A DNA stretch of 64,000 bases. Source: Verrucomicrobium sp. (lineage in GTDB: Bacteria > Verrucomicrobiota > Verrucomicrobiia > Methylacidiphilales > GAS474). A model generated the notes under the pieces. It was given only the letters and a program-made list of their open reading frames with translations. It had not been told where the DNA came from and did no database searches. Location of the stretch: positions 186,001 through 250,000 of the forward strand of contig JAPWJX010000001.1 in assembly GCA_028283855.1 (NCBI GenBank), written 5' to 3'. Positions 1-64,000 of the stretch are shown here, piece after piece. Positions within the stretch are counted from its first letter, which is position 1. Every line of letters starts with the position of its first letter. The translations under genes and the position numbers were made by a program.

Positions 1-255
1 GCTCCTAGGGAAACCCCCGCCGCGATCTTCCGCCCCTCGGGATTCGTCGAGAGCGTCGGGGCCTTCGCGGAGCGCCTCGCCGATGAATTCGGCCGCCGGG
101 AGGGGAAGGCCTTCAGTGTCGACGCCTCCACCCAGTCCAGCCAGGAGGAGCCGCAGGACCGCCGCAACACGGAGAGCCTGCTGACCTCCGTCTATCCGTG
201 GGATGCCCAGGCTTTCTGGGACGCCTACCACGCGTTCTACTTCCGCCAGGGCTGA
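1..255 (+). CDS. C-terminal end of an unknown protein (truncated by window edge)
   Basis: An open frame runs from base 1 to a TGA at 253-255, giving the last 84 residues of a gene that starts before the window. The visible part is hydrophilic and acidic and ends in an aromatic-rich tail (WDAYHAFYFRQG). There is no membrane segment and no motif I recognise, so no function is proposed. It is followed after about 60 bases by a glycosyltransferase on the same strand, so the two may be co-transcribed. The frame has the strong G/C third-position bias of its neighbours, which supports it as real coding sequence. Confidence 0.6.
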   Translation, partial: APRETPAAIFRPSGFVESVGAFAERLADEFGRREGKAFSVDASTQSSQEEPQDRRNTESLLTSVYPWDAQAFWDAYHAFYFRQG

Positions 256-314
256 TTTGCCTTGGCGCATCCTGTGCGCGCCGGTAGCTTCGCTCGCATT
301 CGCGCCTTTTCCGG

Positions 315-1283
315 ATGACCGCCCGCAAAACCATCAGCCTCCTCCTGCCCGCCTACAACGAGGCGGCGAATCTCCCCGAGGTCTTCCGCCGCGTGGAGGC
401 CGTGGCCGCCGTCCTGCAGCCCCGGTATGACGTCGAATTCCTCCTCATGGACAATTGCAGCACCGACGGGACCTCCGCCCTCTGCCGGGAAAAGTGCGCG
501 CAGGACGACCGCTACCGCTACCTCCGCTATTCCCGCAACTTCGGCGCGGAGGCCTCCATGCTGGCGGGCCTCGACCACGCCCGCGGAGACGCCGCCGTCT
601 TCGTCTACACCGACCTGCAGGACCCGCCGGAGCTGATCCCGGAAATGGCGGCCAAGTGGGAGGAGGGCAACGAGGTCGTCTACGGCTTGGTCCGCCGCCG
701 CAACGACTACAGCCTCTTCAAGACCGTCGGGGCGAAGATCTACTACGGCCTCCTCCGCCGCCTGGCCGACATCGCCCTGCCGGAGAACGCCACCGATTTC
801 CGTCTGATGGATCGCAAGGTGCTCGACGCCCTGGGCCAGCTGCGGGAGCGGGACCGCTACCTGCGCGGCCTCGTCCATTGGGTCGGCTTCCGGCAGACCG
901 GCATCCCCTACGACCGCAGCCCCCGCGTCCACGGGGAGACCAAGTATCCCATCTGGACCAGCGTCAAGTTCGGCCTCAACGCCGTCTTCTGCTTCTCGTC
1001 CAAGCCCCTCCAGATCGCCACCTACCTGGGCTTCTTCTTCACCCTGCTTTCCGTCGCGCTCGGGTTCTTCTACCTGCTGCTCAAGCTGGCTCCGGCCCTC
1101 GGCCTGCCGCTGCCCGCCGACATCGCGCCGCCGCTCGGCGTCACCACCATCGTCCTCCTGATCCTCCTCAACCTGGGGCTCAACACCCTCTTCCTGGGCA
1201 TCGTCGGCCAATACCTGGCCCGCGTCTACAACCAGGGGAAGCAGCGGCCGCTCTACATCGTCGACGAAAAGATCGGCTTCTGA
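315..1283 (+). CDS. Family 2 glycosyltransferase, GtrB/DPM1-like, membrane anchored
   Basis: A 322-residue protein with an N-terminal GT-A fold: the nucleotide-binding start LLLPAYNEAANL, the DNCSTDGT segment (about residues 46-53), and a D-x-D-like YTDLQDPPEL motif (about 97-106) expected to bind the sugar nucleotide and metal. Two hydrophobic segments follow near residues 235-260 and 270-300, the layout of GtrB/polyisoprenyl-phosphate glycosyltransferases. Members of that family move a sugar from UDP- or GDP-sugar to a lipid phosphate at the inner membrane. The donor and acceptor cannot be read from sequence. The ATG at 315 precedes the conserved start closely and the length is typical. Confidence 0.88.
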   Translation: MTARKTISLLLPAYNEAANLPEVFRRVEAVAAVLQPRYDVEFLLMDNCSTDGTSALCREKCAQDDRYRYLRYSRNFGAEASMLAGLDHARGDAAVFVYTDLQDPPELIPEMAAKWEEGNEVVYGLVRRRNDYSLFKTVGAKIYYGLLRRLADIALPENATDFRLMDRKVLDALGQLRERDRYLRGLVHWVGFRQTGIPYDRSPRVHGETKYPIWTSVKFGLNAVFCFSSKPLQIATYLGFFFTLLSVALGFFYLLLKLAPALGLPLPADIAPPLGVTTIVLLILLNLGLNTLFLGIVGQYLARVYNQGKQRPLYIVDEKIGF

Positions 1284-1311
1284 CCGGGCCGGGGGTTCTC
1301 GGAAGGCCCGG
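1284..1311. other. GC-rich inverted repeat between glycosyltransferase and sugar porter
   Basis: A perfect 7-base inverted repeat, CCGGGCC at 1284-1290 and GGCCCGG at 1305-1311, encloses a 14-base loop just after the glycosyltransferase stop codon. There is no T run behind it, so it is not a standard intrinsic terminator. It could protect an RNA end or help a factor-dependent stop, or be chance in GC-rich DNA. Confidence 0.3.
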
Positions 1312-1330
1312 CGTCCCGCCCGCACCTTTT

Positions 1331-2668
1331 ATGAAACCCAACCGCGTCCTCATCGGCACCTGCCTCGTCGCCGCCCTTGGCGGAACCCTCTTCGGCTTCG
1401 ACACGGCCGTCATCTCCGGCGTGCAGGACGCGCTGCGGGACCTCTTCCATTTGGACGGCTTCCAGCAGGGGATGGTGACGGCGGTCGCCCTCGTCGGCAC
1501 GGTGCTGGGCGCGCTCATCGCGGCCAAGCCGGGCGACCTCTATGGCCGCCGCGATTCCCTGAAGGTGGCGGGCGTCTTCTACCTGGCCTGCGCCCTCGGC
1601 TGCGCCTTGGCGTGGAACCTGGCCTCCCTCGTCTTCTTCCGCTTCCTGGGCGGTGTGGCCGTCGGCGCCTCCTCCGTCCTGGGGCCGCTCTACCTGGCGG
1701 AGATCTCCCCCGCGCGGTGGCGCGGGCGGCTGGTCGGCTTCTTCCAGTTCAACGTCGTCTTCGGCATCCTCCTGGCCTTCCTGAGCAATTACCTCGTCGG
1801 CCTCGGGGATTTCGGCGCCCACGAATGGCGGTGGAAGCTGGGCGTGCAGGTCGTCCCGGCTTTCCTCTTCTTCGTCCTCCTCTGGCTCATCCCGCGCAGC
1901 CCGCGCTGGCTGGTCATGCGGGGGCACGACGCGGAGGCGCTCCACGTCCTGCGCCTCATCGGGGAGGAAGACCCGGAGCGGACGGTCGGGCGGATCCGCC
2001 GCTCCGTCCACCGGCAGCAGGGTTTCCAGACGGAGCCCCTTTTCCGTGCCCCGCACTGGAAGCCGGTCTTCCTGGCCGTCCTGGTCGCCTTCTTCAACCA
2101 GGCGGGCGGCATCAACGCGATTTTCTATTATCTGAACCCCATCTTCGCCATGGCGGGATTTTCCAAGGTCTCGGGCGACCTCCAGTCGGTCGCCGTCGGG
2201 GGGACCAATCTGATATTCACCGTGGTCGGCATGGCCTTGATCGATCGCGTCGGGCGGCGTCCGCTCCTTCTTTGGGGGACTTTGGGCTGCGGCCTTTGCC
2301 TGGCGGGAATCGCCGCGGTTTTCAGCGGTCCGGCGCGCCACGACTTGCTCGTTTGGCTCCTCGTCGGCTACATCGCCTGCCACGCCTTCGGGCAGGGGGC
2401 CGTGGTCTGGGTCTATATCTCGGAGGTTTTCCCCAACGCCGTCCGGGCCAAGGGCCAGACCCTGGGCGGGACGACCCACTGGGTCATGGCGGCGCTCATT
2501 TCCTGGGGATTCCCGGTTTTCGCCAGGCCCGCCGGCACGCCCGGGGCGGGGCTGCCTTTTGCGGTGTTTGCCCTGATGATGATCGTCCAGATCGTCGTGG
2601 TCTGGCGTTTCTTCCCGGAGACGAAGGGGACCTCCCTGGAAGAGGTGGAGGAAGTGACGGCCGCCTGA
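1331..2668 (+). CDS. MFS transporter, sugar porter family
   Basis: A 445-residue, 12-helix major facilitator protein. Diagnostic sugar-porter motifs are visible: GGTLFGFDTAVISG in helix 1, GDLYGRRDSLK in the first cytoplasmic loop, a PRSPRWLV motif before the central loop, DRVGRRPLLL in the second half, and PETKGTSLEEVE at the C-terminus. Such proteins carry hexoses or pentoses across the inner membrane, usually with protons; the substrate is not predictable here. The first ATG of the transporter reading is at 1331; the frame stays open upstream but that part is a shadow of the glycosyltransferase gene. It converges on the arsR-type gene with only 7 bases between the stops. Confidence 0.92.
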   Translation: MKPNRVLIGTCLVAALGGTLFGFDTAVISGVQDALRDLFHLDGFQQGMVTAVALVGTVLGALIAAKPGDLYGRRDSLKVAGVFYLACALGCALAWNLASLVFFRFLGGVAVGASSVLGPLYLAEISPARWRGRLVGFFQFNVVFGILLAFLSNYLVGLGDFGAHEWRWKLGVQVVPAFLFFVLLWLIPRSPRWLVMRGHDAEALHVLRLIGEEDPERTVGRIRRSVHRQQGFQTEPLFRAPHWKPVFLAVLVAFFNQAGGINAIFYYLNPIFAMAGFSKVSGDLQSVAVGGTNLIFTVVGMALIDRVGRRPLLLWGTLGCGLCLAGIAAVFSGPARHDLLVWLLVGYIACHAFGQGAVVWVYISEVFPNAVRAKGQTLGGTTHWVMAALISWGFPVFARPAGTPGAGLPFAVFALMMIVQIVVVWRFFPETKGTSLEEVEEVTAA

Positions 2669-2675
2669 GGCGGTC

Positions 2676-2990
2676 CTACTTCTTCGCCTCTTTTTGGTAG
2701 GCCTTGATGATCGACTTGAGCAGGCCGGGGAAGCGGGCTTCCAGCTCCTCGCAGCGGATGCGGCTGGCCAGCTCCACGCCCTTGCGCTCGCTGAAGATGA
2801 TGCCCGCCTCCCGCAGGATCTGGTAATGCTGGGAGCAGGTCGACTTGGGCAGGGAAAGCTTGGCCCGGCTCATCGTCTGGACGCAGTTCACCCCGCACTT
2901 CTTCTTCTCCTTCAGAAGCTCGGCGACGATGGCGATGCGGACGGGATCGGAGAGGGCATGGAGGAGGCCCGCCACCGTCACGCTTTCCAT
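2676..2990 (-). CDS. ArsR-family winged-helix regulator
   Basis: About 104 residues from the ATG at 2990. The N-terminal half LLHALSDPVRIAIVAELL matches the start of ArsR/SmtB winged helices, and KSTCSQHYQILREAGI is the recognition-helix region (S-x-H-x-x-x-L-R-x-A-G). Two cysteines (CGVNC) sit between, a possible sensor for metal or electrophile, though not the canonical ELCVCD metal box. It is divergent from an old-yellow-enzyme reductase. A TTG at 3005 could add five residues, but a sigma-70-like promoter (-10 at 3027-3022) makes the ATG more natural. It probably controls itself and the reductase. Confidence 0.85.
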   Translation of the reverse strand: MESVTVAGLLHALSDPVRIAIVAELLKEKKKCGVNCVQTMSRAKLSLPKSTCSQHYQILREAGIIFSERKGVELASRIRCEELEARFPGLLKSIIKAYQKEAKK

Positions 2991-3021
2991 TCGGGGGTGT
3001 TGCAATGGTCTTATGCTTAGG

Positions 3022-3050
3022 AAGATAATTCAAATGACTTGCGTTATCAA
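3022..3050 (-). promoter_or_regulatory. Sigma-70-like promoter of the arsR-type gene
   Basis: Read on the minus strand, TTGATA (3050-3045) and TATCTT (3027-3022) are separated by exactly 17 bases. A transcript would start near 3015, about 25 bases before the chosen ATG. The element lies in the 97-base gap between the divergent regulator and reductase genes. Confidence 0.5.
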
Positions 3051-3058
3051 TAGTTCTG

Positions 3059-3079
3059 TTGTTCGTTAAACAAGAACAA
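3059..3079. promoter_or_regulatory. Inverted repeat, candidate operator upstream of the OYE reductase
   Basis: TTGTTC (3059-3064) and GAACAA (3074-3079) form a perfect 6-base inverted repeat with a 9-base spacer, ending 8 bases before the reductase ATG. ArsR-type repressors bind symmetric sites in just this place between divergent genes. The pairing with this regulator is inference. Confidence 0.45.
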
Positions 3080-3087
3080 GAATACCT

Positions 3088-4143
3088 ATGCCCTCCCTCT
3101 ACGATCCCCTCCAGCTCGGCGACTTCCGCGTCTCCAACCGCGTTTTTATGGCTCCGCTCACCCGCTGCCGCGCCTCCACGGGCCGGGTGCCCAACGCCCT
3201 CATGGCCCAGTATTACGCCCAGCGGGCTTCCGCCGGGCTGATCCTTTCGGAAGCCACCTCGGTCGATCCGATCGGCGTCGGCTATCCGGATACTCCCGGC
3301 CTCTGGTCAGCGGAGCAGGTGGAAGGGTGGAAGCTGGTGACCCGCGCCGTCCACGCCGCGGGCGGGGTCATCCTGGCCCAGCTCTGGCACGTGGGCCGCA
3401 TTTCCGATCCTCTCTACCTGAACGGGGAGCTGCCCGTGGCCCCCAGCGCCGTCCGGCCGGAAGGCCACGTCAGCCTGGTGCGGCCGATCAAGGAATTCGT
3501 CACCCCCCGCGCCCTGGGGCGGGAGGAAATCCCCGGCATCGTCGGGGCCTACCGCAAGGCGGCCCAGCACGCCCAGGAAGCCGGGTTCGACGGCGTCGAG
3601 CTGCACGGGGCCAACGGCTACCTCCTGGACCAGTTCCTGCAGGACAAGACCAACCGGCGCACGGACGACTACGGCGGCCCGGTCGAAAACCGCGCCCGCC
3701 TCATGCTGGAGGCGGTCGACGCCGCCGTCTCCGTCTGGGGGCCGGGCCGCGTCGGCCTGCATCTGGCTCCCCGCCGGGATGCGCATGACATGGGGGATTC
3801 CGATCCCGCCGCCACCTTCGGCTACGTCGCCCGGGAAATGGGGAAGCGGAAGATCGCCTTTCTCTGCGCCCGGGAAAAGACCGGCCCGGACAGCTTGGGG
3901 CCGCTTTTGAAGAAGGAATTCGGCGGCGCCTACGTGGCCAACGAGGCCTTCAGCCGGGAAGAGGCGGAGAAGATCGTCGCCTCCGGCACGGCGGACGCCG
4001 TCGCCTTCGGCAAGCTCTTCATCGCCAATCCCGACCTGCCGCGCCGCTTCCGGGAGAAGACCCCGCTCAACACGCCGAACGCGGACACCTTCTACCAATA
4101 CAGCCACCCGGAAGAGGGCTACACGGACTACCAGTCCTTGTAA
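3088..4143 (+). CDS. Old yellow enzyme (alkene reductase, NemA-like)
   Basis: A 351-residue FMN-dependent TIM-barrel oxidoreductase. Visible family marks are the start LGDFRVSNRVFMAPLTRCRA, the AQLWHVGR segment, and HGANGYLLDQFLQD, where the His and Asn (about residues 173 and 176) bind the substrate oxygen. The C-terminal part carries DAVAFGKLFIANPDLPRR, the phosphate-binding end of the barrel. Enzymes of this type reduce activated C=C bonds or nitro compounds with NADPH and are often induced by electrophiles such as N-ethylmaleimide. The divergent arsR-type regulator suggests electrophile- or redox-triggered control. Confidence 0.92.
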   Translation: MPSLYDPLQLGDFRVSNRVFMAPLTRCRASTGRVPNALMAQYYAQRASAGLILSEATSVDPIGVGYPDTPGLWSAEQVEGWKLVTRAVHAAGGVILAQLWHVGRISDPLYLNGELPVAPSAVRPEGHVSLVRPIKEFVTPRALGREEIPGIVGAYRKAAQHAQEAGFDGVELHGANGYLLDQFLQDKTNRRTDDYGGPVENRARLMLEAVDAAVSVWGPGRVGLHLAPRRDAHDMGDSDPAATFGYVAREMGKRKIAFLCAREKTGPDSLGPLLKKEFGGAYVANEAFSREEAEKIVASGTADAVAFGKLFIANPDLPRRFREKTPLNTPNADTFYQYSHPEEGYTDYQSL

Positions 4144-4152
4144 TAGCCCCGT

Positions 4153-5001
4153 TCAGGTCCGCACCTTGACGATGACGGAGAGGCCGGCGCGCAGCCGGTC
4201 CTCGTAACCCTTCGTCGACTCGGCGTCGAAGCGGATTTTCACCGGCACGCGCTGGACGATCTTCGTGAAGTTCCCCGTCGAGTTGTCGGCGGGGAGCAGG
4301 GCGAATTGGTTGCCGCTGGCCGGGGAAAAGCTGTCCACCACGCCGGTGAAGGTGTGGCCGGGGATGGCGTCGATGGTCATCTTCACCTTCTGGCCCGCGC
4401 GCATGTGGGCCAGCTGCGTCTCCTTGAAGTTGGCCACCACCCACAGGTCCGGCTCCACCACGGCCAGGAGCGTCTGCCCGGCCTCGATGTGGAGGCCCAC
4501 CTCCACGTTCTTCCGGCCCACCCGGCCGGAGGCCGGGGCGCGGACAGTCGTGTAGTCCTTCTGCAGCTGGGCCCAGGTCAGCTGGGCCTGCGCCGTTTCC
4601 AAAGTGCTCTTGTCCTGCTCCCATTCCTCCTTGGAGACGGCCTCTCCCTCCAGCAGGGACTTGTCCCGCTCAAAGTTGAGGCGGGCGCGCTCCTCCTCCC
4701 CCTTGCGCTGGCGCAGGGTGGCGTCGTATTCGGCGGGGTCGATTTTCACCAGCTCCTGTCCTTCCTGCACCAGCTCGTTGTCGTCCACCTTCACCTCCTG
4801 CACCGTGCCGCTGATGCGGGCGGAGACGTAGTGGACGTGGCCGGTCACGTAGGCGTCGTCCGTCTCCTCATGGAGGAAGAGATCGAGGGCCCAGACCAGG
4901 ACCGCCGCGCCGGCGACCGCCCCCAGGACGATGAGGATCTTCCGGCGGCGCTCCGGCGGCAGCTTCTGCCAGGCGTTTTGTTTCTTGGGAACGGATGTCA
5001 T
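4153..5001 (-). CDS. emrA: HlyD/EmrA-type membrane fusion protein
   Basis: A 282-residue periplasmic adaptor. One N-terminal membrane helix (about residues 22-44) is followed by the lipoyl-like half motif YVSARISGTVQEVKVDDNE, an alpha-helical hairpin rich in Glu/Arg/Gln (about 90-150), the second half APASGRVGRKNVEVG and a beta-barrel part ending GLSVIVKVRT. It would link the inner-membrane EmrB pump to an outer-membrane channel. It lies one base after emrB, so the two are translated together. No outer-membrane TolC gene is in the operon, so it must use one encoded elsewhere. Confidence 0.9.
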   Translation of the reverse strand: MTSVPKKQNAWQKLPPERRRKILIVLGAVAGAAVLVWALDLFLHEETDDAYVTGHVHYVSARISGTVQEVKVDDNELVQEGQELVKIDPAEYDATLRQRKGEEERARLNFERDKSLLEGEAVSKEEWEQDKSTLETAQAQLTWAQLQKDYTTVRAPASGRVGRKNVEVGLHIEAGQTLLAVVEPDLWVVANFKETQLAHMRAGQKVKMTIDAIPGHTFTGVVDSFSPASGNQFALLPADNSTGNFTKIVQRVPVKIRFDAESTKGYEDRLRAGLSVIVKVRT

Positions 5002-5002
5002 A

Positions 5003-6619
5003 TCAATGGACTTCGGCCTCCACGTTTTGGTTCTTGCCGCCCCGGCTCAGGAGGGCGAGCAGGGGAAGGGTGATGATGAAAAGGAATCCGACGGCGTGAA
5101 AGATGTCGATGTAGCTGAGCAGCCCCGCCTGGAGGTTCACGGAGCGGTCGATGGCCGCCAAGGCCTGCTGCTGGGCCATGACGGGGTCCCCGGTGTTGGA
5201 GTGGAAGAGGGAGAGGCTGGAATTGAGCCGCCCGGCGTAGTCCGGGTTCAGCTCGCTGACGTGGTAGACCAGCTGGGAGCGGTGGACCATCTCCCGCTTG
5301 GAAACTAGCGTCGTGATGAAGGCGATGCCGATCGATCCTCCCAGCTGCCGGGTCAGGCTGAAGAAGCCCGCGGCGGCCGGGATGTCATTTTTCGGCAGGG
5401 CGCCGAGGGTGGCGATGGAAAGCGGCAGGAACATGAGGACGCTGCCCAAGCCGCGGAAGATGAGCGGCCAGAAGAACTGATCCTCGCCGGTGTCCGGATT
5501 CAGGTTGGCCAGGGAGAACATGACCAGGGCGGTCATGAGGCCGCCGATGCCGATGGTGGCGCGGGGGTCGAGCACCTTGGAGAGGCGCGCCGCTATAATC
5601 ATTCCGGCGGCGGAGGCGATCGCCCCCGGGATGAGCATGACGCCCGTCTTGGTGGCGGTAAAATTGAGGACTCCCTGGGCAAAGATGGGGACGACGAAAA
5701 GGGTGCCGTAGAGCCCCATCCCCAACAGGACGGAAAAGAGGCTGCCCGCCGCCAGGGAGCGGTGGCGCAGCACCCGCAGGTCGACCGCCGGGTGAGGGGT
5801 GTGGAACTCATGCCACACGAAGAGGAGCAGCGCTGTGACGGAGAAGAACGACATGGAGCGGATAAAGTCGGAGGAGAACCAGTCCTCCTGCTGGCCCTGC
5901 TCCAGCACGGCCTGGAGGCAGCCCAGGCCCACGGCCAATAGGCCGATGCCGAGCCAGTCCACGTCGGCCGTATGGGCGGGGTGTTCCGTGTCCACCTCGT
6001 CATGCGGCATGAAGGTGGAGATCATCCACACCGCCAGGATGCCGAAGGGGATGTTGATGAAGAAAATCCAGCGCCAGTTCAGGTTGTCCGTCAGGAATCC
6101 CCCCAGCGCGGGCCCGATGGCGGGCCCGGCGATGACCCCCATGCCGAAGACGGAGCTGGCCACCGCCTGCTCGGAAGGGGGGAACGTCTCGAAGAGGATC
6201 GCCTGCGCCTTGGCCAAAAGGCCGCCGCCGCCCAGGCCTTGGAAGACGCGGGCGATGATGAGGGTGGCCAGGTTCGTCGCCAGGCCGCAGGCCACGGAGG
6301 CGATGGTGAAGGCGACGAGGGAGAAGAGGAAATACTGCTTCTTGCCGAAGCGCTGGCCCAGCCAGGCGCTTAAGGGGATGACGATGACGTTGGCCATGGA
6401 GTAGCCGGTGGAGACCCAGCCGATCTCCGAAAGAGTGGCCCCCAGGTTTCCCTGCATGTAGGGCATGGCCACGTTGACGATGCTGGTGTCGATAATCTCC
6501 AGCATGGCGCCGAAGGAGGCAGAGAGGAGGATGGCCCACTTCAGCCAGCCCCCGGCGGCGGCGCGGCGGGCCAGGGCCCCCGGCAGGCGGTGCTCCGCGA
6601 TGGCCGCGGCCCCGCTCAC
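5003..6619 (-). CDS. emrB: EmrB-type MFS drug exporter (DHA2 family, 14 helices)
   Basis: A 538-residue transporter with the DHA2 signature: SFGAMLEIIDTSIVNVAMPYM in and after helix 1 (the Asp is the conserved D of motif D1), PLSAWLGQRFGKK as motif A, and VFQGLGGGGLL plus GVIAGPAIGPALGGFL as the antiporter motif C. These proteins exchange protons for hydrophobic toxins. The start overlaps the stop of the tetR-type gene (ATGA), and emrA follows by one base, giving a tetR-emrB-emrA operon. Substrate is unknown. Confidence 0.93.
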   Translation of the reverse strand: MSGAAAIAEHRLPGALARRAAAGGWLKWAILLSASFGAMLEIIDTSIVNVAMPYMQGNLGATLSEIGWVSTGYSMANVIVIPLSAWLGQRFGKKQYFLFSLVAFTIASVACGLATNLATLIIARVFQGLGGGGLLAKAQAILFETFPPSEQAVASSVFGMGVIAGPAIGPALGGFLTDNLNWRWIFFINIPFGILAVWMISTFMPHDEVDTEHPAHTADVDWLGIGLLAVGLGCLQAVLEQGQQEDWFSSDFIRSMSFFSVTALLLFVWHEFHTPHPAVDLRVLRHRSLAAGSLFSVLLGMGLYGTLFVVPIFAQGVLNFTATKTGVMLIPGAIASAAGMIIAARLSKVLDPRATIGIGGLMTALVMFSLANLNPDTGEDQFFWPLIFRGLGSVLMFLPLSIATLGALPKNDIPAAAGFFSLTRQLGGSIGIAFITTLVSKREMVHRSQLVYHVSELNPDYAGRLNSSLSLFHSNTGDPVMAQQQALAAIDRSVNLQAGLLSYIDIFHAVGFLFIITLPLLALLSRGGKNQNVEAEVH

Positions 6620-7212
6620 GGGCGGACCCCCCGGATGAGGACGTCGATGCGCAGCTTGTCATAAGCCGCCTGGCTGTAGCCGCGCTTGCCGATGCAGGGC
6701 TTGATCGTCTCCGCCAGGAGGAGGCCGGAAAAGAGGTCGAGGAAGGCGGCGCAGTCGACGTCCCGGCGGATCTCCCCGCGGGCCTGGCGGCGCTTCACGT
6801 AGGCCAGGAAATCGGCCTTGAGGGGGGCGGCGGCCTCCTCGATCACCTGGCGGAGCGTGCCCGGCTGGCGATTGTACTCGGCCAGGAGAGTGCGGATCAG
6901 GTCGGCGGAGTTTTTCTGGCTTTTCCGGTAGTGCGCCGCGTAGCGGGAAAGCATCTCCTCCAGCGGCACGTCCTCCGCCTCGGCCCAGTCGATGATCTGC
7001 CTCCGCCCTTTCAGAAAGCCCAGGAGCACCGCCTCGAAGAGGGCCTGCTTCGTGCGGAAATGGCGGAAGAGCGTCACCTCGTTCACCTGCGCGCGGCGGG
7101 CGATTTCCTGCGTGGTGGCTCCCGTCCAGCCGGCCTGGGCCAGGACTTCCCGGGCGGCCAGGAGGATGCGGGCGCGGGTGTCGCCCTTGGCTTTCGTCGT
7201 GGAGGTGCTCAT
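6616..7212 (-). CDS. TetR-family regulator of the emrBA operon
   Basis: About 198 residues. The N-terminus has the TetR DNA-binding fold: ARILLAAREVLAQAGWTGAT, then TQEIARRAQVNEVTLFRHFR as the helix-turn-helix with the usual tyrosine replaced by phenylalanine, then TKQALFEAVL. The C-terminal ligand domain is helical and unlike any I can name. I chose the ATG at 7212 over the one at 7230 because 7230 lies inside the inferred -10 element. A palindrome overlaps the start, so it should repress its own operon until an inducer, likely a pump substrate, binds. Confidence 0.88.
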   Translation of the reverse strand: MSTSTTKAKGDTRARILLAAREVLAQAGWTGATTQEIARRAQVNEVTLFRHFRTKQALFEAVLLGFLKGRRQIIDWAEAEDVPLEEMLSRYAAHYRKSQKNSADLIRTLLAEYNRQPGTLRQVIEEAAAPLKADFLAYVKRRQARGEIRRDVDCAAFLDLFSGLLLAETIKPCIGKRGYSQAAYDKLRIDVLIRGVRP

Positions 7213-7258
7213 GTAAGTAATCACTTGCATGCTAATCCGCCTTTTCCCCGGACGTCAA
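7212..7258 (-). promoter_or_regulatory. tetR-emrBA promoter with overlapping palindromic operator
   Basis: On the minus strand TTGACG (7258-7253) and TAGCAT (7234-7229) are 18 bases apart. Directly after the -10 element, 7229-7212 form the imperfect palindrome TGCAAGTGATTACTTACA: TGnAAGT and its mirror around a central AT pair. A repressor bound here would cover the transcription start and the start codon. This is a textbook place for TetR autoregulation, and the predicted leader is only about 10 bases. Confidence 0.6.
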
Positions 7259-7275
7259 GGGGGGGATGGTTTATG

Positions 7276-7301
7276 TAGCTATGGCTAACTTTGTCTTGAC
7301 A
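7276..7301 (+). promoter_or_regulatory. MntR-box-like palindrome and -35 element of the Nramp gene
   Basis: TAGC at 7276-7279 and GCTA at 7284-7287 form a short palindrome whose surroundings (ATGTAGCTATGGCTAAC) resemble enterobacterial MntR boxes such as AACATAGC...GCTATGTT. A good -35 hexamer TTGACA follows at 7296-7301; I see no strong -10 at 17 bases. Manganese control of the downstream Nramp gene is therefore plausible but unproven, and no mntR gene is in view. Confidence 0.4.
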
Positions 7302-7329
7302 CACTAATTAGCTGCTTTATGTCCGGTGG

Positions 7330-8676
7330 ATGGTTTTCGCGGAAAAGAAAGGGGTGCGTGCCGCCTGGCGCCGTCAGGCCGGCGTCTCCCTGCCGGAGGT
7401 TCACGGCACGATCGACGTGCCGCAGGGGCCTTTCGCCTGGCGTAAGCTCTGGGCGTTTTTGGGGCCGGGACTCCTCGTCGCTGTCGGTTACATGGACCCG
7501 GGAAACTGGGCTACCGATCTGCAGGGGGGCGCGCAGTTCGGCTATTCCCTCCTGTGCGTCATCATTCTGTCCAACTTCATGGCCATCCTGCTCCAGCACC
7601 TCTGCATCAAGCTGGGGGTGGCGACCGGCCGGGACCTGGCCCAGGCTTGCCGGGACCATTATCCCATGCCGGTGGTCTGGTTTCTTTGGATCCTGGCGGA
7701 ACTGGCCATCGCGGCGTGCGATTTGGCGGAAGTGGTCGGCTCGGCCATCGGCCTTCAGCTTCTCTTCCACATACCCCTTATCTGGGGATGTCTCATCACC
7801 ACCCTCGACGTGCTGGCCATCCTTTTCCTTCAGAACAAAGGGTTCCGTTACATCGAGGCCCTGGTCGCCGTCCTTATCGCCACCATCGCGGGATGCTTCG
7901 CCGTCGAGCTCTTCTTTTCCAAGCCGCATCCGGACCTGATCCTGCGCGGCTGCCTGCCCACGGCGGAGATCCTTCACAATCCGGGGATGCTCTACATCGC
8001 CATCGGCATCCTGGGGGCCACGGTCATGCCCCATAACCTCTATCTGCACTCCTCGATCGTGCAGACCCGCGCGTTTGAGAAAACGTCCCGCGGACGCCGG
8101 GAGGCCATTTGGTTCCTGACCTTCGACTCGAGCCTGGCGCTCATGTTCGCCCTGCTGGTCAACGCCGCCATCCTCATTCTGGCGGCGGCCGCCTTCCATT
8201 GGACCGGGCATCGGGACGTGGCGGAGATCCAGGACGCCTATCAATTGCTCTCGCCCCTGCTCGGCTTCGGCGCGGCCAGCACCGTCTTCGCCGTCGCCCT
8301 GCTGGCCTCGGGGCAGAATTCGACCCTTACCGGCACGCTGGCGGGACAGATCGTCATGGAAGGCTTTCTCCACTTCCGCCTGCCGCCCTGGATTCGGCGG
8401 CTGGTGACCCGGCTGATCGCCCTTCTGCCCGCGGTGCTCATCATCGGCATCTATGGGGAAGGGGAGGCGGGGAACCTCCTCATCGCCAGCCAGGTGGTCT
8501 TAAGCATGCAGCTGGGCTTCGCCGTCTGGCCGCTGCTGCGCTTCACCGGGGATAGGAAGAAGATGGGGGAATTCGCCAACGGGCCGTGGATGGCGGCGCT
8601 GGCCTGGACGATCCTGGCGGCGATCCTGGTGTTGAACGGCAAGCTGCTCTTCGACCTTTTTACGGGTCGGAGCTAG
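7330..8676 (+). CDS. mntH: Nramp-family divalent metal transporter (MntH-like)
   Basis: A 448-residue protein of 11-12 helices. The two metal-binding signatures are present: MDPGNWATD in helix 1 (DPGNW at residues 56-60) and ATVMPHNLYLHS in helix 6 (about 231-242), with the Met-Pro-His core of true Nramp proteins. The family imports Mn2+ or Fe2+ with protons. The 35-residue cytoplasmic N-terminus before helix 1 is slightly longer than in MntH. The ATG at 7330 is the only in-frame ATG before helix 1. Its stop shares the bases CTAG with the convergent gene at 8673. Confidence 0.93.
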   Translation: MVFAEKKGVRAAWRRQAGVSLPEVHGTIDVPQGPFAWRKLWAFLGPGLLVAVGYMDPGNWATDLQGGAQFGYSLLCVIILSNFMAILLQHLCIKLGVATGRDLAQACRDHYPMPVVWFLWILAELAIAACDLAEVVGSAIGLQLLFHIPLIWGCLITTLDVLAILFLQNKGFRYIEALVAVLIATIAGCFAVELFFSKPHPDLILRGCLPTAEILHNPGMLYIAIGILGATVMPHNLYLHSSIVQTRAFEKTSRGRREAIWFLTFDSSLALMFALLVNAAILILAAAAFHWTGHRDVAEIQDAYQLLSPLLGFGAASTVFAVALLASGQNSTLTGTLAGQIVMEGFLHFRLPPWIRRLVTRLIALLPAVLIIGIYGEGEAGNLLIASQVVLSMQLGFAVWPLLRFTGDRKKMGEFANGPWMAALAWTILAAILVLNGKLLFDLFTGRS

Positions 8677-9239
8677 GCCTGCCGGGACTGCTTCACGGCG
8701 GGGACCATCAGTAGCCGGTGGACGGCGGGCTGCTGCTTGTTTTCCACCCGCTGAAAGCTGACGCCGTAGCGGTGCTCCGGCCCCTGGGGGCCTTTTTCGA
8801 GGAGCTGGGAAAGGTCCTGGTGAAAACCGTGCACCTGCTGGGGGGTGAGGCCCGCGGAGCTTAAAGCCCGGTCCAGATCCCCGTAGGAGAAGGCGTGTTT
8901 TTCGGCCAGCGCCACTCCGTCCCGGATGAGCGCCTTGCGGTCGTCCAGGTGGCTGGCGTAGGCCACGGCCAGCATGACCTGGTTTTGGTCATGCGCGGCG
9001 CCGTCCCCCTTGGTGCGGATCAATTGATTGCGGGCCGCCAGCTCGGCCGCCTGGCGGTCGGCGTGCGCGTCGGTTTCGCCCAGGACCTTGGCGGTGAGGG
9101 GGGTGCTGGCGTTGGCCGCCTTTTCCGCGTTGACCAGGGAGGAGGCCAGGATCTGTTCGTCCAATTCCGCCGTGCGGAACCGGAGGGCCCAATCCAGGAG
9201 AGCCTGCTCCCGAGGGGAGCGGGGAAAAGGGGCGGACAT
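8673..9239 (-). CDS. Unknown helical protein with the two-motif module
   Basis: 188 residues, soluble and predicted all-helical, no signal peptide. It carries both short motifs shared by several unknown proteins of the window: LLDWALRFR near residues 14-22 (motif A) and LDRALSSAGLTPQQVHGF near 122-140 (motif B). Related motifs occur in the genes at 34257, 34841 and 40156, and in tandem in the 807-residue protein at 31790. It precedes nothing on its strand and follows the 88-residue protein 21 bases downstream of that gene's stop. I do not know its function; a role tied to the 28-41 kb gene set is inferred from the shared motifs. Confidence 0.65.
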   Translation of the reverse strand: MSAPFPRSPREQALLDWALRFRTAELDEQILASSLVNAEKAANASTPLTAKVLGETDAHADRQAAELAARNQLIRTKGDGAAHDQNQVMLAVAYASHLDDRKALIRDGVALAEKHAFSYGDLDRALSSAGLTPQQVHGFHQDLSQLLEKGPQGPEHRYGVSFQRVENKQQPAVHRLLMVPAVKQSRQA

Positions 9240-9260
9240 GGGAGAGTTGTTATCCGTCTT

Positions 9261-9527
9261 TTAAGCCAGCTGCTGAAGCTGCTGTGTGGCGGCCTGCAGC
9301 GTGGCGGCGGGCGGGCGATGCTGGATGACGCTGAGGGAGGCCCGGTCGGTCCGGGTCTTCAGATCCGCCAGAAAAGCGGTGACGGTATCTTCCGGCACGC
9401 GGTGGGAGGCCAGGAAATCCTTGAAGGCCTGGGGCGGAAGCTCCAACGCCACGGCGCTGCGGGCGTCCAGTTCCCCGGAGCCGTACCATTCTTGAAGATT
9501 GCGGTTTTGTTCGGAAGTGAGCTTCAT
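9261..9527 (-). CDS. Small unknown helical protein with motif B
   Basis: 88 residues. Its middle (LPPQAFKDFLASHRVPEDTV...F) matches motif B of the 188-residue protein encoded just downstream and of other helical proteins further along, so it looks like a half-size member of that family. No signal peptide or membrane segment. It is the first gene of a two-gene minus-strand unit divergent from a secreted-protein operon. The ATG at 9527 is the only good start. Function unknown. Confidence 0.55.
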   Translation of the reverse strand: MKLTSEQNRNLQEWYGSGELDARSAVALELPPQAFKDFLASHRVPEDTVTAFLADLKTRTDRASLSVIQHRPPAATLQAATQQLQQLA

Positions 9528-9645
9528 GACGGCGGGAAAGCAAGTTCAGTGCCGTGAAAAGAGAGCTTGGTAAAAAATAAACCGGCGCTGGCTTGCTTTA
9601 TGCTTTTACCCCCTCAAACCTATAAAAATCCAGCGAAAGGAACGC

Positions 9646-10260
9646 ATGAAAAAATGGTTATTGTGTGCGGCGTTACTAGGGCTTCTGCCCAGCGCGGGAT
9701 GGGCATACAGCACGATATATTGGTACATCCCGTCGTTTACGGGATGGTCTCCCTCCTCCAACTCGTTGCCTAGCAATCCTGCTGTCCAGGGCAAGTCGGT
9801 CTACATCGGCTCCAGCCAGATTTATTTTAATACCCAAAACAACTCGGGCATGCCGGTCTCTTACTATCAGGCGGACTACGCGCGCTACATTGGGTACGGC
9901 TCGGCGGGAGGCGTCGGCATCACCACGTCCGAAGCGCACGGCTCCAGCAACGTCCCCTATGGAACTTGCGTGACGACCAATGTCGATTCGGGCTGGTTCG
10001 GTTCCCACGGCTTTCCGGGCTTCGGCAACCGCCAGATCACCAGTAACGGCATGTTGGTCTATACGATGACCACGCTGTATTCTTCCACCTCCGGCTCTTT
10101 CAATACGACTTGGGAAACCCATCCCACCGTGGTCCCGGCGGCCTGGGTGGATCTGAACGACTTGACCAAGAATTCGGCCGATGCGCCGCTTCCCCTGGGC
10201 AATTTGGCTGTCCAGCCTGCGGAGCACGATAACCTGGCCGTCACCTGGAGACTGCAATGA
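9646..10260 (+). CDS. Secreted protein, paralog 1 of 3
   Basis: 204 residues with a clear signal peptide (MKKWLLCAALLGLLPSAGWA, cut before Y21). The mature part is rich in Gly, Ser, Thr, Tyr and Asn, as in surface or matrix proteins. NPAVQGKSVYIGSSQ after the signal matches the VQGQTIYAG and LQGQSVYGY segments of the next two proteins, and its end LPLGNLAVQ...LAVTWRLQ matches their PTGxL...WS ends. A ribosome site AAGGAA precedes the ATG by 6 bases. Its stop overlaps the next start. Codon use is less GC-rich than in the neighbours. Function unknown; probably an exported structural or adhesive protein. Confidence 0.75.
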   Translation: MKKWLLCAALLGLLPSAGWAYSTIYWYIPSFTGWSPSSNSLPSNPAVQGKSVYIGSSQIYFNTQNNSGMPVSYYQADYARYIGYGSAGGVGITTSEAHGSSNVPYGTCVTTNVDSGWFGSHGFPGFGNRQITSNGMLVYTMTTLYSSTSGSFNTTWETHPTVVPAAWVDLNDLTKNSADAPLPLGNLAVQPAEHDNLAVTWRLQ

Positions 10261-11033
10261 ACGGCGTGCTGAAACTTCTTCTGGCGGGCGTCCTATGTGG
10301 GGCGCTTCCCGTGGCATCGATGGCGGCGGGGTACGCCGTCCAAGGGCAGACGATCTATGCGGGAATGTCCAGCGTGGCCAACAACGGCGCCACCGTGAGC
10401 CTTTCCAACGGGGGGAGCTACGTCGTGGGCGGCAGCGACATGTATATCGGCTACGGGCCGACGGGTGGGGCGGGAGAATGTACCACGCTCCATGACGGGG
10501 TGAGCGTGAACGTCACCTATGCCGGCAGCGGCCGGACTATGAGCGGGGCCGGGCCGGGATGGTTTTCCGCCGCCAATAGCTGCCATTCCCAAAATGACAG
10601 CGCGTGGGGAGCCAATAAGATCTACGACTACGCGTACGTGGACGTGTCGACGAATTACGGAGAAGCGGGGGAGCAGGTCGTTACCAATTACGGTCCTTAC
10701 ATCCAGGTTGGAACGGCTCCGGATCCTCAAGAGCAGATGCCTAACGTCAGCGTCCAGACGAGCGCGGCCGGCGGTATCCTGGTTTATGAGAACACTTTGT
10801 TGGCCACTTCCTCCACGCCCATGTTGGGGGGCGTCGTCACGGGGGGCGGCTATCTTGGGGTCAACCCCAGCAGTTCTTACGGCGTGGTGCCCGGCCCGTG
10901 CGGCATGTTCATCGACTTTGGCGACTGCCCCACCAACCAGGCTCCCCAGCCGATTCCTACCGGCACGCTTTCCCTGTTGAGCGGAGAAGCCAAGAACGGA
11001 ACCCCCGTTTCCTATCACTGGAGCGTCGAATAA
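10257..11033 (+). CDS. Secreted protein, paralog 2 of 3
   Basis: 258 residues; signal peptide MNGVLKLLLAGVLCGALPVA followed by SMA and a mature start AGYAVQGQTIYAG, the paralogous opening. Low-complexity Gly/Ser/Asn-rich body, four or five cysteines that may pair in the periplasm (ECTTL, NSCHS, GPCGMFIDFGDCP), and an end QPIPTGTLSLLSG...YHWSVE like the other two. It overlaps both neighbours (ATGA before, TAATG after), so the three are translated as a unit. No catalytic motif is visible. It is the longest of the three. Confidence 0.75.
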   Translation: MNGVLKLLLAGVLCGALPVASMAAGYAVQGQTIYAGMSSVANNGATVSLSNGGSYVVGGSDMYIGYGPTGGAGECTTLHDGVSVNVTYAGSGRTMSGAGPGWFSAANSCHSQNDSAWGANKIYDYAYVDVSTNYGEAGEQVVTNYGPYIQVGTAPDPQEQMPNVSVQTSAAGGILVYENTLLATSSTPMLGGVVTGGGYLGVNPSSSYGVVPGPCGMFIDFGDCPTNQAPQPIPTGTLSLLSGEAKNGTPVSYHWSVE

Positions 11034-11470
11034 TGAAACACGCCGCATTTCTCACCGTCGCCCTCGCCGCCCTGCTCCTGCCGGTGCCGGTTAGGGCTGC
11101 TACTTCCTACGTTTTGCAGGGCCAGTCCGTGTACGGTTACTTCTCCGGAGGCTACCTTTTCACCCCATGCAGCTATTCAGCCGGAACGGCCAACTACGGG
11201 GCCACGCCCATAACCGGCCAAGTATTGACCACCAACGGACTGATCACGAAGGGGTCGGTGGGAGGGTGGGGAAACTTCGGTGGAGAGGGGCTGGACGTTG
11301 GCACCTTCGCCGGGGCGGGCTACTCCTGGGTGGACATCAACGACATCACGGTGCAGCAGGGCGGATCGCCGCCTCAACCGCCCACAGGCAACCTGATCCT
11401 GGACAAGAATTCCGGCGGCGCGGGCGGTGTGAACCTGCAGTGGAGCGTCGTCGCGCCGCCGGCTTCCTAG
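11033..11470 (+). CDS. Secreted protein, paralog 3 of 3
   Basis: 145 residues from the ATG at 11033, which shares bases with the previous stop (TAATG). Signal peptide MKHAAFLTVALAALLLPVPVRA, then ATSYVLQGQSVYGYF, the shared opening, and the shared end PPTGNLILD...LQWSVV. It is shorter than its paralogs, mainly by loss of the middle. The gene converges on an S41 peptidase with 7 bases between stops. No recognisable function beyond likely export. Confidence 0.75.
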   Translation: MKHAAFLTVALAALLLPVPVRAATSYVLQGQSVYGYFSGGYLFTPCSYSAGTANYGATPITGQVLTTNGLITKGSVGGWGNFGGEGLDVGTFAGAGYSWVDINDITVQQGGSPPQPPTGNLILDKNSGGAGGVNLQWSVVAPPAS

Positions 11471-11477
11471 CCGGGAC

Positions 11478-12668
11478 CTATCCTTCCGCCGGGCTGAACT
11501 GGGAAACGCTCAGGCGCAGCTCGGAATTTCCTCCCGTGCGGAGGATGTCCTGGCTCGTCGTCTTGCCGTAGGTGGCGCCGCCTTCCACTTTCACGCCGGG
11601 CTTTTGCCGCAGGGACATCAGCATGAGCTCCGCCGCGGAGGCGGTGTTTTGGCTCACGCGGACCACCAGGTTTTTCCCCTTCCAGATCCGGTCGGCCTGG
11701 GTGGACATCGGCTTCTCGCGGACGCGGCCCACTTCGTCCCGGTATTTCCACACCACGCCGATGGGGCCGGGACCTTCCAGCATGCCCAGGAGGTCGATCG
11801 CCGCGTCGGTGTAGCCCCCGCCGCACTCGCGGAGGTCCAGGATCAGCGTCGGCGCCTGGGCGACGGGCGCCAGCAGCGTGCCGCAGGTCCCTGCCGTGCC
11901 GCGGTCAAAGTGGGGAACCCGCAGGACCGGCGCGCCCTTTTCCTTTTCGAGGCTCGGCTGCGCTTCCTGGAAGACGATGTCCCGCGGGGAGGCGGTGTAG
12001 CTTTGGGTGGCGGTCCGCAACGTCACCTGCCGGGCGTTGCCGATCCGGGCGGCCAGATCGGCCCCCCGGGTGGAGGGCAGATCGACGGCCTGGCCGTCGA
12101 TGAGAAGGCCGATGACCTCCATGCCGGGCTTGAGGCCCGCCTCTTCCGCGGGAGCCTTGGGGACGACCATCTCCACCTTCAGGCTGCCGCCGGGGCCCCG
12201 CTGCTCCGCCCAGCGGACGCCGATGCCGTGTAGGCGGCCGGAGAGGTAGGAGTTCCACTGGCGGCTGTCGCCCGCCGTTTCCCACAGGGCGTATTTGTCC
12301 CGCCCTTTAAGCCAGCCGTTGATCAGGGCGCTGAAGAGAATGGAGTCGCTCACGGGCGCCTTGGCTTCGGCGGCCAGCTTGCGGGCGAAGTCGATTTGGC
12401 CCTGGCGCAGCCCGCTTTCCCCCGCTTGAAAGGCGGGGAGGGAGGCCTCCTTCACCTCCGGAGAAACGGCCGGGTAATAGTGGCCGATTTCCTCCCAGAA
12501 AAGATCCCGCCATTTCGCGGCGTCCAGGGGGCGGTCGGAAAAGAAGTCCTGGTCGAAGAATCGGTTGGTGATTTCCACCGCCAGGCGCGGGTAATCGAGG
12601 GGGGCTTCGGCGGCGCGCGCCGGGCGTGCGGCAAGGAGGAGAAGGCAGAGAAGGGCCAGCCCCTTCAT
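11478..12668 (-). CDS. Periplasmic S41-family (C-terminal-processing type) peptidase
   Basis: 396 residues with a signal peptide (MKGLALLCLLLLAARPARAA). A PDZ-like part contains KAPAEEAGLKPGMEVIGLLI (about residues 180-200). The S41 core has LILDLRECGGG (strand before the oxyanion region), then TASAAELMLMSLRQ with the nucleophilic Ser, and 25 residues on ATYGKTT with the Lys of the Ser-Lys dyad, as in Tsp/CtpA. It should cut exported proteins near their C-termini. The ATG at 12668 overlaps the stop of the upstream gene; earlier in-frame starts belong to another frame's shadow. Last gene of a three-gene envelope operon. Confidence 0.85.
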   Translation of the reverse strand: MKGLALLCLLLLAARPARAAEAPLDYPRLAVEITNRFFDQDFFSDRPLDAAKWRDLFWEEIGHYYPAVSPEVKEASLPAFQAGESGLRQGQIDFARKLAAEAKAPVSDSILFSALINGWLKGRDKYALWETAGDSRQWNSYLSGRLHGIGVRWAEQRGPGGSLKVEMVVPKAPAEEAGLKPGMEVIGLLIDGQAVDLPSTRGADLAARIGNARQVTLRTATQSYTASPRDIVFQEAQPSLEKEKGAPVLRVPHFDRGTAGTCGTLLAPVAQAPTLILDLRECGGGYTDAAIDLLGMLEGPGPIGVVWKYRDEVGRVREKPMSTQADRIWKGKNLVVRVSQNTASAAELMLMSLRQKPGVKVEGGATYGKTTSQDILRTGGNSELRLSVSQFSPAEG

Positions 12669-13627
12669 CGGACCTGGAAGGTCTCGTGGAACAGCGTTCG
12701 TTCCTTCCAGCTCTCGGGCCGCTGGCTCGCCTCGCCGATGGGGGACTTGTAGATCACTTCCACCCGGTAGGAGCCGGGCTCCAGCTTCAGGGAGGAAAGC
12801 TCCTTCCATAGGTCGAAGTCTTCCCGCTTGGAATATTCCATCAGCACCTGGCGGTGGACGGGGACGCCGGCCACCGTGCGGACCAGGTCGACGTGGGCGA
12901 CGCCTTCCGGGTGCAGGTTGCGGCCGATGACGGTGAGGGTGGGCAGGGGCCTGTGCAGGACGGGATGGTCCCCCAGATTCCAGCCGATGCGCGGGCTGGG
13001 CAGAACCTCGATGCCGTTCTTGGCCAGGAGCACCCACTTGCCGTTGCGCTTTTCGAAAAGGCGGAAAACGTCGCGGCCCTTCAGGTTCTCCGCCTTCACC
13101 GTGACGGAGAAATAATGGGAAAACTTCCAGGAATTATAGTGTTCCAGCGGGGTGCCCAGCGGGTCCTCGCCGTCGGCGGTCAGCAAGTATTCACCCTGCT
13201 TCGGCACCTGCACGTTGATGAAGAGCGGGGCGCCGTGTTCCGTCCGGCCGGAGCGGGTCGCGTCGGACGTGTCGAAGTCGATCTGCGCCAAGCCGCCCCC
13301 GGGGAAGATGGTGCGGCTGTTGATGAGCGTCCAGTGGGTGTGTCCCCACGGCATGCTGTAAAGGTCGAAGCGGGAGCCCGCAGGGTCGATCGGCCAGACG
13401 CTTTCGGCGGTGCCCTGGGGTTCCACCACGCGGTCGACGCAGTAGCCGGTGGAAAGGTCGACCTGCCGGACGACGGTCCAGCGGGAGTCGAGCTGGGACT
13501 TGATGAGGGACTTTACTTCTTCCGGGTCGGATCCGCGGGGCGTCCCCAGATTGGGGGCGGAAGCGGGTTTTTCCGCGGCTACGGCCGCGGCACCCAGGAA
13601 AAGGAGGAGAAGGGCGGCGCGCTTCAT
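12665..13627 (-). CDS. Unknown exported protein
   Basis: 320 residues with a signal peptide (MKRAALLLLFLGAAAVA). The mature protein looks beta-rich: repeated short strands with aromatic and glycine turns, for example FDTSDATRSGRTEHGAPLFI and the Ig-like LTVIGRNLHPEGVAHVDLV. It ends in LEPGSYRVEVIYKS, typical of a beta-sandwich. It sits between a membrane-anchored protein and an S41 peptidase and overlaps both by a few bases, so it may be the peptidase's partner or substrate. I do not recognise the family. Confidence 0.7.
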   Translation of the reverse strand: MKRAALLLLFLGAAAVAAEKPASAPNLGTPRGSDPEEVKSLIKSQLDSRWTVVRQVDLSTGYCVDRVVEPQGTAESVWPIDPAGSRFDLYSMPWGHTHWTLINSRTIFPGGGLAQIDFDTSDATRSGRTEHGAPLFINVQVPKQGEYLLTADGEDPLGTPLEHYNSWKFSHYFSVTVKAENLKGRDVFRLFEKRNGKWVLLAKNGIEVLPSPRIGWNLGDHPVLHRPLPTLTVIGRNLHPEGVAHVDLVRTVAGVPVHRQVLMEYSKREDFDLWKELSSLKLEPGSYRVEVIYKSPIGEASQRPESWKERTLFHETFQVR

Positions 13628-14385
13628 GGCGTGATGCGGGAGATGGGGTTCCAGTCCTCGTCGACGACCACTGCCGCGCGGGTGGAGTCGGGTTTGATCG
13701 CCTCCCATTGGGCGCGGGTCAGCGTTTGGCCCTTGCACTTGGCGATAATGACCTCGATCGCGCCGTTGGAGGTGCGCAGCAGCGTCTTGGCGTCGATGAA
13801 CTTGGAATTCGACGGCAGGTCGGTTTCCGTGAAGAAACGAAGGGCCTCGTCCGGCGCCCAGCGGCCGGGCTGGGGCTGGGTCTTGGCGGGGCGGGGGCGG
13901 GTGTTCGGGTGCTGGCTGACCGGTCCCGGCGGTGCGGGCGGCAGGGCTTTGCCCTCCTTGCCGTTCGCCGCCTTGGGAGCGGAAGGTTTGGAAGAGGAGG
14001 GCGTCTGGGCGGCAAAGCTCGTGCCGGGCGTGTGGGCCGCGTTGCCCGCCGGCGGCAGGATGGTGCCGCTGGGATTTCCCGTGGCCCGGGTGGGCCGGGG
14101 GGGATATTGAATGATGCTGCAGGCGGGAAAGACGGAGTAATCGTAATAGCTGCCCGTTCCGCGCAGCACGGCCAGGATGACCTGCCCGCTGTAGAAGGAG
14201 AGCTCCTCCGGTTTCTCCGTGGAAAGGGCGCCGCCGGGAACCTGAAAAGCGCGGCCGGAGGGGAGATCGCCGCCCCGCGCCGCCTGGCGCTTCCACGCCC
14301 AGCCGAGTCCGGCCACGAGCGCCAGGACGATGACGGTAGTAATCCAGAAAGGGCCGGAGCCTCGCCGTGAAGAAATCGGTGCCAT
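13624..14385 (-). CDS. Unknown single-helix membrane-anchored protein
   Basis: 253 residues: a short cytoplasmic start, one membrane helix (FWITTVIVLALVAGLGWAW, residues 13-31), a periplasmic part, a Pro/Ala/Ser-rich linker (about residues 110-175) and a C-terminal globular stretch with LRFFTETDLPSNSKFIDA and AQWEAIKPDSTRAAVV. First gene of the operon ending in the S41 peptidase; the overlap with the next gene is 4 bases. It is divergent from the GspE-like gene across 111 bases. Family not recognised. Confidence 0.68.
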   Translation of the reverse strand: MAPISSRRGSGPFWITTVIVLALVAGLGWAWKRQAARGGDLPSGRAFQVPGGALSTEKPEELSFYSGQVILAVLRGTGSYYDYSVFPACSIIQYPPRPTRATGNPSGTILPPAGNAAHTPGTSFAAQTPSSSKPSAPKAANGKEGKALPPAPPGPVSQHPNTRPRPAKTQPQPGRWAPDEALRFFTETDLPSNSKFIDAKTLLRTSNGAIEVIIAKCKGQTLTRAQWEAIKPDSTRAAVVVDEDWNPISRITP

Positions 14386-14496
14386 CCCTGGGGATTGGTT
14401 TTAAACAAGAGCCGCTTCCCAAGTCAATGGCGACGCGCGCCGCAGCAAACTTGTCGCCAACGCGCGCGGGATAGGCTATGAGAATACGTAAGAAGC

Positions 14497-16546
14497 ATGT
14501 CCGCCGATAAAGAGGCCCTTTCGGTATACGTCGTCCGCCACGGCATCGTTCTCATCGACGCGCTGAAGCGCTGGGTCGATCAAACCCCCAACCTTTCCGC
14601 CGCGGAGCTTCTCGTCGCCCGGTCCGCGTTCATCCAGGAGCGGACGTGGTGGGAGCAGTTCGGCAGTGACGCGGGCATGCCCCGCCACTGGCCCTCCGGC
14701 GCTCCTTCCTCCCTGCCGGAAGAAACCTTCAACGGCCCCGGCCGCCTGCTGCTCAAGAGCCATCCCGCCGTCCTCCTCCAATGGAAGCCCTTTCCCATCC
14801 TCGGCGTCATCGATCCTTTCAATGAAGGAGCCCTGCGCGCCTGGTGCCAGAAACACCTGCCGCAGACGCCGGGCGTCCAGCTGGAGGTCCGCACCGTTTC
14901 CCCCCACTTCATCGACGCCTGCCGCGCCCATCTCCAGGGCCTGCCGGACCCGGACAAGGGCCCGGTGCCGCCCCCGCTGCCGCGGCCGAGCAGAGTCGAC
15001 GTCGCCGCCTGGGCCGCCCTGTGCGAGATGAATCCCGAAGGCGTCTCCACCTGGCAGGACCTGGCGGGCACCATCGCGGAGTCCTTCCTCATGGACACCC
15101 TGCCGCCGGACTTCCTGGTCTCTGCCGTCCCCATCGAAGGGATCGAGGAAGCCATGGTCGTCCAGCGCTCCGACACCGTGGCGTGGCTCGTCACCGCCCA
15201 CGCGCACGACCGCCGCATCGTCGACAGCGCGCTTCAGCACCTCGGCATGCGGGTCATCCCCTTTGCCATCCCCCCGGAGGACTTCCGGCGGCTGAAGGAA
15301 ACCTTCGTCCCGCAAATCGTCGTCGAGAGCGACGTGCGGGCCACCAGCGCCTGGGACATCGACCCGCAGCTCGATCCCGACCTGGCCGGCATCGAGCTTT
15401 ACCGCAAGCTGATGGGCGCCGCCGTCCGCGCCGGCGCGTCCGACATCCACCTGGATCCTAAGGAGCGGCGCGTCCGCGTCCGCTTCCGCATCCACGGTGA
15501 ATTGACGGAGCAGGCCCCGCTAAACCTCCACCTCCACCAGATCCTCCTGCGCCGCCTGAAGATGCAGGCCGGCATGCGCCACGACGTCAAGGGCGCCATC
15601 CAGGACGGTTCCGGCGAGTTCGAGACCGACGAAGGGGAGGTGACCGAGCAGCGCTACTCCATCGCCGTCGTCAAGGGCGGCGCGGAAGCCGTCGTCATCC
15701 GCCTCCTTTCCCGCAAGCTGCCGAAGCTGGAAGACGTCCACCTGGACGCCGCCAGCCGCCGCGCGATCGACTGGTTCCTGGAGGGCGACGGCGGCATGTT
15801 CGTCATCACCGGCCCCACCGGCAGCGGCAAGACGACGACCCTCTACGCCTGCCTTTCCAAGGTCGACGTGCCCGAGCTGAAGATCATCACCGTGGAGCAC
15901 CCGGTGGAAAAGCACCTGCCCGGCGCCGTCCAGATCGACGTGCGGGAGGACGGCGAAATCACCTTCAAGGCGGCCCTCAAGGCCGTCGTCCGCCAGGACC
16001 CGGTACATCCTCATGATCGGTGAAATCCGGGACGACGAAAGCGCCGCCATCGCCATCAACGCGGCCCTCACCGGCCACAGCGTCTTCTCCACCATCCACG
16101 CCATCGACCCCGTCGGCGTCCTGGAGCGGCTTTGCCAGAGCTTCAACGTCGACCGCATGACGGCCGCCCAGGCCCTGAAGCTCGTCCTCTCCCAACGCCT
16201 CGTCCGCCGCCTCTGCCCCCTCTGCAAGGAAGTCACCCCGGCCAAGGCGGAAGACCTCCGCTTCTTCCCGGAGACCGACATCGCCAACCCCGTCTCCGCC
16301 CGCCGCGTCGGCTGCCCCGCCTGCCGCCACACCGGCTACGCGGGCCGCGTCGCCATCGCGGAAGTCCTCATGTTCGATCCCGTCATGGTCGCCCTGGTGG
16401 AAAACCGGGAACCGGCCAGCGTCCTGCGCGCCCGGAATCGGGAACGCGGCTTCATGCCCCTGGGCCAGCAGGCCAGCATCCTGGCCCAAACCGGCGAAAT
16501 CACCTTCGCCGAGGCCAAGCTCCTCCTCCCCACGGCCCAAATTTGA
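14497..16546 (+). pseudogene. GspE/PilB-type secretion ATPase interrupted by a frameshift
   Basis: Two adjacent frames make one complete type II/IV secretion ATPase. The first (14497-16023) has the N-terminal domain, RAGASDIHLDP (about residue 311), Walker A GPTGSGKTTTLY (439-450) and EHPVE. The second (open from before 16013 to 16546) continues with MIGEIRDDESAAIAIN (Walker B), the TGHSVFSTIHA histidine box and the CPLC...CPAC zinc tetracysteine. The break is near 16000-16003: in QDP(R)YILMIGE one base is missing before GGTAC. Without it the last 180 residues, including the hydrolysis residues, are lost. It could be a true pseudogene, a sequencing error or, less likely, programmed slippage. 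Confidence 0.85.
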
Positions 16547-16549
16547 CCG

Positions 16550-16578
16550 TTGCTACTTTTTACGCATGAGACTATAAG
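16550..16578 (+). promoter_or_regulatory. Sigma-70-like promoter placing a transcript start at a GTG codon
   Basis: TTGCTA (16550-16555), a 17-base spacer and TATAAG (16573-16578). Counting 7 bases on, transcription would start at about 16585, which is the GTG start of the next gene, so the message would be leaderless. The same CTATAAGAAC string occurs at the promoter inferred near 31106. Confidence 0.5.
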
Positions 16579-16584
16579 AACGCC

Positions 16585-17754
16585 GTGGGGCGTCTTCTAG
16601 CTCTAACGGTCGTTTTTTGTCTGGTCTCCCTTTCCCTGGGGGTGGCGCAGGAATTTCCCCCCGCGGCGGAAATCGCCGGGCCGCCCCCCACGGAAAAGCT
16701 GATCCGCAGCATTCGCCTCTTCGACGGCCTCAACTTCCCGCCCGAGGCCGACGGCACCCTCCAGGACGCCCAGCACACCGCCGGCCAAGTCGTCGTCTAC
16801 CCGCGCGTGGAGGAGGGGATCACCCTCCCGGAAGTCTTCCGCCCCCGGCGGGACGAGCTGGAGCGCCGCCTCCAGCCCTTCCTCAACAAGCCGATCAACC
16901 CCAACGCCGCCCGGCGCCTGGCCCGCCTCATCCAGGAAAGCATGGAAAGCGCCTTCCAATGCCCCGTCCGCGTCACCGTCCGCACCCAGAACGGCGTGGC
17001 GGACTGCCTCGTCACCCGCTTCAACGACAAGCTGAAGACCGCGGACTACTCCGTCATCGAGGTCGGCCCCCAGGTCGAAGACCTTTCCTTCTCCACCTCC
17101 TCCGTCGCCCCGCTGCCCTCGCGCGGGCGCGGGGAAATCGTCGTCGCCCAGCCGATCTTCGACGGCGGCCCCAACGGCACCCCGCACGAAAAGGTCACCG
17201 CCCTTCAAGTCGCCCTCCTTCAGGTCATGGACGACCTCCATAACCTGCAAAAGGTGAGCGACACCGTGCCGGAAAAGATGAAAGACCCCCGCCTCATCGC
17301 CACCTACCGGGAAGACCGCAAAATGATCAACGCCACCCTGGGCCTCGTGCGCGGCCGCCTGGAACGCCTGGACGAAGACTTCCTCCCCGGCCACCGCCAC
17401 CTCCCGGAGGCCGACATCGGCATGCGCGGCGCCCGCGTCGAAAGAATCGTCATCACCGACCGCCCCTGGTGGGACCCGCCGCGCGTCGGCAAAGGGCCCA
17501 TCGACGTCGACGTGCAGGGGCCGGTCAGCGTCGTCACCGTCAAAGAACTCTTCAGCCCCATGCTGGACACCTGGTATGACGCCCAGCGCTTCCGCGCCCC
17601 CCTGGACGTCCTGGCGGGCATCTACGCCCGCTCCGTCGGAAAGACCCCCAGCCACTTCATCGCCATCATCCCCCAGCAGGATCTGCGGAAGGGGCAGCTC
17701 CTCATCAACATCGTCCCCGCCGAGGAAGCCTGGATGGACGCCTCTCCTCGCTAA
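16585..17754 (+). CDS. Exported protein with POTRA-like segments
   Basis: 389 residues starting at a GTG; signal peptide MGRLLALTVVFCLVSLSLGVA. Two parts resemble POTRA domains of two-partner-secretion transporters: LERRLQPFLNKPINPNAARR with a following VRVTVR strand (about residues 90-140), and PSHFIAIIPQQDLRKGQLLI near the C-terminus, close to the family's Y-L-P-P-Q-D-x-x-x-G-x-L pattern. There is no 16-strand barrel after it, so it is not a TpsB pore. It may be a periplasmic chaperone or assembly factor for the secretion genes nearby. No ribosome site is visible. Its stop is 3 bases from the convergent sigma factor gene. Confidence 0.6.
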   Translation: MGRLLALTVVFCLVSLSLGVAQEFPPAAEIAGPPPTEKLIRSIRLFDGLNFPPEADGTLQDAQHTAGQVVVYPRVEEGITLPEVFRPRRDELERRLQPFLNKPINPNAARRLARLIQESMESAFQCPVRVTVRTQNGVADCLVTRFNDKLKTADYSVIEVGPQVEDLSFSTSSVAPLPSRGRGEIVVAQPIFDGGPNGTPHEKVTALQVALLQVMDDLHNLQKVSDTVPEKMKDPRLIATYREDRKMINATLGLVRGRLERLDEDFLPGHRHLPEADIGMRGARVERIVITDRPWWDPPRVGKGPIDVDVQGPVSVVTVKELFSPMLDTWYDAQRFRAPLDVLAGIYARSVGKTPSHFIAIIPQQDLRKGQLLINIVPAEEAWMDASPR

Positions 17755-17757
17755 CGG

Positions 17758-18540
17758 CTAACTCTCCAGCGGGCGGATGTCGTCCGCCTCCGCCATCGTG
17801 CGCAGGTGGCCCAGCGCGGAAAGATAGGCCTTTTGCCGCCGGGCGCCCATACGGGCGCGGCGATGCCGGGCCGGCTCCCCCTCCAGGCCGAATTCCTCCT
17901 CCAGCACCTGCCGCTCCTTTTGCGTCAAAAGCCCCAGCGCGTGGTGGATCCAGGTAAACTCCTCGTGGCGGCAGGCCGTCTCCGCGATGTCCGGAGCGGG
18001 GTCCGCCGGGCTGGCGTAACTCTGGCGCGGCGCCGCGTACTCCTCCGTGAATTCCTCCTGGATAATGGCGAAACTCATCCCCCCGACGACCGCCGCCACA
18101 TGCCGCGCCATACCGCCGGCCACCAACTTCTCCACCGTCTCGGCGGCATTGCGGCTTTCCTTGCCCGCCTTGCGCCGCGCCTCGTGCGCCCAAGCCGGGA
18201 TCCGGATCGGCTGCGGAATGTCGAAGCGGAACTTCCCGATCATATTGTAAACCTGCGGCACGCAGTAATCGGTGAAGCGGACACCCCGCGCGGGATCATA
18301 CTTGGCCAGCGCCCGCATCACGCCATACCAGCCGTGCTGGATGCCGTCCTCCAGGAAGAGGCTTTTCGATCCCAGGAAATACTCCGCCACCTTGCGCCGC
18401 GCGGGCAGAGTCAGCCGCGCCAGCCACTCCAGCGCCTCGGCGGAACCTTGCCGTGCCGCTTCCACCCGGGGCGCTTCCTCCTCCACCAGCCCGTGGTAGC
18501 GGGCGCGCTGTTCGGCCGAAAAAGGCAGGGCGTGAGCCAT
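17758..18540 (-). CDS. Sigma-70-family RNA polymerase sigma factor, shortened region 4
   Basis: 260 residues. Region 2 is clear: LFLEDGIQHGWYGVMRALAK followed by YDPARGVRFTDYCVPQVYNM, then PQPIRIPAW, matching the DLIQEG..GL..A...FDP.RG..F..Y and IRIP pattern of RpoD-type factors. A region 3-like helical part follows, then LGLLTQKERQVLEEEFGLEG, the start of region 4. The helix-turn-helix of 4.2 is abnormal: the GxSxExVRQIE motif is replaced by an Arg-rich stretch. Start ATG at 18540. It is divergent from the T4SS-like operon across a 125-base gap with a palindrome, so it may direct that operon. Confidence 0.78.
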   Translation of the reverse strand: MAHALPFSAEQRARYHGLVEEEAPRVEAARQGSAEALEWLARLTLPARRKVAEYFLGSKSLFLEDGIQHGWYGVMRALAKYDPARGVRFTDYCVPQVYNMIGKFRFDIPQPIRIPAWAHEARRKAGKESRNAAETVEKLVAGGMARHVAAVVGGMSFAIIQEEFTEEYAAPRQSYASPADPAPDIAETACRHEEFTWIHHALGLLTQKERQVLEEEFGLEGEPARHRRARMGARRQKAYLSALGHLRTMAEADDIRPLES

Positions 18541-18603
18541 GCTTTGGAAGCAGCTTCGTGCATGCCAAGTCCCGTGGCCTAAGTAATCTCCCTACAATAG
18601 AAA

Positions 18604-18654
18604 TATATTTTCCGTAAAAAAATGCTTCGCAAATGCGAAATGAAGTGACATAAG
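18604..18654. promoter_or_regulatory. Divergent promoter region with perfect palindrome (sigma factor / T4SS-like operon)
   Basis: TTCGCA (18626-18631), AA, TGCGAA (18634-18639) is a perfect 6-2-6 palindrome. On the minus strand it includes a -35-like TTGCGA (18632-18627), 17 bases from AATATA (18609-18604), pointing to the sigma factor gene. On the plus strand TTCGCA is 17 bases from CATAAG (18649-18654), pointing to 18666. A factor bound here would touch both promoters. The -35 to the right is weak. Confidence 0.45.
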
Positions 18655-18665
18655 AGTCCGTCTCT

Positions 18666-19388
18666 ATGTTTCGGCGGCATTGGAGTTTATTTTTCTTAGT
18701 CCTGGTCCTTGTGACCAGTGGAACCTTTGCCTCTGCGCAATCCCGCTCCACAGCGCAAACAGGGCGCGCCAACGCCAACTCCCGGAACACCAATTCCAAC
18801 GCGAACGGCGATGCCGACGCGCCCACGCAGATCCTCAGCGTGCAGCCCAACCCGGCCAGCCCGAATTTGGCACCCGCCGCCCTGACCCCCACGCCGCCGG
18901 TCAGCACCGTCACCGTGCCCAGCGGGCAAACCGGCGCCACCCGCGGCCTGGTCCCGGCCGACGTGCCGATGGTTGACAGCCCCACGCTTGGCGACCAAAT
19001 GGCCCCCGCGCCGCAGCCGTCTCCTTCCAGCGCCCCGGCCCCCGTTCCCGGGGAGGGAGGCGTCCTCCGCCTGCGCCTGGCCCTGCATGAGCTGATCCTC
19101 CTCCAGCAGGCGGCCCATGAGGCGGGCGGCGACATCCGCATTTCCATCGACCCCGTCGGCATCACCACGGAAGACCTCATCGTCCCGCTGGCGCGCGATC
19201 CCGAGTTCCTGGTGAAGAGAGAAGGAGACGTCATCATCGTCAGCACCCGCAGTCCGGACGCCGTGGCCATGCAGATGCGCCAGGAAGTCCAGAAGCTGGA
19301 AGACCGCCGCCGCGCCTTGCTGCAGGACATCTCCGTCCTGGAGCGCCTTTCCAACTCCAAGACGCCGCTGCCCTCCCAATCCCAATAG
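18666..19388 (+). CDS. Unknown exported protein, first gene of the T4SS-like unit
   Basis: 240 residues; signal peptide ending FASAQ (cut near residue 25). A Ser/Asn/Thr/Pro-rich unfolded linker (about residues 25-125) precedes a compact C-terminal domain of about 100 residues with LRLALHELILLQQAAHEAGG, a hydrophobic strand HIISI-like (DIRISIDPVGI), and an acidic/basic coiled-coil end (VQKLEDRRRALLQDISVLER). No family recognised. Six bases separate it from the next gene. Context suggests a periplasmic part of the secretion apparatus. Confidence 0.7.
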   Translation: MFRRHWSLFFLVLVLVTSGTFASAQSRSTAQTGRANANSRNTNSNANGDADAPTQILSVQPNPASPNLAPAALTPTPPVSTVTVPSGQTGATRGLVPADVPMVDSPTLGDQMAPAPQPSPSSAPAPVPGEGGVLRLRLALHELILLQQAAHEAGGDIRISIDPVGITTEDLIVPLARDPEFLVKREGDVIIVSTRSPDAVAMQMRQEVQKLEDRRRALLQDISVLERLSNSKTPLPSQSQ

Positions 19389-19394
19389 CCGCGC

Positions 19395-20885
19395 ATGATC
19401 CGCTTCCGCTTCTCCCTCTGTCTTTTGTGCGCGGGGGTGCTGTCGGCGGCTCCGGCCAGCTGGGGGCAAACCGCCCCGGCCTATCCGCAAACCGACCAAT
19501 ACGCCGCCCTGCCCACGGCCTCCAACATCACGACGACTCCCGGCCAGGCCAATCCGAATGGCATGCCCACTCCCAGTCCGGCGTTGACCACCGTTCCTCA
19601 AACCTCCTTGTTCCCTTCCGTCACGGACTACGGCAATCCCGAAGGACCGCAGACCAGCAGCATCCTAAACGAGGAGCGGGATGCGCAAAACCGTGGTCTC
19701 AAGGAAATCATGCGGCCTCCCGTGCCGGTCGTGTTCACCCCCTATTCCAGTCAGAATCCATACGCCAACGAGAATCCCTACCCCAATCAGGTTGTGGGCG
19801 ATGGAGCGGCAAGCGCCTCCGCAACGGCGGCTACCTCCGGGAATCTTCGCGCGACGGGCACGGCCGCGGCGGCCAATGCGAGCCAAGTCGGCCTGCCCAC
19901 CGTCGATTTGAACGCCTCCCAGCGCTCCGCCCAGGTTCCGGTCATTGCGGGGCCTAACGGATTGGGGCAGCTTCCGTCTGGCGCCATCACAACTTACGGG
20001 CCTGGCAGCCAGGCTCCTGTTTATGGTCAAAACCCCTACGCCGGACAGGGGGTTGTTCGTGGTGCCGGAGGGCTTCCGGGAATTACCTCGCAGAACGGCG
20101 TGGGCATGCCTGCCTCCTACGGAGGGGCAACACCTCCTGGGACGGCTCAACTTTCCCAGGGCTTTTCTGGCAACGGCGTGAATAGTGGCGGAAGCATCCC
20201 GGCCGATTACAATGCCGCCCTTGCCGCGGCGCTCCAGGCCCTACGCAACACCGGAGCAGCGGGCGGAAGCCGCTCGGCAGCTGACCGAGCCCCCGCTTCC
20301 GGCTGGCAGGCCCTCCCCCCCGCTGGAGCCTCGGCCGCTCTGAAGAATGTCGCCAAAGAGTCCATTGTCCCTCCCTTTACCATTTCGGCCGCTTCCCGTT
20401 CTTTGGACCTGAGCCGCATTTGGTGGTCTCCGGAGCTGCTTTCCATTCGCATCGGCCGGCCGGCCGGGGGAGGGGAAGGAGTGGTGGTTCCTTGGCGGCG
20501 TTCTCCCGCCGGATTTCCTGCCGCGATTTTGATCGCTCGCCTTCCCACCATCGAAAACCGGCAAATCATCATTAAACAGGCTGTTTCCATGATGTGGGTC
20601 GATAACAGCTGGATTGCGGAAGGTTCCTCGATGGCTGTGGTCCTGCGGGAGAAAAACGGGGACATGAAGACTCTCATCACTCCAGCCGATGGGCAGGGAA
20701 TGTGGCGAATCCGCCTTACTAAAGGAGATACCGTGGAAGTGTGGCGGTGGATCGGGACCGCCTTGAACGGTTGCCGTGCTCCTTTGGCGGAAGAGCTGAA
20801 CAATGAAGAACTTCGGCAGCTTCTCATCAATTCCGGCGAGGTGGTGTGGCGGATTTCCCCCGCACCGGGAACTTCCAAAACATAA
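19395..20885 (+). CDS. Unknown exported protein with long disordered region
   Basis: 496 residues; signal peptide MIRFRFSLCLLCAGVLSAAP..SWG. Residues 25-320 are Pro/Asn/Gly/Ala/Gln/Tyr-rich with repeated NPYA/NPYP tetrapeptides. The last 160 residues form a folded domain (DLSRIWWSPELLSIRIGRPA, NRQIIIKQAVSMMWVDNSWI, GDTVEVWRWIG). This layout of a long spacer and a small terminal domain would span the periplasm or reach the cell surface; VirB10-like spacers are similar in style, but I see no homology to VirB10. It lies directly upstream of the VirB2-like pilin. Function unknown. Confidence 0.68.
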   Translation: MIRFRFSLCLLCAGVLSAAPASWGQTAPAYPQTDQYAALPTASNITTTPGQANPNGMPTPSPALTTVPQTSLFPSVTDYGNPEGPQTSSILNEERDAQNRGLKEIMRPPVPVVFTPYSSQNPYANENPYPNQVVGDGAASASATAATSGNLRATGTAAAANASQVGLPTVDLNASQRSAQVPVIAGPNGLGQLPSGAITTYGPGSQAPVYGQNPYAGQGVVRGAGGLPGITSQNGVGMPASYGGATPPGTAQLSQGFSGNGVNSGGSIPADYNAALAAALQALRNTGAAGGSRSAADRAPASGWQALPPAGASAALKNVAKESIVPPFTISAASRSLDLSRIWWSPELLSIRIGRPAGGGEGVVVPWRRSPAGFPAAILIARLPTIENRQIIIKQAVSMMWVDNSWIAEGSSMAVVLREKNGDMKTLITPADGQGMWRIRLTKGDTVEVWRWIGTALNGCRAPLAEELNNEELRQLLINSGEVVWRISPAPGTSKT

Positions 20886-20931
20886 TTTTTCCCCCAACTT
20901 GGCGTTGTTTAAGCTTATCCTCCTGTAGAGT

Positions 20932-21003
20932 ATTGGAACCAATGCCACCTCTTTTCCCCGAGCAGCAAAACCGCCTTGAAAAGTTTATTAACGGCTCTAA
21001 ATA
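20932..21003 (+). promoter_or_regulatory. Palindrome and likely promoter before the first VirB2-like pilin
   Basis: The 185-base gap holds ATTGG-AA-CCAAT (20932-20943), a 12-base palindrome. Further down TTGAAA (20976-20981) is 16 bases from TAAATA (20998-21003), an acceptable sigma-70 promoter 67 bases before the pilin ATG. The gap is far richer in A/T than the coding DNA around it. This fits separate, strong transcription of the pilin gene. Confidence 0.45.
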
Positions 21004-21070
21004 AATAAGTAATTTGGCAGTCTTTAAGCGCTTTTTTTGGCAATCCCCCAAAACCCAACACCAACACCAT

Positions 21071-21436
21071 ATGATGAAGTTATTGAATGTTCGCTTTCTT
21101 AATCGGGTCGTTTTCTATCTGACCCTTTCCCTGGTGGTTCTGTCTTTGACGGACTCCGTCATGGCCCAGGGCGCCGGTCAGCTGAATGTCACCGATGCGC
21201 TGGAGAGCACCACTGCTAACTACTGGTTCGCCAACCTCTTCAAGGCGATTCAGAACTTCGCGGGTATCCTCCTGGTTATCGGCGTGGTTATCGCCGGCCT
21301 GCTGTGGATGGCCAACAAGCCTCAATTTGCCATCGGCGTGCTGATCGGTTCCGCGGTCGTCTTCGGCGGCCCCTACCTGGTCGGTCTCATCAACGGCGGT
21401 CTCGGCAGCGGCGTCACTGGCGGCGTCGGCTACTAA
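21071..21436 (+). CDS. VirB2/TrbC-like pilin subunit
   Basis: 121 residues. A long signal sequence ends in TDSVMA, leaving a mature protein of about 90 residues with two membrane helices separated by a short basic loop: NFAGILLVIGVVIAGLLWMA, NKPQ, FAIGVLIGSAVVFGGPYLVG. This is the VirB2/TrbC layout. In type IV secretion, VirB2 is drawn from the inner membrane to build the pilus. I chose the ATG at 21071 because the longer frame adds a polar stretch before the signal. It is followed by a strong hairpin, then a larger paralog. Confidence 0.82.
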   Translation: MMKLLNVRFLNRVVFYLTLSLVVLSLTDSVMAQGAGQLNVTDALESTTANYWFANLFKAIQNFAGILLVIGVVIAGLLWMANKPQFAIGVLIGSAVVFGGPYLVGLINGGLGSGVTGGVGY

Positions 21437-21460
21437 GTCCTCTGGTTTTCTGCTCGGAAT

Positions 21461-21496
21461 CCTTCCGCGTCGCCCGGTTGCGGGCGCCGCGGAAGG
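21461..21496 (+). terminator. Strong hairpin after the first pilin gene (partial terminator or RNA stabiliser)
   Basis: CCTTCCGCG (21461-21469) pairs with CGCGGAAGG (21488-21496), and inside it CGCCCG (21471-21476) pairs with CGGGCG (21481-21486) over a GTTG loop, leaving one T/C mismatch. The stem is 15 pairs, nearly all G-C. Only TTTG follows, so termination is likely incomplete. Placed between a probable abundant pilin and the rest of its operon, it could limit downstream expression. Confidence 0.65.
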
Positions 21497-21523
21497 TTTG
21501 CGGAAAACCCTTCTGAATTCTCT

Positions 21524-21533
21524 CCCCCCCCCC
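21524..21533 (+). repeat. C10 homopolymer directly before a start codon
   Basis: Ten consecutive C residues lie 3 bases before the ATG at 21537, where a ribosome-binding site would be. Such tracts slip readily in replication and in sequencing. No normal Shine-Dalgarno sequence is visible for this gene. Confidence 0.7.
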
Positions 21534-21536
21534 ATT

Positions 21537-22196
21537 ATGCGTTTTCCTCTTTCGGCCATGATGTGCCTCACGCTCTTTGGGGGGCTTTTATTTGCGCCTC
21601 TTTCCAGGGCGCAAGCGCAGTCCGATACCAATTTCACCACTAGCCAGACGGCTGAGGTGGTGGGTTCTTTTGCGGCGGGAGGTAATCCGACCCCCCTCCA
21701 AGGGACAGAAGCGACCGGGGTTCAAAAGAATCAGTTTTTTAACCTCCTCGCCTCCCTTCACAATTTCGGCATCGTCCTGATGGCGATCGGCATCGTTGTT
21801 GCAGGCCTGTTTTGGATGGGCGGCCGGCCTCAGTTTGCCATCGCCACACTAGTAGGTTCCGTTGTTCTCTTCGGGGCCCCTGCGTTTGTCGGTTTGATCA
21901 GCAATGCAGTTCCGGATGGATACGGCGGGGTAGGCACGGCCGGAGTAGACGTGCCCTCTTACATTACGGATACGTCTTCCATTGAATACGTTGTGGCCTA
22001 CGTCATCATCCGCATCCAAAACACCGTTCAAGGGCTTTCCGTTATCCTTTGCGCCCTTTACGGCACTCTTTTGGGTATCGATGCTCTTTTAGGCGGTCTC
22101 GATTCGGCCCGTCTTAATTCCTTCATCATTGGCGTTATCGTCGTGATGAGTTCACCTTTTCTTGTGCAGGTCTTCAGTTCCGTCTTTAATGGGTGA
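21537..22196 (+). CDS. Double VirB2-like protein (two pilin units fused)
   Basis: 219 residues; signal peptide ending PLSRAQA. Residues about 70-125 repeat the first pilin: NFGIVLMAIGIVVAGLFWMG, then GRPQFAIATLVGSVVLFG, nearly the same order of residues. A second unit follows (about 155-219): IRIQNTVQGLSVILCALYG then GIDALLGGLDSARLNSFIIG and a third helix. The total is four membrane helices, twice the VirB2 plan, so it is a fused or minor pilin, or a membrane platform derived from one. Its start has a C10 tract instead of a ribosome site. Confidence 0.75.
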   Translation: MRFPLSAMMCLTLFGGLLFAPLSRAQAQSDTNFTTSQTAEVVGSFAAGGNPTPLQGTEATGVQKNQFFNLLASLHNFGIVLMAIGIVVAGLFWMGGRPQFAIATLVGSVVLFGAPAFVGLISNAVPDGYGGVGTAGVDVPSYITDTSSIEYVVAYVIIRIQNTVQGLSVILCALYGTLLGIDALLGGLDSARLNSFIIGVIVVMSSPFLVQVFSSVFNG

Positions 22197-22200
22197 GGTA

Positions 22201-22215
22201 AAGGAGTCGCTCCTT
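22201..22215 (+). promoter_or_regulatory. Hairpin sequestering a Shine-Dalgarno-like sequence before the virB3-like gene
   Basis: AAGGAG (22201-22206) pairs with CTCCTT (22210-22215) across a TCG loop. AAGGAG is the only good ribosome-binding sequence before the ATG at 22224 and is 17 bases away, too far when unfolded. The hairpin may lower or tune translation of the next gene. Confidence 0.35.
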
Positions 22216-22223
22216 ATCTCTTC

Positions 22224-22523
22224 ATGATCGAAGAAGGCGAAAAACTGCGCAGGACCACTTCCAGCATCATCACTGAGGACAAGGGTGAATTTCTTGGCCT
22301 TCCTGGTGGTTCCATCTTCGCCGTCCTCGGTTCCTTCGCCGTGATCCAGGCGATGACGAAGAACTTCTTCCTGGCCCTTATCTTCGCCGGCGTCCTCTAT
22401 TTCATCATGCGCTCCTGGCTGCGCGGGAAGCCTTCCCACTACATCTTCTACTGGATCTGGGAACGCCGCGCGCCAAAGCTCTACCGCCACCGCGGGGACG
22501 GCCCCCGCTTCCGCCAATGGTAG
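22224..22523 (+). CDS. VirB3-like inner-membrane protein
   Basis: 99 residues, the VirB3/TrbD size, with a soluble start, two hydrophobic stretches (residues about 28-45 and 48-65: IFAVLGSFAVIQAMTKN and FFLALIFAGVLYFIMRSW), and a basic, aromatic C-terminus (YIFYWIWERRAPKLYRHR). VirB3 sits between VirB2 and VirB4 in nearly all type IV secretion operons and helps VirB4 bind the membrane; the position here matches. Its stop overlaps the virB4-like start. Sequence similarity alone would be weak evidence; gene order makes the call. Confidence 0.72.
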   Translation: MIEEGEKLRRTTSSIITEDKGEFLGLPGGSIFAVLGSFAVIQAMTKNFFLALIFAGVLYFIMRSWLRGKPSHYIFYWIWERRAPKLYRHRGDGPRFRQW

Positions 22524-25168
22524 GCATGAAGAACGGATTCCGCTGGCCGAAGTTCGGCATGGTGCCCGCCGCCCGCTTTATCGATCCCGTCCAGCTGGCC
22601 AGCCCGCTGGACGTGGTGGGGACCGCCCTCCTCGACGCCTACGGCGGCGTGCACGAGATGTATGAGCTGCAGGCGCCGACGACCGACGTCTTCAGCCCCT
22701 CCCGGCTGAACGACCTGCAGGACTCCCTTTCCACACTGGTCACCCGCCTTCCCGAGGGGATCGACGAGATCGAGTTCACCTTCACCACGAATGGGGATTA
22801 CACCCCCGTCATCCGCAACCATGCCGCGTTGCGGCACGAGAATCCCGTCCTCGACGAACTGCGCCGCACCCGCGCGGGGCGCCTTCAGGAAGAGGTGCGG
22901 AAGGGGAAGCTGGTCGCCTGCGCCACGCACATCACCGTCGGCTCGGTGGCGATGGCCCGCCAGGGGGTCAAGGACCTGCGCCGCCCGGTCGACGAGGCGG
23001 AGTTCCGCGTCGTCTCCAACCGCCTGCGCTTGGCGGAGGAAAGCCTGCGCGCCGTCACCGACCGTTCCGGCATGGTCCTCAACAAGCTGGAAAGCCCGGC
23101 GATGGCCGAATATTTCTACCGCCTCCTCAACCCGGAGCAGGCCGTCGACATGGGCATCCCGCCGCGCTTCGACGCGGAGCGCACCCCGTGGATCGACGCC
23201 TGGCTCTGCCAGCCCATCGACACCGCTCCCATGGGGCCGGAAGGCCCCCTCCAGGGCATGATCCGCTGGGGGGACTACTACCACGCCGTCATCAGCATGT
23301 CGGGCAAGCCGCTGGAGACCCAGCCGCGGATCATGGACGTCGTCACCGCCGCGCTGCCTTTCCGCCAGTGCCGGGCCACCTTCCGCGTTCGCCGGCTGGA
23401 CCAGCTCCAGGAAAAGGATCTCCTGGTCAAAGCCCGCGACAAGGCCGACCAGATCCGCACCATGCCGCTCAACTTCCTGGACCGGGCCATGAACCCCTAC
23501 GGGAAGGACCGGGACAGCGGCGCCAACAACGTCGAGGCCAACGAGCAGATCCGCGAGGCCAACGAGCTAATCGCCAAGATCCGCACCGGCGAAGAGATCC
23601 TGGTGCAGACCCAGCTTATTTTCCATCTCTGGCACCGCGATCCGCAGGAGCTTCAGCAGCGCTGTTCCACCCTCCAGGTCCGCATGGCGGAAGTCGGCAA
23701 CGCGCGCGGCTACCACGAGAAGGACGGCATCCTCCCCATCCTCTTCGGCAGCCTGCCGGCGGCCGGCGGCCCCATGCTGGAGCCGAAGAAGATCTCCAGC
23801 CGCATGGCGGCCGACATGATCCCTCTCAACCGCGGCTTCGAGACGCAGGACCGCCCCGTGGCCATGTTCGCCAACGCCACCGGCGGCATCGTCCCCATCA
23901 ACCTCTTCGACACCAGCCGCGTCACCGCGCCGATGGCCTTCGTCTCCGGCAAGAGCGGCTCGGGAAAATCGGTCACCGTCAACCACCTCATCGCCAGCCA
24001 CGCCCTGGCGGACACGCGCGTCATCATCCTGGACGTCGGCGGCAGCTACGATTCCCTGGCCGAGATCCTGGGGGCGAAGGTTTTCCGCCTCGATCCCCAG
24101 CGCCCGGCCTGCCTCAATATCTTCCAGGTCCTCGGCCAGAGCGGGGACAGCATCAGCGCCGCCGTCTCCGAGCCGAAGTCGGCCCTCCGCTCCCGCTTCG
24201 TCAACGCGCTGGAGGCTCTTTGCACCCGGCCGGAGGACCCCAACGGCTGCCTGCCCAGCGAGCTGCGCACCGTCGTCGACGTCGGCGTCGCCCAGACCTT
24301 CGCCTGGGGCGCGGAGCGCCGGAAGCCCTACATCACCCTGAGCGACTTCACCGAGCGCGTCTCCAAATTCGCCGAAGGGAAAAAGATCGCCGAGCGCATC
24401 CGCCCCTTCCTCAAGAACGAGCTATGGGGCCAGTGGTTCGACGGGCCGACGGAATGGAACGTCGATTCGAAGGCCTTCATCGTCGACCTGCGCGGCATCA
24501 AGAAGCAAAAGCAGCTGGCCGACGCCCTCATTCCCCTCATCGTCAGCCTGATCGACGACCTCTGCGTCCGGGACAAGGACGTGCCGAAGATTCTCGTCTT
24601 CGAGGAAATGTGGGAGCACGTCGGCAATCCGAAGGTCATGGACATGGTCATCGATTCCTTCAAGACCTTCCGGAAGCTCGGCGCGGCCGTCATCGGCGTC
24701 TCCCAGGCCATGGGCGACCTCTTGGAAAACGCCCGCATGGCCAAGGCCGTCGTCCAGAACGCCCAGACCTGGTTCCTCCTGGACCAGGGCGACGGAGACA
24801 ACCGCAAGATCGTGGCAGAGCAGCTGAAGCTCACCCTGGGCGAGCAGGAAGTCCTCCGCACCCTGAGTTCCTCCCGCCGCATCACCGACGACGGCAAGCC
24901 GGAGATGTTCCGGGAAATGCTCTTCGTCCGCGGCTCCGGGGAACAGCGGGAAAGCGGACGCCTGCGCACCTCCTTGATGCCGGAAGACCTGTGGCTGCAC
25001 ACCACCACCGGCCGGGAAATGGCCCTGCGGGAGCACGCCATGAAAGCCGCCGGCGGGGACCGCTGGCTGGCGGTCAAGGGCCTGGCTCTCAAGTATCCCC
25101 TGGGTCTCGATCCGCGAGAGGCGGGGCAGGCCATTGAGGGAGAGGCGTCGCCGTCCGAGGGGGCATGA
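22517..25168 (+). CDS. virB4: VirB4/TraC-type type IV secretion ATPase
   Basis: 883 residues. The N-terminal half is the CagE/TrbE/VirB type; the C-terminal half is a P-loop ATPase with Walker A GKSGSGKSVT (from residue 478), RVIILDVGGSYDSLAEILGA (Walker B-like strand shared with TraC), KILVFEEMWEHVG (about 690, catalytic acid) and VIGVSQAMGDLLENA near the arginine-finger region. VirB4 drives pilus assembly and substrate transfer at the inner membrane. ATG 22517 overlaps the virB3 stop; ATG 22526 is an alternative. No VirD4 coupling protein or relaxase is in the window. It overlaps the next gene by 4 bases. Confidence 0.93.
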   Translation: MVGMKNGFRWPKFGMVPAARFIDPVQLASPLDVVGTALLDAYGGVHEMYELQAPTTDVFSPSRLNDLQDSLSTLVTRLPEGIDEIEFTFTTNGDYTPVIRNHAALRHENPVLDELRRTRAGRLQEEVRKGKLVACATHITVGSVAMARQGVKDLRRPVDEAEFRVVSNRLRLAEESLRAVTDRSGMVLNKLESPAMAEYFYRLLNPEQAVDMGIPPRFDAERTPWIDAWLCQPIDTAPMGPEGPLQGMIRWGDYYHAVISMSGKPLETQPRIMDVVTAALPFRQCRATFRVRRLDQLQEKDLLVKARDKADQIRTMPLNFLDRAMNPYGKDRDSGANNVEANEQIREANELIAKIRTGEEILVQTQLIFHLWHRDPQELQQRCSTLQVRMAEVGNARGYHEKDGILPILFGSLPAAGGPMLEPKKISSRMAADMIPLNRGFETQDRPVAMFANATGGIVPINLFDTSRVTAPMAFVSGKSGSGKSVTVNHLIASHALADTRVIILDVGGSYDSLAEILGAKVFRLDPQRPACLNIFQVLGQSGDSISAAVSEPKSALRSRFVNALEALCTRPEDPNGCLPSELRTVVDVGVAQTFAWGAERRKPYITLSDFTERVSKFAEGKKIAERIRPFLKNELWGQWFDGPTEWNVDSKAFIVDLRGIKKQKQLADALIPLIVSLIDDLCVRDKDVPKILVFEEMWEHVGNPKVMDMVIDSFKTFRKLGAAVIGVSQAMGDLLENARMAKAVVQNAQTWFLLDQGDGDNRKIVAEQLKLTLGEQEVLRTLSSSRRITDDGKPEMFREMLFVRGSGEQRESGRLRTSLMPEDLWLHTTTGREMALREHAMKAAGGDRWLAVKGLALKYPLGLDPREAGQAIEGEASPSEGA

Positions 25169-27651
25169 GCAGCGGCGCGCGCGTCCTTGCCATTTTCTTT
25201 GCCTGGATTTTCCTGGCGGCGCCCTTGCGCGCCTTCACGAACGACCAGGTCACCCTCCTGGACGTCGATCCGCAGGTCACCCAGCCGCTGGGCTTCGACC
25301 GGGCCAGCAAATATCTTTTGAGTTCCGCCAAGGTCGGCCAGCAGCTTTCTCCCTCCATGGCCTTGAGCATCGTGGCGGAACTCATGGTCCTTCCGGAATT
25401 TCAGGGTGGCATCGGCTTGGCTCTTTGGGAAGGGGACTACCGTCTGGCTCGCACCATGCGGCAGATTCTCCTTAGCTTGAACATGAGCCAGCAGGCGACG
25501 GAAACTCTCCTGGCGAAAATGGCCTCCTCCGGCGGCCGTCTCAATCCTGACGTGGCCCAAATCATGCAGACCGCGGCCACCCAGGAAGTTTGCCGCAAGA
25601 GCCTTTATGACTACATGGTCCAGACGCCGGAAAACTATCCTGTCATCGTCGCTGGCTTGAGCCGGTTCTGGAGCCAGCCCCAGTTGCGGATCACGCGCTT
25701 GCTACGCGAGCGCTTCCAGCAATTCCTTTCCGGATCGGAATGGGACCAGGTGCTGGCGGGAGATCCCACCGCCCGCTGGAAGCTCAATGAGTTGGTCGAG
25801 CCGGAACTCCTCCGCCCGAATATTTTCACCGACATCCTGCGAGCCAACGCCCAGGAAAGTCTCCAGAGCCCTTATTTCCTGTTCTGGTCTCGATGGACCG
25901 CCCAGGTGGCCTCTGAGCAGCCTCTTCTCCAGGAGATGATAAACCGGCTTCAGCAATCGACGACGGTGTACGACGGTTTGCAGGCCTGTTTGGCCAAGTC
26001 GCTGAGCACCACGGGCGACATTTTGATGCGGCAATACCTGCGTGCCAGCCAGATTCCTCAAAGCCGCTACCAGCGCATCTTCCAGCTGCTTTCGGGTCAG
26101 ACAGGGCATTCGGTTGAGATGGATAGTACTCCCCGCAGCCGGATGATCGGAACTTGGGCAAGTCAGGTTTCCAGTGACAAGGTTTGGTGCAATTACCTTC
26201 TGTGGCATTTAACCCGGCCTGCTTCCAGCCTGGCCCGCGTTACCTTGCATTCGATCGGTGAACAACTTTCGGGCATGCAGGACCTTGCTCAGATCGCATA
26301 TAACTCGATTGAAGACCAAAACCAGCCGCATCCCGATTGGATCTCCCAGGTCGTACGTGATCCGCGGGAATTTCAACGATTGAAAGCGGCAGGACGCCTC
26401 ACTGCCTCCGATTGGCTTTCTTTTGGCAGCGGCATGGCCCGTGTGCTGGAGCAGGATCCGGATGCCGCCCGCTGGCTTTTGAGCGACGCTCCGCGCAGCA
26501 GCCTTTTCTTTTCCAAAGCGATGGCCGCCGCCATGCAATCCTCCAGCCAGATGGTGATGGCGTGGAGCGGCACCATGCTGCATGGCGACGCCATGGTACA
26601 GCAGCGCTTCCTGCGTTTCGCCATTCAGAACGGTGCCATTCGCACGGCGGAGGAGGGGCAGCAATGGCTCAATTTTATCCAGGCGCATGCTACGGAGACG
26701 GTCAACCCGCAGGTGGGGAAATTTAAACAGATTTGGGGGAGCTGGGTTCAAACGGGAGAGGGACAATCGGCCGTCCTCATGCACCTGGAATTGGAAATCT
26801 GGGGGGTTAATCAAAGTGTGCGGCAGCTCCTCACCAACGGATGGTCGGAGAATGTGGACACCTACCTAACCTGGCGGCACATGGCCACATTCCTCCCTCC
26901 GGACAAAGGTGGCATTCTCGCACGGGATAGCATTGTCCTATTGCGGCAAGGAAACTTCATCCAGGCTTGTCTTAGCGGGGCCCAACACGGCAACTTGGCC
27001 ATCGGAGATGCCATGGTCCCCATCTGGCGCGCCATGTTCCTGCGGCCGGAAAGCGAGCTGGTTTCCGCTTTCCAGCAGGAGCTGACTCGCGGCGCGCTCT
27101 TGGGCAATCCCTATTCCGCCGGCGCCCTGGCCCTGGCCGATGCGATCGAGAAGGTCCCCGGCCCCGTCGACCAGAGCATCGCCCGGGTCAATCTCAGCGG
27201 CTATTCCCCCGGGGAGGCGGGCCGCGCCAAGCTTATCCGCAGCCTGCTCCAGGCGGGATCGGAGGTGCGCCCCCTGGTCGTCGACATGATGCGGAACAAG
27301 GAAATTTGGAACACGTGGCGCAACTCCCTCTTCTCCGCCATCCTCTATGCCGGAAAGGGGACCGCCGCGGCCGACCTGGTCGCCCGGAGCGAAGCATTGC
27401 AGAAAATTTGGGCCGACGAGCTCGAAAAGGTGTTTGCCTCCGACCTCAATACCGTCTCTTATATCATGAGTGGCCTTGCCAAGCAGAGCGCCGGGAATGA
27501 CGGTTCCGCCGATCGCCTAGCAGCTTGGCGTAAGGAACTTATGAACGCCGACGCCGCCAATCAGGTCTTTTTCGAGCAGATGATCGCCGATCCTTCCGGC
27601 GGCTATCGCGACCAGTTCGATTCCCTTTGCGCCAAATACCTTTCCCAGTAG
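25165..27651 (+). CDS. Large unknown exported helical protein, translationally coupled to virB4
   Basis: 828 residues with a signal peptide (MSSGARVLAIFFAWIFLAAP, cut near LRA). The mature part is almost wholly alpha-helical, with many Trp/Gln/Leu amphipathic stretches and no membrane segment, and no repeats I could define. Codon use changes from very GC-rich to moderate within the gene (about 25.4-27.0 kb). The ATG lies in the virB4 stop (ATGA), so it should be produced with the ATPase and work outside the inner membrane. It could be a periplasmic scaffold of this T4SS variant, taking the place of known core proteins. No homology recognised. Confidence 0.72.
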   Translation: MSSGARVLAIFFAWIFLAAPLRAFTNDQVTLLDVDPQVTQPLGFDRASKYLLSSAKVGQQLSPSMALSIVAELMVLPEFQGGIGLALWEGDYRLARTMRQILLSLNMSQQATETLLAKMASSGGRLNPDVAQIMQTAATQEVCRKSLYDYMVQTPENYPVIVAGLSRFWSQPQLRITRLLRERFQQFLSGSEWDQVLAGDPTARWKLNELVEPELLRPNIFTDILRANAQESLQSPYFLFWSRWTAQVASEQPLLQEMINRLQQSTTVYDGLQACLAKSLSTTGDILMRQYLRASQIPQSRYQRIFQLLSGQTGHSVEMDSTPRSRMIGTWASQVSSDKVWCNYLLWHLTRPASSLARVTLHSIGEQLSGMQDLAQIAYNSIEDQNQPHPDWISQVVRDPREFQRLKAAGRLTASDWLSFGSGMARVLEQDPDAARWLLSDAPRSSLFFSKAMAAAMQSSSQMVMAWSGTMLHGDAMVQQRFLRFAIQNGAIRTAEEGQQWLNFIQAHATETVNPQVGKFKQIWGSWVQTGEGQSAVLMHLELEIWGVNQSVRQLLTNGWSENVDTYLTWRHMATFLPPDKGGILARDSIVLLRQGNFIQACLSGAQHGNLAIGDAMVPIWRAMFLRPESELVSAFQQELTRGALLGNPYSAGALALADAIEKVPGPVDQSIARVNLSGYSPGEAGRAKLIRSLLQAGSEVRPLVVDMMRNKEIWNTWRNSLFSAILYAGKGTAAADLVARSEALQKIWADELEKVFASDLNTVSYIMSGLAKQSAGNDGSADRLAAWRKELMNADAANQVFFEQMIADPSGGYRDQFDSLCAKYLSQ

Positions 27652-27682
27652 CTCCATAACCGCATTCCTTGAATCCCCCCAC

Positions 27683-28159
27683 ATGGACCAGAAGAAACGC
27701 CTGATAGTCTCCCTCGGTTTGCTCCTTGCCTTGGCTGGGTGTTCCAGCGCGCCTTATGCCTCGCGGCAAAGCACCACCAGCCAAATCACCGACGCGGGCG
27801 TCGAATACGGCGGGCCTTTGGCGCTGGGCGCGGCGGGCTTTTTTGCCGGACGGGCCATGGGCCATTCCGATACGGCGGGCGCCCTGGGCGCCTTGGCAGG
27901 CGCGGCGGCGGGCATCGGCTTCGACGTCTTTGCCAACGCCAAACGGAAAGAGGCCTACCGCGTGGGCATGGAAGACGGTGCCAATATGGCCCGTGCCGAG
28001 CAGGCGATCGACCAGTGGAAGCGGGAGGCTGTCTATAACGCGCCGCGCTCCCAGGTTTCCGCCCTCCAACCGGTTTACCGCCCCGTATACGTCCACAGCC
28101 GCAGCATCAACGGGGTGACCTATCCCGGCGGCTATCAGGAAGTGCCGGTTTATCCCTGA
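27683..28159 (+). CDS. Lipoprotein with glycine-zipper segment (VirB7-position)
   Basis: 158 residues with a lipobox LALAGC; Cys20 would be acylated. After a short linker comes an Ala/Gly-rich hydrophobic run (GGPLALGAAGFFAGRAMG and GALGALAGAAAGIGFD), typical of glycine-zipper proteins that insert in or span membranes, then a charged helix (KRKEAYRVGMEDGANMARAEQ) and a Tyr/Pro/Val-rich end. It closes the T4SS-like unit before a terminator. Small lipoproteins (VirB7) stabilise the outer-membrane ring in canonical systems; this one is larger and only its type and place suggest that role. Confidence 0.72.
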   Translation: MDQKKRLIVSLGLLLALAGCSSAPYASRQSTTSQITDAGVEYGGPLALGAAGFFAGRAMGHSDTAGALGALAGAAAGIGFDVFANAKRKEAYRVGMEDGANMARAEQAIDQWKREAVYNAPRSQVSALQPVYRPVYVHSRSINGVTYPGGYQEVPVYP

Positions 28160-28173
28160 TTCCTTTGGGAAAA

Positions 28174-28210
28174 CGAAAAAGGGGAAGCCCTCAAGGCTTC
28201 CCCTTTTTCG
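28174..28210. terminator. Bidirectional intrinsic terminator
   Basis: CGAAAAAGGGGAAGCC (28174-28189) pairs perfectly with GGCTTCCCCTTTTTCG (28195-28210) over a CTCAA loop. The A run and T run make it work in both directions, closing the plus-strand lipoprotein gene and the minus-strand unit ending at 28223. Confidence 0.9.
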
Positions 28211-28222
28211 TGCCCGAAAATA

Positions 28223-28750
28223 TTAGGCCGCGTCGAAATATTGTTCGCCTTGGGCCCGGCTGCGGCGGCGGCGCAGCGCCTCCTCTTCCTCCAGATCCTC
28301 GATTTCCCGGCGGACCTCCGTGGAACGGCGTACCGAGCCCAGGATGTTTTCCTGGCCCGCGCTTTGGTGGGGAGGATGGGTTAAAAAGGAAACCGTAACG
28401 GCGGAGGCCGGAGCCCGCTTTTCCTCATGCAAGCGCTCGGCTTCGACTTTCGCATCGGAAATTTCCCGGCGAACTTCCAAAAGATTGTACCGCTCCAGAT
28501 TCACCGCCGCCTGCGTCGTGTGGCCGGTAGTGGGGGAAAGGCGGGCGGACCGTTCCTGCTGTACGGCTTCCGCCAACTGTTGAAAAGCGGGATTGGTGTG
28601 CGCCACGTTCGGAGAGAGAAGTTCCAAGCGTTGAAGCTGATCTTCGGCCCGATCGTCCATCAGTTCGCCGATTTTACGGAGTTTCGTCAGCTCGTTCAGC
28701 TGGGTGGGATCGAGAGGCTTGCCTTGAGTGCCGTGGGGGAGGGGTTTCAT
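28223..28750 (-). CDS. Unknown charged coiled-coil protein
   Basis: 175 residues, very rich in Glu, Arg, Gln and Leu, with no signal peptide or membrane helix. It repeats LEVRREISDAKVEAE and STEVRREIEDLEEEE (about residues 91-105 and 144-158), a coiled-coil pattern. It is the last gene of the minus-strand unit before the terminator, with one of three copies of an 11-base element (AATAGCCGAAT) 21 bases before its ATG. It may be a cytoplasmic partner of the neighbouring membrane or immunity-like proteins; function unknown. Confidence 0.62.
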   Translation of the reverse strand: MKPLPHGTQGKPLDPTQLNELTKLRKIGELMDDRAEDQLQRLELLSPNVAHTNPAFQQLAEAVQQERSARLSPTTGHTTQAAVNLERYNLLEVRREISDAKVEAERLHEEKRAPASAVTVSFLTHPPHQSAGQENILGSVRRSTEVRREIEDLEEEEALRRRRSRAQGEQYFDAA

Positions 28751-28771
28751 GGAGAAGGTCTCTAATGGATA

Positions 28772-28789
28772 ATTCGGCTATTCGCCGAA
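28772..28789 (-). promoter_or_regulatory. Upstream element AATAGCCGAAT, copy 1
   Basis: On the minus strand AATAGCCGAAT (28782-28772) ends 21 bases before the ATG at 28750. Here it overlaps a 6-5-6 inverted repeat (TTCGGC 28773-28778, GCCGAA 28784-28789). The same 11 bases in the same orientation precede the genes at 31446 and 40119. Confidence 0.5.
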
Positions 28790-28814
28790 CGAAGAGGCCT
28801 TTCCTTAAGATCCA

Positions 28815-29360
28815 TTAAGAAAGAATCCGCTCCTTGGCCTTCTGGAATTCCTCGGCGCTTAGAAGGCCCTTTTCGTAAAGGGCTCCCAGCTTCGCCAATT
28901 TTTCCACATCGTCTTGGCTGGGAGTGGAAAGGGATTCCGAAGGGGGCGGAGCCGGAGCCGAAGGCACCGTGATGTAAATGGGCTGCGGCGCGGGAGCTGG
29001 AGAGGGGGCGGTGCGCGCTTCCGCGAAGACGGGATTGGGAGCCGCCGCGGCGGCCGCTTCCGGTGACAGGAGGACCGTGCCTGCCTTCGTGATCGGGGCG
29101 CTCCACTTGAGGGCCACGAAGTAGCCGATGATTGTCCATCCCCCCAAAAAATTGAGAATGAGCACGGGCCATTTCTTCGGGTGATTGCCCATCCAGGCGC
29201 GGATGGTGGGGAAGAAATAGACGGCGCAAAGCAGGAGAATCCCCACCAGCATGCCGCCGCCCGCAGCCGTCGGCGGCGGATGGGTGACGACGGGCGAGTG
29301 CGGAATGGGAATGGCGGCGACGGAGTGAGCCGGAGCCGCCTGCGCCAGGAAGGGAAGCAT
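28815..29360 (-). CDS. Superinfection-immunity-like membrane protein with SHOCT tail
   Basis: 181 residues. Two membrane helices (about residues 36-50 and 66-86) enclose FFPTIRAWMGNHPKKWPVLILN, then FLGGWTIIGYFVALKW, which is the pattern of the Imm (T4 superinfection immunity) membrane family. A Pro/Ala linker leads to a C-terminal SHOCT motif, LAKLGALYEKGLLSAEEFQK. The phage protein blocks DNA entry of a second phage; bacterial versions are widespread and mostly uncharacterised. It overlaps the previous gene by one base and lies among SUKH-type genes, so an envelope protective role is a fair inference. Confidence 0.78.
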   Translation of the reverse strand: MLPFLAQAAPAHSVAAIPIPHSPVVTHPPPTAAGGGMLVGILLLCAVYFFPTIRAWMGNHPKKWPVLILNFLGGWTIIGYFVALKWSAPITKAGTVLLSPEAAAAAAPNPVFAEARTAPSPAPAPQPIYITVPSAPAPPPSESLSTPSQDDVEKLAKLGALYEKGLLSAEEFQKAKERILS

Positions 29361-29815
29361 TAGTGCGGAGGGTTGGAAAGGGTGGCCAGGTTCGGCACGT
29401 CGTAACGGACGGGGCGGGCCTGCCAGCGGTGGTGCAGCTCCTGGCAGGCCTGGGCCAGGTTTTGCAGGGAGCGGGCCAGGTCGACGTGGGTCTGCGTGCT
29501 GCCGTTCTGGCGCAAGAAGGCGCAGACGGCGGAGCCGACGTCGGGCTTCTCGATGTTGAAGGTCAAGATGACGGAGGCGGCGCGGTCCTGCTCGAAGACG
29601 ACGAAAAGTTCCCGCGCGGCGACGGGGTCTTCCTGCTTCATCCGGTAGAAGGGGCCGGCGGGCGCGGCGTTCAACTCCGCGTAGACGAAGCGGGCCAGCC
29701 GCAGCGCCGGGATTTCCATGAACTCCGCCCCCAGGCGCTGGCGGAAGTAATTCTTCAGGTCGGACCAGATATAGACCTCCTCCGGCTGGACGACGTAGGG
29801 GCTATTGGCGTCCAT
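29360..29815 (-). CDS. Unknown soluble protein
   Basis: 151 residues, mixed alpha/beta, no signal peptide. Visible stretches include VQPEEVYIWSDLKNYFRQRL, RELFVVFEQDRAASVILTFN (a two-strand hydrophobic core) and a helical end with AQACQELHHRW. It is packed in the operon: 4 bases after the 62-residue gene and one base of overlap with the superinfection-immunity-like gene. Proteins of this size next to SUKH genes are often further immunity proteins, but I recognise no family here. Confidence 0.6.
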   Translation of the reverse strand: MDANSPYVVQPEEVYIWSDLKNYFRQRLGAEFMEIPALRLARFVYAELNAAPAGPFYRMKQEDPVAARELFVVFEQDRAASVILTFNIEKPDVGSAVCAFLRQNGSTQTHVDLARSLQNLAQACQELHHRWQARPVRYDVPNLATLSNPPH

Positions 29816-29819
29816 GGCT

Positions 29820-30008
29820 TCAGCGTTCCAGGTGGGAGAAGATGCCCCGCGGCTCGCTGGCCGGGTTTTCCATGGAGGCCTCCAGCAGGTGCTGGAGGAT
29901 TTCCTTCTGCTGCTCCGGGGAGAGGCTGCGGTAAAGCTCCACGACCATGGCCAGCTCCGTTTTTTCCACGGGATCGGAGACGTCGGTGACGGTGAAGGAA
30001 AGGCTCAT
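29820..30008 (-). CDS. Small unknown acidic protein
   Basis: 62 residues; helical centre TELAMVVELYRSLSPEQQKE and ILQHLLEASMEN, no membrane helix. It sits 18 bases after the receiver-like gene and 4 bases before the next, so the operon position supports it as real. Function unknown. Confidence 0.5.
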   Translation of the reverse strand: MSLSFTVTDVSDPVEKTELAMVVELYRSLSPEQQKEILQHLLEASMENPASEPRGIFSHLER

Positions 30009-30026
30009 GGCGGGGAGGGAGGAGCG

Positions 30027-30596
30027 CTAGACGGCGCGCCCCTCGAATACGAGGATCGGCTCGCAGACCGTTTCGCTGTCCTTGTTGTCCACCTCGTCGT
30101 CGAGGCTGGGACCGCCGCCGGAAACCGTCCCTTCCGCCTTCTTCTTTGGCCGGAGGGAGGAGCGGCGGTAGCTCAGGCCGCCCAGGGGAATGGCTCGAGA
30201 GGAGCTGCCGGGCAGGGAAGAAGAGGGCAGGGGCACTTCGTAGGGATCATTCAGGTCGGCCAAGGCGGGGGTTTGGCGGAGGAGGGTGACGACGTCGGCG
30301 GAGGCGATAGGTTGCAGGAACCAGCCCTCCGGGCCTTCCTCGGCGGCCGCGAAACCGCAGCCCCCCTTAAGCCCGGCCAGCACTTCCAGGCATCCCCGGG
30401 CGGAGGGAGACCAGGAGCCCGCGCCGCGCAGGACGATCAGGTCGGCCTCGCCCTCCACCAGGCGGAGGAGGTCCTGCTGCACGGTGGAGGAGGGCAGGAA
30501 GGCGTGACCTTGGGCGCGCAGGCTTTCCACGGGAGCTTCGTCGCCGTGGCGCGCGTCGCAAAGGAAAAGGGTTTCCGTGCCGGTCCGATTCATCAT
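30027..30596 (-). CDS. Degenerate receiver-like domain protein
   Basis: 189 residues from ATG 30596 (longer frames overlap the SUKH gene). The first 110 residues have the beta-alpha order of a CheY receiver: TETLFLCDARHGDEAPVESL, LRAQGHAFLPSSTVQQDLLR, ADLIVLRGAG at the phosphorylation strand, and EGWFLQPIASADVVTLLR in place of the usual K-P-F segment. The phospho-acceptor Asp is not present in ADLIVLRG, so it would not be phosphorylated. A Ser/Pro-rich, charged tail follows. Start and SUKH stop share ATGA. Function unknown; receiver reading is inference. Confidence 0.55.
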   Translation of the reverse strand: MMNRTGTETLFLCDARHGDEAPVESLRAQGHAFLPSSTVQQDLLRLVEGEADLIVLRGAGSWSPSARGCLEVLAGLKGGCGFAAAEEGPEGWFLQPIASADVVTLLRQTPALADLNDPYEVPLPSSSLPGSSSRAIPLGGLSYRRSSLRPKKKAEGTVSGGGPSLDDEVDNKDSETVCEPILVFEGRAV

Positions 30597-31087
30597 GGCA
30601 GCTCGGCTCCGGCGGCTTCGTCCAGGGGGATCCCCAGGGCCTCCTTGAGGGCGTTCTCCATCATCTCGGAAAAATCGGAAAACTGCTCGATCGACTCGTG
30701 GCGGTCCTTCCACAGCGCGTGGTAGGTGCCGCTGGGCGCGTGATGGGCGTAGAGCCAGAGATCGGACTCGCCCAGGATGAGGTAGGGCGTACGGGCCTTG
30801 AAGAGGACGCCGAGGGAAAGATTTTTGGCGATGAGGCCGGGGATTTCCTGATCGGCCTCGTTCTCCTCATCCAGGGCGTAGAAGCAGGAGCCGGAATAAA
30901 GGAAGCCGTTGGCCTCCCGCAGGAAGTGGGCGTAATCGGGGGGCAGGTCGGCGCCGAGCTGCCGCCGGACGCGGGGCAGGAAAGCCTCGATCTCCGCAAC
31001 GCCTGCGCGGTAGAGCGCGCCGCCTTGCTCGTGCAGCGTCTCGTTCAGCAGGTCGAGGAAAGGGGTGTAGGAAGGGCCTTCGCTCAT
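30593..31087 (-). CDS. SUKH (SMI1/KNR4) superfamily immunity-like protein
   Basis: 164 residues from ATG 31087. The SUKH core is visible: a helix leading to LGADLPPDYAHFLREANGFLY (the L-P-x-x-Y-x-x-F-L-x-x-x-N-G signature), then SGSCFYALDE, and later PYLILGESDLWLYAHH with the strand pattern of the YrhA branch, then a helical end FSDFSEMMENAL. SUKH proteins neutralise nuclease or other toxins in polymorphic toxin systems. The TTG at 31117 lies upstream of the inferred -10 and is unlikely. First gene of an operon of immunity-like genes; no toxin gene is directly upstream, so it may be an orphan. Confidence 0.82.
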   Translation of the reverse strand: MSEGPSYTPFLDLLNETLHEQGGALYRAGVAEIEAFLPRVRRQLGADLPPDYAHFLREANGFLYSGSCFYALDEENEADQEIPGLIAKNLSLGVLFKARTPYLILGESDLWLYAHHAPSGTYHALWKDRHESIEQFSDFSEMMENALKEALGIPLDEAAGAELP

Positions 31088-31105
31088 CTCTTTGGCGATA
31101 ATGTT

Positions 31106-31114
31106 CTTATAGCA
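31106..31114 (-). promoter_or_regulatory. Extended -10 promoter of the SUKH operon
   Basis: On the minus strand TGCTATAAG (31114-31106) is an extended -10; a transcript would begin near 31099, 12 bases before the ATG. No good -35 lies 17 bases upstream (TTTTCC). It follows the terminator at 31149-31190, marking a new transcription unit. Confidence 0.45.
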
Positions 31115-31148
31115 CAAACGCCGGGTTTGGAAAATTTTTTACGATGCA

Positions 31149-31190
31149 AAAAAAAGCCCGAAACCGGCAGGGCGGATTCGGGCTTTTTTT
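31149..31190. terminator. Intrinsic terminator (both directions)
   Basis: AAAAAAAGCCCGAA (31149-31162) pairs with TTCGGGCTTTTTTT (31177-31190), 14 perfect pairs with a 14-base loop and T runs on both strands. It ends the minus-strand unit whose last gene stops at 31207. Confidence 0.9.
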
Positions 31191-31206
31191 GCGGCCTGGC
31201 GCAGGA

Positions 31207-31446
31207 TCAGGAGCCGGCTTCCCGGCCCTCCTGAGGGCGGGGCTTGTCGGTGACGGCGGGGACGCGGGAAAACTCGTAGGCGCCGGCGGCTTCCCGGGCG
31301 GCCAAGGCGGCCCAGCCGTTGGTTTGCGGGGTGACGCGGAGTTCCGGCTGCGGAATGCGGGTGGCGGGCTGGGGAAGGTAGGGCTCCGCGTAGCCGTCTT
31401 CAAAATTGTTGCGGGCGTTGATCCGGACCGGTTCTTGCATCGACAT
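31207..31446 (-). CDS. Small unknown protein
   Basis: 79 residues, Pro/Arg/Glu-rich and probably unstructured in part (YLPQPATRIPQPELRVTPQT), with one possible helix NGWAALAAREAAGAYEF. It has a plausible ribosome site (AGGAGCG) 6 bases before the ATG at 31446 and carries copy 2 of the AATAGCCGAAT element 30 bases before the start. Last gene before the terminator. No function recognised. Confidence 0.5.
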   Translation of the reverse strand: MSMQEPVRINARNNFEDGYAEPYLPQPATRIPQPELRVTPQTNGWAALAAREAAGAYEFSRVPAVTDKPRPQEGREAGS

Positions 31447-31476
31447 AAGGCGCTCCTGGGGTTGAGGTTGAATATT

Positions 31477-31487
31477 ATTCGGCTATT
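31477..31487 (-). promoter_or_regulatory. Upstream element AATAGCCGAAT, copy 2
   Basis: On the minus strand AATAGCCGAAT (31487-31477) lies 30 bases before the ATG at 31446, in the same place and orientation as the copy before 40119. It is followed by an A/T-rich TAATATTC that could act as a -10 element. Confidence 0.5.
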
Positions 31488-31511
31488 CCCGGGCGCATTA
31501 CCCGCTTTTTC

Positions 31512-31751
31512 TCAAATTTCTTGGGATTGATCCGGCGCGGGTCCCGGGGGGGCCTGTTTCCGGGGCGGCCGCTCGAACGGGGCGCTGCCGTAGAGGCTGC
31601 CCCAATGGGAGCGTATATTCTGGGCAAAGTCCGCGGCGGCCTTGTCCAGGGCCTCCGCCTGCGGGCCGGTTGGGCGCGGGCCGTTTTGGGCGATGTCCAG
31701 CCGGGCTTCACGGGCTCGCTGGGCCTGGAGGCCTTTGATGTAGGTGGTCAT
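31512..31751 (-). CDS. Small protein sharing the C-terminal tail of the 807-residue protein
   Basis: 79 residues from ATG 31751. Its second half, EALDKAAADFAQ...LYGSAPFERPPR, matches the end of the large protein encoded just upstream, EALDAAASDFAH...LHGAPFRRPAR. The first half (MTTYIKGLQAQRAREARLD) is unrelated. The shared tail in two adjacent genes suggests a duplicated C-terminal signal, for example a recognition or export tag. Longer frames on this strand are shadows of the upstream gene. Confidence 0.6.
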   Translation of the reverse strand: MTTYIKGLQAQRAREARLDIAQNGPRPTGPQAEALDKAAADFAQNIRSHWGSLYGSAPFERPPRKQAPPGPAPDQSQEI

Positions 31752-31789
31752 GGAGCGGCTCCAGCGGCGCTCCTCGTGCTGAAAAGGGG

Positions 31790-34213
31790 TCACTGCGTGA
31801 GGCCTTCCTTTTCGTGGCCGGAATCCTGCGGGCGGGCCGGACGGCGGAAGGGGGCTCCGTGCAGCACGCGCATCCGGCGGCTGAAGACATCCGGGTGGGC
31901 AAAGTCGCTGGCGGCGGCGTCCAGGGCTTCTTCGCGGATCTTCGCCATGTCGGCGTCGACTTCCGCCTTGGCCGCCTGTTGGGCGGGGGTGAGAGGTTCG
32001 GCCTGGGCGGAGGTGTATTGGCTGCGGGCCCAGTCGGCAAAGCCGTGCTGAAAACGGAGTTCCTCCAGCGTCAGCTTCTTGCGCAGGTTCCAATGCTCGT
32101 TCGCGAGGCGCTGGTTGGAGAGTTCCAGGCGGTATTCCTCCAGCTCCGCGGCTGGGTCCTTCGCGGGAGAGGGGAGGCTGAGCTGGTCGGCGGACTTGGC
32201 GGCGAAGGCCGTGGCCGGCTGCTGGCGCACCGCGGTGACGATGGCGGGAGTTTCCCGGGCTTCCTTCATTCCGGAGAGGATGCGCATCTGCACGGCGGGC
32301 ACGGCGCCTTTCTCGTCGAGAACCTTTTCCAGGATCGGCTGGGGCACGCGGAAGAAGTCCTGGAACTTGACCAGGCCGCGGAGCTGGTTTTCCCGCTCAT
32401 GCGAGGTGGAGGACTGGAACTCCCGCTTCAGGTTCTCGCGGGCGATCCACTTGCGCTTCAGCTCGGGGTAGCTGGCGAAGCCCTCGCCGTAGGTTGTCTC
32501 CAGGTCGTGCTGGCGCTCCTTGTCCCATTCCTTTTGCAGGCCTTCCCAATCACGCTTTTTGTCGTCGAAGGCGCGTCGTTCCTGCAGGAGGGTGGCGCGG
32601 TATTCGTAGGCGGTCAGCTTCTGCTCGCGGACCTCCCGCTGGAAGGTTTCCTCCCGGTCGAACTCGATGCGGGTGTCGAGGCGCATCAGCTTGTCGATCC
32701 GCTCCGCCAGGAGCTTTTCGATGTGGGCGTTTTGGGGGGCGCTGACGCCGTAGGGCATCGGGCCATGATCGGGCATCGCTTGGACTTGGCGGGTTTGCGC
32801 CAGGCGGACCTGGGCGGTGACAAGGGCTTCGTGAAGGTGGTCCTGCTGGGCCGGGGTGGCGTTTTCCTGCTGGAGGGCCGCTTCCAGATCCTCGGAGGTG
32901 TGGCCGGCGGGGTCCAGGATTTCCACGAGGATGCGGGAGGCTTCCTCCACGCGCTCTTCGTTTTGGCTCACTTCCTTGAGGAGGTGCCGCCGGGCCGCCC
33001 AGGTTGCGGTGAGCGGGGCGTCTCCCCGGTCGATCCGGGCGGCGTATTCCTCCCGGTGCGCGGGGAAGGCGGGGCGCTCCGCGTCGATGGCGTCGACCAG
33101 CGTCTTGCGGGAAAGGGAATGGCCCTGGAGCAGGTCGCCGAGGTGCTGCTCCCGCTTTGAGGCCAGAGCCTGCTCAAACTGAAGGTAGCGCAGGGCCGCT
33201 TCCTGGACCGTGGGGAATTGCGTGGACACCGGGGCGGGCACGCCCTTCTGCGCGATGGCGGAGGCGAGGGCGAACTCGAAGCGGCTCATTTCTCCCGGTT
33301 CGGCCCCGGCGGCTTTGTAGAAGGCCTTCAGCTCTTCCGAGCCGATGTGGTACGAGGCGGCCAGGGAATGAATGCGGCCCGCTTCCTCCTCCCGGCGCGC
33401 GTCGCGGATAGTGGGGCTCATCTCTTCCTGCACGGAGGCGGTCTGAAGGCGGCGGTCGAGCTTCAGGAAGTCGTCGAGGTGGAGTTTCAGCAGATCCTCG
33501 ATTTCCGCGCGAGTGGGCGGCTGGATGGCGGGCGTGGGAGCCGGGAAGAGGGTGGCCTGGACGGGGGCGATTTCCGGCTCCGGCGCGGCGGCGAGAGAGG
33601 GGGCCGGCGCGGCGTTGAGGGAGAGAAAGCCCATCATCCGCATCTTCTCCTGGTAGAAGTTGAGGCGGCGGATGTTGGCCCCGGCGCGCTCATGGCGGGA
33701 CTGGGCGGACTCGGTCAGCGGGTGCTGGGTCAGGCTGCGCTGGAAGCGTGCCACTTCGTCCGGCTGGGCGCCCTGATCCAGAAGGATCTGTTCCAAGGTC
33801 GGCTCGCCGGGCTGCAGCAGCGCCCGCAGGCGGACGGCTTGGTCGACGTAGTGGCGGCGCAGGTCGGAATCCTCCGTCACGGCGTCAAAGGCCAGGAAAT
33901 AGCGGCTCACCCATTTAAGGTCATTCCGCAGGTTGCGTCCGGCCACGGTGTCCTGGAAGAACTCCGCCTCCAGCTCGTCCCGCTTTACGATGCTGGTGCC
34001 GGTCCACGCCTCGAAGGCGGGGCGCTGCGTCTCCAGGACGGCATCGAACTGGGTGGGCGTGGCCCGCATATCGGCCAGGAACGGCTCCAAATAGCGGCGG
34101 CGATCGGCGGCCGCCAGGCGATCCTGCTGAAGGTAGCGGTGTGCCCAATCCTTAAGCGGAGAGGGGGAGGCGGGGGTCAAATCCGGCTGAGGCATGGCCC
34201 CGTTCGGAAGCAA
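31790..34213 (-). CDS. Large helical protein built from repeats of the two-motif module
   Basis: 807 residues, soluble, highly charged, no signal peptide. Motif A-like segments recur: LKDWAHRYLQQDR (20-32), WVSRYFLAFD (101-110), LHLDDFLKLDRRL (244-256), EAALRYLQFEQAL (338-350), IDKLMRLDTRIEF (506-518). Motif B-like segments lie between them: LEQILLDQGAQPDEVARF (140-157), LKAFYKAAGAEPGEMSRF (295-312), LEAALQQENATPAQQ (443-457), with variants ending RPAF (65-67, 380-383). From about 515 on it is a long Glu/Lys/Arg helix. The tail EALDAAASDFAH is shared with the next gene. Possibly a scaffold or an effector carrier; function unknown. Confidence 0.7.
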   Translation of the reverse strand: MLPNGAMPQPDLTPASPSPLKDWAHRYLQQDRLAAADRRRYLEPFLADMRATPTQFDAVLETQRPAFEAWTGTSIVKRDELEAEFFQDTVAGRNLRNDLKWVSRYFLAFDAVTEDSDLRRHYVDQAVRLRALLQPGEPTLEQILLDQGAQPDEVARFQRSLTQHPLTESAQSRHERAGANIRRLNFYQEKMRMMGFLSLNAAPAPSLAAAPEPEIAPVQATLFPAPTPAIQPPTRAEIEDLLKLHLDDFLKLDRRLQTASVQEEMSPTIRDARREEEAGRIHSLAASYHIGSEELKAFYKAAGAEPGEMSRFEFALASAIAQKGVPAPVSTQFPTVQEAALRYLQFEQALASKREQHLGDLLQGHSLSRKTLVDAIDAERPAFPAHREEYAARIDRGDAPLTATWAARRHLLKEVSQNEERVEEASRILVEILDPAGHTSEDLEAALQQENATPAQQDHLHEALVTAQVRLAQTRQVQAMPDHGPMPYGVSAPQNAHIEKLLAERIDKLMRLDTRIEFDREETFQREVREQKLTAYEYRATLLQERRAFDDKKRDWEGLQKEWDKERQHDLETTYGEGFASYPELKRKWIARENLKREFQSSTSHERENQLRGLVKFQDFFRVPQPILEKVLDEKGAVPAVQMRILSGMKEARETPAIVTAVRQQPATAFAAKSADQLSLPSPAKDPAAELEEYRLELSNQRLANEHWNLRKKLTLEELRFQHGFADWARSQYTSAQAEPLTPAQQAAKAEVDADMAKIREEALDAAASDFAHPDVFSRRMRVLHGAPFRRPARPQDSGHEKEGLTQ

Positions 34214-34256
34214 GTTTAACGCCAGAGAAGTATTCTCCTGCGGAAAACGTAAAAAC

Positions 34257-34757
34257 CTAAGAAAGGAGAGAAGAGCCCGGGTCCGAGGCGGCCGGAAGGA
34301 CGGGAGCGGGGCGGCGGACGAGCCACCGCTTGGCCTGTTCCATGACCTGAAGGGGGAAAAAGCCGCCCGGGGTTTTCGCGGCGGCCACGCGCTCTTCCGC
34401 GCGGCGGCGGGTGTGCTTGTAGGCGCAGGCGGTTTCCAGCGTGCGGGCTTTGATGACCTGGAGCTTCAGCTCGGCATAACGATCGGAAAAACGGGCTTCG
34501 GCCTCCGGTTCGGCCCCGGCGGCGCGCAGGGCATGCTCAAAATGGGAGCGGGTGAGGGGGCAGGCAGTCTGGCAGGCCAGGACTTTTCCGAACTCGAAGA
34601 GTTGGCGGGCGGAGTAGGTTTCCTGCGCCTCGGCGTCTCCCTCGGCTTCGATGGCGCGATCGAGGGTCAAATGGAAACGGGCCCAGTTGGCCAGGCTCTT
34701 TTCGATCGCCGCTTCCCGAGGGGCCAGGTCGATCATCTTGCCTAGATTATCGGCCAT
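34257..34757 (-). CDS. Helical protein of the two-motif family
   Basis: About 166 residues from ATG 34757 (an in-frame ATG at 34766 adds three). Motif A is SLANWARFHLTLDR and motif B LTRSHFEHALRAAGAEPEAE followed by ARF, about 45 residues apart. A helical, Arg/Ala-rich rest follows. It heads a transcription unit with its own promoter and operator-like palindrome, right after a terminator. No signal peptide, membrane helix or catalytic motif. Function unknown. Confidence 0.68.
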   Translation of the reverse strand: MADNLGKMIDLAPREAAIEKSLANWARFHLTLDRAIEAEGDAEAQETYSARQLFEFGKVLACQTACPLTRSHFEHALRAAGAEPEAEARFSDRYAELKLQVIKARTLETACAYKHTRRRAEERVAAAKTPGGFFPLQVMEQAKRWLVRRPAPVLPAASDPGSSLLS

Positions 34758-34768
34758 TCTACCCAAAG

Positions 34769-34797
34769 AAATTACATATTTTTATGTAAAAAGTCAA
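34769..34797 (-). promoter_or_regulatory. Promoter with a palindromic operator in the spacer
   Basis: On the minus strand TTGACT (34797-34792) and TAATTT (34774-34769) are exactly 17 bases apart. The spacer is almost filled by TTACATA-AAAA-TATGTAA (34789-34772), a perfect 7-4-7 inverted repeat. A repressor dimer here would block polymerase. The ATG at 34757 is 12 bases downstream of the -10. Confidence 0.65.
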
Positions 34798-34804
34798 GGA
34801 CCCG

Positions 34805-34828
34805 AAAAAACCGCCCGGGAGAGGGCGG
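34805..34828 (-). terminator. Intrinsic terminator after the 34841 gene
   Basis: On the minus strand CCGCCC (34828-34823) and GGGCGG (34816-34811) form a 6-pair G-C stem over a 6-base loop, followed by TTTTTT (34810-34805). It lies 13 bases after the stop of the upstream gene. Confidence 0.8.
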
Positions 34829-34840
34829 CGGAGGAGGCCT

Positions 34841-35386
34841 TTAAGGGGTGATGACGGGGGCGGCCTGGGCAGTGTGGCGGACCGCTTTTTCGACTTTATC
34901 CCGTTTCTTGGAAGCGGCCAGCCGTTGGGGAGGAAGGGTCTCGATGGCTTGAGGCTCCAGCGTGGAGACTTTGGAAGGGGTGAAGACGCCTTTGAGGTGG
35001 GCGCCCAGAAAGGAATCGGCGGCCTGCATGAAGAGGCGCTCGGCGGAGCTGCGCTGTTTGCGCTGGGTTTCCTCCATGCCCACGGTTTCCCAGAAGCGGC
35101 GGATGTCCAGGCTGCTGGCCCCGGCGCTGGACAGGGCCTGCTCAAAACGGGCCATCGGGATGCCGCGCTGGGCCAGGACGGTACAGACCTTTTCCAGAGC
35201 CCCGATGCGGTGGGCTTTCACGACCTCCATTTTCGCGGAAGTATCGAAACCAACGAGGCTGGCGTATCCGTTAGTGAGTTCCCGCTCCTGCGCGTCGAGT
35301 TCCCGATCGTATTTCAGGAAAAGTCCTGCAAATTCCACGATGCGGGGATCGATTTCAGATTGCGTTTTGCACGAACGTTTGTTCAT
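34841..35386 (-). CDS. Helical protein of the two-motif family
   Basis: 181 residues. Motif A is IVEFAGLFLKYDREL (16-30) and motif B PMARFEQALSSAGASSLDI then RRF (77-98). The rest is helical and basic (ETQRKQRSSAERLFMQAADS) with a Lys-rich end. Its ATG at 35386 is the first in frame. It lies between the acyltransferase gene upstream and a terminator downstream. Related to the proteins at 34257 and 40156 by motif order and spacing. Function unknown. Confidence 0.66.
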   Translation of the reverse strand: MNKRSCKTQSEIDPRIVEFAGLFLKYDRELDAQERELTNGYASLVGFDTSAKMEVVKAHRIGALEKVCTVLAQRGIPMARFEQALSSAGASSLDIRRFWETVGMEETQRKQRSSAERLFMQAADSFLGAHLKGVFTPSKVSTLEPQAIETLPPQRLAASKKRDKVEKAVRHTAQAAPVITP

Positions 35387-35446
35387 TTTTGGCTGCTCGG
35401 AAATAAATAAGCAGGCCGCGTGCCGAAGCGCTTCCAGGGAATCTAC

Positions 35447-36496
35447 TTAGAATGAACCGGAAAGCCGGCGACCGTAATCGGTGACGGGACGTTCTAGAGT
35501 TTTGTATAGGAAAAGGGCGACAGTAATGGGAGCGGCCACGTAAAGAGCCATCTTCCAGATTTCCCCAGGAGGGCCCATGAAGTGATAAAGCAGGGTTTGG
35601 ACAGGAAAATGACCGAGGTAGAGGGAGTAGCTGATATCTCCCAGCCCCGATCCGAATCGCTGCCATGGGGAGTTATACGTGGATTCTGGCATGTCCCGAT
35701 GCTCCAACAGCGGCAGGAAGAGGAGAATGACTCCCGTGAGGCCAAAGCCGATGGCAGGAAGAGACTCTCCTGGATAGAGGGCGACGAAGGTCAAAGGCAT
35801 CCAAAACGAGGCGAGACAAAGGCGGCGCTGAAGGGGGGAAAGGCGAATGCGAAAACGAAGGAGAACCAGAATGGCGCCCGCGAGGAAATAAAGGTGCCAC
35901 AGGCTCAGCGAAGGCCGATCGCGCAAGGCGCCGATTGCCGCCAACAGCGTGAGTCCTAGCCATCCTCCCGCCGCAAGGAAGCCCAGCCGACGGGAGAAGA
36001 AAAAGAGGCTGAAGACGCAGTAGAAGAGCAGTTCATGGAAAAGGCTCCATGCGGGCGCCAAGGGGGTTTGGGTGGAGAGAAGGAGAAATCCTTTGATGAG
36101 GTCCGTTGCCGAATGAAGGGAGGACACGAATGAATCGGGCGTTGCCCATCCCCAGGAAAAGAAAAGCAGGTTGATTGCGGCGAGCAGCCAAAAGACCGGA
36201 TAGATTCGAAAAAAGCGTTTGATCCAAAAAGGAAGAAACTTGCTGCGCTTTTTGACGGTGGATAGGTGGAGTTCCTTTTCGTGGGCAAGGGATATCACGA
36301 TGCCGCTCAAGCAAAAGAACACGAAGACAGCCACTCCGCCCATGCGGACCACGAAAGTTTTTTCGATTTCCTCATCACAAGTAGCCGCATTGATCCAGTA
36401 AGGGAGGTGGGAAATGACGACTGCCAGCGCCGCAATTCCCCGCACAAGCTGCAAGGAGATCCACTTTGGCTTTGCGGAAGAAAGGCCCGCGTTCAT
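35447..36496 (-). CDS. Acyltransferase family 3 (OafA-like) membrane protein
   Basis: 349 residues from ATG 36496, with a GGAAAAG ribosome site. Ten or so membrane helices. Family marks: LQLVRGIAALAVVISHLPYW with the catalytic-type His at the end of helix 1, GVAVFVFFCLSGIVIS, KRFFRIYPVFW (the R-x-x-R-I-x-P motif) and ISYSLYLGHFPVQ near the end. Such enzymes O-acylate sugars of surface polysaccharides. Its codon use is clearly more A/T-rich than the genes on both sides and it has its own promoter, so it looks inserted into the helical-protein array by transfer. Confidence 0.88.
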   Translation of the reverse strand: MNAGLSSAKPKWISLQLVRGIAALAVVISHLPYWINAATCDEEIEKTFVVRMGGVAVFVFFCLSGIVISLAHEKELHLSTVKKRSKFLPFWIKRFFRIYPVFWLLAAINLLFFSWGWATPDSFVSSLHSATDLIKGFLLLSTQTPLAPAWSLFHELLFYCVFSLFFFSRRLGFLAAGGWLGLTLLAAIGALRDRPSLSLWHLYFLAGAILVLLRFRIRLSPLQRRLCLASFWMPLTFVALYPGESLPAIGFGLTGVILLFLPLLEHRDMPESTYNSPWQRFGSGLGDISYSLYLGHFPVQTLLYHFMGPPGEIWKMALYVAAPITVALFLYKTLERPVTDYGRRLSGSF

Positions 36497-36511
36497 GTTC
36501 TTTTCCAAAAA

Positions 36512-36540
36512 GTCATAGTCCTCTATCGGCCGGCTCGCAA
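36512..36540 (-). promoter_or_regulatory. Promoter of the acyltransferase gene
   Basis: On the minus strand TTGCGA (36540-36535) and TATGAC (36517-36512) are 17 bases apart; the ATG is 15 bases beyond. The surrounding 139-base gap shows nothing else I can support. Confidence 0.5.
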
Positions 36541-36647
36541 CCTAGGAAGAAAGGTGTCGAGGAGCTTTATATCGGCTGCTAGGCGCGGGTTAGGGGAAAA
36601 CCCTGCAGGGGTGAGCCTGAAAGCGGGCGTCCCTTTCCCAATCGAAA

Positions 36648-37232
36648 TCAGGATCTGGAGTGATCAGGCTGCAATTTCGGAAATGGAATGACCGGTGCGG
36701 GACCGGAGGCGCGCTGGAAGGAGGGGGAGGCCTGCTGCAGGGCGTGGTGGTAGTCCAGGATTCCCTGGCGCTGGAACTTGGAGAGGGAGTCGATGGGCGT
36801 GACGCCGGGGGTTTCCCGCTGAAGGCGGTCGATCTCCATGATCTGCTGGTGGAAATCGCGGAAACGGAAGATTTCCCACATTTCGGCGTGGGGAGAGGGG
36901 GCTTTCCCTTCCGCGTGCAGGGTTTGGGCGGCCAGGCGGACGGCCGCTTCCATCTGCTGGCGGCGGTTGCCCCAGGAGCTGACCACGGGCAGGTGATCGT
37001 GGACGGTGAGGGTGTCCGCCACCATCTTTTGCAGGGACTCTTTTTCCAGCACTTTTAGGACGACGCTCCGGTTGAAGGTCTCGCGGCCCGGGTTTTGATA
37101 TTGGGCTACCTGCCGGTCGACGTTCAAATAGGTGAGGGCCCATTGTCGGAGCATCGCCTCGGCATTCTTATAGGCCGCGTCCATGACGGCGGGTTGCAGG
37201 AGGTCGTCCGGCTGGGAAAGGGACTCCGGCAT
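36648..37232 (-). CDS. Helical protein with motif A of the two-motif family
   Basis: 194 residues, soluble and helical. Motif A is very clear, LRQWALTYLNVDRQV (28-42), but I do not find a convincing motif B; in its place is KVLEKESLQKMVADTLTVHD. The C-terminal third contains WEIFRFRDFHQQIMEIDRLQ and a Pro-rich end. It starts 6 bases after the stop of the HNH-like gene at 37239, so the two are probably co-transcribed. Function unknown. Confidence 0.62.
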   Translation of the reverse strand: MPESLSQPDDLLQPAVMDAAYKNAEAMLRQWALTYLNVDRQVAQYQNPGRETFNRSVVLKVLEKESLQKMVADTLTVHDHLPVVSSWGNRRQQMEAAVRLAAQTLHAEGKAPSPHAEMWEIFRFRDFHQQIMEIDRLQRETPGVTPIDSLSKFQRQGILDYHHALQQASPSFQRASGPAPVIPFPKLQPDHSRS

Positions 37233-37238
37233 GGCGGG

Positions 37239-38558
37239 CTAGGAGCGTTGGCGGGAGCGCCATTTTTCCGCCTGGGTGCCCCAGGGCGTCTGGATCGGGG
37301 GGCGCTTGGGAAGGAGGCTGGAAAAATCCTGGAGCGGCGGGGGCGGCTGCACCTCGTGCTTTTTCTCCGGGGCGGGGGAGGGGGTCAGGCGCGGCGGTTC
37401 CGGCTGCGGGGCGGGCGCCTTGGCGGCGGCCTTTTCCGCCGCTTCCTGGGCCTTGCGCAGGGAGGCGCGGGCGGCCTCATATTCCGGCTTCTTCACCCAC
37501 GTGCCGTCCCGCAGGGGGAGGGGGAAGAGGGGGACGTGCTCCGGTTCCAGGACTTTGCCGTCGACATGGACGCCGGGGGGCAAAATGTTGGAGGCGACGA
37601 CGCCGGCGCCGAATGCCTTGTTCCAATGCTTGGGAACCTGGAAGGGGCGGTGGTGGCTGTGGCCGGGAATCGGCTGCTGGGCGATCTCGCACAGGGTGGC
37701 GACCCGCTTGGCCCAGGTGCTGCGGAAGCTGGGCACGTTGTATTGCTTTTCGTAGGCGGCCATTTTTTCGCCGATGCCCGGTTCCAGCCGCTCCAGGTCC
37801 TTCATCACGTCTGACGCGTTGGCGTAGAGGACGGGCTGGCGGACGGGCGGGTAGAAGGGGACGGTGGAGCGGGGGATGGCCACGGGGATCGGCCACTTCG
37901 GGTCCTGGCCGGAGGGGAAGTGGAGCTGCGGATCCAGGATGACGCCGTGCAGGGTGTCCTGGAGGTTCTGCTTGGAGCGGGGCGGGATGACGACGTAGAG
38001 GAGGTTCGTCGGGTCGTTGATGGGGCGGCCGTCGTCGGTGACGCTGAAGTGGGGCGCCTCATGGTGGCGGCTGACTTCCGGGTAGAAGGCGCCGGGCTCC
38101 CCGTGCTGGAAGACTTCCAGGGTGGCGGCGTCCCAGTTCTTAGGGATGGCGCCCATGGCCAAGAGGCCCAGCGCGCGGGTGTGCGGGTTTTCCGCCATGG
38201 CGCGGTCCATGGAGTACCGCATGCCGTTGTAGGTATCGGTCTTTTCCTTATAGCCCGCCTTGGCGGTGCGCTCCGGCTGGAGGCGGACCAGGGAAAGGTA
38301 GATGCCGGGCAGCTCCGGGCGCGTCTCCGGGATGGTGTCCAGGCCCTCCTCCCAGCGGCGGGCCAGCATCTCCCGTACGGAAAGACGCATGCTTTCCCGC
38401 AGGCGGACGGACTGGGGGCTGTCGCCGGTCCAGATCTCCCACTGCTCCCGCCGGGCGTTCTGGACGGCGTCCCGGCTGGCGTTGCGGGGGGAGCGCTTCT
38501 CCTTTTTCTTAGGTTCCGGCTCCTGCGGGGATTGGGGGGATCCCTTTTTCGAACTCAT
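37239..38558 (-). CDS. HNH/AHH-like putative nuclease effector, paralog 1
   Basis: 439 residues. After a basic, disordered start comes a helical part (VREMLARRWEEGLD) and then SRHHEAPH (His165-His166), NDPTNLLYVV (Asn185) and DTLHGVILDP (His204). The order His-His, about 20 residues, Asn in a PTNLL strand, about 20 residues, Leu-His-Gly is like that of AHH/HNH-Endo VII toxin nucleases. The block STVPFYPPVR follows. The C-terminus is Pro/Glu/Ala-rich. It pairs with the paralog encoded just upstream (17-base gap). Nuclease activity is inferred from the residue pattern alone. Confidence 0.6.
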   Translation of the reverse strand: MSSKKGSPQSPQEPEPKKKEKRSPRNASRDAVQNARREQWEIWTGDSPQSVRLRESMRLSVREMLARRWEEGLDTIPETRPELPGIYLSLVRLQPERTAKAGYKEKTDTYNGMRYSMDRAMAENPHTRALGLLAMGAIPKNWDAATLEVFQHGEPGAFYPEVSRHHEAPHFSVTDDGRPINDPTNLLYVVIPPRSKQNLQDTLHGVILDPQLHFPSGQDPKWPIPVAIPRSTVPFYPPVRQPVLYANASDVMKDLERLEPGIGEKMAAYEKQYNVPSFRSTWAKRVATLCEIAQQPIPGHSHHRPFQVPKHWNKAFGAGVVASNILPPGVHVDGKVLEPEHVPLFPLPLRDGTWVKKPEYEAARASLRKAQEAAEKAAAKAPAPQPEPPRLTPSPAPEKKHEVQPPPPLQDFSSLLPKRPPIQTPWGTQAEKWRSRQRS

Positions 38559-38577
38559 GCTGCGGCGTGGGCTCGCT

Positions 38578-40119
38578 TCAATTCAAGGAGCGCTCTTTGT
38601 CGAGGTAGCGGCGGAGATTTTCCGAAGAGTCCTGCTGGGGCGCGGTGGAGCGCCGCATTTCCTCGGCGGCGGAGAGGTCGCGCCGTTCCTGCTTCGTCTG
38701 CACGGGCAGGGGGGCGGGCTTTTGGTAGAGGGCGGAGGGGAAGCCGATGGAGGCGCGGTCCTGCTCGAATTCCGGCAGCGGCTGCCAGGCGCCCGCGCGG
38801 ACGGGGAGGCCGAACTCGGCCTTGTGCTCGGGCGGCAGGACGTGGCCGTTCAGGTGGACGCCGGCGGGCAGGATCTTGGCGGCCAGCTGCTCGGCCTCCT
38901 TTGCCACGTGGCGGCGCTGGGCTTCCTGCAGCTCGGGGATGGCGATGCCGTCCTTGTCGAACTTGTCCTCGGAATAGATGTCGCTGTAGCCCTGGGTCAC
39001 GCCCAGGAACTCAGGCAGGACCTGGAAGGGGCGGTGCTCCGGATGTCCGGCGATGGGGCGGCGGGCGATTTCCGAGATGGCGACGACGCGCTGCGCCCAG
39101 GTGGATTGGAAGCTGGGGACGTTGTGCTTCTTCTCGTAGGCGGCCATTTCCCGGGTGATGCCCGGTTCCATGCGCTCCAGGTCGGCCATGAGCTGGCCCG
39201 CGTCCTTGTAGGAAACGCGGCGGTGGTTGGCCGGATCGAGGCGCAGCGGCGGGTAGAAGGGGACGGTCGACTTGACGATGGCCACGGGGATGGAGGTCGT
39301 CGGCTCCTGGCCGGTGGGGAAATCGGTCTGCGGATGGAGGATGGCGCCGTGGAGGGCGTGGTGCGGATTGTTGACCGGGTCCTTTTCCGTGAGGATGTAG
39401 AGGAGGTTCGTCGGGTCGTTCAGGGAGCGGTGGTCTTCGGCCTTGGCGCTCTTTTGGAATTCGTGGTGGCGGTTCCAGGTCTGGGGGATGACGCGCAGCT
39501 CGGTGCCGTCCTTGGGGCGGTTCCAGTCCTTCGGCACGGTGCCTTCGCGCAGCTGCTGCTCGCCGCCGACGCCGGGCCCCATGGCCAGGAGGGCCAGGGC
39601 GCGGGCGTGCGGGTTCTCGTCCACGGCGCGGTCCATGAGGAATTTCATGTTCACGTAGGCGTCGGTCATCTTCCGGTAGCGCATCTTGCTGCGGTCGATG
39701 GGCGTCATCTCCACGGTGGAGAGGTAGAGGCCGGGGAAGGCGGGGGTGGTTTCCTTGACCACGTCCAGGCCGGCCTGCCAGCGGCGGGCCAGGTTCTCCC
39801 GGACGGCCAGGCGCATGGCCTCGCAGCGGCGCTGGTCCTGGAGGTTGGAGCTGTTCCAGATTTCTTCCTGGCGCTCCCAGGCCAGGCTCATCTTTTCCTT
39901 ATCCTTCTGCTGGCTGGTGGGCGGGGCGTATTGGGACTCGCTGACGCTGCTCTTGATCAGCTCTTCTTCCTTCCGGAAATTGGCGGCTTCCTTCCGCTCT
40001 TTGGAGGGGCGGGAGGGCTGGAGCGAGCGCTTTTCCCGCTTCTTTTCCTGCCAGCCTTCCTGGGTGTTGTCGTTGCGGTGGCGGCGGCGGTCGTTGCGGT
40101 TTTTGTGGCGGTGGCTCAT
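38578..40119 (-). CDS. HNH/AHH-like putative nuclease effector, paralog 2
   Basis: 513 residues, a full-length paralog of the 37239 product. Shared blocks: AVRENLARRWQAGLDVV, HARALALLAMG, TWNRHHEFQ (His218-His219), LNDPTNLLYIL (Asn238), HALHGAILHPQ (His257), SIPVAIVKSTVPFYPP, and EKKHNVPSFQSTWAQRVV. The three putative catalytic groups are kept in both copies, which argues that they matter. The first 80 residues are Arg/Lys/Glu-rich and disordered, as in some secreted or DNA-binding proteins. Copy 3 of the AATAGCCGAAT element lies 30 bases before its ATG. Confidence 0.6.
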   Translation of the reverse strand: MSHRHKNRNDRRRHRNDNTQEGWQEKKREKRSLQPSRPSKERKEAANFRKEEELIKSSVSESQYAPPTSQQKDKEKMSLAWERQEEIWNSSNLQDQRRCEAMRLAVRENLARRWQAGLDVVKETTPAFPGLYLSTVEMTPIDRSKMRYRKMTDAYVNMKFLMDRAVDENPHARALALLAMGPGVGGEQQLREGTVPKDWNRPKDGTELRVIPQTWNRHHEFQKSAKAEDHRSLNDPTNLLYILTEKDPVNNPHHALHGAILHPQTDFPTGQEPTTSIPVAIVKSTVPFYPPLRLDPANHRRVSYKDAGQLMADLERMEPGITREMAAYEKKHNVPSFQSTWAQRVVAISEIARRPIAGHPEHRPFQVLPEFLGVTQGYSDIYSEDKFDKDGIAIPELQEAQRRHVAKEAEQLAAKILPAGVHLNGHVLPPEHKAEFGLPVRAGAWQPLPEFEQDRASIGFPSALYQKPAPLPVQTKQERRDLSAAEEMRRSTAPQQDSSENLRRYLDKERSLN

Positions 40120-40149
40120 GTAAGGTAAGGAGGGGAAAGGTTTATAAGT

Positions 40150-40160
40150 ATTCGGCTATT
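40150..40160 (-). promoter_or_regulatory. Upstream element AATAGCCGAAT, copy 3
   Basis: On the minus strand AATAGCCGAAT (40160-40150) lies 30 bases before the ATG at 40119 and overlaps the TAG stop of the upstream gene. An A/T-rich ACTTATAAACC follows it. Confidence 0.5.
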
Positions 40161-40650
40161 TGACGGCGTCGAGATCCGTTTTTTTGAAATTTTTCCCGTA
40201 GAAGGATCCCGTGTTGCACAGGGGGCCTTCCATGCCGATGGGATGAGGGTGGGAACGGTTTCCAAGGGTGCGGGCGAACTCGGCCAAGGGAGCCAGTCGC
40301 TCCTGCCGTTTGGCCTCGCGGCGGGCGGCTTCCGCCTGATAGGCCTTTTCGAATCCGGCGACGAGGAAGGGGGCCGGGCGGCGTTCCTGGAGGGCCTGCA
40401 CGAAGGCCTCGAGGGGCAGGCGGTCCTGGACGATGTCGAAGTCGCCGTAATGGGCGTGGACACGGGCCTGGGCCTGCATCTGAAAGACTTTGGCGATCTT
40501 ATGGGCGTGCTCTTCCGGATTGGCGTGGCCCTTTTCCAGGCGGCAGGTGAAATCCTGGGCGAAGCGGAGGTAGGAGCCGGCCCATTTGTCCATTTGGCGC
40601 TGGAGCGCTTCTTCCTCATGAAGAGGGCGGAGGGGCAAACGGGGCATCAT
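40156..40650 (-). CDS. Helical protein of the two-motif family
   Basis: 164 residues. Motif A is MDKWAGSYLRFAQDF (20-34) and motif B LPLEAFVQALQERRPAPFLV then AGF (78-100), of the variant with RPA. The stretch between has many His and Gln. No signal peptide. Its TAG stop is at 40158-40156. It sits between the SUKH gene at 40688 and the HNH-like gene at 38578, in the same direction. Function unknown. Confidence 0.64.
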   Translation of the reverse strand: MMPRLPLRPLHEEEALQRQMDKWAGSYLRFAQDFTCRLEKGHANPEEHAHKIAKVFQMQAQARVHAHYGDFDIVQDRLPLEAFVQALQERRPAPFLVAGFEKAYQAEAARREAKRQERLAPLAEFARTLGNRSHPHPIGMEGPLCNTGSFYGKNFKKTDLDAVK

Positions 40651-40687
40651 GGCCCCGGCCTAAAGCAAGGGGTGTGCCAGGAAGCCT

Positions 40688-41161
40688 TCAGGCTTCGCCG
40701 CCGAGCATCATTTCCGCTTGTTCCTGGAAAAAGGCGGCGAAGTCGGGATAGGTGGCGGAGACGCTCCAGTCCGCGAGGGAAAGGGCCAGGTAGATGCGTT
40801 CCTGGCGGTCGTAGGCGAGGTAGTCGACGTCGGTATGACCCAGCAGAAGGTAACGGGAGGCGGGCTTGTCGGCGGGGCGTTCCCGGCGGTTGAACTCCAG
40901 CAGGCCGCCCCGGGCGTAGGGCTCCCCCTCGTCGTCCTCTTGGTCCAGGCCGAAGAGGGTGACGCCGTTCCAGGCGAGGCCGTCGCTCTGTTTGAGGAAG
41001 TCGATCCAGTCTTCCGGCAAGGTGCCGAGGCCCGCTTCTTCCGCGCAGGCGCGAAAGCCGTCCAGCGCCTCGGGACCGGCGGGAGGCTCCGTGGGGTAGC
41101 CGCCCTCCCGTTTGTCCTCGAAGACCTGCTCGATGAGGTCGAGGGTCTCGTCGGTCATCAT
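40688..41161 (-). CDS. SUKH (SMI1/KNR4)-type immunity-like protein coupled to the 944-residue gene
   Basis: 157 residues. Core signature LGTLPEDWIDFLKQSDGLAW (the L-P-x-x-W-x-x-F-L-x-x-x-x-G form of L-P-x-x-Y-x-x-F-L), then VTLFGLDQEDD, RYLLLGHTDVDYLAYDRQER and a helical end FAAFFQEQAEMML, the same order of elements as the SUKH protein at 30593. Its ATG overlaps the stop of the upstream 944-residue gene (ATGA), the classic arrangement of a toxin followed by its immunity gene. It would bind and block that protein in the producing cell. Partner assignment is inference from position. Confidence 0.8.
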   Translation of the reverse strand: MMTDETLDLIEQVFEDKREGGYPTEPPAGPEALDGFRACAEEAGLGTLPEDWIDFLKQSDGLAWNGVTLFGLDQEDDEGEPYARGGLLEFNRRERPADKPASRYLLLGHTDVDYLAYDRQERIYLALSLADWSVSATYPDFAAFFQEQAEMMLGGEA

Positions 41162-43992
41162 TGGGAGATGGTGGGCTCTACGCCGCCCTGTTCCTGGCCG
41201 GGGGCGGGGGTGGAGCGCTTGGCGCTCTGCATGGCCTGGTGGTCCAGGACGACTTTCTTCTGCGTGGGGCGCAGGGTGAAGGGGGCGGGCGGCGTGTAGG
41301 GGGCCGGTTCCCGCTCGTCATACCCGCGGAAGCCGTGGGACATGGAGAGGTAGTAGAGGGCGCTGCGGACCTGCTCCGGGCTGAGGCCGACGAGGGGAGG
41401 GAGGTCCTCCGCCTTTTCCTCACCGTCACGGAAGCCGGCGTGGAGGTCGACGCTGTAGCGGGCGGGCAGGAGCGGGGGCTCCTGGTCCCAGGGCTGCTTT
41501 CCCTTGCGGATCTGGCCGTAGATGGAGCCGATGGCGAAGCCCTGCTGGTAGTCCAGGCTCTGCTTGTCGACGTAGGAGGAGGGGGTCAGGTTGCCGAAGG
41601 TGGTGTCGGCCGGGAGGGTTTCCCGCATGGAGCGTTCCCAGGGCATCCACCAGGTTTCGCGGGAGAACTTTTCCGGGTGGGTGAAGACTTTGCGGAAGTT
41701 GCTGGCGCCGCCCCAGGCGCTGCGGGCGACCTTGTCCGTCAGGACGATGTCCCGCGGCATGGGGATGTAGGCCCGCTGGGGCTGGGGCTCCGAAAGGGAG
41801 GTGCCGCCGGCTTCCTTCTGCACGTGGGCGATGGCGGCGCTGATCTTTTCCTGGTCCTCGGCGGGGGCGTGGTTGCGCGCGCCTTCCAGGCGGGCGATTT
41901 CCTCCGCGTTGGTCCGCTGCTTGGACTGCGGGTCGATGCCGATGTGGAGGGCGCTGTGGTCGTTCCAGATGGGGTGGGAGGCGGAGGAGTTGACGAGGAG
42001 GAGGTTGCCCCGCGCGGCGTTGAAGTGGACTTCCCCGTCCTTGCCCAGGTACATGCCGGTGGAGTTGCCGCCGACGATGTGCTGTTCGGAAAGGACCTGG
42101 TAGGCCTTCTCTTCCGAGAGCATGTGGTAGACGAGGGTGCGGCAGATCTTGTCCGCTTCCCGGCGGTAGGCGGCCTGGTCGAACTTGCCGTCCTGGATGC
42201 TGGCGTCGGCCAGGCGGACGTAGGCCCATTGCGGCACACCGCGCTTGGTGAAGAACTGGCGGTCGGCGGTGGAGAAGGCGGTGACGCCTTTTTTGGTGGG
42301 GTCGAGCTGGAGGTCGAGGAAGCCGACGCGCGGGTCGCGGGCGATGTTGCGGTCGCTCTCCTTGACGATGGGCTGGGTGAGCCGCTCGTAGACGCGGTCG
42401 CTCCATTCCTTGAGCTGCCCGGCGGTCAGCGGGTTGCCGACGAAGGTGGCGGCGTAGCGGTAGTCTTCCCCGCGGTGGGTGTTCCCCATGAGGCCGAGCT
42501 TGTCCAGGCGGTTGATCAGCTCGATGGAGGGCCGATTCATGACCGTGTGGATCGGCTTGCCCGCCTCGACGCGGGCGATGATTTCCTCCCGGATCTGCGG
42601 GTGGATCTTGAGCATTTGCTGCTCGGCGTAGCCGTTGCTCAGGGGGTTGATGTGGTGGACGTTGAAGCCCAGGGGGAGTTTGCCGCCGCGGATGGCGCCT
42701 TGGCCGGAGGTGTTGCCCCGCATGAGGTCGAGGTCCCGCTGGGCCGCCTCACGGGCCAGGATGGGGACGACTTTCTCGTAGACGGCCGGGTTCTTCGCCT
42801 GGAGGAGGCGCATGAACCACTGGGAATACTTGTAGCCGACGCTGACGTTGCCCTCCTGCAGGGCGCGCTGTTCCGTGTCGGTCTGCTGGGCCGCCTTCAG
42901 CTGGACGAAGGCCTCGAAAACGGAGGGGTGGTCTTCCTGCAGGCCGCGGAGGAACTTAAGGGTGATGCGGGAGGACTGGTCGTTGTGGTTGACGGGCATT
43001 TTCCGGAGATACTCCGGGGGCATCTCGTAGGCATTGGCCATCTTGCCGAGCAGCTCTTTGAGCTCGCCGGTCCGCTTCGTCGAAAGTTTTGAGGCGTTCG
43101 GGCCGTTTTCCACCAGCTGGTGGTTTTTGATCTCTCCGGCCTCCTTCAGCCGCGCGTAGATGCGGGCCAGCTGGGGATTGTTGGCCTCCGCGCTGCGCAG
43201 CAGCTTGTCGGCGCCCTGGCGGTTGCTGACCTGGAGGAGGAAGCTGGACAGGATCTCGGAATCTTCCTTGTTGATGAGGCCCAGGTGGCCGTGGTGGTCG
43301 CGGATCATCGCCGCGTGCCGGTCGAAGATCGATTTCCGCAGGATGTCGGAGATGGAGAACATCTTCTCCGCGCCGTTGGCCAGGGTGTGCTTGAAGAGGG
43401 GCTCTTTCTGGTAGCCGATGAGGGCCTTGAGGAGCTGCGCGCCGTAGCCCTGGCTGATGATCTTGTTCATCTCCACCAGGCTCTTGGGCAGGTCGTCGGC
43501 GGTGACGCCGATCTGGGCCAGGTAGGCGCTGTCCTTGCGGATGGCGGTGAGGGCCAGCTGGGTTTCCGGCTTCTTGACGAAATCGCGCAGCCAGGCCTTG
43601 TCGACGTAGTGGTGTTCTTTGGCGAAGTTCTTGAGGTCGGCTTCCGTCAGGCCGGCTTCCAGCAGCGCCTGGCGCGGGGAGTGGCGGGTGGCCAGGGTCT
43701 TGAAGAGGGGGTCGTCGATCGGGTCGCTGAACTCGCGGATGCCGGTTTCCCGGAAGGATAGGAGGGCGTCCTGCACCCGGCCCCGCGTTTCGGCGGAGCG
43801 GACCAGGGACTTGACCATGAGTTTCCGGTTGTAATTGTTGAAGTCCCGGCGTCCGGCCTCGTAGGGGGCGCCGCGGCGGTAGAGGTATTCGACGGGGACC
43901 AGGTCGGCCCCTTCGACGGGCAGGGGCTTGTTCCCGTGGACGGGGCCCATTTCCTTGATGACGTCGGCGAAGAGCGGGTCGGGGGTACTCAT
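41158..43992 (-). CDS. Large putative effector/toxin (944 residues)
   Basis: 944 residues, no signal peptide or membrane helix. The first 400 residues are helical and include a motif-B-like RQALLEAGLTEADLKNFAKE near residue 105. NVHHINPLSNG (His446-His447) is a typical HNH first strand; a second His-rich part further on has RGNLLLVNSSASHPIWNDHS then ALHIG (about 660-688). The two parts are some 215 residues apart, so whether they form one active site is open. The C-terminal 250 residues are Pro/Arg/Tyr-rich. Overlap with a SUKH gene suggests a toxin. Family not recognised. Confidence 0.6.
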   Translation of the reverse strand: MSTPDPLFADVIKEMGPVHGNKPLPVEGADLVPVEYLYRRGAPYEAGRRDFNNYNRKLMVKSLVRSAETRGRVQDALLSFRETGIREFSDPIDDPLFKTLATRHSPRQALLEAGLTEADLKNFAKEHHYVDKAWLRDFVKKPETQLALTAIRKDSAYLAQIGVTADDLPKSLVEMNKIISQGYGAQLLKALIGYQKEPLFKHTLANGAEKMFSISDILRKSIFDRHAAMIRDHHGHLGLINKEDSEILSSFLLQVSNRQGADKLLRSAEANNPQLARIYARLKEAGEIKNHQLVENGPNASKLSTKRTGELKELLGKMANAYEMPPEYLRKMPVNHNDQSSRITLKFLRGLQEDHPSVFEAFVQLKAAQQTDTEQRALQEGNVSVGYKYSQWFMRLLQAKNPAVYEKVVPILAREAAQRDLDLMRGNTSGQGAIRGGKLPLGFNVHHINPLSNGYAEQQMLKIHPQIREEIIARVEAGKPIHTVMNRPSIELINRLDKLGLMGNTHRGEDYRYAATFVGNPLTAGQLKEWSDRVYERLTQPIVKESDRNIARDPRVGFLDLQLDPTKKGVTAFSTADRQFFTKRGVPQWAYVRLADASIQDGKFDQAAYRREADKICRTLVYHMLSEEKAYQVLSEQHIVGGNSTGMYLGKDGEVHFNAARGNLLLVNSSASHPIWNDHSALHIGIDPQSKQRTNAEEIARLEGARNHAPAEDQEKISAAIAHVQKEAGGTSLSEPQPQRAYIPMPRDIVLTDKVARSAWGGASNFRKVFTHPEKFSRETWWMPWERSMRETLPADTTFGNLTPSSYVDKQSLDYQQGFAIGSIYGQIRKGKQPWDQEPPLLPARYSVDLHAGFRDGEEKAEDLPPLVGLSPEQVRSALYYLSMSHGFRGYDEREPAPYTPPAPFTLRPTQKKVVLDHQAMQSAKRSTPAPGQEQGGVEPTISQ

Positions 43993-43995
43993 GGG

Positions 43996-45780
43996 TTAGG
44001 CGGGAAGCATGTTGTCGAGGGAAAGGGAGGGGAAAATGCCCTGGGGATGCGTTTTCCCGCTGGACTTCGCGCGGGAGCGGGAGGCGGAGAAGTCGGGGTT
44101 GTTTTCCCGCAGGGTCTCGGCGGCGGAGGATGCGTTCTTGCTGCGGGCGGCGACGGGGAGGGGGGCGGGCTGCTTGGCTTTGGCCTGGGCCTCGGCTTCC
44201 TTGGCGGCGCGGCGCTCCGCGCGCTCCTGGCGCTTTTGCCGGGCCAGGCGGTCGCGTTCCTCGCGGGCTTCCAGGCGGGCGGTGACGCGCTCCTGCTTGA
44301 GGCGCTCGGCCTCGGCGCGCTGGCGCTCGCGCTCGGCGGCGGCCTCGGCCAGGATCTGCTGCTCGCGGGCGATGTCGAAGTCGGGATCGGCGAATTGGGC
44401 GGCGGAGGGCAGGGGCGCCACGGGCTCGTGGCTGGCGTTGGGATTGTGGTGCTGGAGGGCCTGCACCTCGGCGCTGGCCTCGGTCCCTTTTTCGCCCTTT
44501 TCCACGGCCTTCACGGACATGAGAAGGGCGGAGCGGAAGTCGGAGGAGGAGGCGATGAAGCCGCTGTTGTGGACGAAGTTGGCTTCGATCCCCTTGCCGA
44601 TTTCCTTCCGCAGGGCGTCCTTTTCCAGGCCGCCCCAGGCGGCGGGGAAGCGCAGGCCGCCGCGGGCGTTGAGCGGGATGATGGAGAAGCCGCCCTCGGT
44701 GCTGGGGGCGATGATGAGGGCCATCTTGTCGTCCGTGCCGCGGATGCGGGCGCTGGGCAGGTCGTGCAGGGGGGCGTAGTAGTTCTGGTGGCTGAAGCCG
44801 ATCTGCTTCAGCACGGCGGGATCGAGCTTTTCCAGGCCGGTGAAGGTCTTTTTCCAGGCGGGGTCCTGCGCCAGCTCGTCCAGGCTGCGGATGGTGTCGT
44901 GCGCGGCGACGAGGGACTCGCGCGGGTGGCCCTGGGCGTCCCGCATGTTGGAGGCCCAGACCTCCTGCTGCCGGTCGCGGGTGGCGGCGTGGAGGTTTTC
45001 GACGACGGGGGCGAAGTCGAGCTGGATGCGCTCCTTGTCGGAAAGGGGGGCGCCGATCTTCTTTTCAAAGGCCTGGACGCGCTGGGGCGTCGCCTCGCGG
45101 CCCGCCAGGTAGCGGTCGACGGAGGAGGAGGCGGTGTGGACGATTTCCTCGAAGAGGGGTTGGAGGACGTCGGCCGATTGGCGGAAGCCGGCGTCTTCCC
45201 GGTCCAGGGCGGCGGTGTCCGCCGGGCGGTGGCCTTCCTGGAAGTCGAGCGCGCCGGGGCTGGGCAGCTCTAGGTAGGTGGGGCGGTAAAGCTCGATCTT
45301 CTTGAAGAAGGCGCGGCCGAACATGGGGGCTTCGGCCTCCTGGCGCTCGGCCAGCTCGGAGACGAGGGATTCCGGGGCGCGGTTATCGTGCGCGTCGTGC
45401 CAGGCCAGGGCCTGCGTGTCGACGAGGCGGTGGATCATGCCGCGCTCGGCTTCACCCTTTTCCGGGAACATCTTGGCCAGGTATTCATGGCCGAAGTGCT
45501 TCCAGACGAGGCTGGAGGCGGAGTAGGGGACCTGATGCTCCGTTCCTTCGACGGTGACGGGGCGGGTGGCGCGGTCCTGCTGGTGGTGGTCGAAGCGGCT
45601 GGCCTTCGGGTCGTAGATCATTCCCACGTCGCAGACGATGGCGTCGCGGTGGGTCTCAATGACGCTGAGGTCGCGGGTGCGGATCAGCTGGTGATCGGGA
45701 TGGAGGGTGCGCAGGAGAACGTAAGCGAGAACATCGTCGGTGTGATGGCGGCCGTTGTGGACGATGATCTTCTGGGTCAT
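43996..45780 (-). CDS. MYG1-type DHH-like phosphoesterase with a large insert and coiled-coil tail
   Basis: 594 residues against about 300-340 for normal MYG1. N-terminal marks: KIIVHNGRHHTDDVLAYVLL (His8, Asp15-16; the usual form is H-x-G-x-F-H-A-D-E/D), CDVGMIYDP (50-58) and RFDHHQQD (62-69), the metal-binding set of the DHH-like fold. The matching C-terminal part is FVHNSGFIASSSDFRSALLM (about 405-425). Between them is an insert of over 100 residues, and after it a Glu/Arg/Ala coiled coil (about 470-545). MYG1 proteins are 3'-5' RNA exonucleases or related phosphoesterases. It lies 3 bases before the 944-residue gene. Confidence 0.78.
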   Translation of the reverse strand: MTQKIIVHNGRHHTDDVLAYVLLRTLHPDHQLIRTRDLSVIETHRDAIVCDVGMIYDPKASRFDHHQQDRATRPVTVEGTEHQVPYSASSLVWKHFGHEYLAKMFPEKGEAERGMIHRLVDTQALAWHDAHDNRAPESLVSELAERQEAEAPMFGRAFFKKIELYRPTYLELPSPGALDFQEGHRPADTAALDREDAGFRQSADVLQPLFEEIVHTASSSVDRYLAGREATPQRVQAFEKKIGAPLSDKERIQLDFAPVVENLHAATRDRQQEVWASNMRDAQGHPRESLVAAHDTIRSLDELAQDPAWKKTFTGLEKLDPAVLKQIGFSHQNYYAPLHDLPSARIRGTDDKMALIIAPSTEGGFSIIPLNARGGLRFPAAWGGLEKDALRKEIGKGIEANFVHNSGFIASSSDFRSALLMSVKAVEKGEKGTEASAEVQALQHHNPNASHEPVAPLPSAAQFADPDFDIAREQQILAEAAAERERQRAEAERLKQERVTARLEAREERDRLARQKRQERAERRAAKEAEAQAKAKQPAPLPVAARSKNASSAAETLRENNPDFSASRSRAKSSGKTHPQGIFPSLSLDNMLPA

Positions 45781-45901
45781 GCGTACGTGGGTCCTTTGCT
45801 AGGGACGACAGATCCCCCGCCGACAGCGCATGCCGGAGATGAGGTTGCCGAAACGGGTCGAAACCATCGCCATTTTTAAGCGCAAGAATAAGCCACTTCC
45901 G

Positions 45902-45941
45902 CGCCAATTGTGTGGCGAATTTGAAAAATCTGAAAATTTTC
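45902..45941. other. A/T-rich gap with inverted repeats between the MoxR and MYG1-like genes
   Basis: The 207-base gap (45781-45987) is the longest in this half of the window and is much richer in A/T on its right side. CGCCA-ATTGTG-TGGCG (45902-45917) is a 5-6-5 inverted repeat and GAAAATTTTC (45932-45941) a perfect 10-base palindrome. I find no convincing -35/-10 pair. It probably holds the promoter of the MYG1-944-residue unit and ends the pilus transcription unit. Confidence 0.35.
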
Positions 45942-45987
45942 TGAGCGTAAAAAGTCGCCCAGTTTTTTTATTCAGATGTGTGGAAAG

Positions 45988-46866
45988 TCAGCGGAGGCCC
46001 GCTGGAACCGGCTCTGCCGGAACGGGCGGAGCGGAAGAGGCCGGGGCGGCTTTCGGGAAAGTTTCCTGAATGCGCGCGCCGAGGGCGACGGAATTCTCGC
46101 GGAAGTGTTCCCGATCGGTGATGACGGGGAGCATGCCGTTGATGAAATAGCGGCCCAGGAGTTGTGGCGTGGCGTTTTCCTTGAGCAGGGCTTGGAGGTC
46201 CCGGGCGAGGCGGACGACTTCCGGCGTGGAGGGTTTCTTGCGGATCTGGGGGTGTTCGCGCATCCGGTTAGCGGGCTCGATCATGGCCAGGCAGGCCGCC
46301 TCCGGGAAACCGGGGAGGAGCTGCTGCATGATCTTCACCTCGACCTCCGGCTTCGGCCAAGCCATCTGCACGCAGCGGCAACGGCGCAGGAGCGGCTCCG
46401 TCGCGGGGCGCTGGTCGTTCTTCGTGATGACGATGAGGATGTTCTTCGCGTTGCTGCGCAGCTCGCCCAGCTGGGGGACGTAGAGGAGGTTTTCGTTGAG
46501 GAAATTGAGGAGGAAGGCGTCGGTGGCGGCCTCTGTCTTGTCCAGCTCGTCCAGGAGGAGGACGACGGGCTTTTGGTGGGAGGCGGCGATGGCCCGGGGA
46601 AGGACGCCTTCCGAGGGGACGCCGTCCTTCATGAAGGTCATGTCGAAGAGCAGCTCCCGATGGGAAGAGCCGGGATAGAACTGGAATTGGATCAATTCCG
46701 CGTCCAGGCGGATGGCCAGCTGCTTGGCCAGGAAGGTTTTGCCGCAGCCGGGGGGGCCGTCGAGCAGGAGGGTGCTGAGGTAATCGGGCCGCCCCATGTC
46801 TTCCAGCGCCCGCTCCGCGGCGGCCATGGCCACGGGATCGGTGCTGATGAAGGTGGTGGCGCCCAT
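45988..46866 (-). CDS. MoxR-type AAA+ ATPase
   Basis: 292 residues. Walker A GPPGCGKTFLAK (37-48), Walker B VVLLLDELDKTE (101-112), sensor 1 in NILIVITKNDQRP and an arginine-finger/sensor region RRCRCVQMAWPKPEVEVKIM. The layout is that of MoxR/AAA_5 proteins, which remodel protein complexes, often with a von Willebrand-domain partner; none is encoded here. The last 30 residues are Ala/Pro-rich. It lies 7 bases after the secreted-protein gene at 46874, so it is probably transcribed with the pilus genes. Its client is unknown. Confidence 0.85.
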   Translation of the reverse strand: MGATTFISTDPVAMAAAERALEDMGRPDYLSTLLLDGPPGCGKTFLAKQLAIRLDAELIQFQFYPGSSHRELLFDMTFMKDGVPSEGVLPRAIAASHQKPVVLLLDELDKTEAATDAFLLNFLNENLLYVPQLGELRSNAKNILIVITKNDQRPATEPLLRRCRCVQMAWPKPEVEVKIMQQLLPGFPEAACLAMIEPANRMREHPQIRKKPSTPEVVRLARDLQALLKENATPQLLGRYFINGMLPVITDREHFRENSVALGARIQETFPKAAPASSAPPVPAEPVPAGLR

Positions 46867-46873
46867 CGCGAAG

Positions 46874-48238
46874 TTACTGCGGGCTGGTGACCACGCCGCT
46901 GTTCACCTTCTGCACGGGGTTGTAGAGGAAGCTTGCGGAGGCCAGGGAGGCGTAGTCATCCGTGCCCCAATTGCCGGGATTCTGGTTCACCTGGGGCAGG
47001 GGGGAGTAGGAGTGGACTTTGAAGGTGTAGGTGCCCGCGCCGGGATTGTTTCCCATGGCGGTCTTCAGATTGTTGAGGCGGACGATGAAGGTGATGTTCT
47101 GCGGATGGCTGCTGCTGCTGCTGACCACGTTGGCATAGATGTTGGGGGCATCGGCCGTGATGGAGATATTTTGGGAATCGACGGTGCCGGAGGTGTGGTT
47201 TCCGGAGGTGTCGGTATCGCTGTTCACCGCGTTATGGTTCGGATCGTAGAGGTAATAGGTGGCGCCAGCCGAGCCGTCCTGGTGGGTGAACTGGATTTCC
47301 AGCCAGGTGAAATTGGCGGGATAGAGCTGGGTGGCGTTGATTGTGGCCGTATAGGGGGCCCAGCTGAAGTAGGTGAAGGTGTCGGGGGAGGGGTTGGCGG
47401 GACTCCAGCCGACGTTGCTTACGGAGGCTTTGGGGTGGAAGTAGACGGTGGCCTGCTGGTCTGTATTGGCCATGGTGAAGGTGGTGCTTCCCATGGCGGA
47501 ATTGGGTTTCACGGAAAATTGCAGGGAGCCGGGGCTGTTCAAGGCAAGGCCGCTGCCGGCGGGAATGCTGTAAGCGGTGCCGGAGCTATTATACGTGGAG
47601 CTGGCCGTGGGGACGACGGTGGCGAAGGGGCTGCCGGAATCGCTGCGGTAAATGGCCACCTGTTGGTTGGCCTCGCCATAGCGGTCGGCATCGGTGTAAT
47701 AGGTGCCGGAGGTGTATTTATAAGTATCCTCAATCACCAGTTGTTTCAGCCCGATGCCGACTACGGAGCGGATAATGGAGTTGGGGGAGGCGGGGGTGCC
47801 TAGCTGGGCGTCCTGGGTGTAGGGGGTGATATAGGGAATCGGCGTGCCGACACCCCAGTTGGTGCTGATGGTGGTGTTGGAGTTGGGGTTGAATTTGTCG
47901 TAATAGGAGAGGCTATTGCCGCTGTAAACGGGGGAAAGGCCGTCCGGGGCATTGGTGCTGCTGGTATCGGTCCAATAGAGCTTGGCCACCCAGCTGCCGA
48001 TGGCGCCATTGGCGCTATTGACCTGGTTATAGGAGGATCCGTTGGCGCTGCTCCCCTGGGCGAAGGCGCCCACCCCGGATGCGTTGCCGTTGGCGCCGGA
48101 ATAAAAGGGGCCGATGTTGGTCCCGTCCGACCGGCTCAGGACGACGGCGGTTTGATAGGTGGGATCGCTCCAGGCGAGGGAGCTTCCCAGGGACAACGCC
48201 GCCGCCGAAATGAAAAGAACACGAAGGATGGTTTTCAT
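46874..48238 (-). CDS. Secreted Ser/Thr/Asn-rich protein
   Basis: 454 residues; signal peptide MKTILRVLFISAAALSLGSSLAWS. The mature protein is dominated by Ser, Thr, Asn, Gly and Tyr in short beta-like runs (TTFTMANTDQQATVYFHPKA, TWLEIQFTHQDGSAGATYYL), with almost no Lys and few charged groups. That composition fits a surface or pilus-tip protein. It overlaps the 201-residue exported-protein gene by 4 bases and follows the pilin-like genes in the same direction, so it may be displayed by the pilus machinery. No family recognised. Confidence 0.72.
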   Translation of the reverse strand: MKTILRVLFISAAALSLGSSLAWSDPTYQTAVVLSRSDGTNIGPFYSGANGNASGVGAFAQGSSANGSSYNQVNSANGAIGSWVAKLYWTDTSSTNAPDGLSPVYSGNSLSYYDKFNPNSNTTISTNWGVGTPIPYITPYTQDAQLGTPASPNSIIRSVVGIGLKQLVIEDTYKYTSGTYYTDADRYGEANQQVAIYRSDSGSPFATVVPTASSTYNSSGTAYSIPAGSGLALNSPGSLQFSVKPNSAMGSTTFTMANTDQQATVYFHPKASVSNVGWSPANPSPDTFTYFSWAPYTATINATQLYPANFTWLEIQFTHQDGSAGATYYLYDPNHNAVNSDTDTSGNHTSGTVDSQNISITADAPNIYANVVSSSSSHPQNITFIVRLNNLKTAMGNNPGAGTYTFKVHSYSPLPQVNQNPGNWGTDDYASLASASFLYNPVQKVNSGVVTSPQ

Positions 48239-48840
48239 GGTTTTTGGCTTTCTTCTTCCTTGAGGACGAGGACGCCGCTCATGGGTTGGTCGTTTTCCGG
48301 AAAGGCAAACACGCCGATGCGGGGGGAAACGGTGGGGTCCGAAGGGGCAATGACGTCATCGACTTCCTTTTGGCTGATGACCCATTTTGGAAAAAGGTAG
48401 CCATCCAGTTTTGTGAGGTGGGGCCGTAGGAGAGCGGCCTTTCCGCCCAGTTTTTCTATGACGGTCCCCAGGGACTTCTGGCGCCAGGCCGGCCGCGCGA
48501 CGGCCGGGACGAGTTTGGCTAGGTCGGGAGAAAGGGATTGCGGTTTCACAAGGGCTCCTCGGACGAGAAGGGCGTAAATATTGTCTTCGGGGTCGGCTAG
48601 GATTTCAAAAATGGGCTTCTTCTCACTGTCTTCAAAGGACTGTAGCTGGGCCAGGGTGTCGTCGATGGTTGCTACTTTGTCTTTGTCCCCGGCGTCTTGC
48701 GCTTTTTTTCGTTGATTGAGGAGCTCGGCCTTCCGTTGCTCGTAGAAAGAGTCCGGATCGGCCGCTCTCCCTTCAAGAGATGTAAGCCAGATTAATGCCA
48801 GAATGAGGAGAAGACTACGGGAGAGGAGGGGGTGGGTCAT
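48235..48840 (-). CDS. Unknown exported protein
   Basis: 201 residues from ATG 48840; signal peptide MTHPLLSRSLLLILALIWLT ending near EGRAA. A Lys/Glu/Gln-rich helix (FYEQRKAELLNQRKKAQDAG) precedes a globular part with ENDNIYALLVRG-like strands and an end VFAFPENDQPMSGVLVLKEE. Overlaps both neighbours by 4 bases, so it is translated with them. No recognised domain. Confidence 0.65.
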   Translation of the reverse strand: MTHPLLSRSLLLILALIWLTSLEGRAADPDSFYEQRKAELLNQRKKAQDAGDKDKVATIDDTLAQLQSFEDSEKKPIFEILADPEDNIYALLVRGALVKPQSLSPDLAKLVPAVARPAWRQKSLGTVIEKLGGKAALLRPHLTKLDGYLFPKWVISQKEVDDVIAPSDPTVSPRIGVFAFPENDQPMSGVLVLKEEESQKP

Positions 48841-50537
48841 CGAGGGGGGGAGGAGACGATGAGCCAATTCTTTAGCAGGATGGGCGGCAGGTTGCCAATG
48901 CTGGTGATATCGCCGTAGCTGAAGCTGGAGAGGGTGGCCGCGTTAGGCCCGGAACCGAGGCGGGAGGTGTCCAGAGTCCCGGTGTGGGCGCTGCTGGCAC
49001 GGATGCCGCTGACCTGGAGGTTGTGCGATTCAGACGTGGTCAGGGCGCTGTAGATGACCGGTGCCAAAATAGAGGCGGGGGCGTTGTTCGTATTGAAGTC
49101 GGTCAGGAAGACGAGGGGGTTGGCGCTGACGATGGAGAGGGGGGCGTCGAGGTTTTGCGCGTCGGTCAGGGCGACGATGGTCCCCATTCGGGTGTCGCCG
49201 CCGTCGCCCCCGTCCGTGACGATGTCGATAAAAAGGGTCCGGGCGTTGTTGATTTTTGGGATGTTGGCGACGGAGATTTGCACGATAAGGGCCTGCCCGG
49301 TGGGGGCGCAGGTTGCCGGGACGTTGGTGACAGAGATAAAGTTGGAGTGGCTTTTAAAATCGTCCGGACCGGTTTGGGCAAGGCGGTTGCTCAAGCTGGC
49401 GCCTTGGCCGCCGGGTCCGTTGCCGCCGGAAGGGGAGATGTTGCAAAGGAGCTGCCAATCACTCGGGTAGTCGATGCGGCTCAAAGTCTCGCCGCTGAGA
49501 ATGCGGACTCCCGCGGAATAATAAGGATGGGAGTAAGCGGTCCAGACGCTTGGAGTGCCGGGGGCCCACGGATTGGACTCCTCTGCGGGCCGCTCGAAAA
49601 TCTTGGGAACCAGATAGGGGGTGCCGCTGACGGAGTTGGTGTCGAAGCCGCGGTCTCCCACCTGCATCAGGACGGCGGAGCCGCCCTGCTGGCCCACGGA
49701 GACCTGGCCGTTGAAACCGGTGCCCGCCGTGTTGGAAAGCCGTTCGGACTCGCCCAGGGTGCCGCTGCTGGCCTGGTTTAGTGTGGCGCCGTTGATGGTG
49801 GCGCCGCTGCCCCAGGAGACGCTGGTGTCGCCCACGACGTTGCCCTGCACGCTGGCTCCTGCCTGGACGCTGACGCTGCTGCCCAGGACAGTGCTGGTGG
49901 TGTTTCCTGCCAGGGCGATGTTGCCGCCTTCCAGGCCGAATTGGCCGGGGATTTCATAAATGGTGACGTCGTTTGTCTTGGAAAAGTCGGCGACGGTGTT
50001 TGCCGTGTCGGCGGAAAGGGCGTCGCGCTGGGAGTAATTGACGACGAGCTGGTAGGAAAAAACTTTGGCGATGAAGGTGCTGCCCGGTTTGACGAGGGCG
50101 AGGCGCGCATCGGGGTAGGCTGGCGTGGCGTAGGAAGTGGAGAGGGAGTTCTGCAGGTCGGTGGAGAGGTCGGCGGTGGCTCCCAGATTGTTGAAGGGAT
50201 GGAGCGCGACGTTGTATTCGGCGCCTTGGTTGAAATTGCCCAAGGTGTTGTTGCCGACCACGGAGGAAAAGGCGGAGGCGAGGTTGCCTTGCAGGGAATT
50301 GAGGTCGGTGGTGGCGAAGGCCTGGGCGATGTGGACGGCGCTTTCCCGCATGGTGGAGGTTTGCATCTGCAGGGCGGTGGTCTGGATCGACGTGCGGGTC
50401 GAGTTGATCCGCATCTGGTAGGCGCTGACCACGGCCATGGCCGCGGTGGCCAGGAGCATGAGGCAAATGGGCAGCGTGATCTGGAGGACGAAGCCCTTTT
50501 CCCGGCGGCGCCGGGAGATGTCAGAAGCGTTCGGCAT
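48837..50537 (-). CDS. Large pilin-like (PilX/GspK-type) protein
   Basis: 566 residues. The N-terminus RRRREKGFVLQITLPICLML is a basic leader, a Gly-Phe cleavage site and a hydrophobic helix, as in minor pilins, but residue 5 after the cut is Ile, not Glu, as in GspK/PilX-type initiator subunits. The long exported part is Ser/Asn/Gly-rich with many beta-like strands (GNIALAGNTTSTVLGSSVSV, ASVQGNVVGDTSVSWGSGA resembling a beta-helix) and ends in NWLIVSSPPR. Overlaps both neighbours. The set of pilin-like genes plus one large member recalls the Verru_Chthon cassettes of Verrucomicrobiota; not confirmed. Confidence 0.72.
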   Translation of the reverse strand: MPNASDISRRRREKGFVLQITLPICLMLLATAAMAVVSAYQMRINSTRTSIQTTALQMQTSTMRESAVHIAQAFATTDLNSLQGNLASAFSSVVGNNTLGNFNQGAEYNVALHPFNNLGATADLSTDLQNSLSTSYATPAYPDARLALVKPGSTFIAKVFSYQLVVNYSQRDALSADTANTVADFSKTNDVTIYEIPGQFGLEGGNIALAGNTTSTVLGSSVSVQAGASVQGNVVGDTSVSWGSGATINGATLNQASSGTLGESERLSNTAGTGFNGQVSVGQQGGSAVLMQVGDRGFDTNSVSGTPYLVPKIFERPAEESNPWAPGTPSVWTAYSHPYYSAGVRILSGETLSRIDYPSDWQLLCNISPSGGNGPGGQGASLSNRLAQTGPDDFKSHSNFISVTNVPATCAPTGQALIVQISVANIPKINNARTLFIDIVTDGGDGGDTRMGTIVALTDAQNLDAPLSIVSANPLVFLTDFNTNNAPASILAPVIYSALTTSESHNLQVSGIRASSAHTGTLDTSRLGSGPNAATLSSFSYGDITSIGNLPPILLKNWLIVSSPPR

Positions 50538-51093
50538 AGAAGGTGACCTGGCGGTCTCCCTGGACGAGGGTCAGGACGAGGAGGCCCGCGGCATTGGCGT
50601 CGCTGGTATCGGCCACGCCGAAGTTGACGGAGAAGTTAACGTTGGAAGCGGTGGGACCGGCGACGGTCCAAATATTGGAGGGGGTAAAGGCTGCGTTCGC
50701 GTTGCTGGACGTGCCGGTGCCGAAGCGCAGGGCATGATTGGCCTGGTCGTAGTAAAGGATGCCGATGGTGTAAAGGCCGGTCGTGTCGCTCTTTGGATAA
50801 ACCAGGCGGACGGCCAGGCCATTGCTGGCGGTGAGATTGGGGGTGGAGGTGCCGTTTTGAGTGCCGGCGGCGGATGCCAGGGCGTCGGACGCCGAGCCGC
50901 CGAAGATGGCGAAGGACTGTGCTCCGGCGACCAGCTTTTGCACGGTCAGGTTCACGGAGGGCATGTCCTGCGTGTAGAAGGAAAGCAGCTGGGAGGCGCG
51001 CAGGGCGGCCATCTCGCTTTTGGCGGTCATCATGGAGCCGCCGCTGAGCATGATGCAGAGCGTCAGGCAGATGGCGATTTGGACGAAGAACAT
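50521..51093 (-). CDS. Pilin-like exported protein without clear cleavage site
   Basis: 190 residues. It starts almost at once with a hydrophobic helix (FFVQIAICLTLCIMLSGGSM) and continues with MTAKSEMAALRASQLLSFYT, like the first helix of a pilin, but the usual basic leader and G-F cut are missing. The rest is Ser/Thr/Asn-rich and ends in QGDRQVTFYAERF. It lies 12 bases after the PilV-like gene and overlaps the PilX-like gene by 17 bases. A minor pilin, or a membrane-anchored accessory protein. Confidence 0.6.
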   Translation of the reverse strand: MFFVQIAICLTLCIMLSGGSMMTAKSEMAALRASQLLSFYTQDMPSVNLTVQKLVAGAQSFAIFGGSASDALASAAGTQNGTSTPNLTASNGLAVRLVYPKSDTTGLYTIGILYYDQANHALRFGTGTSSNANAAFTPSNIWTVAGPTASNVNFSVNFGVADTSDANAAGLLVLTLVQGDRQVTFYAERF

Positions 51094-51105
51094 GGCGCCG
51101 GAAAG

Positions 51106-51528
51106 TTAGAAGTAGCGCTGTACCGTGCGCTGCTTGGTGTAAACTTTGTCTTGGGTGGTGGTGGAGCGGATTGTCATGTTGAGCGTGACGGTATACGTGT
51201 AGGTATTGTTGTTCTGGCTGACTTGGCGCGTCACGCTGTCCGCTTGGAAAATGGGGTCGGCCCGGTTTGTGTAGTAGGCCAGGGGGACGTTGTTGGTCGT
51301 GGTGCCGGCAAAGCCGCGCGCCTGCAGGGCGGTGGGAGGAAGGCGGCGCATGAGGGCCGCTTCCCGGTCCAGGTAGGCATCGGCCAGGGTGATGCGCGTC
51401 GTCCAGTTCGTGTCGTACATGGCATTCGCCGTGAGGTTGACGGCGGTGAAGGTTACGACGGACAAAAGCACGATCGCCACCGCTGCCTCCACGAGGAGGA
51501 AGCCGCGTTGGGAGCGCGCGTGTTTCAT
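51106..51528 (-). CDS. Type IV minor pilin (PilV/GspI-like)
   Basis: 140 residues from ATG 51528. SQRGFLLVEAAVAIVLLSVV has the basic leader, the G-F cleavage site and Glu at position 5 of the mature protein, all diagnostic of type IV pilins; prepilin peptidase would cut after Gly9. The body is short and Thr/Asn-rich (TQDKVYTKQRTVQRYF at the end). It lies 13 bases after the next pilin gene. The earlier ATG at 51594 would place 22 residues before the leader and is unlikely. Confidence 0.85.
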   Translation of the reverse strand: MKHARSQRGFLLVEAAVAIVLLSVVTFTAVNLTANAMYDTNWTTRITLADAYLDREAALMRRLPPTALQARGFAGTTTNNVPLAYYTNRADPIFQADSVTRQVSQNNNTYTYTVTLNMTIRSTTTQDKVYTKQRTVQRYF

Positions 51529-51541
51529 GGGTGGAGGGGAG

Positions 51542-51967
51542 TTACGGGCCGGAATTCCAGACGCCGTCGGTTTGGGTGGAAAGGGCGGCGCCACCGGGGG
51601 AAAGGGAGGCCGTGGGGGGATAGACGTTCGGATTCAGGTAGACGTGCTGGTTGCCGTTGTACACGCAGCTGGTGCTTTGAAAGTCAGACAGGCCGTCTCC
51701 GCCATTCGGCAGATAGGTGAGGAAGGTGGAATTGCCGAAGGTGATGTTGGCGTAGGTTTCCGTGGGATGGTCGGAAAGGTAGGCGAGTTGCGCCTGCCGG
51801 ATGGTCTTGAGCGCGGCGCCACATTGCAGGCCGTTCTGGTATTGGCGGTAGTAACGGCCAATGCCGAGGCCCGCCATGCTCATGGCGACGATGAGGGCAA
51901 TGCCGATCGCCAGCTCGACGAGGGTGAAGCCGGAGGAGGAACGATTACGCACGAAGGAGGATTGCAC
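51542..51967 (-). CDS. Type IV pilin
   Basis: 141 residues. The leader NRSSSGFTLVELAIGIALIV is the canonical prepilin start: G-F cut, T-L-V-E with Glu5, then the long hydrophobic helix. The globular part holds two cysteines (QCGAAL and TSCVYN) that could form the disulfide loop of pilins. Its size fits a major or minor pilin; abundance cannot be judged. Its start lies inside the end of the 129-residue membrane-protein gene. Confidence 0.88.
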   Translation of the reverse strand: MQSSFVRNRSSSGFTLVELAIGIALIVAMSMAGLGIGRYYRQYQNGLQCGAALKTIRQAQLAYLSDHPTETYANITFGNSTFLTYLPNGGDGLSDFQSTSCVYNGNQHVYLNPNVYPPTASLSPGGAALSTQTDGVWNSGP

Positions 51968-52334
51968 GGAAAGTGTCCAGGATGCGCGACAGGGGCATGT
52001 AGAGCCACAACGCGGAGAGAAGGAAGAATTGGCAGGTTTTCCAGGCCCAGAAGCTGGTCAGAGAGCCATTTTCGGCCGGCTCGATCCATTGGACCCAGAA
52101 ATTGTCCCGCCGCTTGATGACGGGAAGGTAGGAGATCTGTTCGCGCATCATCCGATCGGTGAAGGAATAGTAGGCTTGCTCGTTCGGGAAGGTGATGGCG
52201 AAGCGGTACTTCGAGTCGGAGGGAGGCTGGGAAAGCTGGGCGCCGTACGGGAGGTAGGGATAGCTATTGCACCAGATCACATAGCTAAAGAGGAACCGGG
52301 ACCGGATCCAGTGATCGAGGCTATTCTTTTGCAT
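51945..52334 (-). CDS. Unknown small membrane protein in the pilus locus
   Basis: 129 residues with aromatic, hydrophobic ends: FLFSYVIWCNSYPYLPYGAQ near the start and WAWKTCQFFLLSALWLYMPL near the end, so probably two membrane segments around a polar loop (FPNEQAYYSFTDRMMREQIS). It overlaps the ABC permease gene by 14 bases and the pilin gene by 23. Position suggests a third component of the ABC complex or of pilin handling. No family recognised. Confidence 0.6.
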   Translation of the reverse strand: MQKNSLDHWIRSRFLFSYVIWCNSYPYLPYGAQLSQPPSDSKYRFAITFPNEQAYYSFTDRMMREQISYLPVIKRRDNFWVQWIEPAENGSLTSFWAWKTCQFFLLSALWLYMPLSRILDTFRAILLRA

Positions 52335-53916
52335 TTTTGATGGCCGAACTTGCCAGTTTGCCTAAAAAAGCGCGATCCCGCTTGAAATCGTAACCCGCAG
52401 GGACCGGGCGTCCAGCATTCCAGGCAGCATCCGCTTTCTCCAAAGTTTCAAGCATATGCCGAGCCAATTGGCGGCGCTCTTCAGTTTGGAATTTAGGTGT
52501 AATATTAAGGAGATTGAACCAAACCCATGCGGCTGCCAAGCCCTGTTGTGGGTTGGTAAGGTCGGTATTCTTAAGGGCTAGAAAGGAAATGCGGCGCATC
52601 TCTTCCTGCGCCTTTTCCGAAGGTGGCAGGACGATGGCGGCGGACTCTTCTTCGTGATCTTCCGGCTTATCGCCGGTGGGGGGGATCATTTCCCCTGTCA
52701 GGGAAGGGAGGGAAAGGAGGTGAAAATAGGCCTGATAGGCTTGGACATTGGAGGGGCTTAGATCAAAGGCGAGCCGGACCAGAGCTTCGCTCCGTTCCCG
52801 ATTGTGGAAAAGTTCCGCCCGTGTGGGGGTAAAGGGATGCGTGGTGAGCTCCCGGTAGCGGCGGGACAAAAAATCGCATAGGGAGGCTTTGGCCAAGTAG
52901 TGGCTCCACGGCTGGCCGCCGCCATGCCAGCTGACGTCGATCTGGCGGATGAGGATGTCGGTAACGACCTCTCCCACACCGGTCTCTTTGGCAGAGAGAG
53001 GATTGAAGCCGAAAGTCATCTCTTGCTGGCGCCAGTTGGAAAGCTGGGGCGTCGGGTTCCATAGTACCAGGTTGGAAAGGCCCAAAACTCCCAAGCTGGC
53101 GACGGCGATGGCGGCGTATGTCGCCTTGCGGTGTTTTTGGCGGTGGGGCTGGAAGTTTTGCCATACCGTCAAAATGAGGAGGAAACTCCAAAGCAGGAAA
53201 TAGCTGAACAGGATGAGGAAGGTGGGAAAGGTCAATGCGCCCCATTGATAGACGATCCGGTCGGTCAGATCGGCAAAACGGTATTGAGGCAGGCAAAAGC
53301 TGATAATTTCCAGGGCGATGCGGAAATCCCCCTCGGAACGGACGCGTACTTCGTCCAATCCCAGGGTGAGCCATTGCCCGGCAAAGAGGATAAAGGCGGC
53401 CAGCGTGAGCGCCCCGGCGGAACTAACCTCGATCGCCACGCCCAGGCTGAGGCAAACCAGCCCAAAGGCCACGGTGAGGAAGAGGAGGGCCGATTGCAGG
53501 TGGATGAGAAACCAGGGCCACGCGGCCATCATGGTGTGGTAGCCGAAGAAAAAGGAGAGGGAGCCGGCGGCCAGCACGGAGAGGCTGCCCAAGAGCAGGA
53601 TAGGCAGTGCCAGGGCAAAAAGATGGGCGGGGGCGCTTAGGCCCGCGCCACGCCAGAAAAGGTGCTGGAAGCGCTGGCGATGGGCGGTGCCGAGGCGCGC
53701 CGCTTCGATGAGCATGCCCGGCAAGGCGAAGAGCCATACGCCGCTCCAGGCGAACTGGGTGATTGCGGTCCCTGCCCAGGACTCTCTCAGGTCGGAGGGG
53801 ACGACGTTGGGGCTCACCAGGCAGAGCGCGACGATGAGAAGAGGCGGAATCACCCACCAGAGCCGCTGGCGGGTTTCCTGGAAGACGAGGCGGAAAAGAG
53901 GAGTGTCCAGCAGCAT
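52321..53916 (-). CDS. ABC transporter permease in the pilus locus (PilI-like position)
   Basis: 531 residues from ATG 53916, overlapping the ATPase stop (ATGA). About eight membrane helices, for example WWVIPPLLIVALCLVSPNVV, LSLGVAIEVSSAGALTLAAF and TYAAIAVASLGVLGLSNLVL, followed by a soluble, helical C-terminal third (residues about 380-531) with charged and Pro-rich stretches. An ABC-2-type permease with an unusual C-terminal domain. In Myxococcus the pil cluster also carries an ABC transporter needed for pilus formation. Cargo unknown. Confidence 0.75.
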   Translation of the reverse strand: MLLDTPLFRLVFQETRQRLWWVIPPLLIVALCLVSPNVVPSDLRESWAGTAITQFAWSGVWLFALPGMLIEAARLGTAHRQRFQHLFWRGAGLSAPAHLFALALPILLLGSLSVLAAGSLSFFFGYHTMMAAWPWFLIHLQSALLFLTVAFGLVCLSLGVAIEVSSAGALTLAAFILFAGQWLTLGLDEVRVRSEGDFRIALEIISFCLPQYRFADLTDRIVYQWGALTFPTFLILFSYFLLWSFLLILTVWQNFQPHRQKHRKATYAAIAVASLGVLGLSNLVLWNPTPQLSNWRQQEMTFGFNPLSAKETGVGEVVTDILIRQIDVSWHGGGQPWSHYLAKASLCDFLSRRYRELTTHPFTPTRAELFHNRERSEALVRLAFDLSPSNVQAYQAYFHLLSLPSLTGEMIPPTGDKPEDHEEESAAIVLPPSEKAQEEMRRISFLALKNTDLTNPQQGLAAAWVWFNLLNITPKFQTEERRQLARHMLETLEKADAAWNAGRPVPAGYDFKRDRAFLGKLASSAIKNAKE

Positions 53917-54545
53917 CAGGCGTCCTGGGAGAGACTGGTGGTGAGAGGCGCGGTAACGGGGGAAATGCTTCCTTCCGCGAGGTGAAGGATGAGCGCGGAA
54001 GAAAAGCGGGTCAAATCGCCGTGGGAAGAGATGATCCGGCGGTGGGCGGCGGTGGAGGAATTCCAGAATTCGATCAGGGTTCCTTGCGCGGCCGGGTCGA
54101 GGCCGGAAAGGGGTTCGTCGAGGAGGAGCCAATCGATCTGCCGGGACCAGCCCACGGCCTCGGTCAGCAGGACCGACATCTTTTGGCGGTTTCCTTTGGA
54201 GAGGATGCCGTAGGGGGTTTGCTGAGGCAGGTCGAGCCGCTTGGCTAGAGTGGTGAAGACGTCCCGGTAGGGGAGCAGGCAGAGAGCATCCAACGCTACG
54301 GCGAAGGAAAGCTCGTCGGCCCAGTCGAGCCGTTCCGGCAGGTACAGGGTGTGGCGGAGCGCGGAGAGCGTGTCCGGTGCCCGGTGATGGACGAGGCCCT
54401 GCAAGGTCTTGAGGAGAGTCGTCTTGCCGCTTCCGTTGGGGCCGCGCAGGAGGATGAGACGGTGCGCGTCGAAGTCGACCGCTTCGGCGAATGCGGCGAC
54501 GCGCTGCGCGCCGTTGCCGATGGCTGTGCCCGCGGGGACCCGCAC
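53916..54545 (-). CDS. ABC transporter ATP-binding protein in the pilus locus (PilH-like position)
   Basis: 209 residues. Walker A LLRGPNGSGKTTLLKTLQG (35-42 for the loop), a signature motif altered to LSKGNRQKMSVL (normally L-S-G-G-Q), Walker B DWLLLDEPLSGLDPAAQG and a switch histidine in RRIISSHGD. Short for an ABC ATPase, like others paired with ABC-2 permeases. It follows pilC by only 1 base and overlaps the permease. Its place inside the pil operon recalls pilH of Myxococcus. Confidence 0.86.
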   Translation of the reverse strand: MRVPAGTAIGNGAQRVAAFAEAVDFDAHRLILLRGPNGSGKTTLLKTLQGLVHHRAPDTLSALRHTLYLPERLDWADELSFAVALDALCLLPYRDVFTTLAKRLDLPQQTPYGILSKGNRQKMSVLLTEAVGWSRQIDWLLLDEPLSGLDPAAQGTLIEFWNSSTAAHRRIISSHGDLTRFSSALILHLAEGSISPVTAPLTTSLSQDA

Positions 54546-54546
54546 G

Positions 54547-55767
54547 CTACCCGCCTCCGGTCATCATGCGGGCCGCCATCATGGTGATGGGGAGGTAGCT
54601 GCCGATGAAGACGATGCCGATGAGAATGCTGGCGAAGGCGTAGGAAAGGAGGTTCACGGTCTGGCTCAGGCGGTCCATGTAATCGACCGTTTCGTCGTTG
54701 TACATCTCCTCGATGTTCTCCAGCTGCGCGACGAGGTCCTTATCCTCCGCCATGCGGACCATGTGGATGAGCTTCTCATCGCAGCTCGTGTTGCGGCGGA
54801 GTGCCTCGGAAAGGGCCATGCCGCTGCGGTAATCGGCGGCGGCGCGCTTGAGTTCCGCCCCCATGGGCGTTTTTTGCAGGGCTTGCGCGGCGGTGCCTAG
54901 ACTCTCCAGGAGGTCGACGCCGTTGCCGTACAGCACCCGGACGGTGGAGAGGAATGTGGCCTGCCGCATTCCCATGACCACCTTCCGGAAGCTGGTGAAG
55001 GTGTTCATGAGGAAGTAGACGATCGTGTTCCGGAAGGGGATGGAGAAGATGATCATGAATCCGAAGGCGATGATGCCGCCCACCCCGATGAACCAGGTGT
55101 GCCGGACGATGTTGGCCATCTTGAAGACGTAGGCGGAGAACATGTCCGGCTCGATGTGGGAATCGTGCAGCATTTTCTCCACCATGGGGACGATGAGGAA
55201 CTGGGAGGCGATGAAGAGGGCCCCCATGAAGACGGTGATGCCAACGGGGATCGAGATGGCGCGCCGGGTCTTGGAAATGAAGAACTGCAGGCGGGCGTAG
55301 CGGTCGCCCAGCATTTTGAATGAGACGGCCAGGTTGCCGCCTTTTTCACCCGCGCTGATGACGCCGCAGCAGATGCTGTCGAAGAGGCCTGACTTGCTAA
55401 AGACGTTGTAGAAGGAGTCGCCGCCCGCCAGCTTGCGCGCCATGTCCATGAAACGGCCTCCCAAAGGGCCCTTGATGCTCTTGGCGTAGAAGCTCATGGC
55501 TTCGCTGACGCTGTTTCCCGCGCGGACCATCAGGGCCATGCTGCGGCAGAAGATGACCAGTTCCGTCCGTTTCAAGGGGCGGGTGCCTTCCTTGCCGGCG
55601 AACAGGCGCGTCGGTTCGGAGGAGGTTTCCGTCGTCTCCTGTATGGCCAGGACGGTGAGGCCTTTTTTCTCGACGGCCTCGCGCACTTCCGGCTCTTTCC
55701 CGCTGCGGGTCTGCTGGGAGGTGCTCCGCGTGTTCGGATCGTAGACGGTGAGGGTGAAGGTGGGCAT
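54547..55767 (-). CDS. pilC: PilC/GspF inner-membrane platform protein
   Basis: 406 residues with two GspF domains, each a helical cytoplasmic part and membrane helices. Marks: ELVIFCRSMALMVRAGNSVS (first domain start), ISAGEKGGNLAVSFKMLGD (the G-E-x-G-G-x-L box) and the second copy FLSTVRVLYGNGVDLLESLG, MVRMAEDKDLVAQL. Three or four membrane helices, the last being LLSYAFASILIGIVFIGSYL. It recruits the ATPase PilB and forms the base of pilus growth. It follows pilB by 1 base. Confidence 0.93.
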   Translation of the reverse strand: MPTFTLTVYDPNTRSTSQQTRSGKEPEVREAVEKKGLTVLAIQETTETSSEPTRLFAGKEGTRPLKRTELVIFCRSMALMVRAGNSVSEAMSFYAKSIKGPLGGRFMDMARKLAGGDSFYNVFSKSGLFDSICCGVISAGEKGGNLAVSFKMLGDRYARLQFFISKTRRAISIPVGITVFMGALFIASQFLIVPMVEKMLHDSHIEPDMFSAYVFKMANIVRHTWFIGVGGIIAFGFMIIFSIPFRNTIVYFLMNTFTSFRKVVMGMRQATFLSTVRVLYGNGVDLLESLGTAAQALQKTPMGAELKRAAADYRSGMALSEALRRNTSCDEKLIHMVRMAEDKDLVAQLENIEEMYNDETVDYMDRLSQTVNLLSYAFASILIGIVFIGSYLPITMMAARMMTGGG

Positions 55768-55768
55768 T

Positions 55769-57451
55769 TTAGTGGAGGGCCAGGCTGACGACTTCGTTCA
55801 GGGAGTAGAGGTCAACCAGGCCGCTTTCGACCAGTTCCAGGCCGACGTCGCGCAGGGAAGGGAGGTCATACTCCGCCTTCATGAAGGTCATTAGCTCGGC
55901 GGAGGTGGCGGCTTTGTTGATGAGGTTGCGGATATTGCCCGTGATGGGGATCACTTCCAGGAGGGCTTGGCGGCCGCCGAATCCGCGTTCCCGGCATTCG
56001 GCGCAGCCTTTCTTGTTGAGCTTGTTCACCTTCTTGCCGGTCCAGGAGGGGTCGAGGTTGTAGCGCTCGACCTCCCCGGGGGTGATTTCCACGTCCCGGA
56101 TGGCGCAGGCGGGGCAGAGGGTCTGGACGAGGCGCTGGGCAAAGGCGCCGATGATGGTCTCGCTCACCTGCCAACGTTCCAGGCCCAGGTTGATGAAACG
56201 GTCGATGACGAGGGCCGCGGAGGAGGTGTGGACGCTGGTCAGGACCAAGTGGCCCGTGTTGGCGGCCTGGGCGGCCAGGTTGGCGGTCTTGGAATCGCGC
56301 ACCTCGCCGATGAGGATGATGTCCGGGTCTGAACGGAGGAAGGAGCTGAGATAAAGGGGGGCTTGATCCAGCTGCTTGAGGTTCACCTGCTTCACGCCGG
56401 CGATTTCGATTTCGACCGGGTTTTCCAGGGTCAGGATGTTGTATTTGCTCCGGTTGATCTCCTGGATCATCGCGTTGAGCGTCGTCGTCTTGCCGGAGCC
56501 GGTGGGGCCGCTCATGACGACGAGGCCTTCCGGGGCGTCCAGGAGGCGGTTCATCCAGAGCTGGACCTTCGGGTGGAAGATGAGGCCGGGGTCGCCGAGC
56601 TTCGGGCGGCTGATGTTGCCGTCCAGGATACGGAGGGTGACGTGGAAGCCGAAGTGGGTGGGATGGCGCTCGTAACGGATGTTGATGCGGCGCCCGTTGG
56701 TGGAGATGGTGAACCGGCCCTCCATGGGGGTCCGGATCGCGTCGAGCCGGCCGTTGAAGAGGTGGATCATCACCGAGTCGAAGTTCTTGGAAAGGCGCGG
56801 CGGGAGGTCGATCTCCCGGTCGATGTCGCCGTCGACGCGGTATTCGTAATAGAAGCGTTCCCGCTCCGTGACGAAGTGGATGTCGGAAGCCCGGGCGGCG
56901 AGGCACTCGATGAAGATCTTCTGCAGCCGCTGCTCGATGGCGCCGTCCTGGGGCTCGTCCAGGCTGAAGTCGAGGACGTGGCTGTCCGTATTGGCGCTCT
57001 CCACCGTGCTGAGGTCGACGTCGTCCTGGGACTCTGTCTCCGTCTTGACCTCGGAGAGGCAGATGCTCAGGTCCTCGATGGGAATGATGACCTTCTGGAC
57101 GACGGCCTGGGGAAACTTTTCGCTCAGGAGGTCGGGCAGGAGGTTGTTGTAGGGATCGACCGTGCCCATCGTGACGCAGTTGTCGAAATGGGCGATGGGC
57201 ACCGCCTGGGCCTCCCGCAGGAAGGTGTTGTCGAATTGGCCGACGAGCTCCTCGTCCCAAAAGCGGTGGGGGCGGCGCAGCACGGGCAGGCCGGTGAGCA
57301 TGGAGAAGGCGCCGGCGACGTCCTCTCCCGTGGCGCGGCGGCCGATTTCCTCGTCCGTGTAGCCGTTGGCGCTGCCCCACCAGTCGCTGATGGAGCGGGT
57401 GACCATGGAAGCGGTCGTCTCGCTCAGCTTGATGCCACATTCGAATTTCAT
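55769..57451 (-). CDS. pilB: PilB/GspE extension ATPase
   Basis: 560 residues. N-terminal T2SSE-N-like domain (about 1-130), ARASDIHFV (187-195), Walker A SGPTGSGKTTTLN (314-326), the Asp box in ILTLENPVEIEI, Walker B DPDIILIGEVRDSKTANLAA (375-394) and the His box TGHLVLTSVHTSS. The zinc tetracysteine is present, LCPACAI and GCAECRERG. In PilB the Walker B region usually reads GEIRDxET; here it is GEVRDSKT, so the usual second Glu is Lys. It powers pilus polymerisation at PilC. Seven bases separate it from the upstream gene. Confidence 0.93.
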   Translation of the reverse strand: MKFECGIKLSETTASMVTRSISDWWGSANGYTDEEIGRRATGEDVAGAFSMLTGLPVLRRPHRFWDEELVGQFDNTFLREAQAVPIAHFDNCVTMGTVDPYNNLLPDLLSEKFPQAVVQKVIIPIEDLSICLSEVKTETESQDDVDLSTVESANTDSHVLDFSLDEPQDGAIEQRLQKIFIECLAARASDIHFVTERERFYYEYRVDGDIDREIDLPPRLSKNFDSVMIHLFNGRLDAIRTPMEGRFTISTNGRRINIRYERHPTHFGFHVTLRILDGNISRPKLGDPGLIFHPKVQLWMNRLLDAPEGLVVMSGPTGSGKTTTLNAMIQEINRSKYNILTLENPVEIEIAGVKQVNLKQLDQAPLYLSSFLRSDPDIILIGEVRDSKTANLAAQAANTGHLVLTSVHTSSAALVIDRFINLGLERWQVSETIIGAFAQRLVQTLCPACAIRDVEITPGEVERYNLDPSWTGKKVNKLNKKGCAECRERGFGGRQALLEVIPITGNIRNLINKAATSAELMTFMKAEYDLPSLRDVGLELVESGLVDLYSLNEVVSLALH

Positions 57452-57457
57452 GGCGGA

Positions 57458-58069
57458 TTATTCTCCGATGACGGTGCTTTCCACGCCCAATTGCTGTTCG
57501 AAGATGGAGCGGTGGATGTCGGTGGGCAGGTTGATGACTCCCACGGCGCGGGAGGCCGCCTTTTCCGTCTGCAGCGTGCTCAGCCGGCGGCTGGCCAGGT
57601 GGGCGATCCACGGATCGCTATGGGCCAGGGTGATGACCCGCTTGGAAAAGCTGATGACGGCCACGCCCAGGTATTGAAGGAGGTTGATGATTTCCTCGTT
57701 CTCCTCCTGGGGGAGGGCCAGGCGGTAGTCGGCGGGGATGAAATCCCACCGCTGGTGGCCGAAGAGGGCGCAGGCGAGCTCCCGCGGGATATCCTGGAAG
57801 GAGCCGCTTTCCTGCAGCTCGTGCAGCATGGAGAAGGTGAACGCCCCGGGGGCGATTTCCTCCGCCTGGGCCCGCTCGATCAGGGTGGAGAAGGCGGTGT
57901 CGATCTGGCCGGGGTTGCCCAGGGCGTTGCGGCGAAGCCAATCGGCGCAATGCTGCCAGGTATCTTCGAAGTTATCGAAGTTAAGCGACCCGAAGGCGCT
58001 GCCTGTCTCTTCGGCAGAACTCTTAAGCAGGCCCTCATCCCGGGAGATCTGAAGGCTAAAGCTTTTCAC
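57458..58069 (-). CDS. Unknown cytoplasmic protein of the pilus operon
   Basis: 203 residues, helical, no signal peptide or membrane helix. Segments include QHCADWLRRNALGNPGQIDT, FSMLHELQESGSFQDIPREL and INLLQYLGVAVISFSKRVIT; the latter is similar in style to N-terminal domains of secretion ATPases, which bind nucleotides or c-di-GMP, but I cannot confirm it. It lies between pilQ and pilB, close to both. It may regulate PilB. Confidence 0.6.
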   Translation of the reverse strand: MKSFSLQISRDEGLLKSSAEETGSAFGSLNFDNFEDTWQHCADWLRRNALGNPGQIDTAFSTLIERAQAEEIAPGAFTFSMLHELQESGSFQDIPRELACALFGHQRWDFIPADYRLALPQEENEEIINLLQYLGVAVISFSKRVITLAHSDPWIAHLASRRLSTLQTEKAASRAVGVINLPTDIHRSIFEQQLGVESTVIGE

Positions 58070-58075
58070 GGCAGA

Positions 58076-59677
58076 TCAATTTTTTTGGGGTGGCGGGACA
58101 TCCGAGGAGGAGGTCCGTTTATCCATCAAAAGGGTCTTGTCCGGAGGCGGAGCGTAGGGGGCGCGCTTCATGCTTTCCCCGGAGAATTTCTCGCTGACCT
58201 GGACGATCGACTCCGCCGCGGCGGGATCGAAGCTGGTGGGAGTGATGACGAAGACCAGGCGCGTCTTTTCGCTGACGGAATCCTTGTTTTTGAAGAAGAA
58301 GCTGATGACCGGGATGTCTCCAAAGAAGGGGAGCTTGTTCACGCCCACGTTGTGGTTGAGGGAGTAGAAGCCGCCCAGGAGAAGGGACTTGCCGTCCGGC
58401 ACGCGGACGGTGCTGGAGGAGCGGGATTCGGCCACCCGCGGCACCTGGTTGGAAGGGGTGCTGGAGCCGGTGGGAACGCTGATGAAGGAGGTGATCGACG
58501 CGACGTGCGGGGAGAGAATGAGGCGGATGGTCCCGTCGGGCAGGCAGGTGGGAGTGACGGTCATGGAAACACCCAGCTCGCGGCCCGGGTTGGTGTCGGT
58601 CGGGGTCGGGTCGGAGGAGTCGATCTTATACCGGATGGTCGAGGAAAGGGAGATGAAGCTGGAGCCGGTGCTCTGAGCGGTGGCGGGCTGGAACTCGACG
58701 ACCGGGTAACGATCGACATTGGAGATGAGGCCCGACTCGTTGTCCTCCAGCACCAGGTTGGTGTTGTTGCCGACCTCGACGTTGGAGAGGGTCCGCATGG
58801 CGTGGATCAGGGTGGTGATGGCGCCCGGCTGGAGGATGGCGGCGGTGGGGGGCTGGAAGGTGCGGGGGCTGGGAACGGGGGAGGTGTTGCCGCTGGTGCT
58901 ATTAATGGTGCCGTCGTCGCCGACGTAGCCGGTGGAGCCCAGGTTGAATAGCATGGCCAAGGAATTGGCCGTGCCGAAGGAGATGCTATAGCCGGCGCTG
59001 CCCAGGGTGCTGGTCCAGTCGAAGCCGGTGTTCTGCTCGTCGTTGTCGGTGATGCTCAGGATCTGCACCTGGATGTTGATCTGGCGCTTGGGGACGTCGA
59101 CCTTTGCCAGCCAGTCCAGGATGCCGGTCAGGACGTAGTCGTTGTCCTCGATGAGGAGGACGTTGGTTTTCGGCTCCAGGCGGACCTTGCCCTTGTCCGG
59201 GGTCAGCATCGGCTCGATGAGCTTTTCGATGTTGGCCTGGCGCAGATAGCGCAGCTCGTAGGAGATGGAGCGCGTCGGCAGGTTGGGGAGATCCTTCTGG
59301 GTGCGGATGAAGAGGGTGGTGCCGTTGTCGTAGGCGACAAGGTTGTAGGACGCGGCCAGGTCGAGGATGGTCTGCCGGGGCTGCTCGGCGTTGATGGCGC
59401 CGCTCAAGGTGAGGCTTTCGATGTCCGGGTTGGAAAAGTATTGCAGCCCGGCGCGCTGGGCCAGGACGCGGAAGATGGTGTTCAGCCGCGCGTTGGAGGC
59501 GGTGTAAACGGAGCTTTTCGTCTCCACACCCACCTTGCCGGTGGGCGGGGGAGGGGTGGTCATCCGGTCGGGTTCCAGGATGACGGTGACGTTGTCTTCA
59601 TTGGGAGCCGCCAGAAGAGGCCACGCGCCGGCGCCGAGGCCTGCAAGGAGAAGGGCAAGAAAGAGGCGGCACTTCAT
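58076..59677 (-). CDS. pilQ: PilQ/GspD outer-membrane secretin
   Basis: 533 residues from ATG 59677; signal peptide MKCRLFLALLLAGLGAGAWP..LAA. STN-type N0 domain with LNTIFRVLAQRAGLQYFSNP, an N1 domain with LRYLRQANIEKLIEPMLTPD, then the N-terminal secretin box INIQVQILSITDN, and the pore core ending VPRVAESRSSSTVRVPDGKS and GDIPVISFFFKNKD (the last transmembrane hairpin), then LVFVITPTS. It would form the pilus gate in the outer membrane. A longer start at 59698 breaks the signal peptide. Preceded by a PilP-like gene. Confidence 0.93.
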   Translation of the reverse strand: MKCRLFLALLLAGLGAGAWPLLAAPNEDNVTVILEPDRMTTPPPPTGKVGVETKSSVYTASNARLNTIFRVLAQRAGLQYFSNPDIESLTLSGAINAEQPRQTILDLAASYNLVAYDNGTTLFIRTQKDLPNLPTRSISYELRYLRQANIEKLIEPMLTPDKGKVRLEPKTNVLLIEDNDYVLTGILDWLAKVDVPKRQINIQVQILSITDNDEQNTGFDWTSTLGSAGYSISFGTANSLAMLFNLGSTGYVGDDGTINSTSGNTSPVPSPRTFQPPTAAILQPGAITTLIHAMRTLSNVEVGNNTNLVLEDNESGLISNVDRYPVVEFQPATAQSTGSSFISLSSTIRYKIDSSDPTPTDTNPGRELGVSMTVTPTCLPDGTIRLILSPHVASITSFISVPTGSSTPSNQVPRVAESRSSSTVRVPDGKSLLLGGFYSLNHNVGVNKLPFFGDIPVISFFFKNKDSVSEKTRLVFVITPTSFDPAAAESIVQVSEKFSGESMKRAPYAPPPDKTLLMDKRTSSSDVPPPQKN

Positions 59678-59700
59678 GTTTACCCGATTCCTTACCATAC

Positions 59701-60603
59701 TCAGCGCCGCTCTTGAAGGGTTATTCCAGGAATATCTTCCAGCCCCTCGGGCTTGGCGTTGCCGGTGTTGAGCTGGAGGGTGTCGTTTTCCTGCGGGATG
59801 CTGAGGGAGGTGACGTGGTGATCGACGGGGTTTTCGAAGACGATCGTCGTCGGCTTGATTTCCTTTACCCGGGCCTGGGTGGTGAACGCGCCGGTCTGCA
59901 TGATGACGGTGTCTCCCAGGAAGATGTCCCGGCCGTTGAGGACGGCCATGTTCTCCTGCGGGGAGATCATTTCGATCCGCAGGGAGCGGACTGCCTGGAG
60001 GAAGTAGTCGATGACCGGCTCCGGCGCCTTTTCCACCTTGGGCGCCTGCAGCTGTTTGACGGCCAGGGGGCCGTCCGGGGAGTTGTTGAAAATGTCGCGG
60101 CCGCGATCGGGAATGGAAAGAAAGGCCAGCTTGGCGCGCAGCGCCTCGAGCATTTCCGGCTCGGCGATCTTGGGATTAGTCATCGCGTCCAGAAAGGGGA
60201 AGTCGAGGGAGGAGAATTTGTCGGCTTCGGGAGGCGTCTTGGCCGTGGCTGCGGCCGCCGTTTTTCTTGCCGCCGCGGGAGAGCCGGGCGAAGCGGCGGG
60301 GGCTGCGCTGCGGATCGGGGCGGGGGCGTTGGAAGGCGTCGGGTTGGGGAGGGGGGGTGCCGTGGAGATGGTGGCGGGATTGGCGGGGGGAGGGGCTGGT
60401 CTGGGCCCGCCGGGCCGGGGGGTGTGGGCCATGCCGGGAGTGCCCGGCCGGGGGGCGGCCTGGGCGGGGCGCGTAGAGGAAGCCTCGGGAGTGGTCGGGA
60501 AGACGTCGACCGGGGGGACGTCCCCGCTGTCTGCCAGGGCGGCGCAAGGCAGCAGTCCGACAGCCAATCCCAGGGCAATGCTTCCTAGCCAGACGCCTCT
60601 CAT
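59701..60603 (-). CDS. PilP-like periplasmic protein with long Pro/Ala linker
   Basis: 300 residues with a signal peptide ending LPCAALA. Residues 25-130 form a Pro/Ala/Thr-rich linker, then helical segments, and the last 90 residues a beta domain with MAVLNGRDIFLGDTVIMQTG and VKEIKPTTIVFENPVDHHVT. That C-terminal part (assembly of strands with G-x-x-I/V and I-x-P-T) resembles the HR or C-terminal domain of PilP/GspC. Its place between pilO and pilQ supports the assignment. It is longer than typical PilP, owing to the linker. Confidence 0.7.
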   Translation of the reverse strand: MRGVWLGSIALGLAVGLLPCAALADSGDVPPVDVFPTTPEASSTRPAQAAPRPGTPGMAHTPRPGGPRPAPPPANPATISTAPPLPNPTPSNAPAPIRSAAPAASPGSPAAARKTAAAATAKTPPEADKFSSLDFPFLDAMTNPKIAEPEMLEALRAKLAFLSIPDRGRDIFNNSPDGPLAVKQLQAPKVEKAPEPVIDYFLQAVRSLRIEMISPQENMAVLNGRDIFLGDTVIMQTGAFTTQARVKEIKPTTIVFENPVDHHVTSLSIPQENDTLQLNTGNAKPEGLEDIPGITLQERR

Positions 60604-61160
60604 GGAATGGGCGGGATGTTCAGCACGCCGTAATTGAGGGTCAAGGCCAAAGGCTGGTCGACTTGGCCCGGCTGGGTGCCCGGGGAGTTGTTGGCCAGGA
60701 CGAAGCCGGTGACGAAGAGGGAGGGGTTGGCTTGCTCGAGGGCGTAGGCGGTCTTCAGCAGGGTATTGTAGCGGCCGACCAGCTGCAGGTTGATGCTGGA
60801 GCTGGTGAATTGCTTCATGGCGGTCAGGGAGGCGTTTTCTTCCCCGAAGCCCAGCCGGTATTGGAGGACGGTCTTGTCGATCCCGTAGCTGTTCAGCAGG
60901 TTCAGCATGCTGGGGATGGAGGTGCGGGGCTTGATGGTGTGCAGGCGCTGCAGGATCTCTTTATGGGGTTGGTAGGCGGTGACCTTCCGCTGGGTGGCGT
61001 TGATGTCGTTATTGATCGCCGTCAGTTTGGTGTGGAGCTTTTCGTGCTCGGCGATGGAGGTTTGGAGGTCGTCGTAGAAATAATAGATGCCGATCAGGAT
61101 GACGATCGGCAGCACGCCGCCCAGGAAGGCGAATTGGGTGAGGGCCTTCTGGTAGTTCAT
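60600..61160 (-). CDS. pilO: PilO-like inner-membrane protein
   Basis: 186 residues: one membrane helix near the start (FAFLGGVLPIVILIGIYYFY), a coiled coil (DLQTSIAEHEKLHTKLTAIN) and a ferredoxin-like periplasmic domain (TSSSINLQLVGRYNTLLKTA, SLFVTGFVLAN). This is the layout of PilO, which pairs with PilN around the pilus base. It overlaps both neighbours by 4 bases. Sequence is divergent; gene order and topology carry the call. Confidence 0.8.
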   Translation of the reverse strand: MNYQKALTQFAFLGGVLPIVILIGIYYFYDDLQTSIAEHEKLHTKLTAINNDINATQRKVTAYQPHKEILQRLHTIKPRTSIPSMLNLLNSYGIDKTVLQYRLGFGEENASLTAMKQFTSSSINLQLVGRYNTLLKTAYALEQANPSLFVTGFVLANNSPGTQPGQVDQPLALTLNYGVLNIPPIP

Positions 61161-62881
61161 GGGGCGACGGGCTGGAGGGCGAAGGCGTCCTTCGAGTCCA
61201 AGGTCAGGGTGATGACGATGGTGAAGCTGAGGTTCTTCTTGCCGTTTTGGCTGCCGGGGGCGGAGGAGGCCGAGTTGGAAACGGTGACTTTCAGGTTTTG
61301 TTTCTTGGAAGGGACGTAGGCGGGATAGTTGTACTGCGTGGCCACCTCGGTCAGGAGCTTGTTGACTGCTTCCGGATCGGTGAGGGAGACCAAAGCCGCC
61401 TGCGCTTCCGGGGTCGTTTCCCCGTTGATCGTCCAGCTTCGCTCGATGCCGATGGGGCCGCCTTTGCTGGGCAGGGCGCGGAAGTCGTAGTGGACGTCGG
61501 TGACGTAGATGCCGGAGTCGGCCGGGATGAGGCGGGTGAGGAAAAGAGCGCCTAGGGCGTAAGAGCTACGGGGGACCAGCAGGTTTTCCAGGGCCTGGTA
61601 GCTGGAAAGGGTGTTATGCAGCTGCTGCTGGTTTTTGGTCCGGTCATTGATCATGACCTGGGTGGTGTTCCAGGAGGGGGCCTGGACTGCCTGCATGTAG
61701 CTGTAGCCCAGGAAAAGCCCCGCGGCGATGGCCCCCAGGCAGCAGAGGATCAGTGCGGGAATCAGGAGCTTCACCGTTCGGGTGACGGCGATGGGCGCGA
61801 TGGCGGCCAGGCGGTCGGGCTGTAGCTGGTGGAAATCGCCGGCGCAGGCATCGTGCAGGCTCTTCGGATCGCCGGTTTTCCAGAAACCGTCCATCCAGAA
61901 AAGATGTTCGGGCATTAGTCCGGTGGTTTCCCCTTTCACCCCGGCGGCTTGCAGCTTTTCGGCGAAGGCCGCCTCGTCCAGGACTTCCAGGCAGCCGGTG
62001 TCGAAGAGCGGCGCGGGCTTGTCCTGGTGGGCGGCGGTGAGGGCCTCGACGCACTGGCTGGAGGTGGAGGCGCCGCAAGGGATGATGCCCAGGCCGGGAT
62101 CCTTCAAGTCGCTCTGCAAAACCACTTCCTTGATGAGCTGGGCCAGGTCCGGATGGAAGGTGTCGCTGATGTGCTCCACGGCGCGGAGCATGAGGGGCTC
62201 ACCCGTTTCGCTGAACGAGATGAGTGCCATGAACCCGTCGTATTGCGCCCAATAAAGGAAGCTTTTGTTGCGGGTCGTCAGCTTGGAGATGGCCTGCGCG
62301 ATGGCGGTCGTTTCCAGCACGGCGGAGAAAACGGACAGGGAATAAAGGCCGGAGGAGGCGGCGTTAGCCATCGCCGCGTCGAGCGGCTCCCAGAGGGAGC
62401 GTTGGCAGCGTAGGGCGGTGGGGGTCGGCTTGGAAAAGGGCGTGTCGATCCAGGTCCAGCTGCTCTTCTGCTCGGCGATATTCTCGGAGATGATCCGCTC
62501 CGGCGCGGAGATGAGGAGGGCTTCCCGCGGGACCTTCAGGTCGGCGGGGGGGCGCATGATATTCGTGCGGACCTGGGAGGCTTGATGAAGGACCACTTCC
62601 AGGTAATCCGGCTTCACTCCGGCGGCCCGGGCGGCTTCCTGGAGTTTGGCCGTCATCTCCGCCTGGTCCTGGAGGGATTTAATCCCGAGGGCGGGGCCGG
62701 GCGTCCAGCGGTTGTCTTTTACCCGCTGGATGAGGGAGCCGATGGTCTGCTGGCCGACGCGGATGTGCCAGCGGGCCTGGACAATGGGACTGCCGTTGGG
62801 CCGACGGCTGACGGAGGACTGCCGGAGGGCCTGACGCACGGCGCCAAAGCTGGAAAGCTCGGCGAGCGGGCGTAGCATCAT
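61157..62881 (-). CDS. Fused PilM/PilN-like (GspL-like) protein
   Basis: 574 residues. The cytoplasmic part (1-365) is a degenerate actin-like fold of the PilM/GspL type, with a strand-rich middle (SFLYWAQYDGFMALISFSET, LRAVEHISDTFHPDLAQLIK). A single membrane helix follows (LLIPALILCCLGAIAAGLFLG, about 372-392), then a coiled coil (NDRTKNQQQLHNTLSSYQAL) and a PilN-like periplasmic domain. In the usual pilus locus PilM and PilN are separate; here one protein has both, as in GspL of type II systems. It is the second gene of the pil operon seen here. Confidence 0.78.
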   Translation of the reverse strand: MMLRPLAELSSFGAVRQALRQSSVSRRPNGSPIVQARWHIRVGQQTIGSLIQRVKDNRWTPGPALGIKSLQDQAEMTAKLQEAARAAGVKPDYLEVVLHQASQVRTNIMRPPADLKVPREALLISAPERIISENIAEQKSSWTWIDTPFSKPTPTALRCQRSLWEPLDAAMANAASSGLYSLSVFSAVLETTAIAQAISKLTTRNKSFLYWAQYDGFMALISFSETGEPLMLRAVEHISDTFHPDLAQLIKEVVLQSDLKDPGLGIIPCGASTSSQCVEALTAAHQDKPAPLFDTGCLEVLDEAAFAEKLQAAGVKGETTGLMPEHLFWMDGFWKTGDPKSLHDACAGDFHQLQPDRLAAIAPIAVTRTVKLLIPALILCCLGAIAAGLFLGYSYMQAVQAPSWNTTQVMINDRTKNQQQLHNTLSSYQALENLLVPRSSYALGALFLTRLIPADSGIYVTDVHYDFRALPSKGGPIGIERSWTINGETTPEAQAALVSLTDPEAVNKLLTEVATQYNYPAYVPSKKQNLKVTVSNSASSAPGSQNGKKNLSFTIVITLTLDSKDAFALQPVAP

Positions 62882-62913
62882 GATCTATTAGAAAGCCTTC
62901 TAAGCCGCAGGAA

Positions 62914-64000
62914 TCATTCCAAATCGGCCTTCGAACCGTCTTCCATCATAGCGTCGCGGGCCGCTCTTTCGTCAATTAAATTGTGGTCCTGGAGCGAGCG
63001 GATGGAGTGGTTCCATTCCACGTTAAACGGTTTGCGCAGGAATTCGCGCAGCGCCTGGGGGGTGGAGAGGAACTTGGAGATGGCCGGGCGGGCCGAATCC
63101 TTGTTCATCATGAACTCGCAGGCCAGGGTGCGGCCTTCCCCATTTGCCCGGGGCAGCAGGCCCTGGCTAAGGACGAAGAGGAGCGCGTCGGCGCAGGCGG
63201 AGAGGATCTGCGGCCCGCGCTCCGCGGGGAAGAGTTCCGTGATGCGGCGCAGGGTGCTGGCCACGCCGCGGGTGTGGAGGGTGGCCAGGACGAGGTGGCC
63301 GGTCTGGGTCGCTTCCAGACAGGTCTGCATCGCTTCGGCATCCCGGATTTCGCCCAGGAGGATGATGTCGGGCCGCTTGCGGAGGATCGACCGGAGGCCG
63401 TCGCCGAAGGAGGAGACGTCCCGTCCCACTTCTTGCTGCATGACGGCGCCCTTTCCGTTCTCGTCGTAAAGGATTTCGATCGGGTCCTCGATGGTGACGA
63501 TCTTCTTCGGATAATTCATCCGGATGTGGTCGAGGAAGGCGGCCAGGGTGGAGGTCTTGCCGCTGCCGGTGGGGCCGGTGATGAGGCCCAGGCCGCTTTT
63601 TTTGAGCAGGAGGGTCTGCAGACTGCTGACGACCGCTTCCGGCAAACCTAGGTTTTCAGGGGAAGGGGGGTAGCCCGCCATGACGCGGCAGGTCATGGAG
63701 AGGCCCGTCTCGCACAGGTAGGCGTGGACGCGGACGCGGGGCGTCCGCCCGTTGACGGTCATTGGAATGGTGCAGCCGAAGTCGGCGCAGCGGGCCAGAA
63801 GCATCTGGTGCTCCAGCTGGTCCATGTGCGTGGCCTGCGCGGAGGGATCGGTGCTGGTGAACTTCCAGGAAAAAAGGACCGCCAGCATGCCGACGATGAG
63901 GTCCTGGTTCAACACTCCCCATTTTTCCCCCGGCATGACGCCTTTGCCCGTGTTCAGGGAGACGGGGCGGGTCGGCACCGCGTCGAAGTCGGACGACTTC
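62914..64000 (-). CDS. pilT: PilT/PilU retraction ATPase (N-terminus outside the window)
   Basis: At least 361 residues; the frame is still open at the window edge, so the start is missing. Walker A GLITGPTGSGKTSTLAAF, Asp box TIEDPIEILY, Walker B IILLGEIRDAEAMQTC and the His box TGHLVLATLHT are all intact. It lacks the zinc tetracysteine, as expected for PilT-type motors. The C-terminal third ends in DGSKADLE. The codon GTG at 63978 is an internal candidate, but the residues before it look continuous with a PilT N-terminal domain. It would retract pili, giving twitching or DNA uptake. Confidence 0.9.
   Translation of the reverse strand, partial: KSSDFDAVPTRPVSLNTGKGVMPGEKWGVLNQDLIVGMLAVLFSWKFTSTDPSAQATHMDQLEHQMLLARCADFGCTIPMTVNGRTPRVRVHAYLCETGLSMTCRVMAGYPPSPENLGLPEAVVSSLQTLLLKKSGLGLITGPTGSGKTSTLAAFLDHIRMNYPKKIVTIEDPIEILYDENGKGAVMQQEVGRDVSSFGDGLRSILRKRPDIILLGEIRDAEAMQTCLEATQTGHLVLATLHTRGVASTLRRITELFPAERGPQILSACADALLFVLSQGLLPRANGEGRTLACEFMMNKDSARPAISKFLSTPQALREFLRKPFNVEWNHSIRSLQDHNLIDERAARDAMMEDGSKADLE

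Follow-up and report, generated by a model that had tools for sequence, protein, structure and literature searches.

Type III secretion systems and flagella are familiar examples of machines that have a dedicated sigma factor. The locus described here raises the question of whether a T4SS can have one too, as a gene for a sigma-70-family protein stands back to back with a T4SS-like operon on a contig that also carries copies of a short element, AATAGCCGAAT. The window, by which we mean the whole stretch of DNA that was analyzed (64,000 nucleotides, G000:C1:186001-250000), belongs to a 2.56-Mb assembly of 9 contigs from Verrucomicrobium sp., and its features are collected in Table 1. The original prediction, made from the DNA letters, was that the sigma factor may serve the secretion genes and that it perhaps recognizes AATAGCCGAAT, and we consider these two proposals separately.

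Table 1 Features at the sigma/T4SS locus, with positions counted from the first nucleotide of the window
Feature	Position	Strand	Remarks
PilB/GspE-type ATPase gene	14497..16546	+	frame broken at 16013-16023
T4SS-linked sigma-70-family sigma factor	17758..18540	-	260 aa; profiles, alignment, model, Foldseek
Degenerate sigma region 4.2	17791..17889	-	about residues 218-250; about 8 residues shorter than in relatives
Sigma region 2, intact	18187..18435	-	about residues 36-118; 2.3/2.4 = FTDYCVPQVYNMIGKFRFDIPQPIRIPAW
Inverted repeat TTCGCA-AA-TGCGAA	18626..18639	.	in 125-bp divergent intergenic region; within chance expectation
First T4SS operon gene, 240 aa	18666..19388	+	homologs at equivalent place in relatives
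T4SS operon gene, 496 aa	19395..20885	+	homolog in G010 (L049)
VirB2/TrbC-type pilin	21014..21436	+	PF04956, E 7.5e-8
Second VirB2/TrbC-type pilin	21498..22196	+	PF04956, E 6.6e-7
TraL/VirB3-like small membrane protein	22224..22523	+	weak profile match; homologs in relatives
VirB4/TraC-type T4SS ATPase, 883 aa	22517..25168	+	profile matches
Operon-conserved protein, 828 aa	25165..27651	+	no Pfam, NCBIfam or PDB match
Small protein, last gene of conserved operon	27683..28159	+	homolog in L049
AATAGCCGAAT element, full AATAGCCGAATTA	28772..28782	-	upstream of ORF 28223-28750(-)
AATAGCCGAAT element	31477..31487	-	upstream of 79-aa ORF ~31207-31446(-)
AATAGCCGAAT element	40150..40160	-	upstream of ORF 38578-40119(-)

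Profile searches place the protein in the sigma-70 family, as had been predicted, with matches above cut-off to both Pfam Sigma70_r2 (PF04542; E 6e-7, 29.6 bits against a cut-off of 24) and TIGR02937 (43.4 bits against 42.9). A profile built from the 13-member sigma family matches SigA, RpoS and RpoD in the PDB. RpoS and SigA are likewise the top Foldseek matches for a structural model computed from the window protein and six relatives, with whole-chain TM-scores that are low (about 0.3) because the placement of the domains is not confident. Region 2 is indeed intact, as its family-invariant positions are conserved in the alignment and the model reaches a pLDDT of ~90 over this region (up to residue ~105). 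Over the full length, the family finds its best matches, by profile and by structure, among the RpoS and RpoD sigmas (groups 1-2), but the window protein is only 18% identical to the genome's own RpoD-like sigma, and its region 2.3 reads VPQ in place of the RpoD tryptophan pair (WW). With group 3 (SigB/SigF/SigG, FliA/WhiG) it shares YCVPxV in region 2.3/2.4 and a TIGR02980 match at E 1.9e-9; however, it scores far below the curated cut-off (37.6 bits against 234 for TIGR02980), as do its relatives for FliA_WhiG (26.8-43.4 bits against 190), and its region 4.2 is degenerate. It also falls outside the ECF group, since the best matches of its relatives are RpoS/RpoD over regions 2-4, including a linker of region-3 length.

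Region 4.1 is recognizable, and region 4.2 is shortened and degenerate. Sigma-profile matches to the window protein end at residue ~222, whereas those to its relatives run through the end of region 4, and the helix-turn-helix of region 4.2, which is typical but not universal in the sigma-70 family, gives no profile match in the window protein. Aligned with its relatives, this helix-turn-helix is ~8 residues shorter, and the pLDDT of the model falls below 50 at residues 221-231. A frameshift was rejected as the source of the odd region 4.2, as no alternative frame restores it. The altered region 4.2 of the original prediction is therefore confirmed.

The sigma gene and the first T4SS gene are divergent, with 125 bp between them, and the reading frames of the T4SS operon are open. 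The operon qualifies as a T4SS in that it combines a VirB4 ATPase, VirB2 pilins and a TraL/VirB3-like gene, the last being a weak assignment. As for the VirB7/9/10 outer-membrane core and VirB6/8, profile searches left several conserved operon proteins without any family match. A VirD4/TraD-type coupling ATPase of 793 aa, matching PF12696 and PF02534 above cut-off, is encoded ~2 kb past the end of the window (G000:C1:252109-254490; L054:2210-4591), and the system could therefore export substrates. T4SS homology is confined to 18666-28159 on the plus strand; most of the scanned genes at 28-51 kb lie on the minus strand with no T4SS match, and the proposal of a T4SS-like unit reaching to 45 kb went too far. 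On the other side of the sigma gene, the PilB/GspE-type ATPase is encoded in one frame in relatives and is split in the assembled window, and in Methylacidiphilaceae relatives this gene is also close to the sigma gene and T4SS.

The pairing of the sigma gene with the T4SS recurs well beyond this genome. Named relatives of the sigma factor are found in Methylacidiphilum sp. Yel, Methylacidimicrobium cyclopophantes and Verrucomicrobia LP2A, along with related MAGs, and for this reason the order was taken as Methylacidiphilales. When window ORFs were compared by tblastn with the loci around sigma homologs, three further families of the order also proved to have the sigma gene facing away from a homologous T4SS operon. 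When profile searches for VirB4 and the sigma factor were run over 60 genomes of the order, VirB4 was present in 18 and the sigma lineage in 14, each of the latter scoring at least 296 bits against 101 bits for the next best sigma. All sigma carriers fall among the VirB4-positive genomes (14/18, against 0/42 VirB4-negative), counts which do not represent independent events, as the carriers are related. Sigma and VirB4 share a contig in 12 assemblies, where they are divergent and 2.5-5 kb apart, and the homologs of the first gene, pilin, TraL-like gene and VirB4, where detected, keep the same order; in the other two (G044 and G053) each gene sits on a short contig of its own. Neither the sigma lineage nor VirB4 is present in the two same-genus genomes. 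Four VirB4-positive genomes (G004, G012, G017 and G009) do not have the sigma, and a T4SS can therefore exist without it. A divergent arrangement that is conserved in the order, and a sigma lineage strictly confined to VirB4-positive genomes, support a sigma factor dedicated to the T4SS, as originally proposed; by this comparison of genomes the link is well supported and the pairing is not accidental. The gene at 17758-18540 is probably a lineage-specific alternative sigma factor, group 2/3-like and not ECF, co-inherited with and divergent from a reduced T4SS operon in Methylacidiphilales. In our literature searches we came across no previous description of a sigma factor linked to a T4SS for this group.

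A co-inherited regulator with other targets would also fit the divergent placement. The degenerate region 4.2 could likewise reflect decay instead of a new specificity. That the protein is a decaying, non-functional relic in this species seems to us quite improbable: the loss of region 4.2, the low model confidence there and the frameshift in the adjoining PilB-type ATPase gene all fit such a fate, but the 260-aa frame is open, region 2 is conserved at its family-invariant positions, and the T4SS operon alongside is open. A working, T4SS-dedicated sigma would bind core RNA polymerase through region 2.1/2.2 and turn on genes needed together with the T4SS, be they those of the machine, its substrates or both. 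With its decayed region 4.2, the sigma of this species would be expected to choose promoters through region 2 and a long -10 element and not through a -35 box. The part of the original prediction that foresaw unusual promoter recognition is plausible on these grounds, given the degenerate region 4.2 and a region 2.3 without the tryptophan pair, while the naming of AATAGCCGAAT as the target is unsupported as it was stated.

The 125-bp region between the sigma gene and the T4SS operon offers little in the way of a shared control element. The "perfect palindrome" said to be common to both promoters was overstated, as it consists of 6-bp arms around a 2-bp spacer and is equalled or exceeded in 138 of 1000 dinucleotide shuffles (14%). 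The window contains 77 such inverted repeats, and none was seen at this place when the sigma/T4SS intergenic regions of relatives were read by eye; we rejected it as a shared operator. AATAGCCGAAT is absent from the intergenic region (18541-18665), where the best match ranks 62nd of about 128,000 window positions, and sigma autoregulation through AATAGCCGAAT was rejected for lack of an intergenic match. No common promoter element joining the sigma gene and the T4SS operon was found in this genome. Upstream of the sigma gene in five Methylacidiphilum loci (L006, L010, L011, L012 and L013) there are tandem TGTAACA repeats with an 11-bp period that resemble PhoB/OmpR-type direct-repeat sites; nine other 20-kb loci that were checked and the window have none.

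The AATAGCCGAAT element itself proves to be a genome-wide feature. The assembly holds 66 exact copies of the 11-mer and none of its reversed control, and two same-genus genomes hold 1 and 0. The longer 13-mer, AATAGCCGAATTA, is present in 47 exact copies, and none of 383 other genomes of the class has more than 1. The 3 exact copies in the window, against ~1.7 expected from a uniform spread, amount to no enrichment, and AATAGCCGAAT was rejected as a motif of the T4SS cluster because of its 66 copies genome-wide. The argument that the sigma recognizes AATAGCCGAAT and so serves the genes at 18.7-45 kb is unsupported in that form, since the motif is genome-wide, shows no enrichment in the window and does not occur between the sigma gene and the T4SS operon.

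In its placement the element is promoter-like, usually standing 7-12 nt ahead of a start codon. Across the 52 sites collected it has a single orientation, and an ORF starts downstream at 54 of 55 sites with longer flanks, 37 of these 54 starts lying 2-14 nt away (mode 7-8). The upstream flank shows a weak A/T run at -24 to -19 and a GG at -16/-15, and downstream an A is favored at +18/+19, which is where transcription would begin if GAATTA were the -10 box. Shine-Dalgarno signals do not differ significantly between element genes with short and long gaps (Fisher p 0.29). A blind search for start-proximal 9-mers recovered the element as the top motif in this genome, which served as a positive control, and found no comparable motif in ~400-kb samples of the sigma-positive relatives G014, G031 and G010; a similar motif in such relatives was rejected on this result. 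AATAGCCGAATTA is a strongly conserved, promoter-like element found a few bases ahead of more than 50 genes, most of them orphans. Being directional and start-codon-proximal, as judged against start codons and not transcript starts, AATAGCCGAAT resembles a -10 promoter element of near-leaderless mRNAs, most of which encode orphan proteins, and we infer leaderless transcription from its sites. The element appears to be species-specific as well as genome-wide, and would best be treated as a separate matter from the link between sigma and T4SS.

At most 13 of 49 proteins encoded downstream of the element match any Pfam family at E 0.001, and at least 36 have no match. The families found include ankyrin repeats (4), hexapeptide transferase (2), adenosine deaminase, rhodanese, ChaN and GNAT. 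Seven orphan proteins, searched as a chimeric query, matched their own seven loci; at the sensitivity of this search, G001, G002 and the T4SS-positive relatives G010, G014, G021 and G031 gave no match. At one locus (L121; G000:C3:1269000-1272590) three consecutive ankyrin-repeat genes are paralogs, and every one of them has a separate copy of the element. Two SUKH (SMI1/KNR4)-like genes, at 30593-31117 and 40688-41161 of the window, are close to element-bearing genes, and the SUKH fold is common among toxin-immunity proteins. That the T4SS exports the element-downstream proteins is a guess.

Which factor reads the element is a question on which the sigma inventory bears. For 10 of the 12 sigma genes in this genome there is a clear relative in G002, the complete same-genus genome (two of the 10 share one best match). 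The exceptions are the T4SS sigma and the sigma at G000:C3:14744-15451 (L235), which lies near a phage integrase, an IstB-like ATPase and a cytosine methylase in an integrated mobile element. Elimination would thus point, weakly, to the T4SS sigma as one of two candidate readers of AATAGCCGAAT; it narrows the field only weakly because the tested downstream genes are also absent from G002, which reduces the value of the missing element there as evidence on the reader. That the T4SS sigma reads AATAGCCGAAT is possible but unproven.

Were the T4SS sigma to drive a genome-wide AATAGCCGAATTA regulon, its region 2 would read a 13-bp extended -10, the missing region 4.2 would make a -35 box dispensable, and transcripts would begin at the ATG, or immediately ahead of it, in genes for orphan proteins that the T4SS possibly exports. 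The copy numbers of the 11-mer and 13-mer against the reversed control and the class genomes, the one orientation close to starts with its weak A/T run and GG upstream, the two sigmas without a clear relative in the element-less G002, and products that include four ankyrin proteins, an adenosine deaminase and orphans unmatched in G001, G002 and T4SS-positive relatives all agree with this. Against it stand the empty sigma/T4SS intergenic region, the lack of a comparable motif in the samples of sigma-bearing relatives, the small weight of the element's absence from a same-genus genome, and the -10-like GCCGAA, which is also FliA-class-like in a genome where a FliA/WhiG sigma is present; we regard the idea as doubtful. 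A different reader, for which we see a chance not far below even, could be the FliA/WhiG-type sigma, the sigma at G000:C3:14744-15451, RpoD with an activator, or a directional repressor or activator. The FliA -10 box is GCCGATAA and has GCCGA in common with the AATAGCCGAAT element, and the FliA/WhiG sigma of this genome scores above its NCBIfam cut-off; yet FliA is 72-74% identical in same-genus genomes without the element, and the canonical TAAA of the -35 is not seen at the expected spacing. The mobile-element sigma has regions 2 and 4 intact, but would need to run a chromosome-wide gene set. We regard as unlikely the fullest form of the proposal, in which a T4SS-encoded sigma, having lost the domain that reads the -35 box, would have taken over a species-specific regulon of ~66-100 near-leaderless genes from a 13-bp extended -10 and its orphan products would be delivered by the T4SS.

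An order-wide, T4SS-tied sigma lineage, present in the methane-oxidizing Methylacidiphilum and related bacteria, would offer a way into the role of an uncharacterized T4SS, and the genome-wide element, whatever its reader, marks out a set of co-regulated orphan genes in a single species that is ready for testing. The HrpL regulons are among the nearest known arrangements. HrpL is an ECF sigma, unlike the window sigma, and it also drives the secretion genes themselves, whereas the element here is -10-like and no copy of AATAGCCGAAT precedes the T4SS operon. The likeness lies in an alternative sigma tied to secretion and in a short, conserved promoter element with copies throughout the genome, which in Pseudomonas syringae and Dickeya is the hrp box before candidate substrate genes (PMC3879358, PMC2957411); the link between sigma and element is a candidate one in our case. 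The Icm/Dot system of Legionella (PMC12239595) similarly has many effector genes co-regulated for one T4SS, an effector role being a guess here, and it relies on LysR-type and other regulators where the present locus has a sigma factor encoded beside the T4SS.
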